NCBI RefSeq assembly: GCF_011751865.2
Contig: NZ_CP061770.1
Coordinates: 806,001 to 870,000 of the forward strand
From: Salinibacterium sp. ZJ70
Lineage (GTDB): Bacteria; Actinomycetota; Actinomycetes; Actinomycetales; Microbacteriaceae
DNA length: 64,000 nucleotides
Direction: 5' to 3'
Part shown: positions 1 to 64,000 of the stretch, piece after piece
Layout: the number at the start of each line of letters is the position of its first letter
Numbering within the stretch: position 1 is the first letter of the stretch
Notes under the pieces: generated by a model
What the model was told of the DNA's origin: nothing
The model's database searches: none
Seen by the model: the letters and a program-made list of their open reading frames with translations, nothing else
Position numbers and translations under genes: made by a program

Positions 1-2
1 AC

Positions 3-380
3 CTCGCGCGGTATGACCCCATCAGCTCGCTCGACGATCTGCGGGCACACGGGCTCGTGTTCTACGTGGACGCCCTGCTCACGGTGCGCGAGCTCGAACT
101 CGGTTCGCTCCTGCAGGGCATGCACGTGGGATTCGGGTGCACGAACGTGTTCGCCCAGCTCGATGCGGTGCGAGCGGGCGCGGGTGTCGGCCTGCTGCAC
201 TCGTTCATGGCGCAGGGCGATCCGCAGCTCGTGCCGGTGCTGCCGGAGCAGGTGGATCTGCGTCTCGAGTACACGCTCGTCGTACGCCGGGAGTCGCCCG
301 CGACGGAGGCCGTCGCGGAGGTGTGTCGGGCGCTCAGGCACGAGGCGCAGTCGCGCGCGTCGGAGCTCGTCGGGCGCTGA
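3..380 (+). CDS. LysR-type transcriptional regulator, C-terminal part (5' end outside window)
   Basis: The reading frame is open from the window edge to a TGA at 378-380, giving about 125 residues. The sequence fits the effector-binding domain of a LysR regulator: a hydrophobic strand (GLVFYVDALL), then the AGAGVGLLHSFMA segment typical of the second subdomain, and a C-terminal strand-helix ending in a polar tail. The DNA-binding domain lies upstream of the window. The gene is on the same strand as the dehydrogenase gene 112 nt downstream, so it may regulate it, although LysR genes more often diverge from their targets. Family assignment rests on the pattern of the effector domain only. Confidence 0.75.
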   Translation, partial: LARYDPISSLDDLRAHGLVFYVDALLTVRELELGSLLQGMHVGFGCTNVFAQLDAVRAGAGVGLLHSFMAQGDPQLVPVLPEQVDLRLEYTLVVRRESPATEAVAEVCRALRHEAQSRASELVGR

Positions 381-398
381 CGGACCCTCATCCCGCCG

Positions 399-414
399 TG
401 TGCATTTCTGCACA
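399..414. promoter_or_regulatory. Inverted repeat, candidate LysR-type operator upstream of mmsA
   Basis: A perfect 6-bp dyad TGTGCA-N4-TGCACA lies between the LysR stop and the mmsA start. A GATACT box (425-430) follows about 10 nt later. An interrupted dyad just upstream of a -10-like box fits an operator. That the LysR protein binds it is inference. Confidence 0.35.
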
Positions 415-491
415 TCTGCTGGGCGATACTCGTGCTTGATTGCACGGCCCCGGCGGGGGAGAGTGAGAGCATCCGTCGAAAGGCAACAGAC

Positions 492-1982
492 ATGACCGAG
501 ATCCTCGACCACTGGGTCGGCGGCACCGCATTCGCTGGCGCGTCCACCCGCACCGCCCCCGTCTACAACCCCGCGCAGGGCGTCGTGCAGAAGGAGGTCC
601 GCCTCGCCACGACCGGCGACGTCGACCACGCCGTCTCCGTCGCGAAGGCCGCCTACCCCGCGTGGGCCGACGCGAGCCTCGCCAAGCGCCAGACCGTGCT
701 CTTCAACTTCCGCGAGATCCTGAACAAGCGCAAGGGCGAACTCGCCGAGATCCTCACGTCGGAGCACGGCAAGGTCATCTCGGATGCGCTCGGCGAGATC
801 GCGCGCGGCCTCGAGGTCGTCGAGTTCGCGTGCGGCATCCCGCACCTGCTCAAGGGCGAGTACTCGGAGAACGTCTCGACCGGTGTCGACGTCTACTCGG
901 TGCGTCAGCCGCTCGGTGTCGTCGCCGTCATCAGCCCGTTCAACTTCCCGGCGATGGTGCCGATGTGGTTCTTCCCCATCGCGCTCGCCGCGGGCAACGC
1001 CGTCATCCTGAAGCCGTCCGAGAAGGACCCGACCGCCGCGATCTGGATGGCCGAGGCGCTCAAGGAGGCCGGCCTCCCCGATGGCGTGTTCAGCGTCGTC
1101 CACGGCGACAAGGAGTCGGTCGACGCCCTGCTCGACCACGAGGACATCGCATCCGTCTCGTTCGTCGGCTCCACCCCGATCGCGAAGTACGTCTATGAGC
1201 GCGGCACCGCAGCAGGCAAGCGCGTGCAGGCACTCGGCGGCGCCAAGAACCACATGCTCGTCCTCCCCGACGCCGACCTCGACCTCGTCGCCGACTCGGC
1301 CGTCAACGCCGGCTTCGGCTCGGCGGGTGAGCGCTGCATGGCGATCTCGGTCGTCGTCGCGGTCGAACCTGTCGCCGACGAGCTCATCGCGAAGATCAGC
1401 GAGCGCATGTCGACCCTCAAGGTGGGCGACGGCACCCGCAACTGCGACATGGGTCCGCTCATCACGAAGGAGCACCGCGACAAGGTCGCGGGCTACCTCG
1501 AGGTCGCCGAGCAGGATGGCGCCGAGATCGTCGTCGACGGCCGCGGCATCGAGGTCGACGGCGACGCCTCCGGCTTCTGGCTCGGCCCGACCCTCGTCGA
1601 CAAGGTTCCGACGAGCTCGAAGGTCTACACCGACGAGATCTTCGGACCGGTGCTCTCGATCGTGCGCGTCGCGACCTACGACGAGGGCCTCGCCCTCATC
1701 AACTCGGGCCGCTACGGCAACGGCACCGCGATCTTCACCAACGACGGCGGAGCGGCGCGCCGCTTCCAGCGCGAGGTCGAGGTCGGCATGGTCGGCATCA
1801 ACGTGCCGATCCCCGTGCCCGTCGGCTACTACTCGTTCGGCGGTTGGAAGGACTCGATCTTCGGCGACACGAAGGCCTACGGTCCCGACGCGATCCACTT
1901 CTTCACCCGCCAGAAGGCGATCACGAGCCGCTGGCTCGACCCGTCGCACGGCGGCATCAACCTCGGGTTCCCGACCAACTGA
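492..1982 (+). CDS. mmsA: CoA-acylating methylmalonate-semialdehyde dehydrogenase
   Basis: Encodes 496 residues, the usual length for this enzyme, which oxidises (methyl)malonate semialdehyde with NAD and CoA to propionyl- or acetyl-CoA in valine, beta-alanine or inositol breakdown. The aldehyde dehydrogenase fold is clear: the FNFPAMVPMWFFPIALAAGN segment, the cofactor-binding ILKPSEKDP, and the catalytic cysteine in GERCM (about Cys282). The C-terminal GGWKDSIFGD is also typical. I chose the ATG at 492 because GAAAGG lies about 9 nt upstream. An in-frame GTG at 432 would add 20 residues unlike the family N-terminus. A hairpin terminator follows. The upstream LysR gene and dyad suggest substrate-inducible control. 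Confidence 0.93.
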   Translation: MTEILDHWVGGTAFAGASTRTAPVYNPAQGVVQKEVRLATTGDVDHAVSVAKAAYPAWADASLAKRQTVLFNFREILNKRKGELAEILTSEHGKVISDALGEIARGLEVVEFACGIPHLLKGEYSENVSTGVDVYSVRQPLGVVAVISPFNFPAMVPMWFFPIALAAGNAVILKPSEKDPTAAIWMAEALKEAGLPDGVFSVVHGDKESVDALLDHEDIASVSFVGSTPIAKYVYERGTAAGKRVQALGGAKNHMLVLPDADLDLVADSAVNAGFGSAGERCMAISVVVAVEPVADELIAKISERMSTLKVGDGTRNCDMGPLITKEHRDKVAGYLEVAEQDGAEIVVDGRGIEVDGDASGFWLGPTLVDKVPTSSKVYTDEIFGPVLSIVRVATYDEGLALINSGRYGNGTAIFTNDGGAARRFQREVEVGMVGINVPIPVPVGYYSFGGWKDSIFGDTKAYGPDAIHFFTRQKAITSRWLDPSHGGINLGFPTN

Positions 1983-1998
1983 TCGGTCACCGAACCGG

Positions 1999-2026
1999 AA
2001 GGGGCACTCGTTCGCGGGTGCCCCTT
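1999..2026 (+). terminator. Hairpin terminator after mmsA
   Basis: AAGGGGCAC and GTGCCCCTT form a 9-bp perfect stem with a 10-nt loop, 16 nt after the mmsA stop, followed by CCTTGATT. It separates mmsA from the next gene. Confidence 0.7.
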
Positions 2027-2155
2027 CCTTGATTCGGGGTGACTGGTCCTCAGAAAGTGCGGCGTGTCCCCGTGCGCAGGGCAGGAATAGACGTGTCTGC
2101 AGGTGCTAGCGTGTCGAGGCGCGCTGTCGCGTGCACGATCAGGGGAACATCACAC

Positions 2156-3130
2156 ATGCGCCTTTCGCGCCCTTTCGCCGCCATGAGCGCAGTCGCAGCC
2201 ACCGCCGCACTGACATTGGGTGGAGCCGTCGCCGCACAGGCCGACGACGTGCCCGCCGCGATTCCCGCGGGGCAGACCCTCTACGGCATCGAGTACCAAC
2301 AGAACGGCGGAGACCTCACCTCACAGCTCGTCACGATCGACGCGGACGGCACGGTGCACCTCGTGGGCGAGCTCGAACAGAACTACCGCGCGTGGGCAGC
2401 CGATTGGGACCCCACCACCGGCATTGCATACTTCTTCGACGACGTCGACGGCTGCATGCTGTACTCCCTCGATCTCGCCACGGCGACCGAGACGTTCGTC
2501 GGCGAGATGCTGGACATCGCCGAGTGCGACGGCCTCGACATCGACGCCGATGGGGTCCTCCGCATCCTGGAGCAGGGCGGCCTCCTGCATGTCGTGAACA
2601 AGACGACCGCGGCCGTCGAATCGACCCACACGATCTCGGGGGAAGGTGGCAACGCGTACGATCTCGCCTCGCTCGCGACCGCGGCGGATGGACGCATGGT
2701 GATCGCCGACTACGCCGACAACGTGTTTCTCATCGACACCACCACGTGGGCCGCGACCCGCATCGACGAGGCCATCGGGGCGACCGAGACCTCGGACTTC
2801 GACGCCACGGGACGCCTCTGGTCCGTGGTCCGCGCCGAGGGAGACGCCTGCATCGTCACGCTCTCCTCGGCCGACGTGAGCGATGCTGAGCTCGGCTTCG
2901 CGATGCAGGGTCCGACGCTGCGCGGAGACACCTGCTCGGCCGCGTGGGCCATCTTCTTCGTGGATGAGCCGACCCCGGAGGTGCCCGCCGCTCCGGTGCC
3001 CGCCACTCCGGCGCTCGCCGAAACCGGCATCGAGCTGAATGCCGTCGGCGCGGCCTCCGCTGTGCTCCTGCTCGCCGGCCTCCTGCTGGTTGTCGTTCGC
3101 CGACGCTCGGCAGGCACCCCACAGCGGTGA
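2156..3130 (+). CDS. Secreted protein with LAETG sortase motif, beta-propeller-like
   Basis: Encodes 324 residues from the ATG at 2156, with AGGGGAA about 8 nt upstream. Residues 1 to about 29 form a signal peptide ending AAQA-DD. The body repeats a pattern of short beta-strands with turns such as DADGTV, DPTTGIAYF, DADGVLRI, TAADGRMVI and DATGRLW, which looks like a small beta-propeller. Cysteines are few. The C-terminus holds LAETG (about residues 287-291), a hydrophobic helix and an RRR tail, the sorting-signal architecture of class E type (LAXTG) sortases. The protein is therefore expected to be attached to the cell wall. Its ligand or enzymatic role is unknown. No sortase gene lies in the window. 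Confidence 0.7.
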   Translation: MRLSRPFAAMSAVAATAALTLGGAVAAQADDVPAAIPAGQTLYGIEYQQNGGDLTSQLVTIDADGTVHLVGELEQNYRAWAADWDPTTGIAYFFDDVDGCMLYSLDLATATETFVGEMLDIAECDGLDIDADGVLRILEQGGLLHVVNKTTAAVESTHTISGEGGNAYDLASLATAADGRMVIADYADNVFLIDTTTWAATRIDEAIGATETSDFDATGRLWSVVRAEGDACIVTLSSADVSDAELGFAMQGPTLRGDTCSAAWAIFFVDEPTPEVPAAPVPATPALAETGIELNAVGAASAVLLLAGLLLVVVRRRSAGTPQR

Positions 3131-3223
3131 TGTGAGCAGGGGCGTCGTCGAACCGAATTCGGCGACGACAGACCCCACAGCCTGGAGGACGGCGCGGTGG
3201 TACCGTCGCGTCGGGAGGCACCC

Positions 3224-3697
3224 ATGACCGACATCCGCACCGAACTCGCGCGCATCGCGGCGCAACTTGCTGACGCGCACGTGTCGACGGAAGCGCGCGT
3301 CGACATCGTGAAGCGGCGCTTCCGCGGCGAGCGGATGCGGGTCGTCGGCGAGGTGTGGCGATTGGGTGCCGTCTGCCTCGATGCATCGGGGGCGCTCTTC
3401 GCCACGGGCGAGGTTCTCGCGGTGAAGAAGCCCACCCACCCGAATCACCGCTCGGCAATGGCCCTGCGCCGCAACGAGCTGTTCCTGCTCGCCCAGAAGT
3501 CGGGCATCACGGCAGGCGCGACGATCGTCGTCGATGCACACCCGCTCGATCTCGGCGAACCGACCGCGCCGCTGGTGGGTGAGGGGGACCAGCTCAGTGT
3601 GCAGTGGATGCGCGGCGCCGAGCCCACACCGCTGCTCGCCTACGTGCGCGAGCGCGCCGAGCTGCTCATGCATCCGCTGCCGGGGGCCACCGACTGA
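3224..3697 (+). CDS. Conserved hypothetical protein, 157 residues
   Basis: Starts at ATG 3224, which has GGGAGG 6 nt upstream (the open frame extends upstream to 3197 without a better site). There is no signal peptide or membrane segment. The N-terminus is an amphipathic helix (TELARIAAQLADAHVSTEA). It is followed by a basic stretch KRRFRGERMR, a WRLGAVCLDASG strand-turn, an ATGEVLAV strand, and a second basic stretch. I recall similar short actinobacterial proteins sometimes annotated as 'glutaminase', but I see no glutaminase catalytic motif and do not adopt that name. Function unknown. Confidence 0.6.
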   Translation: MTDIRTELARIAAQLADAHVSTEARVDIVKRRFRGERMRVVGEVWRLGAVCLDASGALFATGEVLAVKKPTHPNHRSAMALRRNELFLLAQKSGITAGATIVVDAHPLDLGEPTAPLVGEGDQLSVQWMRGAEPTPLLAYVRERAELLMHPLPGATD

Positions 3698-3763
3698 ACC
3701 GCCACCGCTACGCGGGACGCCAGGCGAACGAGACCTTCAGCTTCGACCTCGCTGAGACGGGCG

Positions 3764-4354
3764 TCAGCTGGCGATCGCGACCGCGATGGGCGCCACCGAC
3801 GCGAGCCGCACACCCGATCGCTCGCTCAGCTGCGGCAGGTCAGCGGCCTCATGGCGGCGCGCGGCGTCGATCATGATCGCTGCGCACGCCTCGGCGTCGG
3901 CGATCGCGTCGTGGTGCGGGAAGTCGGCGAATCCGACCGCCGCCGCCACGAGCGGCAGGCGGTACGAGTCGAGGGTGTACGTCTTGCGCGCGAGCTGCAG
4001 GCTGCACATGTACGACAGCGCGGGCACCTCGAGCTCGGTGGCGGCGCACGCCGCCTTGATCACGCCGATGTCGAATCCGGCGTTATGGGCGACGAGGATG
4101 TCGTCGCCCGCGAAGTCCAGCAGGTGGGGGAACTGGTCCGTCCACGTGATCGCGCTGAGCACGTCATCCGCGCGGATGCCGTGGATCCGCGTGTTCCATT
4201 CGACGAAGTGGTCGTGGCCGGGAGGCGGCTGGATGAGCCAGCCGTCACGCTCCACGATGCGCCCGTCGCGGACCTTCACCAGACCGACCGAGCAGGCGCT
4301 CGCACTGGAGCCGTTCGCTGTCTCGAAGTCGATCGCGGTGAAGTCCACTGGCAC
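3764..4354 (-). CDS. DEDDh 3'-5' exonuclease (DnaQ/epsilon-like)
   Basis: Encodes 196 residues from a GTG at 4354, which gives an N-terminus (MPVDFTAIDFETANG) matching the family. The three exonuclease motifs are visible: DFE near residues 9-11 (Exo I), HNAGFDIGV in the middle (Exo II) and HDAIADAEA near the C-terminus (Exo III with the DEDDh histidine). Such stand-alone proteins act as RNases or DNA proofreading/repair nucleases, and the exact substrate cannot be told from sequence. It is complete for a single-domain member and has no BRCT or helicase extension. The downstream 3'-end faces the convergent hypothetical gene ending at 3697. Confidence 0.88.
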   Translation of the reverse strand: MPVDFTAIDFETANGSSASACSVGLVKVRDGRIVERDGWLIQPPPGHDHFVEWNTRIHGIRADDVLSAITWTDQFPHLLDFAGDDILVAHNAGFDIGVIKAACAATELEVPALSYMCSLQLARKTYTLDSYRLPLVAAAVGFADFPHHDAIADAEACAAIMIDAARRHEAADLPQLSERSGVRLASVAPIAVAIAS

Positions 4355-4476
4355 GTCTCGACTCTCGCACGAGGCACCGACGCCCGTTCGCGGACGCGCC
4401 GCATCCGGGGGATCCAGCAGACCACCGCGGATCGGACCGCCTCTCGCGGCGGAGGAGGCGGTCCGACCGTGTGCGG

Positions 4477-4761
4477 TCATCGCATGGTGCCGAGGTACGC
4501 GCGGGTGCGGGCATCCTCGTAGGCCGTCACGGCGGCCTCATGCGCCAGCGCGAGGCGCCGCTCGTAGCCGTTCGCGCGGCGTTCGTAGCGCGCGAGCGCC
4601 CGATGGGGTCGGCGGCCCCAGCGGATCAGCGCCACACCGAGGTGCAGCGCCGCGCGATCCAGCATGCTCAGGCGGCGCACCGGAGGGTGCGTCGCGGGGT
4701 TGATGGTGGTGTCGTTGATGGTGTCGGGGAGACGGGGCTCGACCGTCACGGTCGTATTCAT
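4477..4761 (-). CDS. Small conserved hypothetical protein, 94 residues
   Basis: The ATG at 4761 starts MNTTVTVEPRLPDTIND. The first 30 residues look disordered. They are followed by a helix DRAALHLGVALIRWGRR and an Arg/Ala-rich helical tail RYERRANGYERRLALAHEAA. AAGGAC lies about 11 nt upstream. The helix LGVALIRWGRR is hydrophobic but short, so it is more likely an amphipathic or membrane-associated helix than a full membrane span. No known function. It lies downstream of a probable 25-residue ORF on the same strand, with about 200 nt between them. Confidence 0.55.
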   Translation of the reverse strand: MNTTVTVEPRLPDTINDTTINPATHPPVRRLSMLDRAALHLGVALIRWGRRPHRALARYERRANGYERRLALAHEAAVTAYEDARTRAYLGTMR

Positions 4762-4961
4762 GGTGGAGCAGTGTCCTTCATGGTGGTGGGACGACGTCGA
4801 CCCCGGATGCGGGGTTCGGCGGGGGAGCCGCTCGGAGCGGCGAGGATGCGACACCGGCCCAGCCGGGTCGTCGAGGGACGGGGCGCACGGGAGCGATGCT
4901 CACAGTGCAGGCTTCTCAGCGTCGCCACCGTCACTGACGGCGGCGCAGAAACGCCGAGACG

Positions 4962-5039
4962 TCAGGCGGTGAGGCCGCCGAAGAAGCCGAGACGGGGCGC
5001 GATGGCGCCTCCGCGGCAGATGCTCTTCTGGATCATCAT
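4962..5039 (-). CDS. Probable microprotein, 25 residues
   Basis: A short ORF encodes MMIQKSICRGGAIAPRLGFF and a tail ending GLTA. AAAGGAG sits 6 nt before tandem ATG codons at 5039 and 5036, one of the better ribosome-binding sites in the window. The peptide has one cysteine, three basic residues and a hydrophobic LGFFGGL end. Just after its stop, CGGCG-N6-CGCCG and a second dyad (4923-4943) could form hairpins. It could be a leader peptide for the gene starting at 4761 or an independent microprotein. Only the RBS and the defined start/stop support it. Confidence 0.4.
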   Translation of the reverse strand: MMIQKSICRGGAIAPRLGFFGGLTA

Positions 5040-5266
5040 CGCCGGCTCCTTTCAGTGGTCACACGCGCCGTACCTCACGACGCGGTAGCCACGGTAAACC
5101 CGTGCCATCCGATCTGCAAGCATCCCGGGCGTGTCGCGCCCAGATTCCTCACTTTCCGGCCCGAATCCGGGCCGCCCGTCCAACCGGGGCCCACCCACCC
5201 GAAGGGGAGAAGGGCGGGGACGGGGGCGGAGCGGGTGTGCAGGGGAGGAGCGGAGGATCGCCCCGG

Positions 5267-5272
5267 TAGGCT
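5267..5272 (+). promoter_or_regulatory. -10 box of a probable leaderless promoter for ychF
   Basis: TAGGCT lies 8 nt before the GTG of ychF, and there is no convincing ribosome-binding site next to that GTG. This layout is typical of actinobacterial leaderless transcripts and recurs at several genes in this window. Confidence 0.45.
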
Positions 5273-5280
5273 TGTGCCCC

Positions 5281-6357
5281 GTGGCTCTTACCATCGGCAT
5301 CGTCGGTCTCCCCAACGTGGGCAAGTCGACCCTCTTCAACGCACTCACCAAGAACAGCGTGCTCGCGGCGAACTACCCGTTCGCGACGATCGAGCCGAAC
5401 GTGGGCGTCGTCAACCTCCCCGACCCGCGCCTGAAGGTGCTCGCCGAGATCTTCGGATCCGAGCGCATCCTGCCGGCGACGGTGAGCTTCGTCGACATCG
5501 CGGGCATCGTGAAGGGCGCGTCGGAGGGCGAGGGCCTCGGCAACCAGTTCCTCGCGAACATCCGCGAAGCCGACGCGATCGCGCAGGTCGTGCGCGGATT
5601 CGCGGATGACGATGTCGTGCACGTCGCCGGTGAGGTGAACCCGCGCGACGACCTCGAGGTCATCACGACGGAGCTCGCGCTCGCCGACCTGCAGACTCTC
5701 GAGAAGGCGATCACGCGTCTCGAGAAGGAGGTCAAGGGCAAGAAGGCCGACCCTGCGGTGCTCGCCGCGGCGCAGGAGGCGAAGAAGGCTCTCGACGAGG
5801 GCACGCCGCTGTCGCGCGTGAAGGGTCTCGAGCTCGAGCTGCTCAAGGAGCTCGGCCTCATGACGGCCAAGCCCATCATCTACGTCTTCAACGTCGACGA
5901 GGCGGTGCTCACCGACGACGCCCGCAAGGCGGAGCTCGAGGCGCTCGTGGCGCCCGCGAAGGCCGTCTTCCTGGACGCGAAGGTCGAGTCGGAGCTCATC
6001 GACCTCGACCCCGAGGATGCCGCGGAGCTGCTCGCCTCGACGGGCCAGACCGAGTCGGGACTCGACCAGCTGGCGCGCATCGGCTTCGACACTCTCGGCC
6101 TCCAGACCTACCTCACGGCGGGTCCGAAGGAGGCGCGCGCCTGGACGATCCGCAAGGGCTGGAAGGCTCCGCAGGCGGCGGGCGTCATCCACACCGATTT
6201 CGAGCGCGGCTTCATCAAGGCCGAGGTCGTCTCGTTCCAGGACCTGGTCGACACCGGCTCGATCGCGGAGGCCCGCGCGAAGGGCAAGGCCCGCATCGAA
6301 GGCAAGGACTACGTCATGCAGGACGGCGACGTGGTGGAGTTCCGCTTCAACGTCTGA
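5281..6357 (+). CDS. ychF: Redox-/ribosome-associated ATPase YchF (OLA1 family)
   Basis: Encodes 358 residues, close to the usual 360. The GTG at 5281 gives the family N-terminus MALTIGIVGLPNVGKSTLFN, with the P-loop GLPNVGKST at residues 9-17. The switch region DIAGIVKGASEGEGLG follows, and the base-specificity motif is the NVDE of FNVDEAVL, which in this family replaces NKxD and favours ATP over GTP. The central coiled-coil insertion (residues about 130-190, rich in EKAITRLEKEVKGKK) and the C-terminal TGS domain ending GDVVEFRFNV are complete. YchF binds ribosomes and takes part in translation quality and stress responses. The gene stands alone, with its own apparent leaderless promoter. 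Confidence 0.96.
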   Translation: MALTIGIVGLPNVGKSTLFNALTKNSVLAANYPFATIEPNVGVVNLPDPRLKVLAEIFGSERILPATVSFVDIAGIVKGASEGEGLGNQFLANIREADAIAQVVRGFADDDVVHVAGEVNPRDDLEVITTELALADLQTLEKAITRLEKEVKGKKADPAVLAAAQEAKKALDEGTPLSRVKGLELELLKELGLMTAKPIIYVFNVDEAVLTDDARKAELEALVAPAKAVFLDAKVESELIDLDPEDAAELLASTGQTESGLDQLARIGFDTLGLQTYLTAGPKEARAWTIRKGWKAPQAAGVIHTDFERGFIKAEVVSFQDLVDTGSIAEARAKGKARIEGKDYVMQDGDVVEFRFNV

Positions 6358-6396
6358 CTCTGTCCGGCCGCTGAGCGAACCGCGGGCGAGGCGAGA

Positions 6397-6418
6397 CGAT
6401 GGACGGTATCGTCCATCG
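6397..6418. repeat. 8-bp inverted repeat directly upstream of the GNAT start
   Basis: CGATGGAC-N6-GTCCATCG is a perfect dyad ending 1 nt before the ATG at 6420. It has no T-run, so it is not an obvious terminator. Position suggests an operator or a translation-inhibiting hairpin. Confidence 0.35.
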
Positions 6419-6419
6419 G

Positions 6420-6969
6420 ATGAGTCTGACCATCCACGTCGCTGCGCATGGTGAGCTGTCCCGCGGCGACCTCGCGGGACTCCGAGCGCTGTTCGATGGC
6501 GAATAATCTCACGGAGTTCGGTGACTGGAACCCGCAGCAGCCGTACGGCTATGCACCCCACGACGTTCACGTGATCGCGCGCCGAGGTGATGCGACGGTC
6601 GGTCATGTCGGCTGGGCGCGCCGCGAGATCGGCGTCGGGGAGCGGGACGTCGTGATCGCGGGCGTCGGCGGGGTGCTCGTCGCCGGTCATGCTCGGGGTC
6701 GGGGACTCGGGGAGCAGCTCATGAGCGCGGCTGTCGCGTCGATGAGGGATGCCGGCGGCATCCAGTTCGGCTACCTCGGATGCCGTGACGCAGTCCTGCC
6801 GTTCTACCAGTCATGCGGGTGGACGCGCGTGGCGGCTGTCGAACGGTCGCTGGATCGGGAGGGGCGACCCTCGACGGATCCTGCCGGGCAGCCGCTCCTC
6901 GTCTTTCCGCTGGGTCCCTCGTCGGAGTGGCCCGAAGGGGCGATCGATCTTCGCGGGCGGGCATGGTGA
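6420..6969 (+). pseudogene. AAC(2')-like GNAT acetyltransferase with a 1-nt frameshift
   Basis: Frame 6420-6506 encodes MSLTIHVAAHGELSRGDLAG and continues to LRALFDGE before a TAA at 6504. The sequence resumes in the +1 frame with LTEFGDWNPQQPYGYAPHDV. Reading GAA-TAT-CTC instead of GAA-TAAT-CTC at 6501-6510 would join the two as FDGEYLTEFGDW, which fits the beginning of this family. The downstream part has the acetyl-CoA loop (ARGRGLGEQL), the YLGCRDAVLPFYQSCGW segment and a C-terminus DLRGRAW like aminoglycoside 2'-N-acetyltransferases. An ATG at 6496 could still make a 157-residue protein with the catalytic core but without the first strand and helix. Either a real single-base insertion or a sequencing error; substrate unknown. 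Confidence 0.65.
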
Positions 6970-7071
6970 CGACGCATTCACGAGGTGGAACGAGCGCGAG
7001 GGGAGTTCCGTCGTCGGGTGGAGGCGGTCACCCGATCGGTCTGGCCGCTCGCCGCGCCTAAGCTCGACGTG

Positions 7072-7431
7072 ATGTCTGACGCGCTTCCCCCTTGCCCCGA
7101 GTGCCGCGAGGCCTACACCTACGAGCAGGGTTCTCTGCTCGTGTGCCCCATGTGCGGCCACGAGTGGGCTGCCGACGCGGCGGTCGATGACGCCGCGGCG
7201 ACCGCGCAGATCACGGATGCCGTCGGCAACGTGCTCGCCGATGGCGACACGGTGACGATCGTCAAGGACCTGAAGGTGAAGGGCGCCGGGGGCGGCGTCG
7301 TGAAGGTCGGAACGAAGGTGCGCGGGATCCGCCTCATCGAGGATGGGGTCGGCGACCACGACATCGACGCGACCGTTCCGGGCTTCGGCCGCATGCAGCT
7401 GAAGTCGAGTGTGGTCAAGAAGGTCGTCTGA
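7072..7431 (+). CDS. yjdM: YjdM/PhnA family zinc-ribbon protein
   Basis: Encodes 119 residues. The N-terminal zinc ribbon has two cysteine pairs, CPEC and CPMC (LVCPMCGHEW), and the C-terminal SH3-like domain carries VKDLKVKGAGGGVVKVGTKV and ends in KSSVVKKVV. These are the hallmarks of YjdM, historically called PhnA. Despite the old name, a role in alkylphosphonate breakdown is not established, and the cellular function is unknown. TAAGCT (7059-7064) lies 7 nt before the ATG at 7072, so the message may be leaderless. A GTG immediately before the ATG (7069) is an alternative start. Confidence 0.92.
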   Translation: MSDALPPCPECREAYTYEQGSLLVCPMCGHEWAADAAVDDAAATAQITDAVGNVLADGDTVTIVKDLKVKGAGGGVVKVGTKVRGIRLIEDGVGDHDIDATVPGFGRMQLKSSVVKKVV

Positions 7432-7464
7432 CGCACCCGCGGAGGTGGAGGCTGCTCGCGCCGA

Positions 7465-8019
7465 TCAGCCGACCGCGAGGCTCATTCGCCCGACCTCGGT
7501 GAGGAAGGTGTCGCTCAGCACGAGCTCGACGGGCGCTTCGTCGTCGGCGAGGAGGTAGGCGACGGCTCCGATGACGGTCGCGTCTGCGGGAATCGGGGTC
7601 GTCATCGCCATCGACAGCTCGCTGTCGGGGGCCATCCCGAGTGAGAGCTCGGCGGGCAGGTCCGAGACGGTCTGGTAGGCGCGGGCGTGCGTCAGCCAGG
7701 CGGTGAGCGGGTCGATCTCCTCGCCCGACGTGTTGGTCGTCTCGAACCACACGGCCAGCACGGGCGCCTCGCCGTATTCGTTGCCCGACTCTCCCTGCGG
7801 GATCACGGCGCTGTCGGTGATGCGGATGCTGAGCTTGGACGACGTGAGGGTGCCGTCTGCGAAGACGGTCGTTCCTGGCTGCTCGGCGCCGATCTCGATC
7901 TCCTCGACGGTCGGCTCGCCGTCGAGGGAGTCCTGCGGCGTGGCGCTGCACCCGGTGAGGATGGCGGCGGCGGCGACCAGCCATGCGGCGGTGGCGAGGG
8001 GGATGCTGCGGCTGAGCAT
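7465..8019 (-). CDS. Lipoprotein, DUF5067-like
   Basis: Encodes 184 residues with a lipoprotein signal peptide: charged start, hydrophobic core and lipobox LTGC with the cysteine at residue 24. GGAGA lies 5 nt before the ATG. The mature part begins with an acidic stretch and continues as a beta-rich domain with APVLAVWFETTNTSGEEIDP, a pattern seen in DUF4352/DUF5067 extracellular Ig-like domains. No enzymatic motif. It is divergent from the giant surface-protein gene, with 246 nt between their starts. The mature protein is expected on the outer face of the membrane. Confidence 0.7.
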   Translation of the reverse strand: MLSRSIPLATAAWLVAAAAILTGCSATPQDSLDGEPTVEEIEIGAEQPGTTVFADGTLTSSKLSIRITDSAVIPQGESGNEYGEAPVLAVWFETTNTSGEEIDPLTAWLTHARAYQTVSDLPAELSLGMAPDSELSMAMTTPIPADATVIGAVAYLLADDEAPVELVLSDTFLTEVGRMSLAVG

Positions 8020-8188
8020 GGGTTCTCCAATGATCGAGCAGACGGTGATTCGTCACCGTCTGCGGGCTCGACCGAGTCTACGAACCGCCCGCTTGATGAA
8101 TGCCGGGTGGGTCGCACGTGTGAAAACCATCTGTCCACCCCTCATGTGGGGGGCAAATAGGACCTTCGGCACAGGCCCCTTCCCATAG

Positions 8189-8217
8189 TTGACACATAAA
8201 CTAGGGCAATTCATATC
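8189..8217 (+). promoter_or_regulatory. Sigma70-type promoter for the giant surface-protein gene
   Basis: A consensus TTGACA (8189-8194) is followed after 17 bp by CATATC (8212-8217). Its spacing is ideal and the surrounding sequence is AT-richer than the rest of the region. The likely transcript would start near 8224 and have a leader of about 40 nt carrying the GAAAGGG ribosome-binding site before the TTG start. Confidence 0.55.
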
Positions 8218-8265
8218 AGCACGCCGGCGCGCCCATCGGTGTCGGACAGCGAAAGGGTGTGTGGG

Positions 8266-11200
8266 TTGAAAACCACGCCGTTCCTCGCGAGTCTCATGGC
8301 AGGAATCCTCGCCACGACTCTCGCCTTCACCGACGTTCTTGCGAGCAGCCAGAGTGCTGCGGCCGCGTCGGCCACGACGGAGCCGGCAGCGGAGGCGCTG
8401 TACCACACCCCGCCCATCGCGCTGAACGGCACCACCTACACCGGCGAGCCCGGAGTGCTCAGCTCCAAGTCGGCGATCATGTCGTCGGGGAGCAACACCC
8501 GCATCAACTACCGTCTCGTCCCCAGCTGGACAGGCGATGGTCGCGCCACCGGCGTGCGCGTGAGCATCCACATGCCGTCGCTCACCTATGTCGACGGTGA
8601 GTACAAGATCACCGACCGCAGCCTTCCCGCAACCCCCCTCGGTGTTCAGGGCACGCTGAAGGCGGGTGGCGACTGGATCGTCGTCTCCGACACGACGGTT
8701 CAGGGCGGACCGATCGTGCTGCAGTACGACGGCGACATTCTCGCGGGAGACAACTACGGCTTCGACATCGAGCTGAACACCTACAACGACGGCACCTCGG
8801 GGCCCTACGGCGGCGTGCCGGAAGGCACGGTCTTCGAGATCAACGGCTTCGTGTCGTACACGATGTTCAACCGGGTGCCCGGCTCCGAGTGGTCGACGGA
8901 GTTCGGCGTCGACGACGACTCGCGTGTGACCATCGTCTCGACCGATCTGCAGTGGGAACCCAGCATCGTTCCCTTCGTCGCCGACGGCAGCAGCCCGGTC
9001 GTGCCGATCTGGGACCGTTACCAGTACGCGGACTACATCTACACACTCCAGAACACATCGACGAACCCATCGTCGAAGATCAACGGCTACGCGGTCACCT
9101 TCGACTTCGACACCACCGACAACATCAACGGAATCATTCCGTTCGATGTCAACCGCTTCATCTATGGCGAAGACGGTGAGCCAGTTCCGAACGCCGATCC
9201 TGGATTCCGGGAGGGCAAGTTCATCGGTGTGCCCGGCGAGGGCGGTGTTCTGATCTACGACATCACCGACTGGGACGGCGAATCGGAGCTCACCGAGGAG
9301 CTCCCGTACACCTATTCCGGAAGCGGAATGATCGTGCTCGAGCGGCCCGCCGACAGCATCACCCCGGATGAGACGAACCGGGAGCGCCAGTACCTCGTCT
9401 CGCTGCCGATGAGCCGACAGGGCTTCCCCAGCCTGCCCACCACCTTCAAGGTCCGCGCGGTCACCGACATCACCCTCGCGGAGAACGCGCACTGGACGAA
9501 GACGTCCATCGCGGAGCGCACGGTGCAGCTGCCCACCTACAACTTCGCGTTCTCGCATACCACCAAGCAGCCCGATGTGGTCTATGGCTACGAGACGTGG
9601 AACCAGATCAGCGACATCCGCACGGCGTCGAACGTCCCGATCTTCGACGCGTCGATGACCTATGGCGTCGACCCGAACTTCGAGGTCGACCGCATCGAGT
9701 ACACCTTCGACCCCGCCGACGCGGACCGCTTCCGCGACGCCACCGTGGAGTACAGCTACACCACGGAGGCCGGCGACGCGCGGACCGGCATCCTGCGCGG
9801 TGTTCTGGACGACGAGGACAACCCGACCTCGATCACGTTCGATGCCAGCGTCCTGGCCGACCTCGACTGGGGACACTCGTTCGTCTTCACCGACCTTGCC
9901 GAGAAGCTCGTTCCCGGCGAGTCGGTGCCCCTCACGATCCGCGTGTACGGCACGCCATACAAGGTCGGAACGATGACGTCGCCGGCGGTGGCGAACTACC
10001 TCGAGCGCTTCGCGAGCAACGAGGACTACTCGCAGCCCACCACCTACACCGACGTTCCGCGGTCGCTGCAGAAGAACGTCTCGTTCACGGTCATCTACCC
10101 GGACGAGGCGATTCCGTCGACCCGTGTGCGCATCGACGGAACCTATGACCGGAAGACCGTCGCCTACGACGCCCAGTCACGCCTCGACTTCCTGTTCGGC
10201 ATCGGCGAGGGAACCGTGGCCGAGAACTCGACCACCACCATCACGCTGAACTCGGCCTCGGCGACCGGCATCACCGACGCGACGCTCACCCTCGCGGGCA
10301 AGCTCTTCGAAGATGGCGAGAATGTGCGCGTTCGCGTCGTCGCGGTCGACGGAACCGAGACGGTGCTCAACGTGGAAGGTCTCGACGGCAGCACCGACGC
10401 GCAGTTCCCCCTCGCGGATGACGCCGCGCGCATCATCATCGACACCGACACCTTCCGTTCGAACGGTGCATCCGCATACGCGTCGGTCACCGGCAAGGTC
10501 GCCAACGGCACTGTTGTGCAGCACACCGTTGGTGTGTCGATGCGCACCTACCAGCCGGTTCCGTACGACAAGAACACGACCCGCAGCTCGACGGGCATCA
10601 TCGACATCGCGCTTCCGAAGGAGCTCGCTGTCTCGTCGCAGATCGTCGGCATCTACGGTGACCGTCGCACCACCAGCACCACCTACATCCCGTACGAGGC
10701 ACCGTTCAGCGCCGACTACCAGCTGAGCACGGGCGGCGTCACCTCGCCTGAGTTCACCTACACGCTCGACCTGCTCGAGCCGAGCAAGAAGGTCGGCGAA
10801 GCGACGCCCACGCGCGTTGCGCTGACGGACGCGTTCCTCGCCGCGTTCTCGGACCTCGAGATCACCGTGAACGCGGTCGACGGCTCGGTGCACACGTTCA
10901 CCGAGGGCGAGATCGACCTGACGACGCTGCCTGCCGTCAGCTCGATCGTGATCTCCGGCACGCAGCTCTCCCTTGCGAGCCTGACCACGGTCGCGCGGGT
11001 CGACTACGACTCGACGCTCGACATGGGGGAGACCCAGCAGCTGCGTTCGCGCTTCTCGGGTACGCAGAACCTGCCGTACACGACCGTGAAGACGTCGACG
11101 CACACGAACACCGTCGAGGTGCGTGAGACCAAGACCACGGTCGTCATCGAGGGTGTCAACCAGGTCGGCACCGCCGCCACCGCGAGCCCCACGTACAGCC

Positions 11201-14200
11201 AGTGGGTGGAGCGTGAGTGGTACTGCGGTTACTGGGATTGCGGCTCGAAGATCGACTACACGCTCGACCAGGGCTACAAGTCGCTCGGAGGTTTCGTCGG
11301 CACGATCAAGCGCCCGACGACCACCTACGAGAACAACAACCAGACGACCTCCGTCGACGTCACGTTCCCGACCGAGCACTTCGACCTCTACTACATCAAG
11401 GTCAACTCCCGCGTCAGCCCGTACGTCACGAGTGTCGACATCTACCGCACCGTCGACGGCGTCGAGACGCTGTGGAAGACAGTCGAGGGCCCACTCGATG
11501 CGATGAACAGCGTGGAGGGCACCTACACCCGCATCGCGACCGCGCGCCCGTCCACGCCGGACGACCAGCTCTTCACGACCCCCGCGGACATCAACGACCC
11601 GGCTCACCCCTATTACAAGGACCCCTGGGACGCCGACGTCGACCCGAGCCAGCCGGTCAGCCGCGTGCAGGTGAACCTCGCGTTCACGCGCGAGAGCGCC
11701 AACGCGATCCCGCAGCTCTCGGGCAACTCGACGCGTGCGATCGAGTTCATGGGGCGCTTCTACGAGACGTCCACAGGAGACAAGCCGACCGGCATCCGCT
11801 CGCTGGACACGTTCGGCATCGACCGACCGATCACGCGCAGCTACACGGCTTCGCCGATCTATTCCCTGGTCGCGCACCCCTACGCGCTCACCCGCACGGG
11901 TGCTGTCACGAACACCAACAACCCCCGTCAGGTTGTGACGATGGGAACCGAGGGCCACTACCTCGCGAGCATCTGGAACGTCAACGAGGCCGACTGGTAC
12001 TACTACAACGGGCACGGCCCCGACATCTACAGCCCGGTGTGGACCGAGTTCGACGAGTGGCTCGAACACTACGACCCTGAGGCGTTCCACGACCGCCTGC
12101 TGTACGAGTTCACCTACCCGGCGAACCCGGGCGTCGACCCCACCTACAACCTCACGCCGTCGACGATCACGATCGAAGACACGTCGACGCTCACGTACCT
12201 GACGGCGCTGCGCATCGACTACACGACGTACGCGACCGCCGGAGACGGATCGGGCACGCCGTCCATCGACCCGGGTGGAACAGACAGCGTCACCCTCGCC
12301 ATCGGCGACGAGATGCGCGCCGAGATGATCGCGAACGGCGCATTCGTCGTCACCTACGACAACGCCCTCGCGCCCGGATTCCACCGCACCGGTCCCGGAA
12401 CCTACTCCGTGTCGCTCGGTGAGGGCGGCTACGCCACCACGTTCGAGGCGAAGTTCGAAGAGGTCACCGGCTTCGGCGACCGCACCGCAGAGATCGCCGG
12501 CGTCACGCCCGACTCGCTCGGCGCGAACCTCAACGAGGTGGATGTGCGCGTCGGCGGCATCGTCGCGGGCAACCGCGACCTCGTCGGAACCACGCGCCTC
12601 TACCGTCACAGCGACGCCGATGTGGACGCCGACCGCGCTCCCACGCTCATGCACACGACGAGCGCGATCCTGCAGGGCTACACCCCGAAGCTCGGTGCGA
12701 CGATCGACATGTCGTTCGACGCGACGTCGCTGTACGACTACACCGCCGACGGCATCACGCCGACGACCACGACGATGTACACCGGCCTCACGAACACGTC
12801 GCAGGCCGACATCACCGACTTCACGATGACGATCACGCCGGATTCGGCGTTCCGTTCGCGTGTGCTCTCGATCCCCGCTGAAGCGTTCGACGGGAACTGG
12901 ACGGTCGGGAAGGTCGTCATCCAGCAGGCTCAGGGCACCCGCGAGGTGCCGCTTGGCGAGTTCGCCTACGACGCGGCGACCGACGCTTACGTGCTCGACC
13001 TCGTGAGCCTCTTCCCGGAGCTCCTCACCGAGACCACCAACGACGTCGACTTCAGCCACGACGTGACGCTCATCGAGCGCAAGCTGCAGAACATCCAGAT
13101 CACGTTCTCGGCTGCCCGCGATGCCGAGGGCGCCCCGCTGACACGGATGTGGGGCTCGCTCTCCCAGGGAGAGAACCTGCCCACTCGCATCACGAGCAAG
13201 CCCTACGTCGGGCTCACCGGTGTGTGGGTCGATGAGACCGCCGCCGGCAAGGGCTGGGACTCGAAGCCCTCCTTCCGCAACGAGGAATTCAAGGCGGAGA
13301 CCAGCAGCCGCCACTACAGCTCCTTCAACGTGGCGGTGACGAACGTGGTGACTCCGCAGGTGTTCACCGAGTCCGCAGTGAGTGGAACCGGAAACGGCGG
13401 ATCGAAGCCCTCGTTCACGCGCAACAGCGGCAACAACGCGCCGGTGGTTCAGCACCGCCTCGCCCAGCTGCAGCTGCACGGTCTCCACCTGACCGAAGCC
13501 CTCACCGCGGCAACCGAGTCCGGCGGGTACTTCTACGACGCCGACACCGACCGCCAGATCATCGACGACAACATCGCTGTCGGCGACACGACCAAGGTGC
13601 TCTACGAGCTGCGCAACTCCGCGACCGAGACGAGCGGCTCGCTGCCCGTCTACGAACCGCGCGGCCACTTCACCGCGCCGACGGGTCTGAAGATCTCGGA
13701 CCTGCAGGTCATCACCGGCACGCCGGATCCCCGCATCGCCAGCGTGATCGCGGCGGCCGGTCGCACCCTCGTCGCCCCCACGGCGAACACGGTCACCGTG
13801 TCCGGCGCCAACCCCGAGAAGCTGCAGACGGTCGTGTTCGATGACCTGTGGCTTGACGCGGGCGAGTCCGTCTTCGTGCTCGTCGAGTACACGGCGGTGA
13901 ACGACTACAGCGCCGACCTCTTGGCTACGCAGAACAAGCAGGTCGCGCCGTACTCGTACGCCCGCCCCGGCTTCCTGCACCAGATGCAGGACTACGTGGT
14001 GAGCAGCGGCGGTGTGAATGGTGCGGGCGCCGACTCGAACGTCGCCGCCGACTACGACGCCGACGGCACCGCGGAGCACCTCGCCCGCGTGCACCCGACG
14101 TACGACTACGCCGACCCGAACCGCCTCCGCATCGGCAGCGAGTTCGATGTGGAGAGCCTCTCGGGCACCCCGATGACGCTCACGATCTCGCAGATCGAGA

Positions 14201-17200
14201 ACGAGATCCTGCACGACAACACCGAAGCGGTGCTGTACCTCACACTCGACACCCGCGCGCGCGGATTCGAGCTGACCGAGCTGCCGCAGCCGGCGGGGCC
14301 TGCGGGTCTCGCCGACCCGACGGTCGAGATCGAGGTCGACGGATCGTGGGTCACCTACGACCCCGACGTCCACGAGCTCGCCGACGTCAACCGCCTCCGC
14401 ATCGACTACGGCATCGTGCCGGCGCGCGACGGGCAGACGGTGCTGACGATGCCCGCCTTCACGGTCCACGGCATCGGGCACTGGCAGCCTTACGTCAGCG
14501 CGAGTGCGAAGACGTACGACATCATCTCCGAGGCGCGTCTCGTGCTGACGCACCACGAGGGTTCGACCGACGGCAACCCGGCCGTGGCGTCGTACGCGCA
14601 GGCTCCGCGCGCGACCTCCGTCATTCACAAGGCGATCCCGGTGATCGAGCTCGACCTCAAGTCGTTCGACGACGAGGCCGAGGCGCTCACGCCGAACACC
14701 CCGTCGAGCGCGCTCGGCAAGACCTCGTACCGCCCGGGTGACGCGGTGTCGATGAAGATCACGGCCCGCAACGCGAACACGGCTCCGACCGAGAACACCG
14801 GCTACGGCAAGGCTCCGCTGCTCGACCCGGTCATCTACGACCGCATCCCCGAGTACATCGGCACCGATCTCGACCGGCACATGTCGGGCACCACGTTCGA
14901 TGTCGAGGCCGCTGTTGCTGAGGGCGACCTGGTCATCCGTCACTACGACGCGGCCGGTGCACTCCGCACCGACGTCGCTCTGCCGACGGCGACCGTCGAC
15001 CACGTCGACGCCCTCGACGTGGGTGGCGCGCAGCAGTTCTCCAATGACCGTCACAACGACAGCTGGGGTCTGCTCTCGAGCGCCTCGCCGGCGAACACCG
15101 CCACCAACCCGGCGGACACGATCACCTTCCGCTCGATCACGTACACCTTCCCGGACGACCTCGGCCGGGGCGAGCGTCTCGAGATCATCTACTCGGGCAC
15201 GATCCGCGACGAGGACCTTCCGGTCGCGACGTACCCGGATGGTCGCAGCGTCTACGCACCGCTCAGCGGCTGGTACACGAACGACACCCCGCTCGCGAAG
15301 AACGCCCACAACTACGACATGGACATGGCGGCGCTTCTGCACGATGCCGGCATCACCGGCTCGCGCGGTCACGAGATGACGGCGGCCGAGTTCCTGTCGA
15401 CCTCGTCGTCGTGGGTTCCCGGTGGCACCGGCGAGCGCGCCCAGCCGGTCGAGACCTACTCGCGCTCCTATATCGACACCTATTACGACGCCTCGGCTGA
15501 CAGCGCGCGCTCGCACCAGGTGTACCTGCAGGAACGCACCGACAGTCTGCTGTTCGAATCGAAGACCGGCGCGAACCAGGACGACAACTGGCGCTTCGTG
15601 ACGAGCGCACGAGTCGACGGATCGGCCAAGGCCGACCGTGAGCGTGTGCTGTGGGCTCAGGATTCCATGCAGCTGAGCCGTGCCTGGCTCTATGCGGCCA
15701 GCGAGATGGCACCGGATCGCGAGCGCACCGAGACCTACGGCGTCTCGGGTGCCAACTTCTACGAGCACGATGGCTCGCTGAACCACATCGACATCCCGCG
15801 TCGTGGCTACAGCCCGTACGCGTACGACAACTACACCTACGCGGTGCAGCTCGACGAGCTGTTCACCGTGAGCCTGCACGCCGCGAACCTCGGCGACCAC
15901 CCGATCGAATCCGGTGTGGAGTACCTCGAGGTGCTGCCGCTCGGCATCAGTCCCTACGCGGCCGACGGCTCGCTGCTCGGCGTCACCGCCTATGACGGCG
16001 CGGGCAACGAGATCGCCCTGCCCGAGGGATCCGTGAAGGTGGTGCAGAAGCCGGGAGATCCGATCACCTGGGCGGCCCCTGCCCAGTCGCAGGAAGCCGG
16101 AACCGACGCCACGGCGACGTTCACCGACGAGGCGCCGTACGTGCTGCGCATCCAGGTGCCGGCGGCTCTGACGGGCATGTTCGACGCGCCCGCCGCAACC
16201 ACGACCTCGAAGTACCAGCGAGTCGACGTGCGCGTGCGTGTGGCGGAGGAGTCCTCCCACCTCGTGAACGGCAAGGCCTACTGGTACGACCAGCTCACGG
16301 TCACCAGCATCGACACCGAGCCGTACATGGAGCTCTACGCCTCGGTGGTCGACGGTGCCGGCTACGGTGCCTTCACCCGCGGCTTCAACAGCTACAACGA
16401 GAAGCGCCACGTCAACGACGCGGCCCCCCTCGGCATCGACCACGACTCGCTCTACTGGGACTTCTACAACGGCGACACGTGGCTCTCCTTCGAGCCGTAC
16501 GGCATGTACATTCGCGGGCTCAACGCTCAAGGAACTCGCGCCGAGCTCAACGGCAAGCCCGCCGTGATGACGGGAGACCAGATCGCAATGCGCGTTCCCA
16601 CGCTGCGCGTGTGGAACGAGATCACGAAGGATGAGGCGAGCTACACCACCGCCTACGACCGCTCCATCCAGGACTACACGGTCGACCTCTACGAGCAGTT
16701 CACGGTCAACGCCACGGTCGAGAACCAGCAGATCGAATCGCAGGATGACTACATCCGCGGGCGCTCCGGCTACAACTGGTACAGCGGCGACTACCTGAAC
16801 GACGAGGTGTGGACCCGCCAGCCGCAGGTGATCGGCGGTGCACGCGGTTCGTGGTTCGACCCGACCATCACCGTCGCGCTTCCGTACGGCATCGTCCCGG
16901 TGATCGACGGCGACATCGCTCGCTACTCCGAAGACCTCTCCGGTCAGCAGGATGTGGTCTTCACTGCGCAGATCACCGACGTCACCTACAGGTCGACCAC
17001 TCCGGCCGCCACAGCTTCCGGTGTGGCGCTGACCGGGGGAGACGTCTCGCAGCACCTCGAGGTGAGCGTCGAGCGCGTCGACAGTGAGCACGGCCTCCGG
17101 TATGTGCTGCACTTCATCGCCAAGGATGATGCCGTCTCGCAGCAGGTCATGCACGAGATCCGCTACAACCAGTCGCTCACCGTCTCGCCGCGCGTCATGG

Positions 17201-20200
17201 TCGTCGACTCCCCGTCGTTCGGCGAGGACACGAGCGAGAAGTACTACCAGCCGATCGTCGCGCTCGCGCACACCGAGCGTCCGGTCTCGTACCCGGTGGT
17301 CAGCGGCTCGCACACCACGGGCTCGGTTCCGTCTGGTCGCGACGACTACCGCGACGGATCGATCGGCAACGGCACGACGCCGTTCATGAACGACAAGAAC
17401 CGTCGCGACTCGATGAGCAGCTGGTCGAGCAACTTCGGCCAGATCCGCGTCACCGAGCGCCTCATCACACCCACGCAGAAGTTCACCCCCGCAACCGAGG
17501 TGCCGCTGCACACCAACGGACAGTGGAACGTCGCCGCCAGCGAACTGCTGCCGGACGAGGTCACGGCACCCAGCGTCAACACGGGCGCGTCGGGCTCGAC
17601 GCAGCTCGTGCTGCGTCAGCCGAACATCGTCAATCAGACGAAGGCCGGCGCGACCGCTGAGGCGACGCCGAAGGATCGTCAGCTGAACCCGGCGCAGGAG
17701 CCTCTCCACCTCGACCCTGCCGGCAAGTTCTGGCTGTCGACAGAGGTGCGCAACCGCCCCGTCTCGAAGTCGAACCCGTACGAAGAGATCCAGACCGCGG
17801 GAGACGTGCACAACTCACGGTTCCTCGTGTCGGCGTACGTGACAAGCTTCGCCCACAAGACCGGCGACGTCCGTCTGCTGATCGATGGCAAGCTGCTCGA
17901 TCGCGCTGCGTTCGAAGATCTCGGGTACACCGTGGAAGCCGTCACCGAGGACGAGCGTGAGGGCGCGGGCGAGCGCCAGCTCATCCAGTGGATGGTCACG
18001 ACCCCGGATGGCGGAGACGGCACCGAGGGCAAGCTCGCCTCGGGTGATCGCTTCGAGCTCCGCTTCGAGCTGCAGCTGGTCGACGGTTTCGAGGGCGACG
18101 CCACGACCGGCGGGACCACCTGGGAGCACCCGTCGCTGATCATCGACACCTATGTGTCGGCCGTCCCCGATGACCTCACGCTCATCACGGGCGACCAACG
18201 CGAGGACGACTTCATCGTCCAGCCGATCAACGTGTTCGGCTACGAGCAGCTCGTGGTCGAGACCGATGCGACGCCTGATTACGACGCCGACGGAGAGAAG
18301 ACCAGCCGTTTCGCTGCTGATCCGACCGAGATCGAGATCATCAAGCCGAGCGCCGAGGTCCGTGTCAACACCGCGCGCCCGCGCCTGAAGTACAACAGCG
18401 CCGACCCGGATGTGATCCTCACCGGTGACCCGTACTTCAAGTCATCTGACGACATCGAATACCTGGTCACGCACGTGAAGAACACGGGTTCTGCGCTGAA
18501 GGACCTGGTCGTCGAGCAGATCCTGCCGACCAACCGGTCGAACGACCCGTCGGTGCCCCTCAGTCAGGACGCGCTCACGACGACGCTGCTCTACGTGACG
18601 TCGGGTACGTGGGAGTTCCCGCAGGAGACGCTCGACCGTCTCACGGCGGCGGGGAAGACGATCGACGAGGTGTTCGAGGTCGAGGTGCAGGTCTCGAAGG
18701 CGATCTCGGAGGACGGCTACGAGACGGATAACTGGACCTCGCTCGGCATCAACAGCGCCACCGAGAACGTCCGGTACGACATCTCGGGAGACCGCCTCGG
18801 TTACACGAAGGTCCGCGTCATCGTGCGTTCGCTCGATGACAACTTCCTCGTGCCCACGGGGCTGCGCCTCGCGATCGACGCCGACCCGGATACCGCCGGT
18901 TCCCAGGATGTGACGCAGACGGACCCGAAGAACGACTCGATCGAGGAGTACCCCGAGGGTGTGACCGACAACGCGATCTCCGTGGGGATGCGCGCCGCGT
19001 CGGTCGGTGACCGGACCGTGTTCATCTACGACACCGCCCAGGTGTGGGCGAACTACGTCGCGGATGCCCGCGCGAAGCTGGCTCAGTCGGTCTCGCGCTC
19101 GTACCTCACCATGTCGCGCCCGGTCGTGAACGTGAAGCACGAAGCGCTGTACTACCGCTCGGACCGCACCTACCCCGAGGAGCGGCTCTACGGATGGTCG
19201 GACAACACCGCCATCAAGCCGCCCGCGTTCCTCAAGTTCCGTGGGGAGGCGATCAACGCCGACGACACGATGTGGGACACCGACCCCAAGTCGGATGAGT
19301 CTCGCACCTACGCGGAAGACACGCTCATCGATCCGGTCCTCACCTTCGAGCTGCCGAGCGTGATGGCGATGAACAAGCCGTTCACGTACGTGCCGAACGA
19401 TGAGGTCGACGAGACCCACCCGCTCGACGGACACCACCGCTCTCCGCACCCCCTGGTGGACGAGGACGCCTATCAGTGGACGTGGAAGCTGGTGCGTGCT
19501 GATCCCACGAACGAGGATTCCTACCTCACCCACGTCGACATGTACTCGGGCCCGTGGCCCGGTATGGACCGCAACGTCATCACGGTGTGGTTCGACGGCA
19601 TGATCTACCCGGGGGACAAGGTCGTGGTCGACTTCATCGGCCTCGTCGACGAGTACACTCCGGGCGTCAGCTCGTCCGATGTCACGTCGCGTGCGTATCT
19701 GACGAACAACACGGGTCTTCTCCAGCCGCTCAACTCGGTGTGGAACAAGGACAACCGTCTCGGGTACGTGACCGACCAGAACGACCTGGACCGCAACAAC
19801 ATCACGAGTGACCGTCTCGTGTTCAACGAGCGTCAGCTCTTCCAGTACGAGGTCTACGACAACTTCGGCAAGCGCAAGACCGCCTACTCCGACCTGAACC
19901 TTGCCGGAACGGTCGCTCCGGGGCTTACCCCGGTGCGCGAGGGTGGCGAGTACACCTTCACCATCTCGCTCGACAACACGAACGAGATGGAAGAGAAGCC
20001 GTACCCGTACCCGATCATGTACGACGTGCTGCCGCACGTGGGCGACACCTCGATCTTCGATGCGGGTGCATCCCGAGAGTCGAAGGCGTCGGGTCTGCTC
20101 GACCTGAGCAGCTTCGAGCTGCGCCGTGAAGGTGCCAGCCCGATGGTCTACCCGGCGAACAAGTACACGCTCTACGTGGGGCCGTTCCGCAAGGACGGCA

Positions 20201-23200
20201 CCAAGGTCGTGCGCTCGACTCTGCCGGAAGCCACAGAGGCCTCCACCACGGCGTTCTACGACAGCCTGGCTACGCCGTCCGTCGCGTCGGCGGTCCGGAG
20301 CGAGCACTTCGTGACGTTGGCCGACTTCCGCACCGCGGTGGCGTCCGACCCGACGCTGCTGGCTGACGCCCGGGCGATCCTGGTGATGCTCAACGACGCC
20401 GCCGAGATCCTGCCCGGTAAGAGCAAGCTGACACTCACATACGACATGACGTCGCCGCTGAACGCGCCGGTGTACCTCGAGGGATCGAACCAGACTGCGA
20501 CGTCGGCTGATTACGCGCAGTGGAACTCCTTCGTGGGTACGCAGCGTGCGGACAGCTTCAAGCCGCAGGAATCGAACACGGCCGGTGTGTATGTGACCGA
20601 GCAGGCGGGCACCGTCTCGATCGGGAACTACGTCTGGCACGACGTGAACTACAACGCCGCGCAGGACGAAGGAGAGACCTGGGTCGACCAGAACGGCCGC
20701 ACGCTGCTCAAGCCGTCGAAGGATCTCAACGACGACGGCACGGTCGATGACCCCGGTATCAACGGCGTCACGGTCACGCTCCTCACCGAGCGCGGCAACT
20801 ACGCGGACGCGCGTGGGCGTGCCATCACGCAGCACAACGGAGGCTGGGTCGTGATCGACGACATCCTCGGCGACATCGTCTACGACGACCTCGGGCAGAC
20901 CACCGCATCCGACGGGCCGATGACCACGACCACCCGTTCCGACATCCACGGCAACGCGGGGTACTACGTGTTCTCGAACCTCGCACCGGCCACGTACCGC
21001 GTGATGTTCGAGTTCCCGGCGGCCTACGACCGCTACGGCGTGACCACGTCGGAGATGTTCGACAAGACGGCCGTCGAGGAGTTCCCGAAGGGTTCGGCGG
21101 CTGACGTTCCCGCGCCGAACGCGACGGGTTCCCTCGTCGCGGTCTCGAAGCCGGCTGACGTCACCGTTTCGACGCCGGACGAGCTGCGGATGGCCTTCGA
21201 CCTGGGTGTCGCCGAGAAGATCCGCACGGGCGGTGTCATCTGGAACGACAAGGACCGCAACGGCACCCGCATCGCCGCCGAGGCGAAGCTGGCTGGGTAC
21301 AACGTGGCGCTCATCCACCCGGATGGTTCGCCCGTTCTCGACCACGACGGCGAGCCGCTGACGGATGTCTCCGACACGGACGGCGCCTACGAGTTCACGT
21401 TCCTGCCGCGCGAGAACGAGTACCTGATCCAGGTGACGAACGCTGAGGGTCGTTACAACGTCAAGATCCCGGTGACTCCGCTGCTGCGTTCCGCTGACCC
21501 GTTCGAGTTCTCGGACGACAACGACGGTGTGCTCGTGGAGCTGGAAGACGGCACGCTGGTTGTCCGGAGCAACCCGATGGACTTCGGGCTCGAGGGCCTC
21601 TTCGCCTCGCGCTTCGCGGACCGGATGAACGTCGATGTCGGCTTCTACGAGCGTGACAACTTCGCCGTCATCGGCGACCGCGTCTGGGACGACCTCAACC
21701 GCAACGGCATCCAGGATCTGGGTGAGCCGGGCGTGGGCGGTCAGACCGTGCACCTGTACAAGTACGTCCAGGACGAGGACGGCCTGTGGGTGCGCGACGA
21801 GACGTTCGACGAGACCGCGACCTCGGACTCGCACGGTTTCTACTCGTTCCGTCGGGTGGAGGCGTTCGACCTGGCGGTGGCGGATGAGCTGATCGAGTAC
21901 CGCTACGCCGTTGCAGTGCTCCCGGGCGAGCTCGTTGCGGGGTACACCCTCGCGCCGGCGCTCCAGGGGACGCGCACGGATCTCGACTCCGATTTCCAGC
22001 TCGACGGCACGATGCAGACCGCGAGCGACGGCACGGGACTCATCTCCCTCATCGCCGACGCGAGCGGGGATGAGCCGGTGATGCGCGACGTCGTGACGAT
22101 CGATCTCGGTCTGATCGCCCACGCCACAGCGTCGATCGCCGGTGAGATCTTCATCGACGACCAGTCCGACGGCACGAAGCTCGACGACGACCTCGCCGAC
22201 CCGCGCTTCACGGCCACCCTCGAGGTGCGTCGCGACGGCGGATCCTGGAAGGCGGTCGGCTCGATGGCGTCGACGAACGTCTACAGCTTCGAGGACCTCC
22301 CGACCTATGACGACGCGAGCGGCACCCTGCTCGAGTACCGCGTCGTGGTTTCGGAGATTCCTCTGTGGCTCGGACTCACCTCGCACAACGCGGGTGCTGA
22401 CGGCATCGACAGCGACTTCGTCGAGGACGCCCGTGGGGCGACCATCACGGCGGTGTCGGATGTGTACGTGCTCGCCGAGCACGTGGACGGTCACCTGATC
22501 CCCGTGGACACGCGCACGTCGATCTCGCACCCGACGGTGGACCTCGGTCTGCTCGAACCCGCCAGCATCATCGGCGGCATGGTGTGGGACGACGCCGACC
22601 ACGACGGCCTCCGAGCCGAGGACGAGAAGCCCATCGTGGGCCGCGAGGTGACGCTGTGGGAGCTCGTCGACGGCGAGTGGGTACAGGCGCTCGACCTCGA
22701 CGGACGCGGTGTGGTCGTCTCCGGTGAGGACGGTGTCTACAGCTTCCGCGTCGCGCCGATGCACTTCGACGACACGGCGGCGAACTTCCTGCAGCCGCGT
22801 GAGTACCGTGTGTCGGCCCAGCGCGACGGATGGCAGATGTGGTCGCCCGTCAACGTGGGCGATGACCCGCTCATCGACAGCGACATGACGGCGCCCGCCG
22901 AGGAGTTCGGCACGATCCACACCGGCATCAGCGGCCAGTTCTCGATCATCGAGATCGAGGAGGGTCTCGCGATCCCGGCGACGCAGCGTGACGACACCCA
23001 CATGGACATGGGTCTGCGGTCGCAGAAGCACACCGTGATCGTGGGCGGCAGCGCGTGGGGCGAGAAGCTCGAGGACGGTCTGCGTCAGGATGGCGAGACG
23101 CCGCTCGCGGGCCTCACGGTCACGCTGTGGGAGCTCGTCGACGACGAGTGGGTGATCGTCGAGGACGTCACGGGCACCTCCACCCGCACGACCGACGCGA

Positions 23201-23589
23201 ACGGCCGCTACGCCTTCACGGTCATGCCGGTCGACTTCGACGAGACGCACGACACCTACCTGCAGCCGCGCACCTATCGCACGACGGTCGACATGCCGTT
23301 CGGCTACCGGATGAGCGGCGGGGCGAGCGTCACCGCGACCCTGAACGGATCGCGCGTCGAGTCGATCGTCGCCGACCTGGTGCTGTTCGACGAGGACGGC
23401 AACGTCCTCCTCGACGAGCTGCTCGACCACCGCACGCTCGACTTCCCCTTCGTGCAGGACCGCCTCGCCTTCACCGGACTCGGCGGGCTCACAGCGGCGC
23501 TGGTCATCGCGTTGCTGCTCGGTGGTGGAGGGCTGTTTCTGATCATGGTTCGCCGTCGTCGCGACGGTCGAGAGGAGTTCGCGGAATGA
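8266..23589 (+). CDS. Giant LAFTG-anchored surface protein with SdrD-B-like repeats (5,107 residues)
   Basis: One uninterrupted 15.3-kb frame. I chose the TTG at 8266 because GAAAGGG lies 8 nt upstream and the product then begins MKTTPFLASLMAGILATTLA, a proper signal peptide ending near residue 35. An in-frame GTG at 8239 would add nine polar residues. The long middle (about residues 40-4100) is acidic and rich in Thr, Asp and Tyr, with recurring strand patterns resembling DUF11/fimbrial isopeptide-type Ig domains (for example VTHVKNTGSALKDLVVEQIL). Six SdrD-B/Cna-B-like modules start near residues 4116, 4319, 4466, 4620, 4766 and 4923 (GNYVWHDVN, GGVIWNDKD, GDRVWDDLN, GEIFIDD, GGMVWDDAD, GGSAWGEKL). 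The C-terminus is LAFTG (5067-5071), a hydrophobic helix and RRRRDGREEFAE. Probably a wall-anchored adhesin; ligand unknown. Confidence 0.88.
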   Translation: MKTTPFLASLMAGILATTLAFTDVLASSQSAAAASATTEPAAEALYHTPPIALNGTTYTGEPGVLSSKSAIMSSGSNTRINYRLVPSWTGDGRATGVRVSIHMPSLTYVDGEYKITDRSLPATPLGVQGTLKAGGDWIVVSDTTVQGGPIVLQYDGDILAGDNYGFDIELNTYNDGTSGPYGGVPEGTVFEINGFVSYTMFNRVPGSEWSTEFGVDDDSRVTIVSTDLQWEPSIVPFVADGSSPVVPIWDRYQYADYIYTLQNTSTNPSSKINGYAVTFDFDTTDNINGIIPFDVNRFIYGEDGEPVPNADPGFREGKFIGVPGEGGVLIYDITDWDGESELTEELPYTYSGSGMIVLERPADSITPDETNRERQYLVSLPMSRQGFPSLPTTFKVRAVTDITLAENAHWTKTSIAERTVQLPTYNFAFSHTTKQPDVVYGYETWNQISDIRTASNVPIFDASMTYGVDPNFEVDRIEYTFDPADADRFRDATVEYSYTTEAGDARTGILRGVLDDEDNPTSITFDASVLADLDWGHSFVFTDLAEKLVPGESVPLTIRVYGTPYKVGTMTSPAVANYLERFASNEDYSQPTTYTDVPRSLQKNVSFTVIYPDEAIPSTRVRIDGTYDRKTVAYDAQSRLDFLFGIGEGTVAENSTTTITLNSASATGITDATLTLAGKLFEDGENVRVRVVAVDGTETVLNVEGLDGSTDAQFPLADDAARIIIDTDTFRSNGASAYASVTGKVANGTVVQHTVGVSMRTYQPVPYDKNTTRSSTGIIDIALPKELAVSSQIVGIYGDRRTTSTTYIPYEAPFSADYQLSTGGVTSPEFTYTLDLLEPSKKVGEATPTRVALTDAFLAAFSDLEITVNAVDGSVHTFTEGEIDLTTLPAVSSIVISGTQLSLASLTTVARVDYDSTLDMGETQQLRSRFSGTQNLPYTTVKTSTHTNTVEVRETKTTVVIEGVNQVGTAATASPTYSQWVEREWYCGYWDCGSKIDYTLDQGYKSLGGFVGTIKRPTTTYENNNQTTSVDVTFPTEHFDLYYIKVNSRVSPYVTSVDIYRTVDGVETLWKTVEGPLDAMNSVEGTYTRIATARPSTPDDQLFTTPADINDPAHPYYKDPWDADVDPSQPVSRVQVNLAFTRESANAIPQLSGNSTRAIEFMGRFYETSTGDKPTGIRSLDTFGIDRPITRSYTASPIYSLVAHPYALTRTGAVTNTNNPRQVVTMGTEGHYLASIWNVNEADWYYYNGHGPDIYSPVWTEFDEWLEHYDPEAFHDRLLYEFTYPANPGVDPTYNLTPSTITIEDTSTLTYLTALRIDYTTYATAGDGSGTPSIDPGGTDSVTLAIGDEMRAEMIANGAFVVTYDNALAPGFHRTGPGTYSVSLGEGGYATTFEAKFEEVTGFGDRTAEIAGVTPDSLGANLNEVDVRVGGIVAGNRDLVGTTRLYRHSDADVDADRAPTLMHTTSAILQGYTPKLGATIDMSFDATSLYDYTADGITPTTTTMYTGLTNTSQADITDFTMTITPDSAFRSRVLSIPAEAFDGNWTVGKVVIQQAQGTREVPLGEFAYDAATDAYVLDLVSLFPELLTETTNDVDFSHDVTLIERKLQNIQITFSAARDAEGAPLTRMWGSLSQGENLPTRITSKPYVGLTGVWVDETAAGKGWDSKPSFRNEEFKAETSSRHYSSFNVAVTNVVTPQVFTESAVSGTGNGGSKPSFTRNSGNNAPVVQHRLAQLQLHGLHLTEALTAATESGGYFYDADTDRQIIDDNIAVGDTTKVLYELRNSATETSGSLPVYEPRGHFTAPTGLKISDLQVITGTPDPRIASVIAAAGRTLVAPTANTVTVSGANPEKLQTVVFDDLWLDAGESVFVLVEYTAVNDYSADLLATQNKQVAPYSYARPGFLHQMQDYVVSSGGVNGAGADSNVAADYDADGTAEHLARVHPTYDYADPNRLRIGSEFDVESLSGTPMTLTISQIENEILHDNTEAVLYLTLDTRARGFELTELPQPAGPAGLADPTVEIEVDGSWVTYDPDVHELADVNRLRIDYGIVPARDGQTVLTMPAFTVHGIGHWQPYVSASAKTYDIISEARLVLTHHEGSTDGNPAVASYAQAPRATSVIHKAIPVIELDLKSFDDEAEALTPNTPSSALGKTSYRPGDAVSMKITARNANTAPTENTGYGKAPLLDPVIYDRIPEYIGTDLDRHMSGTTFDVEAAVAEGDLVIRHYDAAGALRTDVALPTATVDHVDALDVGGAQQFSNDRHNDSWGLLSSASPANTATNPADTITFRSITYTFPDDLGRGERLEIIYSGTIRDEDLPVATYPDGRSVYAPLSGWYTNDTPLAKNAHNYDMDMAALLHDAGITGSRGHEMTAAEFLSTSSSWVPGGTGERAQPVETYSRSYIDTYYDASADSARSHQVYLQERTDSLLFESKTGANQDDNWRFVTSARVDGSAKADRERVLWAQDSMQLSRAWLYAASEMAPDRERTETYGVSGANFYEHDGSLNHIDIPRRGYSPYAYDNYTYAVQLDELFTVSLHAANLGDHPIESGVEYLEVLPLGISPYAADGSLLGVTAYDGAGNEIALPEGSVKVVQKPGDPITWAAPAQSQEAGTDATATFTDEAPYVLRIQVPAALTGMFDAPAATTTSKYQRVDVRVRVAEESSHLVNGKAYWYDQLTVTSIDTEPYMELYASVVDGAGYGAFTRGFNSYNEKRHVNDAAPLGIDHDSLYWDFYNGDTWLSFEPYGMYIRGLNAQGTRAELNGKPAVMTGDQIAMRVPTLRVWNEITKDEASYTTAYDRSIQDYTVDLYEQFTVNATVENQQIESQDDYIRGRSGYNWYSGDYLNDEVWTRQPQVIGGARGSWFDPTITVALPYGIVPVIDGDIARYSEDLSGQQDVVFTAQITDVTYRSTTPAATASGVALTGGDVSQHLEVSVERVDSEHGLRYVLHFIAKDDAVSQQVMHEIRYNQSLTVSPRVMVVDSPSFGEDTSEKYYQPIVALAHTERPVSYPVVSGSHTTGSVPSGRDDYRDGSIGNGTTPFMNDKNRRDSMSSWSSNFGQIRVTERLITPTQKFTPATEVPLHTNGQWNVAASELLPDEVTAPSVNTGASGSTQLVLRQPNIVNQTKAGATAEATPKDRQLNPAQEPLHLDPAGKFWLSTEVRNRPVSKSNPYEEIQTAGDVHNSRFLVSAYVTSFAHKTGDVRLLIDGKLLDRAAFEDLGYTVEAVTEDEREGAGERQLIQWMVTTPDGGDGTEGKLASGDRFELRFELQLVDGFEGDATTGGTTWEHPSLIIDTYVSAVPDDLTLITGDQREDDFIVQPINVFGYEQLVVETDATPDYDADGEKTSRFAADPTEIEIIKPSAEVRVNTARPRLKYNSADPDVILTGDPYFKSSDDIEYLVTHVKNTGSALKDLVVEQILPTNRSNDPSVPLSQDALTTTLLYVTSGTWEFPQETLDRLTAAGKTIDEVFEVEVQVSKAISEDGYETDNWTSLGINSATENVRYDISGDRLGYTKVRVIVRSLDDNFLVPTGLRLAIDADPDTAGSQDVTQTDPKNDSIEEYPEGVTDNAISVGMRAASVGDRTVFIYDTAQVWANYVADARAKLAQSVSRSYLTMSRPVVNVKHEALYYRSDRTYPEERLYGWSDNTAIKPPAFLKFRGEAINADDTMWDTDPKSDESRTYAEDTLIDPVLTFELPSVMAMNKPFTYVPNDEVDETHPLDGHHRSPHPLVDEDAYQWTWKLVRADPTNEDSYLTHVDMYSGPWPGMDRNVITVWFDGMIYPGDKVVVDFIGLVDEYTPGVSSSDVTSRAYLTNNTGLLQPLNSVWNKDNRLGYVTDQNDLDRNNITSDRLVFNERQLFQYEVYDNFGKRKTAYSDLNLAGTVAPGLTPVREGGEYTFTISLDNTNEMEEKPYPYPIMYDVLPHVGDTSIFDAGASRESKASGLLDLSSFELRREGASPMVYPANKYTLYVGPFRKDGTKVVRSTLPEATEASTTAFYDSLATPSVASAVRSEHFVTLADFRTAVASDPTLLADARAILVMLNDAAEILPGKSKLTLTYDMTSPLNAPVYLEGSNQTATSADYAQWNSFVGTQRADSFKPQESNTAGVYVTEQAGTVSIGNYVWHDVNYNAAQDEGETWVDQNGRTLLKPSKDLNDDGTVDDPGINGVTVTLLTERGNYADARGRAITQHNGGWVVIDDILGDIVYDDLGQTTASDGPMTTTTRSDIHGNAGYYVFSNLAPATYRVMFEFPAAYDRYGVTTSEMFDKTAVEEFPKGSAADVPAPNATGSLVAVSKPADVTVSTPDELRMAFDLGVAEKIRTGGVIWNDKDRNGTRIAAEAKLAGYNVALIHPDGSPVLDHDGEPLTDVSDTDGAYEFTFLPRENEYLIQVTNAEGRYNVKIPVTPLLRSADPFEFSDDNDGVLVELEDGTLVVRSNPMDFGLEGLFASRFADRMNVDVGFYERDNFAVIGDRVWDDLNRNGIQDLGEPGVGGQTVHLYKYVQDEDGLWVRDETFDETATSDSHGFYSFRRVEAFDLAVADELIEYRYAVAVLPGELVAGYTLAPALQGTRTDLDSDFQLDGTMQTASDGTGLISLIADASGDEPVMRDVVTIDLGLIAHATASIAGEIFIDDQSDGTKLDDDLADPRFTATLEVRRDGGSWKAVGSMASTNVYSFEDLPTYDDASGTLLEYRVVVSEIPLWLGLTSHNAGADGIDSDFVEDARGATITAVSDVYVLAEHVDGHLIPVDTRTSISHPTVDLGLLEPASIIGGMVWDDADHDGLRAEDEKPIVGREVTLWELVDGEWVQALDLDGRGVVVSGEDGVYSFRVAPMHFDDTAANFLQPREYRVSAQRDGWQMWSPVNVGDDPLIDSDMTAPAEEFGTIHTGISGQFSIIEIEEGLAIPATQRDDTHMDMGLRSQKHTVIVGGSAWGEKLEDGLRQDGETPLAGLTVTLWELVDDEWVIVEDVTGTSTRTTDANGRYAFTVMPVDFDETHDTYLQPRTYRTTVDMPFGYRMSGGASVTATLNGSRVESIVADLVLFDEDGNVLLDELLDHRTLDFPFVQDRLAFTGLGGLTAALVIALLLGGGGLFLIMVRRRRDGREEFAE

Positions 23590-24026
23590 TGTCCCACGAC
23601 ACCCCCCGGTCGGGCCGCCGTTCGGCGGCCCCCCGGACGCGTCGGCCGCGGTGGATCGCTATCGCGATCGCCGCTGCCGCCGCCGTGGTGGCCGCGCTGG
23701 TGGCGGTCCTGATCTGGTCGCCGTGGTCGGTGCGCACGGTCGAGATCGGCGGCCTCGAGTACCGCACGAACATCGAGCTCCGCGAGGGGGATTCCGGCGT
23801 CTACGCGTTCATGCCCGTCAACACCGACACGACCGAGGTCGTGCTCGAGACGGGCGACCAGCAGAAGGACAGCGTGATCCGCAGCTTCCTGGAGCGTCTC
23901 GACACGTTCGTACCGGGTGAGCATGTGCTCGAGATGGACGAGGCACCCACGATCCGCGTGATCATCGATGGCATCGAGGGCGAGAGCGGAAGCGTTCTGG
24001 AGCAGCTCGACAGCTCCCGCGAGTAG
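23586..24026 (+). CDS. Small single-pass membrane protein coupled to the giant surface protein
   Basis: Encodes 146 residues. Its ATG overlaps the TGA of the giant gene (ATGA), so translation is probably coupled. A second ATG follows directly. The N-terminal 22 residues are Arg-rich, and residues about 23-46 form an Ala/Val membrane helix ending in WSPWSV. The remaining 100 residues would lie outside the cell and are acidic (LREGDSGVYAFMPVNTDTTE, then a helix VIRSFLERLDTFVP). I recognise no family. The coupling suggests a role with the giant protein, for example in its export, folding or anchoring, but this is inference. It is not a sortase: there is no TLXTC motif. Confidence 0.7.
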   Translation: MMSHDTPRSGRRSAAPRTRRPRWIAIAIAAAAAVVAALVAVLIWSPWSVRTVEIGGLEYRTNIELREGDSGVYAFMPVNTDTTEVVLETGDQQKDSVIRSFLERLDTFVPGEHVLEMDEAPTIRVIIDGIEGESGSVLEQLDSSRE

Positions 24027-24060
24027 CCTCCCGGCTTCGGCGATCACGGAGAATGGGCCC

Positions 24061-24663
24061 ATGCCCTTCACCCTCGCTGAGCCGCACCACAGCGAGCTGC
24101 TGATCCGGAAGAGCCGGTTCATCGGATGCGTGGAGCCTGTCGCGGGGCGCGAGCAGGCGCTCGAGCGGGTCGCGGAGCTGCGCGAGCAGCACCCCGACGC
24201 GCGCCACGTGTGCTGGGCGCTCATGGCGGGCGGGCATTCCGCGGCGAACGACGACGGCGAACCGGGAGGCACCGCCGGGCGTCCCATGCTCGATGTGCTG
24301 CGGCATCAGGAGCTCGAGGGCGTTCTGGCGACCGTCGTGCGGTACTTCGGCGGGATCAAGCTCGGTGCGGGCGGTCTCGTGCGCGCCTACACGGATGCGG
24401 TCGCTCAGGCGCTCGTCGACGCCCAACGGGTGGAGCTCGTGCGCCTGCGCACCCTGCTCGTGGTGGTGCCGTACGCCGTCGAAGGTGCCGTGCGGCGCGA
24501 GTTCGACGCTCACGGGGCGACTCTCGGCGAGGTCGTGCACGGTGCGGATGTCGAGCTCGTCGTGCAGGTGCCGGACGATGTGGTCGACGCCCTCACCGCG
24601 CGTGTGAACGACATCGCGCAGGGTGCTGCGGTGATCGAGCAGATCGCCGACCCCGACGAGTGA
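24061..24663 (+). CDS. YigZ/IMPACT family protein
   Basis: Encodes 200 residues, the family's normal length. The N-terminal UPF0029 domain is unmistakable: IRKSRFIGCVEPV, HVCWALMAGGHSAANDDGEP with the signature DDGEPGGTAGRPML, and VVRYFGGIKLGAGGLVRAY. The C-terminal ferredoxin-like half (residues about 125-200) is complete. Family members are linked to nucleic acid binding or translation, but the bacterial function is unknown. The start at ATG 24061 has GGAG about 9 nt upstream and a GAGAAT box 6 nt upstream. It is 34 nt downstream of the small membrane-protein gene and could be read through from it. Confidence 0.92.
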   Translation: MPFTLAEPHHSELLIRKSRFIGCVEPVAGREQALERVAELREQHPDARHVCWALMAGGHSAANDDGEPGGTAGRPMLDVLRHQELEGVLATVVRYFGGIKLGAGGLVRAYTDAVAQALVDAQRVELVRLRTLLVVVPYAVEGAVRREFDAHGATLGEVVHGADVELVVQVPDDVVDALTARVNDIAQGAAVIEQIADPDE

Positions 24664-24774
24664 GCGGCCGGCGGCCCGCCGCATCCTCGATCACCGCGAA
24701 CGGGATGAGCGGCCCGCTCGCAGGGTCGGACAGCACCTCGCGCGGTGTCGGCGGAATGCGGGAGACTCGTGCGC

Positions 24775-25179
24775 ATGGCACTCGTCGATCACCTGGGAAT
24801 CACCGTCTCCGACCTCGAAGATGGGCGCGCGCGGTTCGATCCGCTCTTCAGCGCGCTCGGCTTCACCCGCTCCGACGCGGGGGAGTCGTCGGCGTGGTAC
24901 CGGGAGGGCGAGCCGGAGCTCATCCTCTACGGCGCACGCGACACGAGCACCGCGCCGCACGTGCACGGCCGCGTCGGCTGGCAGCACCTCGCGTTCGCGG
25001 TCGGATCCCGGGATGAGGTCGAGCGGATGCACGCGCTGGCTCTCGAGGCGGGCTGGCACGCGGTGCGCGACCCGAAGGAGTATCCGCGGTTCTCGGGTGA
25101 CTATTACGCATCGTTCGTGGAGGACGCCGACGGCATCCGCCTGGAGTTCATGACCAACTCCGAAGGAAGCGGCGCGTGA
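24775..25179 (+). CDS. VOC (glyoxalase/bleomycin-resistance fold) family protein
   Basis: Encodes 134 residues forming one VOC domain of two beta-alpha-beta-beta-beta units: VDHLGITVSDLEDG and a C-terminal half with HLAFAV, FVEDADGIRLEFM. The histidine in VDHLGI and the glutamate in RLEFM are in the usual metal-ligand positions. Substrate unknown. Its stop overlaps the GTG of the next gene (GTGA), so the two are probably co-translated. A near-identical copy of its 3' end (30 of 32 nt) lies at 26023-26054, downstream of that neighbour. The start ATG follows GCGGGAGA by about 9 nt. Confidence 0.88.
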   Translation: MALVDHLGITVSDLEDGRARFDPLFSALGFTRSDAGESSAWYREGEPELILYGARDTSTAPHVHGRVGWQHLAFAVGSRDEVERMHALALEAGWHAVRDPKEYPRFSGDYYASFVEDADGIRLEFMTNSEGSGA

Positions 25180-25988
25180 CGCCACGCGCGGTGATCGCCG
25201 AGCGACGCGGCTCAGGGATGCCGGTCGTGCTCGTGCACGGCAACGGCGTCGACCACCGCGTGCTGCTCGACGTCGACGACGCCCTCGCGCTGCCGGGACT
25301 CGAGCGCATCCACCTCGACCTGCCCGGGTTCGGCGACGCCGCGCCCCTCCCGGCGCCCGGCGGGCTGCCTGAGCTGGCCGACGACCTCGCCGAGGCTGTG
25401 GCCGAGCTCACGGGCGCGGGGAGGTTTGCGATCGTCGGGCAGTCGCTGGGAGGGCTCCTCGCACGCGATGTCGCTGCCCGACTGCGCGAGCGATGCGCCG
25501 GGATCGCGCTGCTCGCGCCGGTCGTCGATTCGGATCGGAGTCATCGCACCGTGCCCGCGCACGAGGTGCTCGACGAGGACGCCGAGCTCGTCGCGGAGCT
25601 CGACGCGTCCGACGCCGACGAGTATCTCCCCCTCGCCGTGCTCCGCACACGCGACAACTGGGAGCGGTTCCGTGCGGCGATCCTGCCGGGAATCCGGGCG
25701 GCCGACCCTGGTGCGATGGCGGCCCTCGGCGACCGATACACGCTGCCGGAGCTGCCCGATGACAGGCTCGCAGGGTTCGACAGCCCGGTGCTCATCGTCG
25801 CCGGACGTCAGGACGCCATCGTCGGCTATGAGGATCAATGGCGGCTCGCCCAGCGGCTTCCCCATGCGACATATGCGGTGCTCGATCGCGCAGGCCACAA
25901 CATCGTCGTCGACCAGCCGGTCGTCGTGCGCGACCTCCTCGCAGGGTGGGCCCGCGACGTGCTCGCGTCGGAGGCGCGGCGCACCTGA
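25176..25988 (+). CDS. Alpha/beta-fold hydrolase
   Basis: Encodes 270 residues beginning with a GTG that overlaps the VOC stop by 4 nt. The fold is clear: VVLVHGNGVDHR (oxyanion-hole HGNG), HLDLPGFGD, the nucleophile elbow GQSLGG with Ser90, and VAGRQDAIVG carrying the acid residue, with a C-terminal RAGHNIVVDQP histidine. The triad is therefore complete. It is likely a cytoplasmic esterase or lyase-type hydrolase; the substrate cannot be predicted. A fragment of a second VOC gene follows it directly, which suggests the hydrolase gene was placed between a VOC gene and a duplicated tail. Confidence 0.88.
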   Translation: MTPRAVIAERRGSGMPVVLVHGNGVDHRVLLDVDDALALPGLERIHLDLPGFGDAAPLPAPGGLPELADDLAEAVAELTGAGRFAIVGQSLGGLLARDVAARLRERCAGIALLAPVVDSDRSHRTVPAHEVLDEDAELVAELDASDADEYLPLAVLRTRDNWERFRAAILPGIRAADPGAMAALGDRYTLPELPDDRLAGFDSPVLIVAGRQDAIVGYEDQWRLAQRLPHATYAVLDRAGHNIVVDQPVVVRDLLAGWARDVLASEARRT

Positions 25989-26010
25989 GCCGACGGGAGA
26001 CGCGCGCGGC

Positions 26011-26064
26011 ACGTCGCTCGGGGAGGACACCGACGGCATCCACCTGGAGTTCATCGCCAGCTGA
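26011..26064 (+). pseudogene. Remnant of a VOC-family gene 3' end
   Basis: In frame to a TGA at 26062-26064 this stretch encodes a short C-terminus reading EDTDGIHLEFIAS. The segment 26023-26054 matches 25120-25151 of the intact VOC gene at 30 of 32 positions. No VOC domain precedes it, since the hydrolase gene ends at 25988. It is best explained as a duplicated tail left by recombination. Confidence 0.5.
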
Positions 26065-26076
26065 GAGAATCGGGGG

Positions 26077-27738
<1,662 letters not shown>

Positions 27739-27747
27739 GGCGTCGGC

Positions 27748-28092
27748 TCAGCGACCCTGACGCTTCTTGTAGGGCTTCGGCTGCCCCTTGACGCTCGGGG
27801 CGCGCCCGACACCCTTCGAGGCCTTCGCCTTGCCGCCCGCGGGGGTCGATGTGCTCTCGGGCTCGGGGCCCGCGGCGGCGATCATCGCCCGCGCCTCGGC
27901 GAGGAGCGCCCGCCCGGCGGGGGTGAGCTGCGAGTTCTGGCCGCGCGTGATGAGCTGCTGCCCGGCCTCCGCTTCCAGCTTCTCGATCGCGGTGTAGAGC
28001 GAAGCGAGCGGGATCCCGAGCGCCTCGGCGGCGCGCGGGAAGTGCAGCTCGTCGGCGACGGCGACGAACCGGCGCAGGTGCGCGATCTTCAC
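27748..28092 (-). CDS. LysR-type HTH-only protein with a basic tail
   Basis: Encodes 114 residues from a GTG at 28092 (AGAGGG upstream). Residues 1-60 match the LysR winged-helix DNA-binding domain: MKIAHLRRFVAVADELHFPR, then AAEALGIPLASLYTAIEKLE and QQLITRGQNSQLTPAGRALL. There is no effector-binding domain. Instead there is a short Lys/Gly/Pro-rich tail (GGKAKASKGVGRAPSVKG, ending KPYKKRQGR). Such short LysR-like proteins might bind DNA without a ligand. It could be a truncated regulator, but the clean start, stop and basic tail argue that it is a real gene. Target unknown; convergent with the ABC-F gene, 9 nt apart. Confidence 0.75.
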   Translation of the reverse strand: MKIAHLRRFVAVADELHFPRAAEALGIPLASLYTAIEKLEAEAGQQLITRGQNSQLTPAGRALLAEARAMIAAAGPEPESTSTPAGGKAKASKGVGRAPSVKGQPKPYKKRQGR

Positions 28093-28300
28093 GGGGCCCT
28101 CTCTGCGGCCGCGGGTGCGGCACCACTCCAGGCTACGCGGAGGATCGCACGCAGCTCGACCCGTGCGCTGTGTTCGCATTCCGGAAGGGGCTGCGGGGCG
28201 ACCTCGCGCGACTCGCCGGCATCCTCCCCTCGCCCACTGAGCCCACAGCTTCCGGCGTACCCTGGCGCTGACGCGCCCGCTCGTGTCGAAGGAGACTCGA

Positions 28301-29500
28301 ATGACCCAGCCCTCACCGGATCCGCTCGCACCGGCCCAGCTCGGGCCCGTCACGCTGCGCAACCGCGTCATCAAGGCCGCAACCTGGGAGGGTGTGGCGC
28401 CCGGCGGCCTCGTGTCGGATGAGCTCATCGAGTTCCACCTCGCCCCGTCACGCGGCGGCGTCGGCATGACGACGGTCGCCTATCTCGCGGTCGCGCCCGA
28501 GGGGCGAACCGAGCGCAACCAGATCTACTGGCGCGACGAGGCGCTGCCGGGGCTCGCACGCCTCACGGAAGCCGTGCACGCCACGGGCGCGAAGGCCTCC
28601 GCGCAGATCGGGCACGCGGGGCCCGTCTCAGATGCGAGCTCCACCGGCCTGTTCTCGCTCGCGCCGTCGCGCCGCTTCAACCCCCTGGGGATGCGGTTCG
28701 ACCGCGCGGCCACGCACGATGACATCCGCCGCATCACCCGGCAGCACGCGGATGCGGCGAAGATGGCGCGCGACGTGGGTTTCGACTGCATCGAGATCCA
28801 CCTGGGGCACAACTACTTCGCGAGCTCGTTCCTCTCGCCCGGCATCAACAAGCGCCGCGACGAGTTCGGCGGCTCGCTCGCGAATCGGGCGAAGGTCGCC
28901 CGCGGCGTCGCCGAAGCCGTGCGCGAGGCTGTCGACGGCGAGCTCGCGGTGATCGCGAAGCTCAACATGGAAGACGGCGTGCGCCACGGCATCCAGGTCG
29001 ACGAATCCATCCAGACGGCGAAGTGGCTCGAAGAGGACGGCCACCTCGACGCCCTCGAGCTCACGGCCGGATCGAGCCTCGTGAACCCCATGTACCTGTT
29101 CAGGGGCGGCTCACCGGTGCGCGAGTTCGCACGCGCCCAGCACAACCCGCTGCTGCGTCTCGGCATCGGCGTGTTCGGCGCCGCCTTCCTGCACACGTAC
29201 CCGTACATCCCGCTCTACCTCCTCGAGACGGCGAAGCGCTTCCGCGCCGAGCTCTCGATGCCGATCATCCTGCTCGGCGGGGTCACCGACCGCGACGGCA
29301 TGGACACTGCGATGGCGGAGGGCTTCGAGTTCGTCGCGATGGCGCGGGCACTGCTGCGTGAACCTGACCTCATCGACCGCATCCGCGCAGATGCGTCGAC
29401 ACGGTCGCTGTGCGACCACTGCAACCGCTGCATGCCCACGATCTACACGGGCACCCGCTGCACCGAGATCCCCCTGGGGATCCCGTCGGTCCCGGCCTGA
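28301..29500 (+). CDS. NADH:flavin oxidoreductase, old yellow enzyme family
   Basis: Encodes 399 residues forming a TIM barrel. Visible features are LGPVTLRNRVIKAATWEG at the start of the barrel, AQIGHAGPVS with the substrate/FMN-site histidine, CIEIHLGHNYFASSFLSPGINKR (a conserved GHNYLxxxFLSPxxNxR-type motif), DEFGGSLANRAKVA and a C-terminal ARALLREPDLIDRI phosphate-binding stretch. A C-terminal cluster CDHCNRCMPTIYTGTRC carries four cysteines and looks like a 4Fe-4S site of the 2,4-dienoyl-CoA reductase type, here without the extra domains of those enzymes. Substrate unknown. GAAGGAG lies 8 nt before the ATG. The next gene, a MarR regulator, converges with it. Confidence 0.9.
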   Translation: MTQPSPDPLAPAQLGPVTLRNRVIKAATWEGVAPGGLVSDELIEFHLAPSRGGVGMTTVAYLAVAPEGRTERNQIYWRDEALPGLARLTEAVHATGAKASAQIGHAGPVSDASSTGLFSLAPSRRFNPLGMRFDRAATHDDIRRITRQHADAAKMARDVGFDCIEIHLGHNYFASSFLSPGINKRRDEFGGSLANRAKVARGVAEAVREAVDGELAVIAKLNMEDGVRHGIQVDESIQTAKWLEEDGHLDALELTAGSSLVNPMYLFRGGSPVREFARAQHNPLLRLGIGVFGAAFLHTYPYIPLYLLETAKRFRAELSMPIILLGGVTDRDGMDTAMAEGFEFVAMARALLREPDLIDRIRADASTRSLCDHCNRCMPTIYTGTRCTEIPLGIPSVPA

Positions 29501-29508
29501 GCTGAGCC

Positions 29509-29943
29509 TCAGTCCTCGTCGCGCTCGAGCGCGCGCACGTGGTCGAGCCAGCGCGCGACGACGTCGAGCTCGTCGGATGTGAAGCCGCGCCCGAGGCGCG
29601 GGTTCAGCTCATCCATGACGGTGAGGGCGTGTGCACGAGCTGCTTCGCCTGTCTCGGTGAGGGTCACGCGGATGGCGCGCGCGTCGTCCGGGTCAGGCTC
29701 GCGACGGAGGAGGCCGGCCGCTTCCATGCGGGTGAGCAGACCCGTGGTGCCCGCGGGGGAGGCGCCGATGACGCTCGCGATCTCCTTGGCGGATGCGCTG
29801 CCGGTGCGGGCGACGGCGAACAGCACTCCCGCCCCGGCGGCTCCCACCCCGAATCCGCCCGAGCGCGCGTCGATCATGCGTCGCAGGGCGCGTTCGGCGG
29901 CGATCACGCTGAACATGAGGCGCGGATTCCGTGAGCGTGTCAT
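29509..29943 (-). CDS. MarR-family transcriptional regulator
   Basis: Encodes 144 residues of the MarR winged-helix type: a dimerisation helix N-terminus, the recognition-helix region SAKEIASVIGASPAGTTGLL followed by the wing LLRREPDPDDARAIRVTLTE, and a C-terminal helix. It lies 4 nt downstream of the truncated hydrolase gene on the same strand and is probably co-transcribed with it. MarR proteins usually repress a neighbouring operon and are released by small phenolic or hydrophobic ligands; the target is not known. Confidence 0.85.
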   Translation of the reverse strand: MTRSRNPRLMFSVIAAERALRRMIDARSGGFGVGAAGAGVLFAVARTGSASAKEIASVIGASPAGTTGLLTRMEAAGLLRREPDPDDARAIRVTLTETGEAARAHALTVMDELNPRLGRGFTSDELDVVARWLDHVRALERDED

Positions 29944-29947
29944 CTGC

Positions 29948-30586
29948 TCAGCTCGTTCTCGTGAGCCACTCGACCAGCTCGGGCCAGAATCGAGCTCCCG
30001 CGCCTCGGCGGAAGAGGCCGTGGTGGCCGACGCGCTCCTGATCGAGATCGGCGGGGCTGTATTGGCGTCGTTCGACGGGGCCGCCTGCCGCGGCTACCAG
30101 GGCATCGATGGCGGCGGGTGCCGACCAGGGGTCGTCGTCGACGCCGACCGCCAGGATCGGAACCGTCGTCGCCTCCGCGCGGTCGCGGGCATCGAAGCTC
30201 GGATCGTCGATCACGCCGAGGATCGCGGCGACGCGCACCAGCTCGCTGCGCGACGGGATCGCGGTGGTCGCCGCGAGGTGACTGGCGACGCTCGCGAATC
30301 GCGTCACGTGCTCACCACCCGCGCCGAGGAGCAGGGCGTGGCCGCCGAGGCTATGGCCGACGGCCACCTGCGGGATGCTCGCGAAGCGCTGGGTGGCGAA
30401 GGCGGTGGCGGCGGGCGCGTCCTCTAGCAGCCAGTCGCGCATCCGCAGGTGGGGATGGGCGCGCGCGGTCGCGCCCACTCCGCGGTAGTTGTAGGTGACG
30501 GTGGCGACGCCGTGCTCTGCCGCGAAGCATGCGAAGAATATAGCGACGTCCTCCTCCGCGGACCCGATTGGCTGAGGCGTCACCAT
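29948..30586 (-). CDS. Alpha/beta hydrolase, apparently truncated
   Basis: The recognisable hydrolase part spans about 212 residues from an ATG at 30586; an alternative ATG at 30607 overlaps the divergent lipoprotein start. Visible motifs are TYNYRGVGATARAHPHLRMR, the nucleophile elbow GHSLGGHALLLGAG, PILAVGVDDDPWSAPAA, and RVGHHGLFRRG with the catalytic histidine. The N-terminal strands and oxyanion-hole loop expected before TVTYNYRGVG are missing. The jump from RVAAILGVI to DDPSFDARDR is shorter than I expect from homologues (about 40 residues). I infer a degraded gene, though the frame remains open. Followed by the MarR gene. Confidence 0.6.
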   Translation of the reverse strand: MVTPQPIGSAEEDVAIFFACFAAEHGVATVTYNYRGVGATARAHPHLRMRDWLLEDAPAATAFATQRFASIPQVAVGHSLGGHALLLGAGGEHVTRFASVASHLAATTAIPSRSELVRVAAILGVIDDPSFDARDRAEATTVPILAVGVDDDPWSAPAAIDALVAAAGGPVERRQYSPADLDQERVGHHGLFRRGAGARFWPELVEWLTRTS

Positions 30587-30605
30587 TTCTCGTATCGTCG
30601 AAGGC

Positions 30606-31178
30606 ATGACCACCGCCCCCTGCCGTCTGCTTCTGCCTGCCGCCCTTCTGCTCGCGCTCGCCGGATGCGCGCCCGCCGACTCGCCTGCCGCCACCGTGCC
30701 GGGCGACGCCGCCGCAGCGCCAGGGGGTGCTGCACCCACGATCACGGTCGCCGACAGCTGCGACACGATCGCCGGGGCCGTCGCGCCGTACATCGAAGGT
30801 CTCGTCGCCGAAGAGAGCAACGCGGAGCCGTTCAACGAGTGGGGAGGCGCCTGCAACTGGCGAGAGCCCGACACCGCCACCGACCTCAGCGAGATCCGCT
30901 CCGTGGAGGTCGTCGTCTCGCTCCAGACCGGCGAGACCGCCGAGTCGCTCGCCGAGCTCGCCGAGTCGGGCTATTTCGAACTCGTCGACGCGCCCGGCGC
31001 GGCTCGTGTGGGTGGCATCGCGCACGCGATCTCCATCGACGCCGTCGCCCAGGTCGTCGTCACCTCGGTCATGATCCCCGATGTCACGGTCGTCGTCAGC
31101 GGCGGACGCTGGGAGTCGGTGCCGTCGCTCGACGCCGAGGCCGCGGTGCCCGTCGCGGAGCGCCTGCTCGGGCTCTGA
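30606..31178 (+). CDS. Lipoprotein, DUF3558-like
   Basis: Encodes 190 residues with a lipobox LAGC (cysteine 21) after a hydrophobic core. The mature protein begins with a Pro/Ala-rich linker and continues as a domain with a pair of cysteines, SCDTIAGAVAPYI and GACNWREPD, resembling the C...C.W layout of DUF3558 lipoproteins. It has a mixed beta-sheet and helix pattern and no catalytic motif. The ATG has no good ribosome-binding site, but TATCGT (30593-30598) lies 7 nt upstream, so the transcript is probably leaderless. The start overlaps the reverse-strand ATG at 30607. Confidence 0.7.
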   Translation: MTTAPCRLLLPAALLLALAGCAPADSPAATVPGDAAAAPGGAAPTITVADSCDTIAGAVAPYIEGLVAEESNAEPFNEWGGACNWREPDTATDLSEIRSVEVVVSLQTGETAESLAELAESGYFELVDAPGAARVGGIAHAISIDAVAQVVVTSVMIPDVTVVVSGGRWESVPSLDAEAAVPVAERLLGL

Positions 31179-31197
31179 GTCGGGGCGCCGTGCGGGC

Positions 31198-31779
31198 TCA
31201 GCCCTCGGCGCTGGTGCCTTCGTTCGACAGACGCGGCTCAACGCGCTTGTGCGGGTGGAAGCCCGCCTTGTCGGCGTAGAAAGCCCGCACGCGGTCCATG
31301 TCGGCGCGCACATCGCCTGTGAGCTCGATCGTGTCGCCGAGGCCCGTCGTCATGGTCGTGCGGTCCACATATCCGAGCACGACCGGCATGCCGGTCTCGC
31401 GCGCGATCCGGTAGAAGCCCGACTTCCAGCCGGTGTTGCCGCCGCGTGTTCCGTCCGGGGTCACGACGAGGCAGAAGTTCTCGCCCGCCTTGATGCGCGC
31501 GACGACATCCGTCACGACGCTCGTGGGATCGTTGCGGTCCACCGGGATGCCGCCGAGGCCGCGCATGATCGGCCCGCGCCAGCCCGTGAAGAGGCTCTTC
31601 TTGCCGAGCCAGCGGAAGTCGATCCCGAGCTTCCACGCGATCCCGAGCATGAGCACGAAGTCCCAGTTGGACGTGTGCGGGGCGCCGATGAGGATGCTTG
31701 CGCGGGTCGGCGCGGGTTCGGTCTTCAGCGTCCAGCGGCTGAAGGTCCAGAAGGTTCGGGCGACGAGTCGTCGGAGCAT
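31198..31779 (-). CDS. 1-acyl-sn-glycerol-3-phosphate acyltransferase family protein
   Basis: Encodes 193 residues. The acyltransferase block I is PHTSNWD (His35, Asp40), the HX4D catalytic pair. It is followed by GKKSLFTGWRGPIMRGLGGI, PVDRN (block II/III), and VVTPDGTRGG, the EGTR-equivalent block. This short form without an N-terminal membrane helix is common in Actinobacteria. The enzyme would transfer an acyl chain in phospholipid synthesis, but the exact acceptor is not certain. No RBS of note; it is convergent with the lipoprotein gene ending at 31178. Confidence 0.85.
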   Translation of the reverse strand: MLRRLVARTFWTFSRWTLKTEPAPTRASILIGAPHTSNWDFVLMLGIAWKLGIDFRWLGKKSLFTGWRGPIMRGLGGIPVDRNDPTSVVTDVVARIKAGENFCLVVTPDGTRGGNTGWKSGFYRIARETGMPVVLGYVDRTTMTTGLGDTIELTGDVRADMDRVRAFYADKAGFHPHKRVEPRLSNEGTSAEG

Positions 31780-31823
31780 GTCGCTAATGTACGCGCTCGC
31801 TGTCTCGTCACCGGAACGCTGCG

Positions 31824-32408
31824 CTACGCCTCCTGGGCACCCGCACCTTCCAGGAGCGCCTGACGCAGGCCCTCCGGCAGACCCGGAGGTTCGTCGACCT
31901 CAACCCCGAGCGCGTGCAGGGCGCGGGAGTAGAAGTTGCGGGCGGCGGCGGCGATGGTGATGTCGACGATCTCGTCGTCCGAGAACCCGACCTCGCGCAA
32001 CCGTGCGGCATCTGCCTCTGTCATCGACGACGAATCGGTCGAGAGCTGCTCTGCGTAGGCCATCATCTCGACCTCGGCCTCTGAGAGCCCCGCGGAGCGA
32101 TAGTCGGCGGCGATGCGAGTGAGTTCGTCCTCGTCGATCACCGAGAGCGTCCTCAGACCATGCGCGAGCAGGCACGCCTGCGAGCGGATCGCGCGCGCGG
32201 CCGCGAGTGTCACGAGCTCGTAGCGGCGCTTGTCGAGGGTGCGCGTCGACGCCCGCACGAGGGATTCGAAAGCATGCACGGCGGCGGGGTTGTTGGCCAT
32301 GACCCGCGTGTGCGAGGGCACGTAGCCCATGCTCTCGATGTCGGCGGCGTAGAGGGCTGCGGCCTCACCGGTCGCGTCGCCGGGTTCGGGGGTGCGGATG
32401 ATGCTCAT
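31824..32408 (-). CDS. AhpD-like / peroxidase-related carboxymuconolactone decarboxylase family protein
   Basis: Encodes 194 residues with AGGAGG 6 nt before the ATG at 32408. The all-helical AhpD fold is seen in VMANNPAAVHAFESLVRAST, RRYELVTLAAARAIRSQACL and LLAHGLRTLSVIDEDEL. In AhpD-type peroxidase-related proteins a CXXC pair precedes HG. Here the first cysteine is replaced by serine (S-Q-A-C), so a disulfide-based reduction mechanism is doubtful. It may be a structural homologue acting on another substrate. Function uncertain. Confidence 0.75.
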   Translation of the reverse strand: MSIIRTPEPGDATGEAAALYAADIESMGYVPSHTRVMANNPAAVHAFESLVRASTRTLDKRRYELVTLAAARAIRSQACLLAHGLRTLSVIDEDELTRIAADYRSAGLSEAEVEMMAYAEQLSTDSSSMTEADAARLREVGFSDDEIVDITIAAAARNFYSRALHALGVEVDEPPGLPEGLRQALLEGAGAQEA

Positions 32409-32545
32409 GGAGAACCTCCTGCGGCGATCCAAGCACCGCAGCGCGTCCCGCGAAACCCCCATCTGTGCTCCCTCGAGCCCGAATGCGAGGAAGCTCCTCC
32501 GCTTCGATACGCTTCCCCCAACAGCTACCACCCGTGGAGGACCAC

Positions 32546-33475
32546 ATGGCCCAGGCCGAGAAGACCACCAAGGCGACCCAGGAGGGCGGCACCGACGCCG
32601 CCGCCTGGAAGCCGACCGCAGAGGCGAAGAAGAAAGCCACCACCCTGCGCATCATCGCGATCGTCCTGTGGGTCGTCGCGATCGCCGCAGAGGCCGGGGC
32701 GATCTTCTGGCTGCTGCGCCAGCGCGAAGCCGTCGGCGGATCGGGGGAGTCCGGCCTCTCGCGTGACGCCGAGACGGGACTCCTCGTCGACGAGGCCGCC
32801 ACGTACGAGTTCCCGCAGTGGGCGTTCATCACCCTCATCGTGGTGCTCGTCGTGATCGCGGCCCTGTCGATCATCGGCTCGATGCTCTGGAAGAAGGCGA
32901 ACCGCCTCGACCCCGCGTCGCAGAAGGACACCTTCCGCTTCTTCGTGCAGAACCAGCTCGGTGCGATCCTCGCGGTGCTCGCGTTCCTGCCGCTCATCAT
33001 CATGGTGTTCCTCAACAAGGACATGTCGAAGGGCCAGAAGGGCCTCGCAGGCACGATCGCGATCATCCTCGCTCTCGTCGCCACCGCCCTCGGCGCCGAC
33101 TTCAACCCGGCCTCGGTCGAGAAGTACACGGCCGAGCAGTCGACCGTCATCCAGCTCCTCGGCGAGGACCGGGTGCACTGGGTCGCCGGCGGATCGGTCT
33201 ACCACGTGTGCGCCGACGTCCCCGACATCGCCAACGCCTCGTCCGAGGCTGCGGAGGGCACCACCGCTGAAGCCGTCGAGGCAGGCAAGAACCGCCTCAC
33301 GCTCGAGCTCGCCTCCGAGCTGAAGGCGTGCGGTCTGCCGGTCCCCGAGAACATCTCCGGCATCGTCGACGCGATCCGCGAGATCCGCGACGGAGGAGAG
33401 GGCGTCGTCCTCCCGCAGCCCGTGTACGCGGACGGCGTCGAGGCGCCGTTCACGCCGGTGGCCTCGGGCAGCTGA
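32546..33475 (+). CDS. Conserved membrane protein, 309 residues
   Basis: The ATG at 32546 has GTGGAGG 7 nt upstream. The N-terminal 35 residues are cytoplasmic and Lys-rich. Four membrane helices are visible: RIIAIVLWVVAIAAEAGAIF, FITLIVVLVVIAALSIIGSM, GAILAVLAFLPLIIMVFL, and GLAGTIAIILALVATALGA. The C-terminal third is soluble and contains an HWVAGGSVYHVCAD-like stretch and an LASELKACGLPVP helix with a second cysteine. The family is conserved in Microbacteriaceae as I recall but of unknown function. A hairpin follows the stop. Confidence 0.65.
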   Translation: MAQAEKTTKATQEGGTDAAAWKPTAEAKKKATTLRIIAIVLWVVAIAAEAGAIFWLLRQREAVGGSGESGLSRDAETGLLVDEAATYEFPQWAFITLIVVLVVIAALSIIGSMLWKKANRLDPASQKDTFRFFVQNQLGAILAVLAFLPLIIMVFLNKDMSKGQKGLAGTIAIILALVATALGADFNPASVEKYTAEQSTVIQLLGEDRVHWVAGGSVYHVCADVPDIANASSEAAEGTTAEAVEAGKNRLTLELASELKACGLPVPENISGIVDAIREIRDGGEGVVLPQPVYADGVEAPFTPVASGS

Positions 33476-33496
33476 CGCGCATCCGACGCATCCGGG

Positions 33497-33526
33497 AGGG
33501 GCGGTCCGCAGATGCGGGTCGCCCCT
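33497..33526 (+). terminator. Hairpin terminator after the membrane-protein gene
   Basis: AGGGGCG (33497-33503) pairs with CGCCCCT (33520-33526), with an inner CCGC/GCGG stem. It lies 21 nt after the stop, followed by TCCGCG rather than a T-run. Confidence 0.5.
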
Positions 33527-33597
33527 TCCGCGTTCCGGGGCAGCGAAAACGCGTGCGGATCGGGACATTCGGCCCGGCGTGCACCTACGATGTGCAC

Positions 33598-33927
33598 ATG
33601 GGGACGCTCTTTTACGCTGATCAGGCGATTTCGATGGATGACCGCACCCTCGCTCATCTCAAGGTGGCCGTCGTGACCAAGCTGCGTCGAGGTGAGAGCT
33701 TCACACTGTCGTGGATGCATGGCGAGGATCAGCTTCCCGGGCGCACCACCATCTGGATGCACGAGTCGATCCCGCTGCGATTCGAGTTCGTCGAGCCGGA
33801 GCCGCCGTCGCTGCGACGCGAGTGGATCGAGGAGATCCTCCGCTCCGCCAACACCACGGGCGGCATCCAGCTCACCGCCGAGCACATCGACACCGGACAG
33901 ATCGAGATCGAGAACGGCACCGACTGA
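33598..33927 (+). CDS. DUF7882-family small protein (paralogue 1)
   Basis: Encodes 109 residues. The pattern MGTLFYADQAISMDDRTLAH followed by LKVAVVTKLRRGESFTLSW and IWMHESIPLRFEF matches small Microbacteriaceae proteins that I recall as DUF7882 and that are sometimes labelled 'ATP-dependent DNA ligase'. No nucleotidyltransferase motif is present, so that label is not adopted. The protein has no signal peptide or membrane segment. TACGAT (33586-33591) lies 6 nt upstream of the ATG, so the transcript may be leaderless. A second paralogue lies on the opposite strand at 34307-34666. Confidence 0.7.
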   Translation: MGTLFYADQAISMDDRTLAHLKVAVVTKLRRGESFTLSWMHGEDQLPGRTTIWMHESIPLRFEFVEPEPPSLRREWIEEILRSANTTGGIQLTAEHIDTGQIEIENGTD

Positions 33928-34005
33928 CGTGTAGCACGTTGCGCCGCTGAGCGGAACGGGTTTCAGAGAGGTCGGATCGCGGGGCACGCTGGGCGTGGAG
34001 ACGCG

Positions 34006-34293
34006 ATGAAGAACATTCTGTACGGCGGACATGACTTCACGACCACGGACGACGTGGCCGCGGCCCTGCTCGACTTCGTGGTGTCGCTGGCCCGCACCCA
34101 GCCGCCCGAGGTGGTGACCATCCCCGTCATCATCGACGGGCGCGCGACGGAAGCCGCGCTCGTGCTGACGTCGGTGACCCCGGTCGCCGTGGTCGATGTC
34201 GAACTGCACGAAATGCAGCTCGACGGAGCCGACTTCGCGGTCGCGGTCCTGCGCCACAAGACGCAGCGCCTCGACAGCGTCGGCATCATCTAG
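34006..34293 (+). CDS. Small hypothetical protein, 95 residues
   Basis: The ATG at 34006 follows GTGGAG by about 6 nt. The protein starts MKNILYGGHDFTTTDDVAAA, has an amphipathic helix LLDFVVSLARTQPPEV, and then beta-strands VTIPVIIDGRATEAALVLTS and AVVDVELHEMQL. It ends DSVGII. Its start (MKNILYGG) resembles the MGTLFYAD and MGSLLYGM starts of the flanking DUF7882 proteins, and it lies between them, so a shared role is possible. No known motif and no signal peptide. Function unknown. Confidence 0.6.
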   Translation: MKNILYGGHDFTTTDDVAAALLDFVVSLARTQPPEVVTIPVIIDGRATEAALVLTSVTPVAVVDVELHEMQLDGADFAVAVLRHKTQRLDSVGII

Positions 34294-34306
34294 CCGAGCG
34301 TCAGAC

Positions 34307-34666
34307 TCAGCGCGCGGGGTGATCCTTGCGCTTGGTGCTGTTGTCGTGGGCGCGCACGAGCTGCTCGGTCGCCGGATCCTCACCCAGCACGAGTCCGCGC
34401 GTCGACGACGACTGCGCGAGCAGCTCTTCGAGCCATTCCTTGTCGATCAGCGGCAGGCGGCTGCCCGAGTAGCGGAAGTACAGGGGGATGGCGGTATCGA
34501 GCCAGACGGAGCTGCGTCCGTCGCCGACCCCGGCCGAGTCGCGCCAGCTGAGCATGAACGACTCGCGGCGTCGGAGCTTCGTGTTGATCACGATCTCGAG
34601 ATGCGCGAGCACTCTGTCGTCGAAGGAGACTTCGATACCCGACATGCCGTAGAGCAGTGATCCCAT
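34307..34666 (-). CDS. DUF7882-family small protein (paralogue 2)
   Basis: Encodes 119 residues from an ATG at 34666 with AAGGATC 4-5 nt upstream. It aligns along its length with the 33598 gene: MGSLLYGMSG, a LAHLEIVINTKLRRRESFML block against LAHLKVAVVTKLRRGESFTL, and IPLYFRY. The C-terminus is an extended Lys/Arg/Asp-rich tail (STKRKDHPAR) absent from the paralogue. The pair faces each other across the 34006 gene. Function unknown. Confidence 0.7.
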   Translation of the reverse strand: MGSLLYGMSGIEVSFDDRVLAHLEIVINTKLRRRESFMLSWRDSAGVGDGRSSVWLDTAIPLYFRYSGSRLPLIDKEWLEELLAQSSSTRGLVLGEDPATEQLVRAHDNSTKRKDHPAR

Positions 34667-34782
34667 TGACGATCCTTCGTTCAAGGTGGCGGTTGTGCCC
34701 ACGGTACCCCGTTCGCGGGGTGGACGGGGCAGTCGCGCCGTGGCAGTCGGGCGATCCGGGACATGTTGGCTATTCTCGCCCT

Positions 34783-35388
34783 ATGAGCGATGCCGAGCAG
34801 CCGCAGCACTCGGCCGAGCATCCCGGCGTCTTTCCGGCCGCGTATGTGCCGGTCGTCGACCCGGCGCGCACCACGCGCCCCACGCCCGCGGGGCACGGCA
34901 CGGTCCTCGTGATCTCCACCGCGGCGTTCATCACGAACCTCGTCGCGGGGATCGGATTCCCGTCGAACGCTCCTGCCGAGTGGCTCGTGAACGCGGGCAT
35001 CGGCCTCGCCCTGTTCGCCACGATGGTGGTCTCGGGTGTCGGGCTCGCGGTGTCGCTGCGTCGCGGGCTCGTGCGACCCAACCGGGTGTTCCCCTGGCTC
35101 GCTTTCGGGTTCGCCCTCATCTCGACCATGGTGTGGCTCGCCTATTCGGCGGGACTGTGGGAGACACTCGCGGGAACGGGACGCGGTGCCTACGTCGTCG
35201 ATGTCGGCGGAGCTTTCCTGACGCTGCCGCTGTGGGCCGCAGCACCCATGTTCGCGGGCTTTGCTCTGCGTCGACGCGGGCCGGCGCTCGGCACGGCCCT
35301 CTCGTGGGCGGCGATCGTGCTGTGGGTCGCGCTCGTCGCGGGCGTCGTCGCCTCGGCCGTGCTCTACTCGGCGGGTCTCACCGACTGA
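34783..35388 (+). CDS. Multi-pass membrane protein, 201 residues
   Basis: TATTCT (34771-34776) lies 6 nt before the ATG at 34783, and there is no ribosome-binding site, so a leaderless transcript is likely. An N-terminal Pro/His-rich tail (about 40 residues) precedes four or five helices: ISTAAFITNLVAGIGF, WLVNAGIGLALFATMVVSGV, WLAFGFALISTMVWLAYSAG, FLTLPLWAAAPMFAGFALRR and LSWAAIVLWVALVAGVVASA. There is no transport or enzyme signature. Its stop is about 50 nt upstream of the glycine riboswitch. Function unknown. Confidence 0.6.
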   Translation: MSDAEQPQHSAEHPGVFPAAYVPVVDPARTTRPTPAGHGTVLVISTAAFITNLVAGIGFPSNAPAEWLVNAGIGLALFATMVVSGVGLAVSLRRGLVRPNRVFPWLAFGFALISTMVWLAYSAGLWETLAGTGRGAYVVDVGGAFLTLPLWAAAPMFAGFALRRRGPALGTALSWAAIVLWVALVAGVVASAVLYSAGLTD

Positions 35389-35435
35389 GCTGTCGCGGCA
35401 TCCGGTAGTGTGATCGCACAACCGAATACCGGCCG

Positions 35436-35630
35436 CATGCGATGCGGGAGAGTCGACCTCGAGTCGACACCGAAGGAGCAAGCCTCCCCGCCAAACTCTC
35501 AGGTACGTGTACCGCATCGACAGGCCACTCTGAAAAGTGCTCCACCGGATCTCGTCCGGGTTACCGGGGCCGCCCATGGTGAAAACGACCACACGTCGTG
35601 AATCTCTCAGGCACCGATGACAGAGGGGGA
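35436..35630 (+). ncRNA. Tandem glycine riboswitch upstream of gcvT
   Basis: Two aptamer-like units precede gcvT. The first has GCGGGAGAGT, GCCTCCCCGCCAAACTCTCA and GGTA; the second has ACTCTGAAAAGTGCTCCACC and later GTGAATCTCTCAGGCACC and GACAGAGGGGGAG. These match the conserved cores of the glycine riboswitch, which in many bacteria activates gcv operons when glycine binds. A TAGTGT box at 35406-35411 could be the -10 of the promoter. No obvious terminator or anti-terminator was modelled here. Confidence 0.85.
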
Positions 35631-35660
35631 GTTCCACCGACCTGATCGGAGAACTCGTCC

Positions 35661-36797
35661 ATGACCGATGCCCACTCCGACGCCGACGCGCGTCGCTCTC
35701 CCCTCGATGCCGTGCACGTCGCTGCCGGCGCGAGCTTCACGGACTTCGCTGGCTGGCAGATGCCGGTGCGCTACAGCTCCGACCTCGCCGAGCACCACGC
35801 CGTGCGCACCGCAGCGGGCCTCTTCGACCTCAGCCACATGGCCGAGATCCTCGTCGTCGGTCCGCAGGCGGCGGCCGCTCTCGATCATGCGCTGAGCGCG
35901 CGCATCTCGGCGATCGAGGAGGGGCAGGCCAAGTACAGCCTGCTGCTCGCTGAGGACGGCGGCATCATCGATGACCTCGTCGTCTACCGCACGGGAGCTG
36001 ACCGCTTCCTCGTGGTCGCGAACGCCGGCAACCGCGGCCCGGCGGTCGAGGCGATCCTCGCGCGCACGGCGGGCTTCGACTGCGTCGTCGGCGACGAATC
36101 CGACGACGTCGCGCTCATCGCACTGCAGGGGCCGGCGTCGGTCGAGATCCTCACGCGCGTCGAGGGATTCGACATCCCCGGACTCGACGAGCTGCGGTAC
36201 TACCGCGTCGTCCCCGGCGACTTCCGCGGCGAGACCGTGCTCGTGGCGCGCACCGGCTACACGGGCGAAGACGGCTTCGAGTTCTACCTCGACACCGACG
36301 CGGCCCCCGCGCTGTGGGAGGCGCTCGTCGAGGTGGGGGCCCCGCTCGGGCTCGTGCCCGCCGGTCTCGCCGCACGCGACACGCTGCGCCTCGAAGCGGG
36401 CATGCCCCTCTACGGCCACGAGCTGAGCCGCGAGACGCTGCCGGGCCAGGTGGGCGCGGGCCGCGTGGTCGCGCTCGGCAAGGACGGCGGCTTCGTGGGG
36501 GAGGCTGCCGCTCGGGCAGAGCTTCCCGCGGATGCGCGGATCCTCGTGGGCCTCGTCTCCGAAGGCCGTCGCGCCGGACGTGCCGACTACCCCGTGTTCG
36601 CGACGGAGACCGACACCGAGGAGGCGGGCATCATCACGAGCGGCGCGCTCTCCCCGACGCTCGGCTACCCGATCGCGATGGCCCTCGTCCGCCCCGACCT
36701 CACCGAGGTCGGCACCACGGTCTACATCGACGTGCGCGGCACCCGCCTGGCCGCGACCGTCACCGCCTTGCCGTTCTACTCGAGAAAGAAGAGCTGA
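35661..36797 (+). CDS. gcvT: Glycine cleavage system T protein (aminomethyltransferase)
   Basis: Encodes 378 residues. It transfers the methylene group from the lipoamide-bound aminomethyl of H protein to tetrahydrofolate, releasing ammonia. The characteristic features are [15 protein letters not shown] near the N-terminus, [15 protein letters not shown], the [13 protein letters not shown] motif (GcvT signature) near residue 195 and [20 protein letters not shown] near the C-terminal half. The family length (about 370) is met. The riboswitch lies immediately upstream (about 30 nt). The stop TGA overlaps the next ATG (TGATG), coupling gcvT to gcvH. Confidence 0.96.
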
Positions 36798-37168
36798 TGT
36801 CCCTCCCCGCTGAACTCGCCTACACGGCCGAACACGAGTGGGTCGCCGTCGACGGCGACATCGCGCGCATCGGCATCACCGCCTACGCCGCCGGCAAGCT
36901 CGGCGACGTCGTCTTCGTCGACCTTCCGCAGGTCGGCTCCGCTGCCGTCTCGGGTCGCGTCGTCGGCGAGATCGAGTCGACCAAGTCGGTGGGCGAGCTC
37001 TACGCGCCCGTCGACGGCGAGATCGTCGAGGTCAACGACGCCGTCGCCGCCGACCCCTCGCTCGTCAACTCCGACCCGTTCGGCGCCGGCTGGCTGATCG
37101 CCGTGCGCTTCAGCGAGCTGCCGACGCTGCTCACCTCCGACGAGTACGCCGCACTCACCGCCGAGTAA
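36797..37168 (+). CDS. gcvH: Glycine cleavage system H protein (lipoyl carrier)
   Basis: Encodes 123 residues. The lipoylated lysine is in ESTKSVGEL at about Lys63, and the surrounding YTAEHEWV and DVVFVDLP motifs are those of GcvH. It shuttles the aminomethyl group between P, T and L proteins. The ATG overlaps the gcvT stop by one base and gcvP follows after about 23 nt, giving a gcvT-gcvH-gcvP operon. No L protein (lipoamide dehydrogenase) gene is in the window; it is normally shared and located elsewhere. Confidence 0.96.
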
Positions 37169-37191
37169 TCGGCCCCGACGCAAGGACACCA

Positions 37192-40017
37192 GTGACCGAG
37201 CTCTTCGCCGATCGACACATCGGCACGGATGATGACGCCCAGCGGACGATGCTCGCCGCCCTCGGGTACGCGAGCGTCGACGACCTCATGGATGCTGCGG
37301 TGCCGTCAGGCATCCGCGTCGCCGATGACCTCGTCTCGGTGCTGCCGCCCGCGGCGTCCGAGGTCGAGGCGCTCGCCGAGCTGCGGGCGCTCGCGTCGCG
37401 CAACCGCGTGACGCGCCCGATGATCGGGCTCGGGTACTACGGAACCGTCACGCCGAGCGTGATCCAGCGCAACGTGCTCGAGAACCCCAGCTGGTACACG
37501 GCCTACACGCCGTACCAGCCGGAGATCTCGCAGGGGCGTCTTGAGGCGCTCATCAACTTCCAGACGATGGTCACCGACCTCACGGGCCTCGCGACCGCGA
37601 ACGCGTCGATGCTCGATGAGGGCACCGCGGTCGTCGAGGGCATGCTGCTCGCGCGCCGTGCCTCGCGCAGCGCGTCGAACACATTCCTCGTGGACGCGGA
37701 TGCGCTCCCGCGCACCAAGGCGCTCCTCGCTCACCGTGCCGAGGCTGTCGGCATCGAGCTCGTCGAGACCGACTTCGCGGCCATGCCCGAGGGGCACAGC
37801 CTGCCCGAAGCGTTCGGCGCGCTCATCCAGTACCCGGGTGCTTCCGGGCGCCTGTGGAACCCCGCGGATGCGATCGCGCGCGTCAAGGAGGCGGGCGGTC
37901 TCACGGTCGTCGCCGCCGATCTGCTCGCGCTCGCGCTCATCACCTCCCCGGGCGAGCTCGGCGCCGACGTCGCGGTCGGCACCACACAGCGCTTCGGCGT
38001 GCCGCTCGGCTTCGGCGGCCCTCACGCGGGCTACATGGCGGTGCGCCAGGGCCTCGAGCGTCAGATGCCGGGTCGCCTCGTGGGCGTCTCGCAGGACGCG
38101 AACGGCTACCCCGCGTACCGCCTCTCACTGCAGACCCGCGAGCAGCACATCCGCCGAGAGAAGGCCACGAGCAACATCTGCACCGCGCAGGTGCTCCTCG
38201 CCGTCATGGCGTCGATGTACGCCGTCTACCACGGGCCGCAGGGCATCAAGCGGATCGCGCGGCAGGTCGCCTCGCGTGCCCACCTGCTCTCCGAGTTCCT
38301 GCGCGAGCAGGGCCTCGAACCGGAGCACTCGGCGTTCTTCGACACGTTGCGCTACCACGTGCCTGGTCGCGCGGCGTCGATCGTGGCGAATGCATCGGCC
38401 CATGGCATCCTCCTGCACCAGGTCGACGCCGACACCGTCGGCATCGCCGTCGACGAGACGACGACACTGACCGACCTGCACCAGGTGGCGATCGCCTTCG
38501 GCGGCCCCGAGGCGCGCAGCTTCGGCTTCGTCACCGGACTGAACTCCATCCCCGAGGAGTGCCTGCGCACCTCCGCCTACCTCGAGCACCCGGTGTTCAA
38601 CACGCACCGCACCGAGACCGGCATGATGCGCTACCTCAAGTACCTCGCCGACAAGGACTACGCGCTCGACCGCGGCATGATCCCGCTCGGCTCGTGCACC
38701 ATGAAGCTCAATGCGGCGACCGAGATGGCGGCCGTCACGTGGCCCGAGTTCGCGAACCTGCACCCCTTCGCGCCCGAGGCCGACTCGGCGGGCTACCGCG
38801 AGCTCATCGGCCAGCTCTCCACCTGGCTCGCCGAGGTCACGGGCTACGACACCGTGTCGTTGCAGCCCAACGCCGGCAGCCAGGGCGAGCTCGCGGGCCT
38901 CCTCGCGATCCGCGGCTACCACCGCGCCAACGGCGACACCCAGCGCACCGTATGCCTCATCCCGTCGAGCGCCCACGGCACGAACGCCGCGTCGGCGGTG
39001 CTCGCGGGGATGCGCGTCGTGGTCGTGGCATGCGATGAGCTCGGCAACGTCGACCTCGACGACCTCCGCGCGAAAGTCGAGGAGCACGCGGATGACCTCG
39101 CGGCGCTCATGGTCACCTACCCTTCGACGCACGGCGTCTACGAGCACGACATCCGCGACATCACGGATGCGGTTCACGCCGCGGGCGGTCAGGTGTACGT
39201 CGACGGCGCGAACCTCAACGCGCTGCTCGGCTACGCGCGCTTCGGCGACTTCGGGGGAGATGTCTCGCACCTGAACCTGCACAAGACGTTCTGCATCCCG
39301 CACGGCGGCGGCGGCCCCGGAGTCGGCCCGGTCGCGGCGAAGGCGCACCTCGCGCCCTACCTGCCCACCGAGACCGAGAACCCGGTGAGCTCGGCGCCGT
39401 TCGGCAGCCCCAGCATCCTGCCGATCTCGTGGTCGTACGTGCGCATGATGGGTGCAGAGGGCCTCAAGCGGGCCACGGGCGCGGCCGTGCTCGCGGCGAA
39501 CTACATCGCGGCGCGACTCAGCGAGCACTACCCGGTGCTCTACGCGGGCGATAACGGCCTCGTGGCGCACGAGTGCATCCTCGACCTGCGCCCGCTGCGC
39601 GAGGCCACCGGCATCACCGTCGACGATGTCGCGAAGCGCCTCATCGACTACGGCTTCCACGCGCCTACGATGTCGTTCCCTGTCGCGGGCACGCTCATGG
39701 TCGAGCCGACCGAATCCGAGGATCTCGCCGAGCTCGATCGCTTCATCGAGGCGATGATCCACATCAAGCGCGAAGCGGATGCGGTGGGCGCGGGGGAGTG
39801 GCCGGCGGATGACAACCCGCTCGTGAACGCGCCGCACACCGCGGAGTCGGTCATCGCGGGGGAGTGGGCGCACGCCTACGACCGCGAGACGGCCGTCTAC
39901 CCCGTGCACTCGCTCGTGCACGGCGGCAAGTACTGGCCGCCCGTGCGCCGCATCGACCAGGCGTACGGTGACCGCAACCTCGTGTGCGCGTGCCCGCCTC
40001 CCGAGGCATTCGCGTAG
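37192..40017 (+). CDS. gcvP: Glycine dehydrogenase (decarboxylating), P protein, single-chain
   Basis: Encodes 941 residues, the long homodimeric form rather than the split GcvPA/GcvPB form. It decarboxylates glycine with PLP and passes the aminomethyl group to GcvH. Visible features: [20 protein letters not shown] at the start, [20 protein letters not shown], the PLP lysine in [20 protein letters not shown] (about Lys698) and the C-terminal substrate loop. The GTG start at 37192 has AAGGA about 7 nt upstream and gives the usual N-terminus. A hairpin follows. Confidence 0.96.
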
Positions 40018-40030
40018 CAGTGCCCTGAGT

Positions 40031-40054
40031 GGGGCGTCCGTCAGCGGGCGCCCC
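40031..40054. terminator. Bidirectional terminator between gcvP and the CPBP gene
   Basis: GGGGCG and CGCCCC flank an inner CCG/CGG stem (40031-40054), located 13 nt after the gcvP stop and 10 nt before the convergent gene's stop. It can serve both convergent operons. Confidence 0.6.
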
Positions 40055-40064
40055 TCATCCGTTC

Positions 40065-40847
40065 CTAGCCCGGCAGCCCGAAGAGCTCGGGCCACATCCC
40101 CGCGACCCATGGATAGCCCACGAAGACGGCGGCGTCGATGAGGAAGTGCGCCACGAGGAACGGCAGCAGGCGCCCGGTTCGCGCATAGAGCCAGCCGAAC
40201 AGCAGCCCCATCGCGAGGTTTCCGACGAATGCGCCTGGGCCCTGATACAGGTGGTAGGTCGCGCGCAGCACCGAGGTCGCGATGATGATGGGCCAGGGTC
40301 CCCAGCCGAGGTCACGAAGGCGCGCGAACAGGTAGCCCAGGGCCACGAACTCCTCCTGCACCGACGCCCGCACGGCGGCGAGCAGGAGCACGGGGATCGT
40401 CCACCAGTGGTCGCCGAGGCCCGCGGGATTCACCGCGACGAACCAGCCGGCGCCGCGCCCCACGAGGTAGAGCGCGATGCCGGGGATGCCGATCGCGGCG
40501 ACGAGGGCGACACCCCACCCGATGTCGCGGCCCACGCGCGTGCCGTCCAGTCCGAGGCGCGACAGCCGCGGTCGGCGCGGCGACCACAGGAGGTAGCACA
40601 CGAGCAGCGCCGGAACGATCGCGAAGCCGATCGAGAGCAGCTGGTAGATGAGGTCGAACACCTCGCGGTCGCTGCGCGACGGGTTGAGGGTCGCTGTCTG
40701 GTCACGCAGCGCGACCTCGCTCGTGAGTCGGTAGGCGAGTGCCACGATCGCGTACACGGCGGACTGCCCGAGCCCGAGCGCGAGCACGATGGATATCTCC
40801 GCCCAGAGGCGGGCGCGCGACGGTTCGAGGGTGCCAGCGGTGTCCAC
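40065..40847 (-). CDS. CPBP family intramembrane protease-like protein
   Basis: Encodes 260 residues with several membrane helices. The CPBP (Abi) motifs are present: SVQEEFVALGYLFARL, where the glutamate pair is retained but the usual arginine of EEXXXR is not clear; ATYHLYQGPGAFVGNLAMGL with the second motif histidine; and VAHFLIDAAVFVGY. Members include Rce1-like CAAX proteases and bacteriocin-immunity proteins, and the function of bacterial members is mostly unknown. The missing arginine weakens a protease claim. The gene is convergent with the gcv operon. Confidence 0.8.
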   Translation of the reverse strand: MDTAGTLEPSRARLWAEISIVLALGLGQSAVYAIVALAYRLTSEVALRDQTATLNPSRSDREVFDLIYQLLSIGFAIVPALLVCYLLWSPRRPRLSRLGLDGTRVGRDIGWGVALVAAIGIPGIALYLVGRGAGWFVAVNPAGLGDHWWTIPVLLLAAVRASVQEEFVALGYLFARLRDLGWGPWPIIIATSVLRATYHLYQGPGAFVGNLAMGLLFGWLYARTGRLLPFLVAHFLIDAAVFVGYPWVAGMWPELFGLPG

Positions 40848-41099
40848 GGCTCGATGCTACGACCGCCACCGCAATATGCGGTGCGGGGCATCTGGTTGAC
40901 AACGCAACAATCCGCAGATCGGCGCATGTATCTTGCGTCTTTGTCGATCATCTGACGAATCTGCGCATGGATGGTTTCGGCAATGTAACGAGTCGTGCGA
41001 ACTAACCGGCCTGGGAGCCGGCACTGCATACCCTTGGGACGAACGCGTCACGGTGGCATCCACCGAATTCGACGCGCCTTGTCCATCGCAGGAGGAAAA
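40848..41099. other. Intergenic region upstream of the peptide transporter operon
   Basis: This 252-nt interval separates the divergent CPBP and solute-binding protein genes. It contains TTGACA at 40896-40901 but no -10 at the right spacing. The AGGAGGAAAA before the downstream TTG start lies at its end (41090-41099). I see no RNA gene or hairpin terminator in it. Confidence 0.4.
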
Positions 41100-42854
41100 T
41101 TGCGAATCAACAGATTCATGGCCGCTGGCGCCGTGGTCGCGGCCGGAGCGCTCGTTCTGAGCGGCTGCACGCCGCCTTACGAGTCCGAGGTCATCGAGGA
41201 CACCGAGATCTCGGTCGCCTGGAACGACATCATCGATGAGTTCAACGGCGACAGCGCATCCGGTAACAACACGGCCAACGCCAACGTCCTGTACCTCATG
41301 CACGGCCCGGGGTTCTGGTACTACGACAACGAGCCCGCTCTCGTCCGCAACACCGACTTCGGAACCTACGAGAAGATCAGCGAAGACCCGCTGCAGGTCA
41401 AGTACACCGTCAACGACGGTGTGAAGTGGTCTGACGGCACGGACATCGATGGTGCCGACCTCGCGCTCGCGTGGGCGACCATCTTCGGCGCCGTTCCCGA
41501 CGCCGGGTTCTCGCACGCCAACGCCAAGCCCGAGCTCGCCGCCTCCTTCCCGGAGGTCGACGGCCGCTCGATCACCATCACCTACGACAAGGCCTACGTC
41601 GACTGGGAGACCCAGTTCGAGCTCGGCGTCGCAGCCCACGGCACCGTGCAGCTCGCGTACCCCGAGATCACCGACGCCGGTGAGGCCAAGAAGCAGTTCC
41701 TCGAGGCTCTCGAGAACGAAGACATCGAGTGGCTGACCAAGGTCGCCGAGGCGTGGAACCAGGGCTACCAGGCCACCAACACGCCTGACAACTCGCTCAT
41801 CACGCTCTCGGCCGGCCCGTACGTGCTCGAGGAGCTCGTCGAAGACCAGTACGTGACCCTCGTCGCGAACGAGGCGTACGCGTGGGGCCCCTCGCCCAAG
41901 TACGAGCGCGTCACGATCCGTCAGATCGAGGACTCGACCGCGCAGATCCAGGCCATCGACAACGGTGACGTGCAGATCGCGGCCGGCCAGCCGACCGCGG
42001 ACGTGCTGAAGCTCGCGGAGGCGCTCACCAACGCCGAGATGCACACGGGCGACGAGGCCACCTACGAGCACGTCGACCTGACGTTCGACAACGGCGGCCC
42101 CTTCGACCCGGCCACCTACGGCGGCGACGAGGAGAAGGCCAAGGCCGTCCGCCTCGCGTTCCTCAAGACGATCCCGCGTCAGCAGATCCTCGACAACCTC
42201 ATCAAGCCGCTCAACCCGAACGCTGAGATCCGCAACTCGATCCTCGTGATCCCCGGCGGCCCCGGCTACGACGAGATCGCGGAGTCGAACGGCTCGGCCG
42301 AGGTCGGCAACGCCGACATCGACGGTGCGAAGGCCCTCCTCGCGGAGGCCGGCGTCGCCACGCCGATCGAGGTCAAGTTCTGGTACCCCGAGGGCAACGT
42401 CCGTCGTGGTCAGCAGTTCGAGCTCATCTCGCAGTCGGCAGCTCTCGCGGGCTTCACGCTCGTGGACGACTCCGAGCCGACCTGGGCCTTCACGGACCGC
42501 GTCGCCATGCCGGTCAACGCTCACGACGCGACCCTGTTCGCGTGGCAGTCGACGAGCCTCGCGCTCACCGGCTCTGACCAGTACCTCGGTACCGGCCAGG
42601 CGAGCAACTTCGGCAGCTACAGCAACGCCGAGGTCGACCAGCTCCTCAAGGACCTGGAGACCGAGCTCGACCCCGCGAAGCAGATCGCGATCCAGAAGGA
42701 GATCGAGAAGTTCGCGTGGAGCGAGGGCTACGGCCTCACGCTCTTCCAGCACCCCGGCCTCACGGTCTGGAACTCGAGCGTGACCGGCGTCAAGCCGAGC
42801 CCCCTGGCACCGACCTACTTCTGGAACTTCTGGGAGTGGGCACCGGCCGCCTAA
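41100..42854 (+). CDS. Oligopeptide/dipeptide ABC transporter substrate-binding lipoprotein
   Basis: Encodes 584 residues with a TTG start at 41100. The AGGAGG ends 4 nt upstream, whereas the first ATG (41118) would be too far from it. The signal peptide ends in LSGC (Cys23), so the protein is a lipoprotein. The family-5 SBP pattern is present, with DGVKWSDGTDIDGADLALAW and a C-terminal lobe ending in SPLAPTYFWNFWEWAPA. It captures peptides (possibly nickel or other oligopeptide-like ligands) for the downstream permeases. A second SBP gene lies at 48090 in the same cluster. A hairpin lies between this gene and the permeases, which could raise the SBP transcript level. Confidence 0.9.
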   Translation: MRINRFMAAGAVVAAGALVLSGCTPPYESEVIEDTEISVAWNDIIDEFNGDSASGNNTANANVLYLMHGPGFWYYDNEPALVRNTDFGTYEKISEDPLQVKYTVNDGVKWSDGTDIDGADLALAWATIFGAVPDAGFSHANAKPELAASFPEVDGRSITITYDKAYVDWETQFELGVAAHGTVQLAYPEITDAGEAKKQFLEALENEDIEWLTKVAEAWNQGYQATNTPDNSLITLSAGPYVLEELVEDQYVTLVANEAYAWGPSPKYERVTIRQIEDSTAQIQAIDNGDVQIAAGQPTADVLKLAEALTNAEMHTGDEATYEHVDLTFDNGGPFDPATYGGDEEKAKAVRLAFLKTIPRQQILDNLIKPLNPNAEIRNSILVIPGGPGYDEIAESNGSAEVGNADIDGAKALLAEAGVATPIEVKFWYPEGNVRRGQQFELISQSAALAGFTLVDDSEPTWAFTDRVAMPVNAHDATLFAWQSTSLALTGSDQYLGTGQASNFGSYSNAEVDQLLKDLETELDPAKQIAIQKEIEKFAWSEGYGLTLFQHPGLTVWNSSVTGVKPSPLAPTYFWNFWEWAPAA

Positions 42855-42871
42855 GGCTCACCCATGAATGA

Positions 42872-42905
42872 ACGGGCCGGGCGCTCAGTGCGTCCGGCCC
42901 GTTCC
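42872..42905 (+). terminator. Hairpin after the solute-binding protein gene
   Basis: ACGGGCCGG pairs with CCGGCCCGT (9 bp, 13-nt loop), followed by TCCC. It may end part of the transcript and leave the SBP in excess over the permeases, as is common in such operons. Confidence 0.5.
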
Positions 42906-42934
42906 CATTGAACCGGGCCCTCAGGGACTCGACC

Positions 42935-42940
42935 TATACT
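42935..42940 (+). promoter_or_regulatory. Possible -10 box before the permease operon
   Basis: TATACT lies 70 nt before the permease ATG. TTGAAC at 42908-42913 could be a -35 but is 21 bp away, too far for a good match. A weak promoter candidate. Confidence 0.3.
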
Positions 42941-43010
42941 CTCTCTGTTCTCACGGTCGATCAGCGCCGATCCGACCGCACACCCCGCGCACCCGGCACG
43001 GGCAGAGAAC

Positions 43011-44579
43011 ATGGCAGACCGAAGGACTCCATTGCTCGCATTCATCGCCAGGCGTCTGGTGGCGACGCTTCTTGTGTTGCTCGTCGCCTCGTTCGTCGTC
43101 TATGTGCTCACGGCTTACTCCGGTGACCCGCTCGTCGAGCTTCGCGGAAGCCGTGACCCTGCGGCCGCGCAGCGCATCGTGTATCTCACGGAGGTCCTGC
43201 AGCTGGAGACGCCGCCGCCGCTGCGGTACTTCTCGTGGCTCGGAGGAGCCGCCGGCTGCCTCATCGGCCAGTGCGACCTCGGCATCTCGGTCGCGCGCGG
43301 CGAGCAGGCCGTCACCGCCGCTCTCGCGACGGCCGCCGGGTCGACGCTCCAGCTCGTCACGATCGCCACGATCCTCTCGATCGTCATCGGCGTCGCGATC
43401 GGCATGACGACGGCGCTTCGTCAGTACAGCGGCTACGACTACACGGTCACCTTCCTGACCTTCGTGTTCTACTCGCTCCCCGTCTTCTGGGTCGCGGTGC
43501 TCCTCAAGGAGTTCGGCGCCATCCAGTTCAACAACTTCCTGCGGAATCCCGACATCCAGTGGTGGACGGTGCTTCTCATCGCGGTGATCCTCGGCGTCAT
43601 CGTGTCGTCGGTCGTCGGAGGCCGACTGGCGGTGCGTGTGCGGTCGTTCCTGATCGCCGCCGCGGCGACGGGCGTGCTCGTGGCCGTGCTCGCGCTGACC
43701 AACTGGTTCTCGCGTCCGACGCTCGGCATCGTGGGCGTCGCCCTCATGTCGATCGCGATCGGCGCGACCGTGCTGCTGCTCACCACCGGTCTGCGTCAGC
43801 GACGTGCGGTGACCTCGGTCGGCATCATGATCGCCGTCGTGCTCGCCGCCTGGTACCCGCTGCAGTTCCTCTACTTCTACATGCAGAACCAGTGGTGGAT
43901 CATCCCCGCGACGTTCATCGCGCTCATCGGGGCAGGCCTCATCATCGGACGCTTCGCGGGCGGCGACGATCGGCGCGTCGTCATGAGGACCACCGCGATC
44001 GTCGGTGGACTGCTCACGCTCCCGCTCGTGCTCGACCAGATGCTCCTGCGCTGGAGCGAATACCTGCAGCGCGTGCCCCTCAACGGAGGCTTCATCTCGA
44101 CGATCGGCGCTTCCACGCCGTCGCTCGCCCGAACCGACAACCAGTGGCTGCACCTGCTCGACTCGGTCTCGCACCTCATCCTGCCGACCGCGGCGATCAT
44201 GATCATCTCGGTCGCGACCTACACCCGCTACTCGCGCGCCAGCCTCCTCGAGGTCATGAACCAGGACTACGTGCGCACCGCGCGAGCGAAGGGCCTCACC
44301 GAGCGCACCGTGATCATGCGCCACGCGTTCCGCAACGCGATGATCCCGATCACGACGATCATCGCGATTGACTTCGGCGCCGTCATCGGCGGTGCGATCA
44401 TCACCGAGCGCGTCTTCGCGTGGCAGGGAATGGGTGCCCTCTTCAATCAGGGTCTCCACCTGACAGACGTCAACCTCGTCATGGGCTTCTTCCTCGTGAC
44501 GGGTCTGCTGGCTGTGCTCTTCAACATCATCGCCGACCTTCTGTACTCGGCACTCGATCCGCGAATCCGGGTGAGCTGA
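43011..44579 (+). CDS. Peptide ABC transporter permease (DppB-like) with a large internal insertion
   Basis: Encodes 522 residues, about 190 more than a typical DppB. The N-terminal helix plus the ESGDPLVELRGS-like loop fit the DppB start. The C-terminal half carries the usual permease motifs: SHLILPTAAIMIISVATYTRY and EVMNQDYVRTARAKGLTERT, the cytoplasmic EAA loop that contacts the ATPase. Between them (about residues 170-380) are several extra hydrophobic helices (for example VLLIAVILGVIVSSVVGG, IAAAATGVLVAVLALT, WYPLQFLYFYMQNQWWIIPA) absent from standard members. It pairs with the DppC-like permease that follows after 3 nt. The extra segment is an unusual feature whose role is unknown. Confidence 0.88.
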   Translation: MADRRTPLLAFIARRLVATLLVLLVASFVVYVLTAYSGDPLVELRGSRDPAAAQRIVYLTEVLQLETPPPLRYFSWLGGAAGCLIGQCDLGISVARGEQAVTAALATAAGSTLQLVTIATILSIVIGVAIGMTTALRQYSGYDYTVTFLTFVFYSLPVFWVAVLLKEFGAIQFNNFLRNPDIQWWTVLLIAVILGVIVSSVVGGRLAVRVRSFLIAAAATGVLVAVLALTNWFSRPTLGIVGVALMSIAIGATVLLLTTGLRQRRAVTSVGIMIAVVLAAWYPLQFLYFYMQNQWWIIPATFIALIGAGLIIGRFAGGDDRRVVMRTTAIVGGLLTLPLVLDQMLLRWSEYLQRVPLNGGFISTIGASTPSLARTDNQWLHLLDSVSHLILPTAAIMIISVATYTRYSRASLLEVMNQDYVRTARAKGLTERTVIMRHAFRNAMIPITTIIAIDFGAVIGGAIITERVFAWQGMGALFNQGLHLTDVNLVMGFFLVTGLLAVLFNIIADLLYSALDPRIRVS

Positions 44580-44582
44580 CCA

Positions 44583-45725
44583 ATGACAACGACTCCGATC
44601 ATGCCGCCATCGGTTCCCGAGGATCAGGGTTCCGAGCAGACCATCGAGCAGCGCGCGACCGCGGGCCTCAGCCAGGGCAAGATCGCCCGTCGGCGCTTCT
44701 TCGCACACCGTGCCGCCGTCGGCTCGATGATCGTGCTCGGCCTGATCACGCTGCTCGCGTTCTCCTCCGTGGGAACCGTCATCGGCGGAACCGGCAAGCT
44801 CGTGCCCGACCCCGAGACGGGCCGCCTCGTCGTGGACGGCTTCCGCATCCCCGGATGGTGGAAGTACAACTGGTACGAGAACTACCCGGTGCTGCTTCCC
44901 GGCGGTCAGCCGACCATCACCTTCTGGCCCTTCAGCTTCGGGGAGCACCCGTTCGGCCAGGACACGATGGGCAAGGACATCTTCGCCCGCATCATGCGCG
45001 GCACCCAGCAGTCGCTCACGGTCGTGTTCCTCACGGGACTCCTCGCGACCGTCATCGGCACGGTCATCGGCGCCATCGCGGGCTACTACCGCGGCCGCAT
45101 CGATTCGCTGCTCATGCGATTCACCGACCTCATCCTCATCATCCCGCTCCTTGTGCTCGGCGCCGTCCTCGGTCGCACGCTCGGAGGCAGCGCGCTGACC
45201 CTCGGTCTCCTGCTCGGCTGCATCACCTGGCCGGGCCTGGCACGACTCGTGCGCGCCGAATTCCTGAGCCTGCGCGAGCGCGAGTTCGTGGACGCCGCGC
45301 GCGTTGCCGGCGCCTCGACCAAGCGCATCATCTTCAAGCACATCCTGCCGAACACTGTCGGTCCGATCGTCGTGAACGCGACGCTGCTCATGAGCGCCGC
45401 GATCCTGCTCGAGACGTCGCTGAGCTTCCTCGGGTTCGGCATCCAGTCGCCCGACATCTCGCTCGGCCAGATCATCTCGGAGTACAACGAGGCGTTCAAG
45501 ACCCGCCCGTGGCTGTTCTGGTGGCCTGGTCTGTTCATCGTCGTCATCGCGCTGTGCATCAACTTCATCGGCGACGGTCTGCGCGATGCGTTCGACCCGC
45601 GCCAGAAGCGCATCCCCAGCGCGCAGAGCCTCTGGTCCGAGTTCCTCGGCTGGTTCCGCACCGGCGAGAAGAAGGCCGCGAGTGAGACGGCAGTCGGATC
45701 CGGCACCCCGCGAGACGGGGCGTGA
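44583..45725 (+). CDS. Peptide ABC transporter permease (DppC-like)
   Basis: Encodes 380 residues. It starts with a cytoplasmic tail (about 45 residues), the first helix (AVGSMIVLGLITLLAFSSVG), an extracellular loop of about 70 residues with HPFGQDTMGKDIFARIMRGT, and the standard core of five helices. The EAA motif is LREREFVDAARVAGASTKRI, which docks with the ATPase. Together with the preceding permease it forms the membrane channel for peptides captured by the SBP. It begins 3 nt after the preceding permease stop, indicating an operon. A PH-domain gene on the opposite strand then follows. Confidence 0.93.
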   Translation: MTTTPIMPPSVPEDQGSEQTIEQRATAGLSQGKIARRRFFAHRAAVGSMIVLGLITLLAFSSVGTVIGGTGKLVPDPETGRLVVDGFRIPGWWKYNWYENYPVLLPGGQPTITFWPFSFGEHPFGQDTMGKDIFARIMRGTQQSLTVVFLTGLLATVIGTVIGAIAGYYRGRIDSLLMRFTDLILIIPLLVLGAVLGRTLGGSALTLGLLLGCITWPGLARLVRAEFLSLREREFVDAARVAGASTKRIIFKHILPNTVGPIVVNATLLMSAAILLETSLSFLGFGIQSPDISLGQIISEYNEAFKTRPWLFWWPGLFIVVIALCINFIGDGLRDAFDPRQKRIPSAQSLWSEFLGWFRTGEKKAASETAVGSGTPRDGA

Positions 45726-45742
45726 CGGCGATGACCCGTCGG

Positions 45743-46345
45743 TCAGAGCGCGATGCTGAGAATGCTCGCGCCGAGAAGCGCCACGGTCACCACGATCGTG
45801 GCCCAGTGGATGCTGCGGTCACGCGGCACAGCGGGGCCGTCGCCGATCGATCCACGCGCGTCGCGCAGGTCCTCCCACCGACGACGGATCTCGGCCGCAG
45901 CGGCTCCGGAATCGCTCGTGGTGAGATCTCCGGGGCGCACCGTGCCGGCGAGGTACGTGGACTCGGGAAGATTGACGGCCTCGTCACGGCGCGCGAACAT
46001 CGCGCTGTGACGGCCCGGAGCGGGCGCCGCCCATGCCGTGATCTTTCCCTGCGTCGTCTCGAGGGTGAGGGCGTATCGCGTGTCGATGCGCTGGATCTGC
46101 TCGAGGCGCACACGGTCCGTGCTGAAGACGTTGCCGACGGTCACGAGGTCGCCCTCGATGCGCACGAAGGGACGCCAGTAGGCGGCCCACGTCGCGAACA
46201 CCAGCAGAGCGCACGGCGCGATCGCTCGCGCCACGGCCTCCGGGCCCACCTGCGCGGCTGCGATGAGCACCGTGCCCGCCACCCCCGCCACAGCGATCGT
46301 CAGAACGCGTCCCAGGCGGGATCTCAGATTCACCGTGTCAGTCAC
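45743..46345 (-). CDS. PH-domain membrane protein, antisense within the transporter cluster
   Basis: Encodes 200 residues starting at GTG 46345. Two membrane helices near the N-terminus (VLTIAVAGVAGTVLIAAAQV and IAPCALLVFATWAAYW) precede a beta-rich domain (VRIEGDLVTVGNVFSTDRVR and so on) typical of bacterial PH-like membrane proteins. A last helix SIHWATIVVTVALLGASILS closes the protein. Function unknown. It sits between the permease genes and the ATPase gene on the opposite strand, so it interrupts the transporter operon and would need the ATPase gene to have its own promoter. Confidence 0.7.
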   Translation of the reverse strand: MTDTVNLRSRLGRVLTIAVAGVAGTVLIAAAQVGPEAVARAIAPCALLVFATWAAYWRPFVRIEGDLVTVGNVFSTDRVRLEQIQRIDTRYALTLETTQGKITAWAAPAPGRHSAMFARRDEAVNLPESTYLAGTVRPGDLTTSDSGAAAAEIRRRWEDLRDARGSIGDGPAVPRDRSIHWATIVVTVALLGASILSIAL

Positions 46346-46395
46346 GCTCTCATGCTGACACGCACCGCACGCATCCGCGAAAGGCAGGTTTCGGC

Positions 46396-48093
46396 GTGAG
46401 CGAGACCACGATGACCACCCCGACGACGGGGGAGCGCACCCCCGTTCTGCAGGTCGACGGCTTGAACGTCGAGTTCTGGGTCGACGGCGAGTGGGTCACC
46501 GCCGCCGAGGGCGTCACCTACAAGGTGATGCCCGGCGAGGTGCTCGCGATCGTCGGCGAGTCCGGCTCCGGCAAGAGCACCAGCTCGATGTCGCTGCTGG
46601 GACTCCTCCCCGCGAACGGCCGCGCGAGCGGCAGCGCGAAGCTCGACGGCGAGCAGCTCATCGGTGCGAAGGCGGAGCGCATCCGCCAGATCCGCGGTCA
46701 GGGCATCGCCGTGATCTTCCAGGAGCCGATGACGGCTCTCAACCCCGTGTACCGCATCGGCTTCCAGATCTGCGAGGCCCTGCAGGTGCACCACCCGCGC
46801 ATGACGCGCGCGGAGGCGAAGGAGCGCGCCCTCGAGCTGCTCGCGATGGTCGAGATGCCCGACCCGCAGAAGGCGTTCGACTCGTACCCGCACCAGCTCT
46901 CGGGCGGTCAGCGACAGCGCGCGATGATCGCACAGTCGATCTCGTGCGACCCGCGCCTGCTCATCGCCGATGAGCCCACCACCGCGCTCGACGTGACGGT
47001 GCAGGCCGAGATCCTCGACCTGATCCGCAACCTCCACAAGCGCCTCGACTCGGCCGTCGTGCTCATCACGCACGACATGGGCGTGGTCGCCGACCTCGCC
47101 GACCACGTCATGGTCATGAAGGACGGCAAGGTCGTCGAGACCGGCCCCATCCGCGAGATCTTCACGGATGCGAAGCACCCCTACACGCGTGCTCTGCTCG
47201 CGGCTGTGCCGCACCTGGGCGCCAACGACACGCTCCAGATCGTCGACCACGATCCCGTCGCCGAGGTCGTCGACGAGCGCGACGTCGTGCTGTCGTTCGA
47301 GAACGTGGCGATCGACTACCCCAAGCGCGGCCGGATGCCCGTCTTCCGTGCCGCGGAGGGAATCGACCTGACGCTGCACCAGGGCGAGATCATGGGTCTC
47401 GTCGGCGAGTCCGGCTCCGGCAAGACCACGCTCGGCCGGGCCGCGATCGGGCTCATCCCTGTCGCCGAAGGCAAGCTGACCGTCGTCGGTCACGACATCT
47501 CCTCCCGCGACCCGCAGGAGCTCAAGGCGATTCGCCGCCGCGTCGGCATCGTGTTCCAGGATCCGGGATCCTCTCTCAACCCGCGCTTCCCGATCGGCGA
47601 ATCGATCGGCGAGCCGCTTCTGCTCTCGGGCGACGCCTCCGGAGCCGAGCTCGATCGCCGCGTCGAGACGCTGCTCGACCAGGTCGAGCTTCCGCGCTCG
47701 TACCGCAACCGCTACCCGCACGAGCTTTCCGGCGGCCAGCGCCAGCGCGTCGGCATCGCCCGCGCGCTGGCACTCGCGCCCGAGCTGCTCGTCGCCGACG
47801 AGCCCACGAGCGCCCTCGACGTCTCGGTGCAGGCGCGCTTCCTCGAGCTCCTGCAGGGGCTGCAGAAGGAGCTCGGCTTCGCGTGCCTCTTCGTGAGCCA
47901 CGACCTCGCCGTCGTCGACATCCTGTCGCACCGCATCGCCGTGATGCGTCGCGGCCGGCTCGTCGAGGTCGGAACGCGAGACGAGATCCTGCGCAGTCCG
48001 AAGGACCCGTACACGCGCCGACTCATCGACGCCGTCCCCGTCCCCGACCCCGACGAGCAGGCGCGGCGACGCGCCGAGCGTCGATCGGCGTGA
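46396..48093 (+). CDS. Fused dual-domain ABC transporter ATPase (DppD-DppF type)
   Basis: Encodes 565 residues with two complete nucleotide-binding domains in one chain. Walker A is GESGSGKST (first) and GESGSGKTT (second). The signature is LSGGQRQR in both. Walker B continues into [13 protein letters not shown] and [13 protein letters not shown]. The Q-loop and H-loop motifs [12 protein letters not shown] and [13 protein letters not shown] are present. The C-terminal peptide-transporter extension is short. The protein provides the ATPase pair for the two permeases. The GTG at 46396 has GGCAGG upstream. Its stop overlaps the GTG of the following SBP gene, so they are co-translated. Confidence 0.95.
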
Positions 48094-49964
48094 CCCGAGG
48101 CCGCACACGGGGCATGCGGGCGCTGGCGGCGCTCGCAGCTCTCGCCTCTGCCGCGGCGCTCACGGGATGCACGGGCGATGACCGCGTCGTCGCCGGATCC
48201 ACGGTGACCGTCGCGGTCGAGAGCTCGCTCACGACCCTCAACCCCGACAGCTCGTACGGGCGTGCGTCGGAGCTCAACGCCGACGTCGCGTACCTCACGG
48301 GTTCGGGGTTCGCCTATCCGAACGATCGCTTCGAGATCGTGCAGGACGACAGCTTCGGATCGGCCGAGGTCGTCTCCGAGGATCCCTTCACCGTGCGCTA
48401 CAGCGTCTCCGCCGATGCGCGCTGGTCCGACGGCGTCCCGATCACGGCCGCCGACCTGCTGCTGGCGTGGGCCGCCAACTCACGTGCGCTCGACACGGCG
48501 GGCGTCGACGGCGCGCAGTTCGTCGATCCGGACACCGGACGCATGGGCAGCCTCCCCGACGGCATCGTGCACTTCGACGGCGCTCTCGGTCGCGGGCTCG
48601 AGCTCGCCACGGCGACGCCCGAGATCTCGGGTGACGGCCGCGCGCTCACCGTGCGCTTCGATGAGTTCGCGCCCTCGTGGCGCACCGTCCTCGCGCCGGG
48701 TCTTCCCGCTCACGTCGTCGCCGCCCGCGCTCTCGACCTCCCCCTGCGCGCCGACGCCGCCGATGCCGAGCCCACCGAGGAGCTCGCGGGGGAGGCGACC
48801 GCTGCGCTCGTCGACGCGATCCTCGGTGCCGATGCCGACACGCTCTCGAAGATCGCCGACGTGTGGAACAGCGGGTTCGACCTCACCGGCGCGGAACCCG
48901 ATCCCGATCTGCTCCTCGCGAGCGGCCCGTATCGGGTGAGTGCCGTCGCCGATGGACGCGTCACGCTCACCGTCAACCCGCAGTATCGCGGCGATCGCTC
49001 GCCCGCCGTCGAGACCCTCGTTCTGCGCACGATCGTCGACCCGGGGGAGCTCACGCGCCTCATGCAGAGCGGCGAGATCGACATCGCGACGCCCGCCGCC
49101 GACGCCGAGCTCGCGAGCGAGCTCTCCGGCATCTCGGGGGTCACGGTCTCCGCGGACTCCACGAGCACATTCGAGCACCTCGACCTGCAGTTCACCGGAT
49201 CCAAGTCGGGGCACTTCGCCGATGAGCGGGTTCGCACGGCGTTCCTGCTGACGCTGCCGCGGCAGGCGATCCTCGACGAGCTCGTCGCGCCTGTGAAGGC
49301 CGACGCCATGCTGCTCGACTCGTTCGTCGTGCGACCCGGCGCCCCCGGATACGACGAGGCCGTCGCAGAGAACGGATCCGACGCGCACCACACGACCGAC
49401 ATCGGCGCCGCCATGACGCTCCTCGCGGAGGCGGGCGTCGCCTCGCCGGAGGTCTGCATCCTCTACGACCCCGCCGACGAGCGACGCGCTGCCGCGTTCG
49501 CGCTCATCCAGAAGTCGGCATCCGCTGCCGGCTTCGCGGTGACCGACTGCTCGCGTCGCGACTGGCGCGCGCTCCTCGGTGTGCCGGGCGCGTACGACGC
49601 CGCACTCTTCGCGTGGGACACCACACGCCTCGGGCCCGGTGCTTCTGCGGCCGTCTTCCGCAGCGACGCCGCCCTCGCGAACTTCTCCGGATTCTCCGAT
49701 CCCCGCGCCGATGCGCTCATCGACGAGATCCTCGCGACCGACGACATCGATGCGATCACCGAGCGCCTCATCGAGCTCGACGCGATCCTCTGGGATTCGG
49801 CCTACGGTGCGCCGCTCTTCGCCCACCCCGCGCTCACCGCGGTGAGCGACCGTGTGGAGGGCGTCACGCGGTCCCCGCTCGCACGCGGAGTGCTCTGGAA
49901 CGCGTGGGCGTGGACCCCCGCAGAACCGCATGCAGGTTCCGCGACACCGCGTCCGCTAGACTAG
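48090..49964 (+). CDS. Second peptide ABC transporter substrate-binding lipoprotein
   Basis: Encodes 624 residues starting at a GTG that overlaps the ATPase stop by 4 nt. The start gives [20 protein letters not shown] and a lipobox LTGC at Cys27. The mature protein shows the same SBP5 layout as the first binding protein, for example SVSADARWSDGVPITAADLL against YTVNDGVKWSDGTDIDGADL, and a terminal SPLARGVLWNAWAWTPAEP. It is more divergent in the N-terminal lobe. Two SBPs for one transporter suggest two substrate ranges or a scavenging arrangement. The gene is complete. A -10-like TAGACT overlaps its stop. Confidence 0.9.
   Translation: MTRGRTRGMRALAALAALASAAALTGCTGDDRVVAGSTVTVAVESSLTTLNPDSSYGRASELNADVAYLTGSGFAYPNDRFEIVQDDSFGSAEVVSEDPFTVRYSVSADARWSDGVPITAADLLLAWAANSRALDTAGVDGAQFVDPDTGRMGSLPDGIVHFDGALGRGLELATATPEISGDGRALTVRFDEFAPSWRTVLAPGLPAHVVAARALDLPLRADAADAEPTEELAGEATAALVDAILGADADTLSKIADVWNSGFDLTGAEPDPDLLLASGPYRVSAVADGRVTLTVNPQYRGDRSPAVETLVLRTIVDPGELTRLMQSGEIDIATPAADAELASELSGISGVTVSADSTSTFEHLDLQFTGSKSGHFADERVRTAFLLTLPRQAILDELVAPVKADAMLLDSFVVRPGAPGYDEAVAENGSDAHHTTDIGAAMTLLAEAGVASPEVCILYDPADERRAAAFALIQKSASAAGFAVTDCSRRDWRALLGVPGAYDAALFAWDTTRLGPGASAAVFRSDAALANFSGFSDPRADALIDEILATDDIDAITERLIELDAILWDSAYGAPLFAHPALTAVSDRVEGVTRSPLARGVLWNAWAWTPAEPHAGSATPRPLD
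49957..49962 (+). promoter_or_regulatory. Possible -10 box for typA
   Basis: TAGACT overlaps the stop region of the second SBP gene, about 58 nt before the typA ATG. No clear -35 is visible at the right distance. It is only a candidate. Confidence 0.3.
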
Positions 49965-50020
49965 AACGTCGCTTTTCTGGCGCTATCGACTTTCACCCTC
50001 AACGTCTTCGAGGTTTCTGC

Positions 50021-51934
<1,914 letters not shown>

Positions 51935-51950
51935 CCTTCGTCAGCGCACC

Positions 51951-51987
51951 ACAGGAGACCCCGGGCCGCGTGCCCGGGGTCTCCTGT
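51951..51987. terminator. Strong hairpin terminator after typA
   Basis: ACAGGAGACCCCGGGC and GCCCGGGGTCTCCTGT form a 16-bp perfect stem with a 5-nt loop (CGCGT). It starts 17 nt after the typA stop. There is no T-run, as is common for actinobacterial hairpin terminators. Confidence 0.75.
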
Positions 51988-52061
51988 ATGTACCCCGTGA
52001 GACTCTCTCTGGGGTGCCGCGTGCGTGCAGCGGCATCCGCCGACCGCAATAGGATGGTCAG

Positions 52062-52382
52062 GTGACCTACGTCATTGCCCTTCCCTGCGTGGATGTCAAA
52101 GACCGCGCCTGCATCGATGAATGCCCCGTCGATTGCATCTACGAGGGCGACCGCATGCTCTACATCCACCCCGACGAATGCGTCGACTGCGGTGCGTGTG
52201 AGCCGGTCTGCCCCGTCGAAGCGATCTACTACGAGGACGACCTGCCGGATGAGTGGGCCGACTACTACAAGGCGAACGTCGAGTTCTTCGAAGAGGTCGG
52301 ATCCCCGGGCGGCGCCGCCAAGGTCGGCGTGATCCCCGGAGACCACCCGGTGGTCGCCGCGCTGCCGCCTCAGGGCGACTGA
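52062..52382 (+). CDS. fdxA: Ferredoxin, 7Fe type (3Fe-4S/4Fe-4S)
   Basis: Encodes 106 residues. The cysteine pattern is C9, then CIDECPVDC (first cluster) and [12 protein letters not shown] (4Fe-4S cluster), followed by an acidic tail. This is the long actinobacterial 7Fe ferredoxin. The GTG at 52062 follows a TAGGAT box (52050-52055) by 6 nt, with no clear RBS, so it is probably leaderless. The dapC gene follows after 3 nt, and this fdxA-dapC order is, to my knowledge, conserved among Actinobacteria (M. tuberculosis fdxC-dapC). Confidence 0.95.
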
Positions 52383-52385
52383 CGC

Positions 52386-53480
52386 GTGGCGCTCGAGCTC
52401 CCCGACTTCCCGTGGGACACCCTCGTCCCGTACGCGGAGACGGCTCGCGCACATCCTGACGGCATCATCGACCTCTCGGTCGGCTCACCCGTCGACCCGA
52501 CGCCGGCTGCCGTGCGCGAGGCTCTCGCTGCGGCGACCGACGCGCACGCGTACCCGCTGACCGCGGGCAGCGTGCCGCTGCGCGAAGCGATCGTCGAGTG
52601 GTACGCGCGCCGCCGCGGCGTCACCGACCTCACGGTCGCGAACGTCATCCCGACGATCGGGTCCAAGGAGCTCGTCGCGCTCCTGCCGACGCTCCTGGGT
52701 CTCGGCCCCGGAGACGTCGTCGTGCAGCCTTCCGCCGCATACCCGAGCTACGCCGTGGGTGCCGCGGTCGTCGGCGCGACGGTGCTCACCTCCGACGAGC
52801 CTGATGAGTGGCCCGCCGAGACGAAGCTCGTGTGGCTCAACAGCCCCGGCAACCCCGACGGCCGTGTGCACGGGATCCCGTTCCTGCGTCGCGCCGTCGA
52901 GCGTGCGCGCGAGCTCGGCGCCGTGATCGCGAACGACGAGTGCTACGCCGAGCTCGACTGGTCGAGCGACGAGCCGACGCCCACGATCCTGCACCCCGAG
53001 GTGACGCAGGGGTCGCGGCGCCTGACTCTCTCGGTGTACTCGCTCTCGAAGCAGTCGAACCTCGCCGGCTACCGCGCAGGATTCATCGCCGGATGCTCCG
53101 ACCTCGTCGGCGAGCTGCTCACGGCCCGAAAGCACCTGGGGCTCATGCCGCCCGCACCCGTGCAGGCTGCGATGGTCGCAGCCCTCGGCGACCATGAGCA
53201 CGTCGCCGTGCAGAAGGAGCTCTACCGAGCTCGGCGCGACATGCTCATCCCCGCGCTCGAATCCGCCGGCTTCCGCATCGACGGCTCGCAGGCGGGCCTC
53301 TACCTCTGGGTCACCCGCGATGAGGACTGCTGGGACTCCGTCGCCGCTCTCGCCGCACAGGGCATCCTGGTGGCACCGGGATCCTTCTACGGTGAGGCGG
53401 GCGCCCGACACGTCAGAGTCGCGCTGACCGCGACCGACGAGAAGGTGGCCGCGGCCACGGGGCGCCTCGCCCGCAGGTAG
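52386..53480 (+). CDS. dapC: Succinyldiaminopimelate aminotransferase
   Basis: Encodes 364 residues of the fold-type I aminotransferase class. The PLP lysine is in YSLSKQSNLAGYRAG (about Lys222), the NSPGNPDG motif precedes it, and the C-terminal arginine-containing HVRVALT block is present. It converts N-succinyl-2-amino-6-oxopimelate to N-succinyl-diaminopimelate in the lysine/peptidoglycan pathway. The assignment as DapC rather than another aminotransferase follows the gene context next to fdxA, with dapD and dapE in the same window. It begins 3 nt after fdxA, so it is co-transcribed with it. Confidence 0.9.
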   Translation: MALELPDFPWDTLVPYAETARAHPDGIIDLSVGSPVDPTPAAVREALAAATDAHAYPLTAGSVPLREAIVEWYARRRGVTDLTVANVIPTIGSKELVALLPTLLGLGPGDVVVQPSAAYPSYAVGAAVVGATVLTSDEPDEWPAETKLVWLNSPGNPDGRVHGIPFLRRAVERARELGAVIANDECYAELDWSSDEPTPTILHPEVTQGSRRLTLSVYSLSKQSNLAGYRAGFIAGCSDLVGELLTARKHLGLMPPAPVQAAMVAALGDHEHVAVQKELYRARRDMLIPALESAGFRIDGSQAGLYLWVTRDEDCWDSVAALAAQGILVAPGSFYGEAGARHVRVALTATDEKVAAATGRLARR

Positions 53481-53489
53481 GGTGGAAGC

Positions 53490-54785
53490 GTGAGCGACAC
53501 GACCGCTGGAGAGAAGGTCAGCCTGCATCTGGGCGACCGAATGGCAGAATTCCCCGTCCACAAGGCCACTGATGGCCGTGATGTGGTCGATCTGTCGACC
53601 TTCACGAAGCAGACCGGGTACAACACCTTCGACCCCGGTTTCGTGAACACCGCCGCCACGCGCAGCGCCATCACGTACATCGACGGCGACGAGGGCATCC
53701 TGCGCTATCGCGGGTACGCCATCGAGGATGTCGCGGCCAACTCGACCTTCCTCGAGGTCGCGTGGCTGCTCATCTACGGTGAGCTGCCCACCCCGAGCGA
53801 GCTCGAGGAGTTCTCCGAGAAGGTGCGCCACCACACGCTCCTCCACGAGGACCTCAAGCACTTCTTCTCGGCCCTGCCGCACACGGCGCACCCGATGTCG
53901 GTGCTGTCGTCGGCGGTGTCGGCTCTCTCCACCTACTACGAGAACGACCTCGACCCGCGCGACCCGGAGAAGGTCGAGCTCAACACCATCCGCCTTCTGG
54001 CGAAGCTGCCGGTGATCGCCGCGTATGCGCACAAGAAGGCGCTGGGGCAGGCGTTCCTCTACCCCGACAACTCGCTCGACTTCGTCGAGAACTTCCTGAA
54101 GCTGAACTTCGGCAACATGGCCGAGCAGTACGAGGTGAACCCCGTGCTCGTGAAGGCGCTCGACCGCCTGCTGATCCTGCACGAAGACCACGAGCAGAAC
54201 GCGTCGACGTCGACGGTGCGCCTCGTCGGCTCGACGGAGGCGAACATGTTCGCCTCGATCTCGGCCGGCATCAACGCCCTCTACGGTCCGCTGCACGGCG
54301 GCGCGAACGAGGCGGTGCTCACGATGCTCGCGCAGATCCGCGAATCGGGGGAGTCCGTCGGCAAGTTCGTCGAGCGCGTGAAGAACAAGGAAGACGGCAT
54401 CCGTCTCATGGGTTTCGGGCACCGGGTGTACAAGAACTACGACCCGCGTGCGCGACTCGTGAAGGAATCCGCGGATGCGGTGCTCGCCGACCTCGGCGTG
54501 CAGGATCCGCTCCTCGACATCGCGAAGGAGCTCGAGGAGCTCGCGCTCAACGACGAGTACTTCCAGTCGCGGCGCCTCTACCCGAACGTGGACTTCTACA
54601 CGGGTGTGATCTACAAGGCGATGGGCTTCCCGACGCGCATGTTCACCGTGCTGTTCGCGATCGGCCGTCTTCCCGGATGGATCGCGCACTGGCGCGAGGC
54701 CATCAACGACCCGGGCACCAAGATCGGTCGCCCGCAGCAGCTCTACGTGGGACCGGCTGCTCGCGACTGGCCGACCGGCCGCTGA
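53490..54785 (+). CDS. gltA: Citrate synthase
   Basis: Encodes 431 residues, the type II (gram-negative/actinobacterial) size. It condenses acetyl-CoA with oxaloacetate. Catalytic motifs are HEDHEQNASTSTVRLVGS (first histidine), PLHGGANEAV (second histidine) and FGHRVYKNYDPRA (third). The GTG at 53490 follows a TAGGGT box (53478-53483) by 6 nt, so it may be leaderless despite being only 9 nt after dapC. A 16-bp stem hairpin ends the unit. Confidence 0.96.
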   Translation: MSDTTAGEKVSLHLGDRMAEFPVHKATDGRDVVDLSTFTKQTGYNTFDPGFVNTAATRSAITYIDGDEGILRYRGYAIEDVAANSTFLEVAWLLIYGELPTPSELEEFSEKVRHHTLLHEDLKHFFSALPHTAHPMSVLSSAVSALSTYYENDLDPRDPEKVELNTIRLLAKLPVIAAYAHKKALGQAFLYPDNSLDFVENFLKLNFGNMAEQYEVNPVLVKALDRLLILHEDHEQNASTSTVRLVGSTEANMFASISAGINALYGPLHGGANEAVLTMLAQIRESGESVGKFVERVKNKEDGIRLMGFGHRVYKNYDPRARLVKESADAVLADLGVQDPLLDIAKELEELALNDEYFQSRRLYPNVDFYTGVIYKAMGFPTRMFTVLFAIGRLPGWIAHWREAINDPGTKIGRPQQLYVGPAARDWPTGR

Positions 54786-54802
54786 GCCTCCGCTCTGACG
54801 CA

Positions 54803-54839
54803 CGAAGCGCCGCACACCTTCTGGGTGTGCGGCGCTTCG
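54803..54839. terminator. Strong hairpin terminator after gltA
   Basis: CGAAGCGCCGCACACC and GGTGTGCGGCGCTTCG form a 16-bp perfect stem with a 5-nt loop (TTCTG), 17 nt after the gltA stop. It isolates gltA from the rRNA leader. Confidence 0.8.
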
Positions 54840-55432
54840 GCGTATCCGGTGCCGGCGCGCCCGGCACGCCGGATCACGCCGGCAGGCTCGCCGACTCGCT
54901 CGGCGGGTCGCTCGGCGGGGGTTGAGAGGGCCTCGGATCCCTGCAGATCCTTGATTTCATGGGCGACACGCCCGGGATGCATGCGGAATTAGGCGGGAGG
55001 GCCGGAATCCGCGTAATGTCTTACTTGTTCGGCCCCACAGGGAAGAGCGGAGAGGCCAAGGCCCCGCCCCCTCAAGTGGCAGAACCGAAACCCCCTCAGA
55101 ACAACGTCGAGAGACAGCGTCTGAGGGATGGCCTTCCGAAGGAAGCCAGTCGATTTGACAGGCAACCGGGGGAGGGGTCAGGATAGAGAAGTTGCCCTGT
55201 GGGCGAGCCGGTGACGGTGAGCAGCAGGTGCGTCTGGTCCTTGAGAACTCAACAGCGTGCACTATGTCATATGCCAAATTATACCTCGTCCAGCTTCGGC
55301 TGGGTTGAGATTCCTTTGGATTGACGGATTGTCAGTAGACAATCCTTTAGTCAGATTAAACTCGCATGATTCACGGTTTTCCCCGTGATGATAGCAACTG
55401 ATTTACCGGGCTTCGGTCTGGTTATCAAGCCT
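54840..55432 (+). other. rRNA operon leader and promoter region (no gene)
   Basis: About 590 nt with no convincing protein gene. TTGACA (55155-55160) followed after 18 bp by CAGGAT (55179-55184) is the best candidate for the rRNA promoter. The segment CAACAGCGTGCA (55250-55261) is complementary to 57120-57131 after the 16S gene and forms the pre-16S processing stem. A C/T-rich, AT-richer stretch from 55280 to 55430 leads to the 16S gene. Imperfect GGCGGGTCGCTC repeats lie near 54900. Confidence 0.55.
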
Positions 55433-60502
<5,070 letters not shown>

Positions 60503-60607
60503 AACACATAAGTTTATGTTGCACGCGTCCACTTTGTGGTTCCCGATTGACGGTCGGAACCCGCTTCGAACAAGAATCGAAGCACATGGCTGATACAATC
60601 AATATTG

Positions 60608-60724
60608 TTACGGCGGCCATAGCGTAGGGGAAACGCCCGGTTACATTCCGAACCCGGAAGCTAAGACCTACAGCGCCGATGGTACTGCAAGGGGGACCTT
60701 GTGGGAGAGTAGGACACCGCCGGA
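60608..60724 (+). rRNA. rrf: 5S ribosomal RNA
   Basis: About 117 nt with the conserved GGCGGCCATAGCG, CCGAACCCGGAAGCTAAG and GTGGGAGAGTAGGACACCGC segments. It closes the operon about 105 nt after the 23S gene and is followed by two hairpins. Ends estimated. Confidence 0.95.
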
Positions 60725-60733
60725 CTCCTTTTA

Positions 60734-60767
60734 CGAAAGGGCCCACCCTCACGGGTGGGCCCTTTCG
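60734..60767. terminator. rRNA operon terminator, 15-bp stem
   Basis: CGAAAGGGCCCACCC and GGGTGGGCCCTTTCG pair perfectly over 15 bp with a TCAC loop, starting 10 nt after the 5S gene. Confidence 0.8.
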
Positions 60768-60775
60768 CATTTAAC

Positions 60776-60794
60776 ACACCACCACCACCACCAC
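60776..60794. repeat. ACC trinucleotide repeat
   Basis: A run of about six ACC units lies between the two rRNA terminators. It is short and non-coding. Confidence 0.6.
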
Positions 60795-60820
60795 AGCCGC
60801 GCACACCACCCCTCATCTCG

Positions 60821-60846
60821 AGCCCACCCCACCAGGTGGGCTTTTC
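60821..60846 (+). terminator. Second rRNA operon hairpin with a T-run
   Basis: AGCCCACC and GGTGGGCT form an 8-bp stem with a CCACCA loop, followed by TTTTC. It would back up the first terminator. Confidence 0.55.
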
Positions 60847-60951
60847 GCACATCCACCGGCAGCGCGCTTCACCCGTTCCAGAGCGCCCCGGAGAAACGAC
60901 GAAGCCCCGCCCTGGAGATCCAGAACGGGGCGTCAGAGTGTGCGGGACGCC

Positions 60952-61875
60952 TCAGGCGTGCAGCGCCGCATTCAACTCGATACCGTGGCCGCTGCGGGGG
61001 AGCGCCTCCACCGCACCGCTCACCGAGTTACGGCGGAAGAGGATGCCGGCGACGCCCGAGAGCTCCACCGCCTTGACCGTGCGCGGGCCAGCGGGCAGGT
61101 GGTAGGTCACCTTGGTGCCCGCCGTCACGTAGAGGCCCGCCTCGACGACCGAGTCGTCGCCGATCGAGATGCCGATACCCGAGTTCGCACCGAGGAGCGC
61201 ACGCTCGCCGATGACGATCTTCTCGGTGCCGCCGCCGGAGAGCGTGCCCATGATGGACGCTCCGCCTCCGATGTCGCTGCCGTCGCCCACGACGACGCCC
61301 TGCGAGATGCGGCCCTCGACCATCGAAGCGCCGAGGGTGCCGGCGTTGAAGTTCACGAAGCCCTCGTGCATGACGGTGGTGCCGGGCGCGAGGTGCGCGC
61401 CGAGGCGCACGCGCGCAGCATCCGCGATGCGCACGCGGTCCGGCACGACGTAGTCGGTGAGGCGCGGGAACTTGTCGATGCCCTCGACCGTGATGCCGGC
61501 CTTCTGCAGGCGCGCACGCGCGGTCCGCAGAGTGTCAGGGTGGACGGGGCCGGCGTTGCTCCACGCGACGATCGGCAGGTGAGCGAAGATGCCGTCGAGG
61601 TTGACCTCGTTCGGCTTCACGAGCAGGTGCGACAGCAGGTGCAGGCGCAGGTAGGCGTCCGGGGTGGAAGCGGGAGCCGCATCCGTGTCGATCTCGACGA
61701 GCACGGCTTCGGTGCGCACATCGCGCACGGCGTCCTCGCCGACACCCTCGAGCACGGCCTGCGGCGGCTCGACGCCGGCGGGCGCGCTTCCCTGTGCGGG
61801 CGACGGGAACCAGGTGTCGAGCACCGTTCCGTCGCTGGCGATCGTTGCGAGTCCATAGCCCCATGCGGTCGTCAT
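60952..61875 (-). CDS. dapD: 2,3,4,5-tetrahydropyridine-2,6-dicarboxylate N-succinyltransferase
   Basis: Encodes 307 residues. The left-handed beta-helix is seen as hexapeptide repeats: [60 protein letters not shown] and [20 protein letters not shown]. It uses succinyl-CoA to make N-succinyl-2-amino-6-oxopimelate, the step before DapC. The start is the ATG at 61875, with GGAGGT directly before it and TACCCT 6 nt upstream. It is divergent from dapE with only 33 nt between the two start codons, the same head-to-head arrangement that I recall from M. tuberculosis. Confidence 0.95.
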
Positions 61876-61908
61876 ACCTCCAGGGTATCCGCTGGGTAAT
61901 GTTGACCC
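61876..61908. promoter_or_regulatory. Compact divergent promoter between dapD and dapE
   Basis: TACCCT on the minus strand (61887-61882) lies 6 nt before the dapD ATG, and TAATGT on the plus strand (61897-61902) lies 6 nt before the dapE GTG. Both genes are then probably leaderless. The two -10 boxes are 9 bp apart and any -35 of one lies in the other gene's start region, so the promoters would compete for polymerase. Confidence 0.5.
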
Positions 61909-62994
61909 GTGCGCCCCCTCGACCTCTCCGCGTCCACGTCCGACCTCACTCGGCAGCTCGTCGACATCGCCTCGGTGTCGGGTGGCGAGCGGGAGCTGGC
62001 GGACGCGATCGAATCCGTCGTCCGGGCAGTGCCGCACCTCGAGGTCGTGCGCGACGGCGATGCCGTCGTAGCGCGGACCACCCTCGGGCGGCCGCAGCGG
62101 GTGGTGATCGCAGGACACATCGACACGGTTCCGATCAACGCGAACCTCCCGGCCCAGCTCCGTGAGGAGAACGGCGAGACGATCCTCTGGGGTCGGGGGA
62201 CCGTCGACATGAAGGGCGGCTGCGCCGTCATGCTGGCGCTTGCGGTGCAGCTCACGGAGCCTGTCGTCGACGTGACGTGGGTCTGGTACGACAACGAGGA
62301 GGTCGACTCCTCGCTCAACGGCCTCGGACGCATCGCGCGCGAGCGCCCGGAGCTGCTCGAGGCGGACTTCGCGATCCTCGGGGAGCCGTCGAACGGCGAG
62401 ATCGAGGGTGGCTGCAACGGAACCATCCGTGTCGACGTGACGACGCGCGGCACGCGCGCCCACTCGGCCCGCGCCTGGATGGGCGACAACGCGATCCACG
62501 CCGCGGCCCCTGTCCTCGCGCGCCTCGCAGCCTACGAACCGCAGACGGTCGAGGTCGACGGCCTCGCCTACCGGGAGAGCCTCTCGGCGGTGCGGATCTC
62601 CGGCGGCGTCGCCGGCAACGTGATCCCCGACGAGTGCACCGTGCACGTGAACTACCGCTTCGCCCCCAGCCGCAGCGGTGCAGAGGCGCTCGCTCACCTC
62701 GAGGAGCTCTTCGCCGGCATCGACGCGGAGATCACCGTCGCCGATCTCGCCGAAGGCGCACGCCCCGGCCTCGACGCTCCCCTCGCGCAGCAGTTCGTGC
62801 ACGCGGTCGGGGGAGAGGCGCGCCCCAAGTACGGCTGGACGGATGTCGCGCGCTTCAGCGCTCTCGGCATCCCCGCCGTCAACTACGGCCCGGGTGACCC
62901 CTCGCTCGCGCACGCGGATGACGAGCGGGTGCCGCTCGCCCAGATCGAGCGCGTCGAGACCGGCCTGCGTCGATGGCTGACCTCCGCGAGCTGA
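61909..62994 (+). CDS. dapE: Succinyl-diaminopimelate desuccinylase
   Basis: Encodes 361 residues from a GTG. The M20 metallopeptidase motifs are [11 protein letters not shown] (His70, Asp72), [12 protein letters not shown] (bridging aspartate), YDNEEVD (catalytic glutamate pair) and [14 protein letters not shown]. The dimerisation domain contains [16 protein letters not shown]. It removes succinate from N-succinyl-LL-diaminopimelate, the step after DapC. A TAATGT box lies 6 nt upstream. The next gene overlaps its last 22 nt. Confidence 0.95.
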
Positions 62995-64000
62995 CGATCG
63001 GCGCCCGCGACCGCTGGCGTCTCACCCCGTGGTGGGGGCAGGTTCTCGTCGTCTACGGGGCGACCCGCATCCTGACGACCGTGATCCTGCTGCGCTTCGC
63101 CGAGCTGCAGGGTGAGGCGAACGGAACGTCGACGCTCGACTACTTCAGCTTCGCAGCCAACTGGGACGGGCAGTGGTACTGGCTCATCGCCCAGCAGGGG
63201 TATCCGGCTGAGCTGCCTCTGACGGCGGATGGCCACGTGGACACGAACGCGTGGGCGTTCATGCCGGTGTTCCCCCTCCTCACCGCGGCGTTCGCGGCGA
63301 TCGGGGTGCCGTTCCCCATCGCGGGGGTGCTCATCTCTCTCGCCGCGGGGGCCGCCGCAGTGCTGCTTTTCCATATGCTCATGCGCGAGAGCGGGCTCGA
63401 CCGGAGCCAGGCGCTCATGGCGGTGGCGCTGCTGTGCGTGGCCCCGGTCTCGCCGCTGTTCCAGGTGGCGTATGCCGAATCGCTCGGCCTCGCCCTGCTC
63501 TTCCTCGCGTTGCTGCTCGTGATGCGGCGCCGCTTCTGGCTGCTCATCCCCGTGATCCTGGTGGCGTCGTTCACCCGCCCCACGGGGCTCGCGTTCGCGG
63601 CATTCCTCTTCCTCTACTTCGTGATGCGGATCGTGCGGCGGGTGCGGGATCCGCAGGGGCATCCGCTGCCTCCGCGGGAGTTCGTCGCGATCGTGGTCGC
63701 GGGGCTCACGAGCTTCGCGGCCGGATTCGCGTGGGCGGGAGTCGCGTGGGCCGTGACCGGATCGATGACGGCCTACACCGACACCGAGCTCGCGTGGCGC
63801 GCCGGCTATGTCGGGCACGGACATCTGGTGCCGTTCCAGGGGTGGCTGCAGGGGCTCGAGTTCTGGTTGCGGTTCGCAGGGGTTCCCGGTGACCGATCGT
63901 GGGTGCTGGCGGTGGTCGCATTCGTCCTCACGATCGCCGCGTTCGCCGTGTTCCTGATGCTGCCGATGACTCGCCGGCTCGCGATCGAGCTGCGCCTCTG
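62973..64000 (+). CDS. PIG-V-like membrane mannosyltransferase, N-terminal part (runs out of window)
   Basis: The frame from ATG 62973 stays open to the window end (about 342 codons). It overlaps the end of dapE by 22 nt in another frame. The product has many membrane helices after a soluble start ([55 protein letters not shown], and so on). It contains the motif [19 protein letters not shown], the DGxW-type catalytic loop of GPI mannosyltransferase 2 (PIG-V)-like enzymes that use polyprenyl-phosphate mannose. It probably glycosylates a lipid or protein on the outer face. The 3' end is missing. Confidence 0.75.

Follow-up and report, generated by a model that had tools for sequence, protein, structure and literature searches.

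Repeat expansion is the usual explanation for giant bacterial surface proteins. The locus described here raises the question of why a chain should be so long when some 4,000 of its residues lack recognisable repeats, keep their order at 20-23% identity over two phyla and are under selection in every part tested. It lies in what is called here the window, that is, the whole stretch of 64,000 nucleotides that was analysed, and it starts from two features:

8266-23589, + strand: giant surface protein gene, 5,107 residues, stop codon within the coordinates
8251-8257, + strand: GAAAGGG, likely ribosome-binding site by sequence reading, 8 bases 5' of the TTG start

An earlier note on this DNA had described a single 15.3-kb gene for 5,107 residues, a reading that stands: the 5,107 codons are translated without an internal stop, neither a frameshift nor an assembly error was found, and the genome is one contig of 2,844,936 bp (99.99% complete) that contains the whole window. 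The mechanical open frame begins upstream, at GTG 8239, and the TTG at 8266 is preferred because GAAAGGG precedes it and the frames of relatives have the same Leu-Lys start. Consensus scans for promoters and terminators gave no match. In 2-kb windows the gene has a GC content of 64-67%, versus 67-71% in its immediate surroundings. The protein had been called acidic and rich in Thr, Asp and Tyr, as its composition bears out (T 10.1%, D 8.9%, Y 4.6%, net charge -383, with 2 Cys). Elsewhere in the window lie a 16S-23S-5S rRNA operon (55432-60725, +) and a tandem glycine riboswitch of two aptamers (35435-35633, +) directly before the frame starting at 35661; no tRNA gene was found in the 64 kb, and several other frames without a Pfam match are probably spurious.

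Long spurious frames are common in high-GC genomes, and it is in principle conceivable that misassembly fused several genes here or that high GC merely kept a frame open. The giant gene does contain an antisense frame of 2,544 aa, as high GC can give, but the genome was assembled as one contig, colinear frames of other genomes sit in stretches of 30-70% GC, and dN/dS in relatives is close to 0.1. An artefact of either kind was thus dropped as wholly implausible. The giant gene is real and not a product of chance, given its colinear relatives and a whole-gene dN/dS of 0.089-0.141 in four of four pairs (Nei-Gojobori, pairs of relatives, the window sequence being in none of them). As to the antisense mechanical frame itself (10177-17811, -), the longest minus-strand frames listed in relatives measure 2,507 aa (L012), 1,706 aa (L014), 733 aa (L013) and 611 aa (L011); with only 611 and 733 aa in the last two, a second gene is doubted, and the frame is probably an effect of codon usage.

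The two ends of the protein are the most readable parts, and they carry the following features:

8266-8373, + strand: signal peptide, aa 1 to about 36, read by eye as is its cleavage point; hydrophobic N-termini are similar in relatives
20617-21171, + strand: SdrD_B module 1, aa 4118-4302, by Pfam and the family HMM
21223-21585, + strand: SdrD_B module 2, aa 4320-4440, by the family HMM
21667-22077, + strand: SdrD_B module 3, aa 4468-4604, by Pfam and the family HMM
22132-22497, + strand: SdrD_B module 4, aa 4623-4744, by the family HMM
22567-22977, + strand: SdrD_B module 5, aa 4768-4904, by the family HMM
23038-23433, + strand: SdrD_B module 6, aa 4925-5056, by the family HMM
23464-23478, + strand: LAFTG sorting motif, aa 5067-5071, read from the sequence
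23479-23586, + strand: hydrophobic segment, then a tail with RRRR, read from the sequence

All the elements first recognised by eye, namely the signal peptide, LAFTG, the hydrophobic helix and RRRR, were found again in the sequence, and the family HMM likewise returned the six SdrD_B-like modules that had been counted near the C-terminus. A Pfam search with the whole protein placed SdrD_B (PF17210) there in seven stretches at 154.7 bits, versus a cut-off of 29.7 (E 1.2e-45), with CarboxypepD_reg in the stalk 0.1 bit below its own cut-off. The NCBIfam models of SdrD and SdrC also match the stalk, both far under their cut-offs (65.7 versus 2500 for SdrD, whose best stretch lies in the stalk), and SdrD was the sole match, at aa 4441-4529, of a PDB search with aa 1-4978. 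The sorting signal (LAFTG, hydrophobic segment, RRRR) has Ala and not Pro at its second position, and in Actinobacteria LAXTG is the motif recognised by class E sortases. Six matches to the sortase family PF04203 exceed the cut-off in the genome, one of them partial, and none of the six is next to the giant gene or within the window. For PF17210, PMC12617251 lists an isopeptide triad of Lys, Glu and Asn; by a crude count, the first-strand Lys occurs in one of the six modules of the 5,107-residue protein, and the terminal Asn is not obvious by eye. Calcium loops, sought with a crude pattern, appeared in 100 of 217 modules of the family and in one of six here, and no claim is made that the modules bear them. 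These predicted features give good support to a giant surface protein anchored in the cell wall.

Between both ends extends the head, for which the following parts are distinguished:

8374-20616, + strand: head (aa 37-4117), colinear in relatives, with neither recognisable repeats nor a convincing match in Pfam, NCBIfam or PDB
14623-15252, + strand: strand-rich island 1 of an AlphaFold model, aa 2120-2329, interrupted by a poorly modelled gap at about aa 2250-2279
15853-16332, + strand: strand-rich island 2 of the model, aa 2530-2689, a related motif nearby
16873-17202, + strand: strand-rich island 3 of the model, aa 2870-2979, a related motif nearby

The picture of a long repeat array is not true of the head, since no strong repeats were found at the DNA level. 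TRF detected three short arrays inside the gene (units of 17-21 bases, 2.0-2.6 copies), and a direct-repeat search returned at least 60 short families; among the 20 largest, the longest unit is one of 116 nt in 2 copies, which corresponds to a pair of SdrD_B modules.

Profile searches used four pieces of the head (aa 46-1180, 1180-2040, 2040-3110 and 3110-4116, alignments A5, A8, A6 and A7, respectively), each alignment joining the window protein to nine relatives (A5) or ten (A8, A6, A7), with a Pfam scan of every member. The domain types of the first 4,000 residues had seemed unclear by eye and were so to Pfam too, which matched none of the four pieces of the window protein at E 0.1 and no family in more than one member of A5-A8. 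In the whole-protein scans, MG2 reached E 0.018 in the head, half its cut-off, and an NCBIfam peptidoglycan hydrolase model E 0.039, with a peptidoglycan hydrolase at 0.013 in the scan of A7 (aa 3110-4116), the one head alignment taken to NCBIfam; at E 1 MG2 and the 0.039 model were the only matches in the head, and neither is an MSCRAMM-type domain, the mark of MSCRAMM adhesins being tandem N2-N3 Ig-like domains that bind a ligand and lock it. Pfam adhesion domains were equally absent from the window protein's head at E 1, a setting at which the HMMER filters drop most matches above 0.1. The best matches of PDB profile searches with the head had E values of 0.21-0.69, with nothing below 0.21. 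All these were read as chance, MG2 and the hydrolase (0.013) being unsupported in other members. The same reading was given to the Pfam families found in one of 11 members (CD1107-like at 2.5e-4, the best Pfam value, AfaD at 0.012, CarD at 0.02, DUF4232, Pilin and Arteri_env) or in one of the 10 of A5 (YCII, DUF5650, PHB_acc_N, and DUF7619 at 6.4e-4). DUF7619 may nevertheless be real; PMC12617251 places it in the same CnaA-like group as DUF11. DUF11 itself (PF01345) was matched neither in the window protein at E 1 nor in the members of A5-A8 at E 0.1.

A different view of the head came from comparing it with itself. Thirty overlapping 260-aa segments of the head profile gave 406 non-overlapping pairs, 29 of which score at least 25 and 17 at least 30, versus none of 406 at 25 or more with reversed profiles as control; the highest probability was 74%, and single matches are counted repeatedly owing to the overlap of segments. 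By eye, the shared pieces comprise a GD/GE-strand-Asn block, a PVIxDxIP or VLPxGI block and an LxxGExxxIxY block, a set (GD-strand-N, DxIP/VLP, LxxGE) that we take to be the pattern of DUF11. This suggests a head made of related but diverged domains that follow one another in a chain and bear DUF11-like motifs, the resemblance to DUF11 being one of motif and not of profile. AlphaFold2, run on A6 (aa 2040-3110, 11 sequences), gave a poor model with a mean pLDDT of 45.8 and a pTM of 0.34, in which 249 of 1,071 residues reach a pLDDT of at least 70. The better-modelled, strand-rich parts roughly coincide with the motif blocks, and island 1 has the GD-strand-N, PVIxDxIP and LxxGE motifs inside it; at this quality the islands give a hint and do not establish a fold. 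Chou-Fasman averages were uninformative. The motifs favour the view that the first 4,000 residues consist of beta-domains, which the one model is too weak to confirm.

Relatives of the protein were found at several taxonomic depths. A family-level search with aa 29-445 matched three of 299 genomes, the window's own and those termed G047 and G208, whose open frames (5,426 and 5,539 aa) align end to end with the window protein at 50-51% identity and with one large gap, in the stalk. Scanning genome contigs with profile A1 gave 11 loci, four in Leucobacter (the one of Leucobacter salsicius being the same frame as G208), one in a metagenome-assembled genome (MAG) of Erysipelothrix and six in other Bacillota, from genera typical of the gut; identity in the matched piece was 48% for the Erysipelothrix MAG and 24-26% for the six. 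All 12 matches in those 11 genomes fall in frames without an internal stop. Over the head, identity to the window protein is about 50-55% in Leucobacter and one other genus of Microbacteriaceae, 38-41% in two members of the Erysipelothrix order and 20-23% in other Bacillota. Complete members range from 4,886 to 11,651 aa, those of other Bacillota from 6,826 aa up to the longest frame (G689, Eubacterium sp. HAN012). The rarity of such lengths in Actinobacteria, mentioned in the earlier note, is therefore not the whole picture, since the family reaches into Bacillota.

The occurrence tallies, obtained with differing queries on differing samples and not comparable as rates, were one of nine genomes in the window's own genus, one of 396 in its order and one of 345 in its class (each time solely the window's genome), 10 of 54 in the Leucobacter genus, six of 244 in the order of the Erysipelothrix MAG (two already known), two of 391 in the class of G686 (G686 itself and a weak match, E 7.4e-4) and two of 226 in its order (G686 and one over the last ~320 positions only). 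The Leucobacter count includes a decayed copy in G1344 (L063, L064), split over frames of 1,670 and 1,048 aa, and G1137, from the Erysipelothrix order (L051-L054), has two full copies, whose frames measure 6,947 and 6,939 aa and are separated by about 370 kb. The match of the head profile to a 7,007-aa open frame (L107, of G1862) is confined to the profile's last ~320 positions, and judging from this match the domain preceding the stalk may occur in other giants. A plasmid home was also sought, and aa 3110-4116 had no match in 72,556 plasmid records. A link between the giant gene and the nematode-sticking Leucobacter of PMC3898767 was considered too, and nothing in the present data connects them.

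The common plan of these proteins consists of a head of 3,880-6,100 residues without recognisable repeats, 5-26 SdrD_B modules and an anchor. Modules were counted with an HMM grown from module 3 of the window protein, which detected a total of 217 in the 22 sequences reaching the stalk; in sequences with a whole head none begins before aa 3,879. There are six modules in the window protein, G1356 and G1357, seven in G1140, eight in G047, in G1111 and in the remaining seven intact sequences from Leucobacter, 10 in one copy of G1137 and 11 in the other, 11 also in G691, 16 in G686, G688 and the cut-off G687, and 26 in G689, with five in the second piece of G1143 and nine in a piece of the Erysipelothrix MAG cut at both ends; modules are absent from the fragments L015, G690 and the first piece of G1143, all three of which stop before the stalk. 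The anchor ([VIAL]xTG, a hydrophobic segment and a basic tail) is present in 18 of the 20 C-termini seen, those of G691 and G1143 having KTS and RTS with the G of the motif missing. LAXTG occurs in nine of 11 intact Microbacteriaceae sequences, the window protein included, and G1356 and G1357 have LVNTG.

Two subfamilies can be distinguished. Subfamily A (Microbacteriaceae, G1140 and the Erysipelothrix MAG) has whole heads of about 3.9-4.1 thousand residues with 38-55% identity to the window protein, and its variation is mainly in the spacer. Subfamily B (other Bacillota) has heads of about 4.9-6.1 thousand residues at 20-23%, which exceed those of A by 800-2,000 residues; much of this added length is in the first quarter of the head (1,560-1,896 residues in six members versus 1,135). 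The head is therefore colinear but not of one length. In a forced global alignment the heads of 17 relatives align to that of the window protein over 3,912-4,196 residues. Local BLASTP matches in the Bacillota relatives follow the same order as in the window protein, with stretches such as about aa 620-940 unmatched except in the Erysipelothrix MAG, and no shuffling of modules in the head was seen between family members. As to whether length and repeat number vary, a question raised by the earlier note, it is the module number of the stalk that varies (5-26), and the order of the head is constant.

The four pairs of relatives also allowed to follow selection along the gene. In steps of 800 codons over the first 4,000 codons, dN/dS was 0.051-0.171; for the three longer pairs, the final step within the stalk gave 0.186-0.202. 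Purifying selection acts along the whole length of the giant gene in these relatives, and one stretch stands out:

17866-20265, + strand: fewest amino-acid changes, about aa 3201-4000 (approximate, codon numbers being taken from relatives), with the dN minimum in four of four pairs and the dN/dS minimum in two of four

In this step (3200-4000) dN/dS was 0.051-0.068 in all four pairs.

The history of the gene was approached through its site and its tree. In the window the order is exonuclease, ychF, GNAT, yjdM, DUF5067 (divergent), giant gene, UPF0029 and hydrolase, with three markers of use here:

5131-6357, + strand: ychF, upstream marker of the conserved site
7465-8019, - strand: DUF5067 protein, divergent neighbour, also adjoining the giant gene in G1356 and G1357
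23968-24663, + strand: UPF0029 gene, downstream marker, adjoining ychF in the empty site of G680

Synteny was compared in nine relatives, L012 being excluded, with twelve queries from the window (ten flanking genes and two pieces of the giant gene), and the exonuclease, ychF, yjdM and DUF5067 gave clear, placed matches. Exonuclease and ychF are upstream of the giant gene in six of the nine (G1356, G1357, L013, L014, G1341, G1342), joined in G1356 and G1357 by yjdM and DUF5067 (44% identity for the latter); in G1341, G1342 and G1329, yjdM is downstream, and in G208, G047 and G1329 the stretches compared do not contain ychF. The DUF5067 protein is a possible partner of the giant protein. In the window's own genus, ychF is present in all eight other genomes, and tblastn at E 1e-3 found no trace of the giant gene in the 12-20 kb beside it. 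The matches of ychF and UPF0029 are about 36 bp apart in G680, an empty site, and about 1.2 kb apart in G678; UPF0029 was not found beside ychF in the remaining six.

An IQ-TREE phylogeny of 23 sequences separates the 11 intact ones of Microbacteriaceae from all others with a support of 98; L015 (Erysipelothrix MAG) is next to them, followed by G1140, and subfamily B with G1143 is far off. With a support of 100 the window sequence groups with G1356 and G1357, which belong to the Leucobacter genus, and the sequence of G047, a member of another genus, falls inside Leucobacter. The gene tree departs from the genera and simple vertical descent is therefore doubtful; the last two placements make exchange within Microbacteriaceae likely too. 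The giant gene probably entered this family from a Bacillota donor, a direction of transfer inferred on a tree that is midpoint-rooted or unrooted. The shared ychF site and the absence from most relatives fit either inheritance or exchange.

Altogether, the explanation to which we lean with moderate confidence is that of a fibrillar surface protein, exported through Sec and anchored by a sortase, whose likeliest role is that of an adhesin displaying a ligand-binding head. The signal peptide would export the chain, a sortase would cut at LAFTG and join the protein to peptidoglycan, and the SdrD_B modules would serve as a spacer holding the head of about 4,080 residues beyond the envelope; export, anchoring and display are proposed from what signal peptides, sortases and SdrD_B modules are established to do. 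The head, a putative chain of diverged Ig-like (DUF11/CnaA-like) domains, would bind a partner surface, be it host, mate or matrix, the stalk varying in module number while the head keeps its order. The gene, coming from a Bacillota donor, would then have been inherited or exchanged within Microbacteriaceae, in many cases at the ychF site; most relatives lack it. Of the long-reach adhesin or biofilm protein first proposed, the wall-anchored giant is upheld by SdrD_B and the sorting signal, and the adhesin role is only the likeliest reading.

The strong purifying selection on the head is unlike what is expected of a ligand-tuned, immune-exposed adhesin and counts against that role. So do the silent Pfam search for adhesion domains in the head and, as regards anchoring, the lack of an adjacent sortase gene and the two deviant C-termini (G691, G1143). 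Low dN/dS (0.05-0.17 in 800-codon steps, four pairs) would suit a part fitting its own copies, as in a structural envelope fibre or coat whose head self-assembles into a surface layer or a cell-cell scaffold with no foreign ligand; a head order fixed over two phyla and a variation within subfamily A mainly in the spacer point the same way. A standard envelope part would, however, hardly be so patchy (one of nine genomes in its own genus, 10 of 54 in the Leucobacter genus), and we regard this explanation, the main rival, as unlikely, if well worth keeping in mind. More improbable still is a role in binding or handling glycans or nutrients, or in contact-dependent competition, through an unrecognised active head domain: about 4,080 residues without an assigned fold could hide an enzyme or a binding domain, but the Pfam scans of the four head alignments returned no credible match to an enzyme, a toxin or a carbohydrate-binding family, and the conserved flanks (exonuclease, ychF, yjdM, DUF5067) offer no obvious partner.

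Whichever role it has, the adhesin being the preferred one, a tentative proposal, to which we give slightly less than even weight, is that the head of about 4,000-6,000 residues evolves as one unit, with no shuffling of modules seen, purifying selection throughout and chiefly the SdrD_B spacer free to vary. If true, the head would amount to a single huge machine or ruler of defined build, different from adhesins of the beads-on-a-string type, and would have passed from Bacillota to Actinobacteria whole, in a gene of about 15 kb. For dissection of the head some 20 homologues are available, and their stalks of 5 to 26 modules, set on a common head plan, provide a natural series of spacer lengths. 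Apparently, this giant surface protein family, common to Leucobacter-like Actinobacteria and Firmicutes, is undescribed: no published description of the head family was found among the open-licence papers listed, preprints excluded. A giant wall-anchored protein on an SdrD_B stalk is already known as a kind; what is new is a head family without a Pfam or NCBIfam profile as far as scanned, and its unusual evolutionary pattern.

The closest known systems are the staphylococcal Sdr proteins (SdrD; PF17210), in which SdrD_B modules likewise precede the C-terminus and a sorting signal is present too. Unlike them, the window protein has a head of about 4,080 residues, and a serine-aspartate repeat between modules and anchor was not noticed in it by eye. 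Mobiluncus mulieris, an Actinobacterium too, supplies a second comparison. Its giant adhesin, as described in PMC10619420, has 7,651 aa and 51 Ig-like domains, recognisable repeats with ester and isopeptide cross-links, 21 more of the isopeptide domains than the protein of M. curtisii. Set beside it by description only, the window protein is alike in its size, LPxTG-type anchor and Ig-like chain (the latter inferred here), and it differs in a head without recognisable repeats whose order is constant between phyla. Huge bacterial surface proteins, some with DUF11, are surveyed in PMC11573180, and PMC12617251 presents DUF11 domains as the stalk of fibrillar adhesins. Compared with such DUF11/CLIPPER adhesins, the units of the window protein are larger and very divergent, and the PF01345 profile gives no match at E 1; several of the units display the GD-strand-N, DxIP/VLP and LxxGE pattern.
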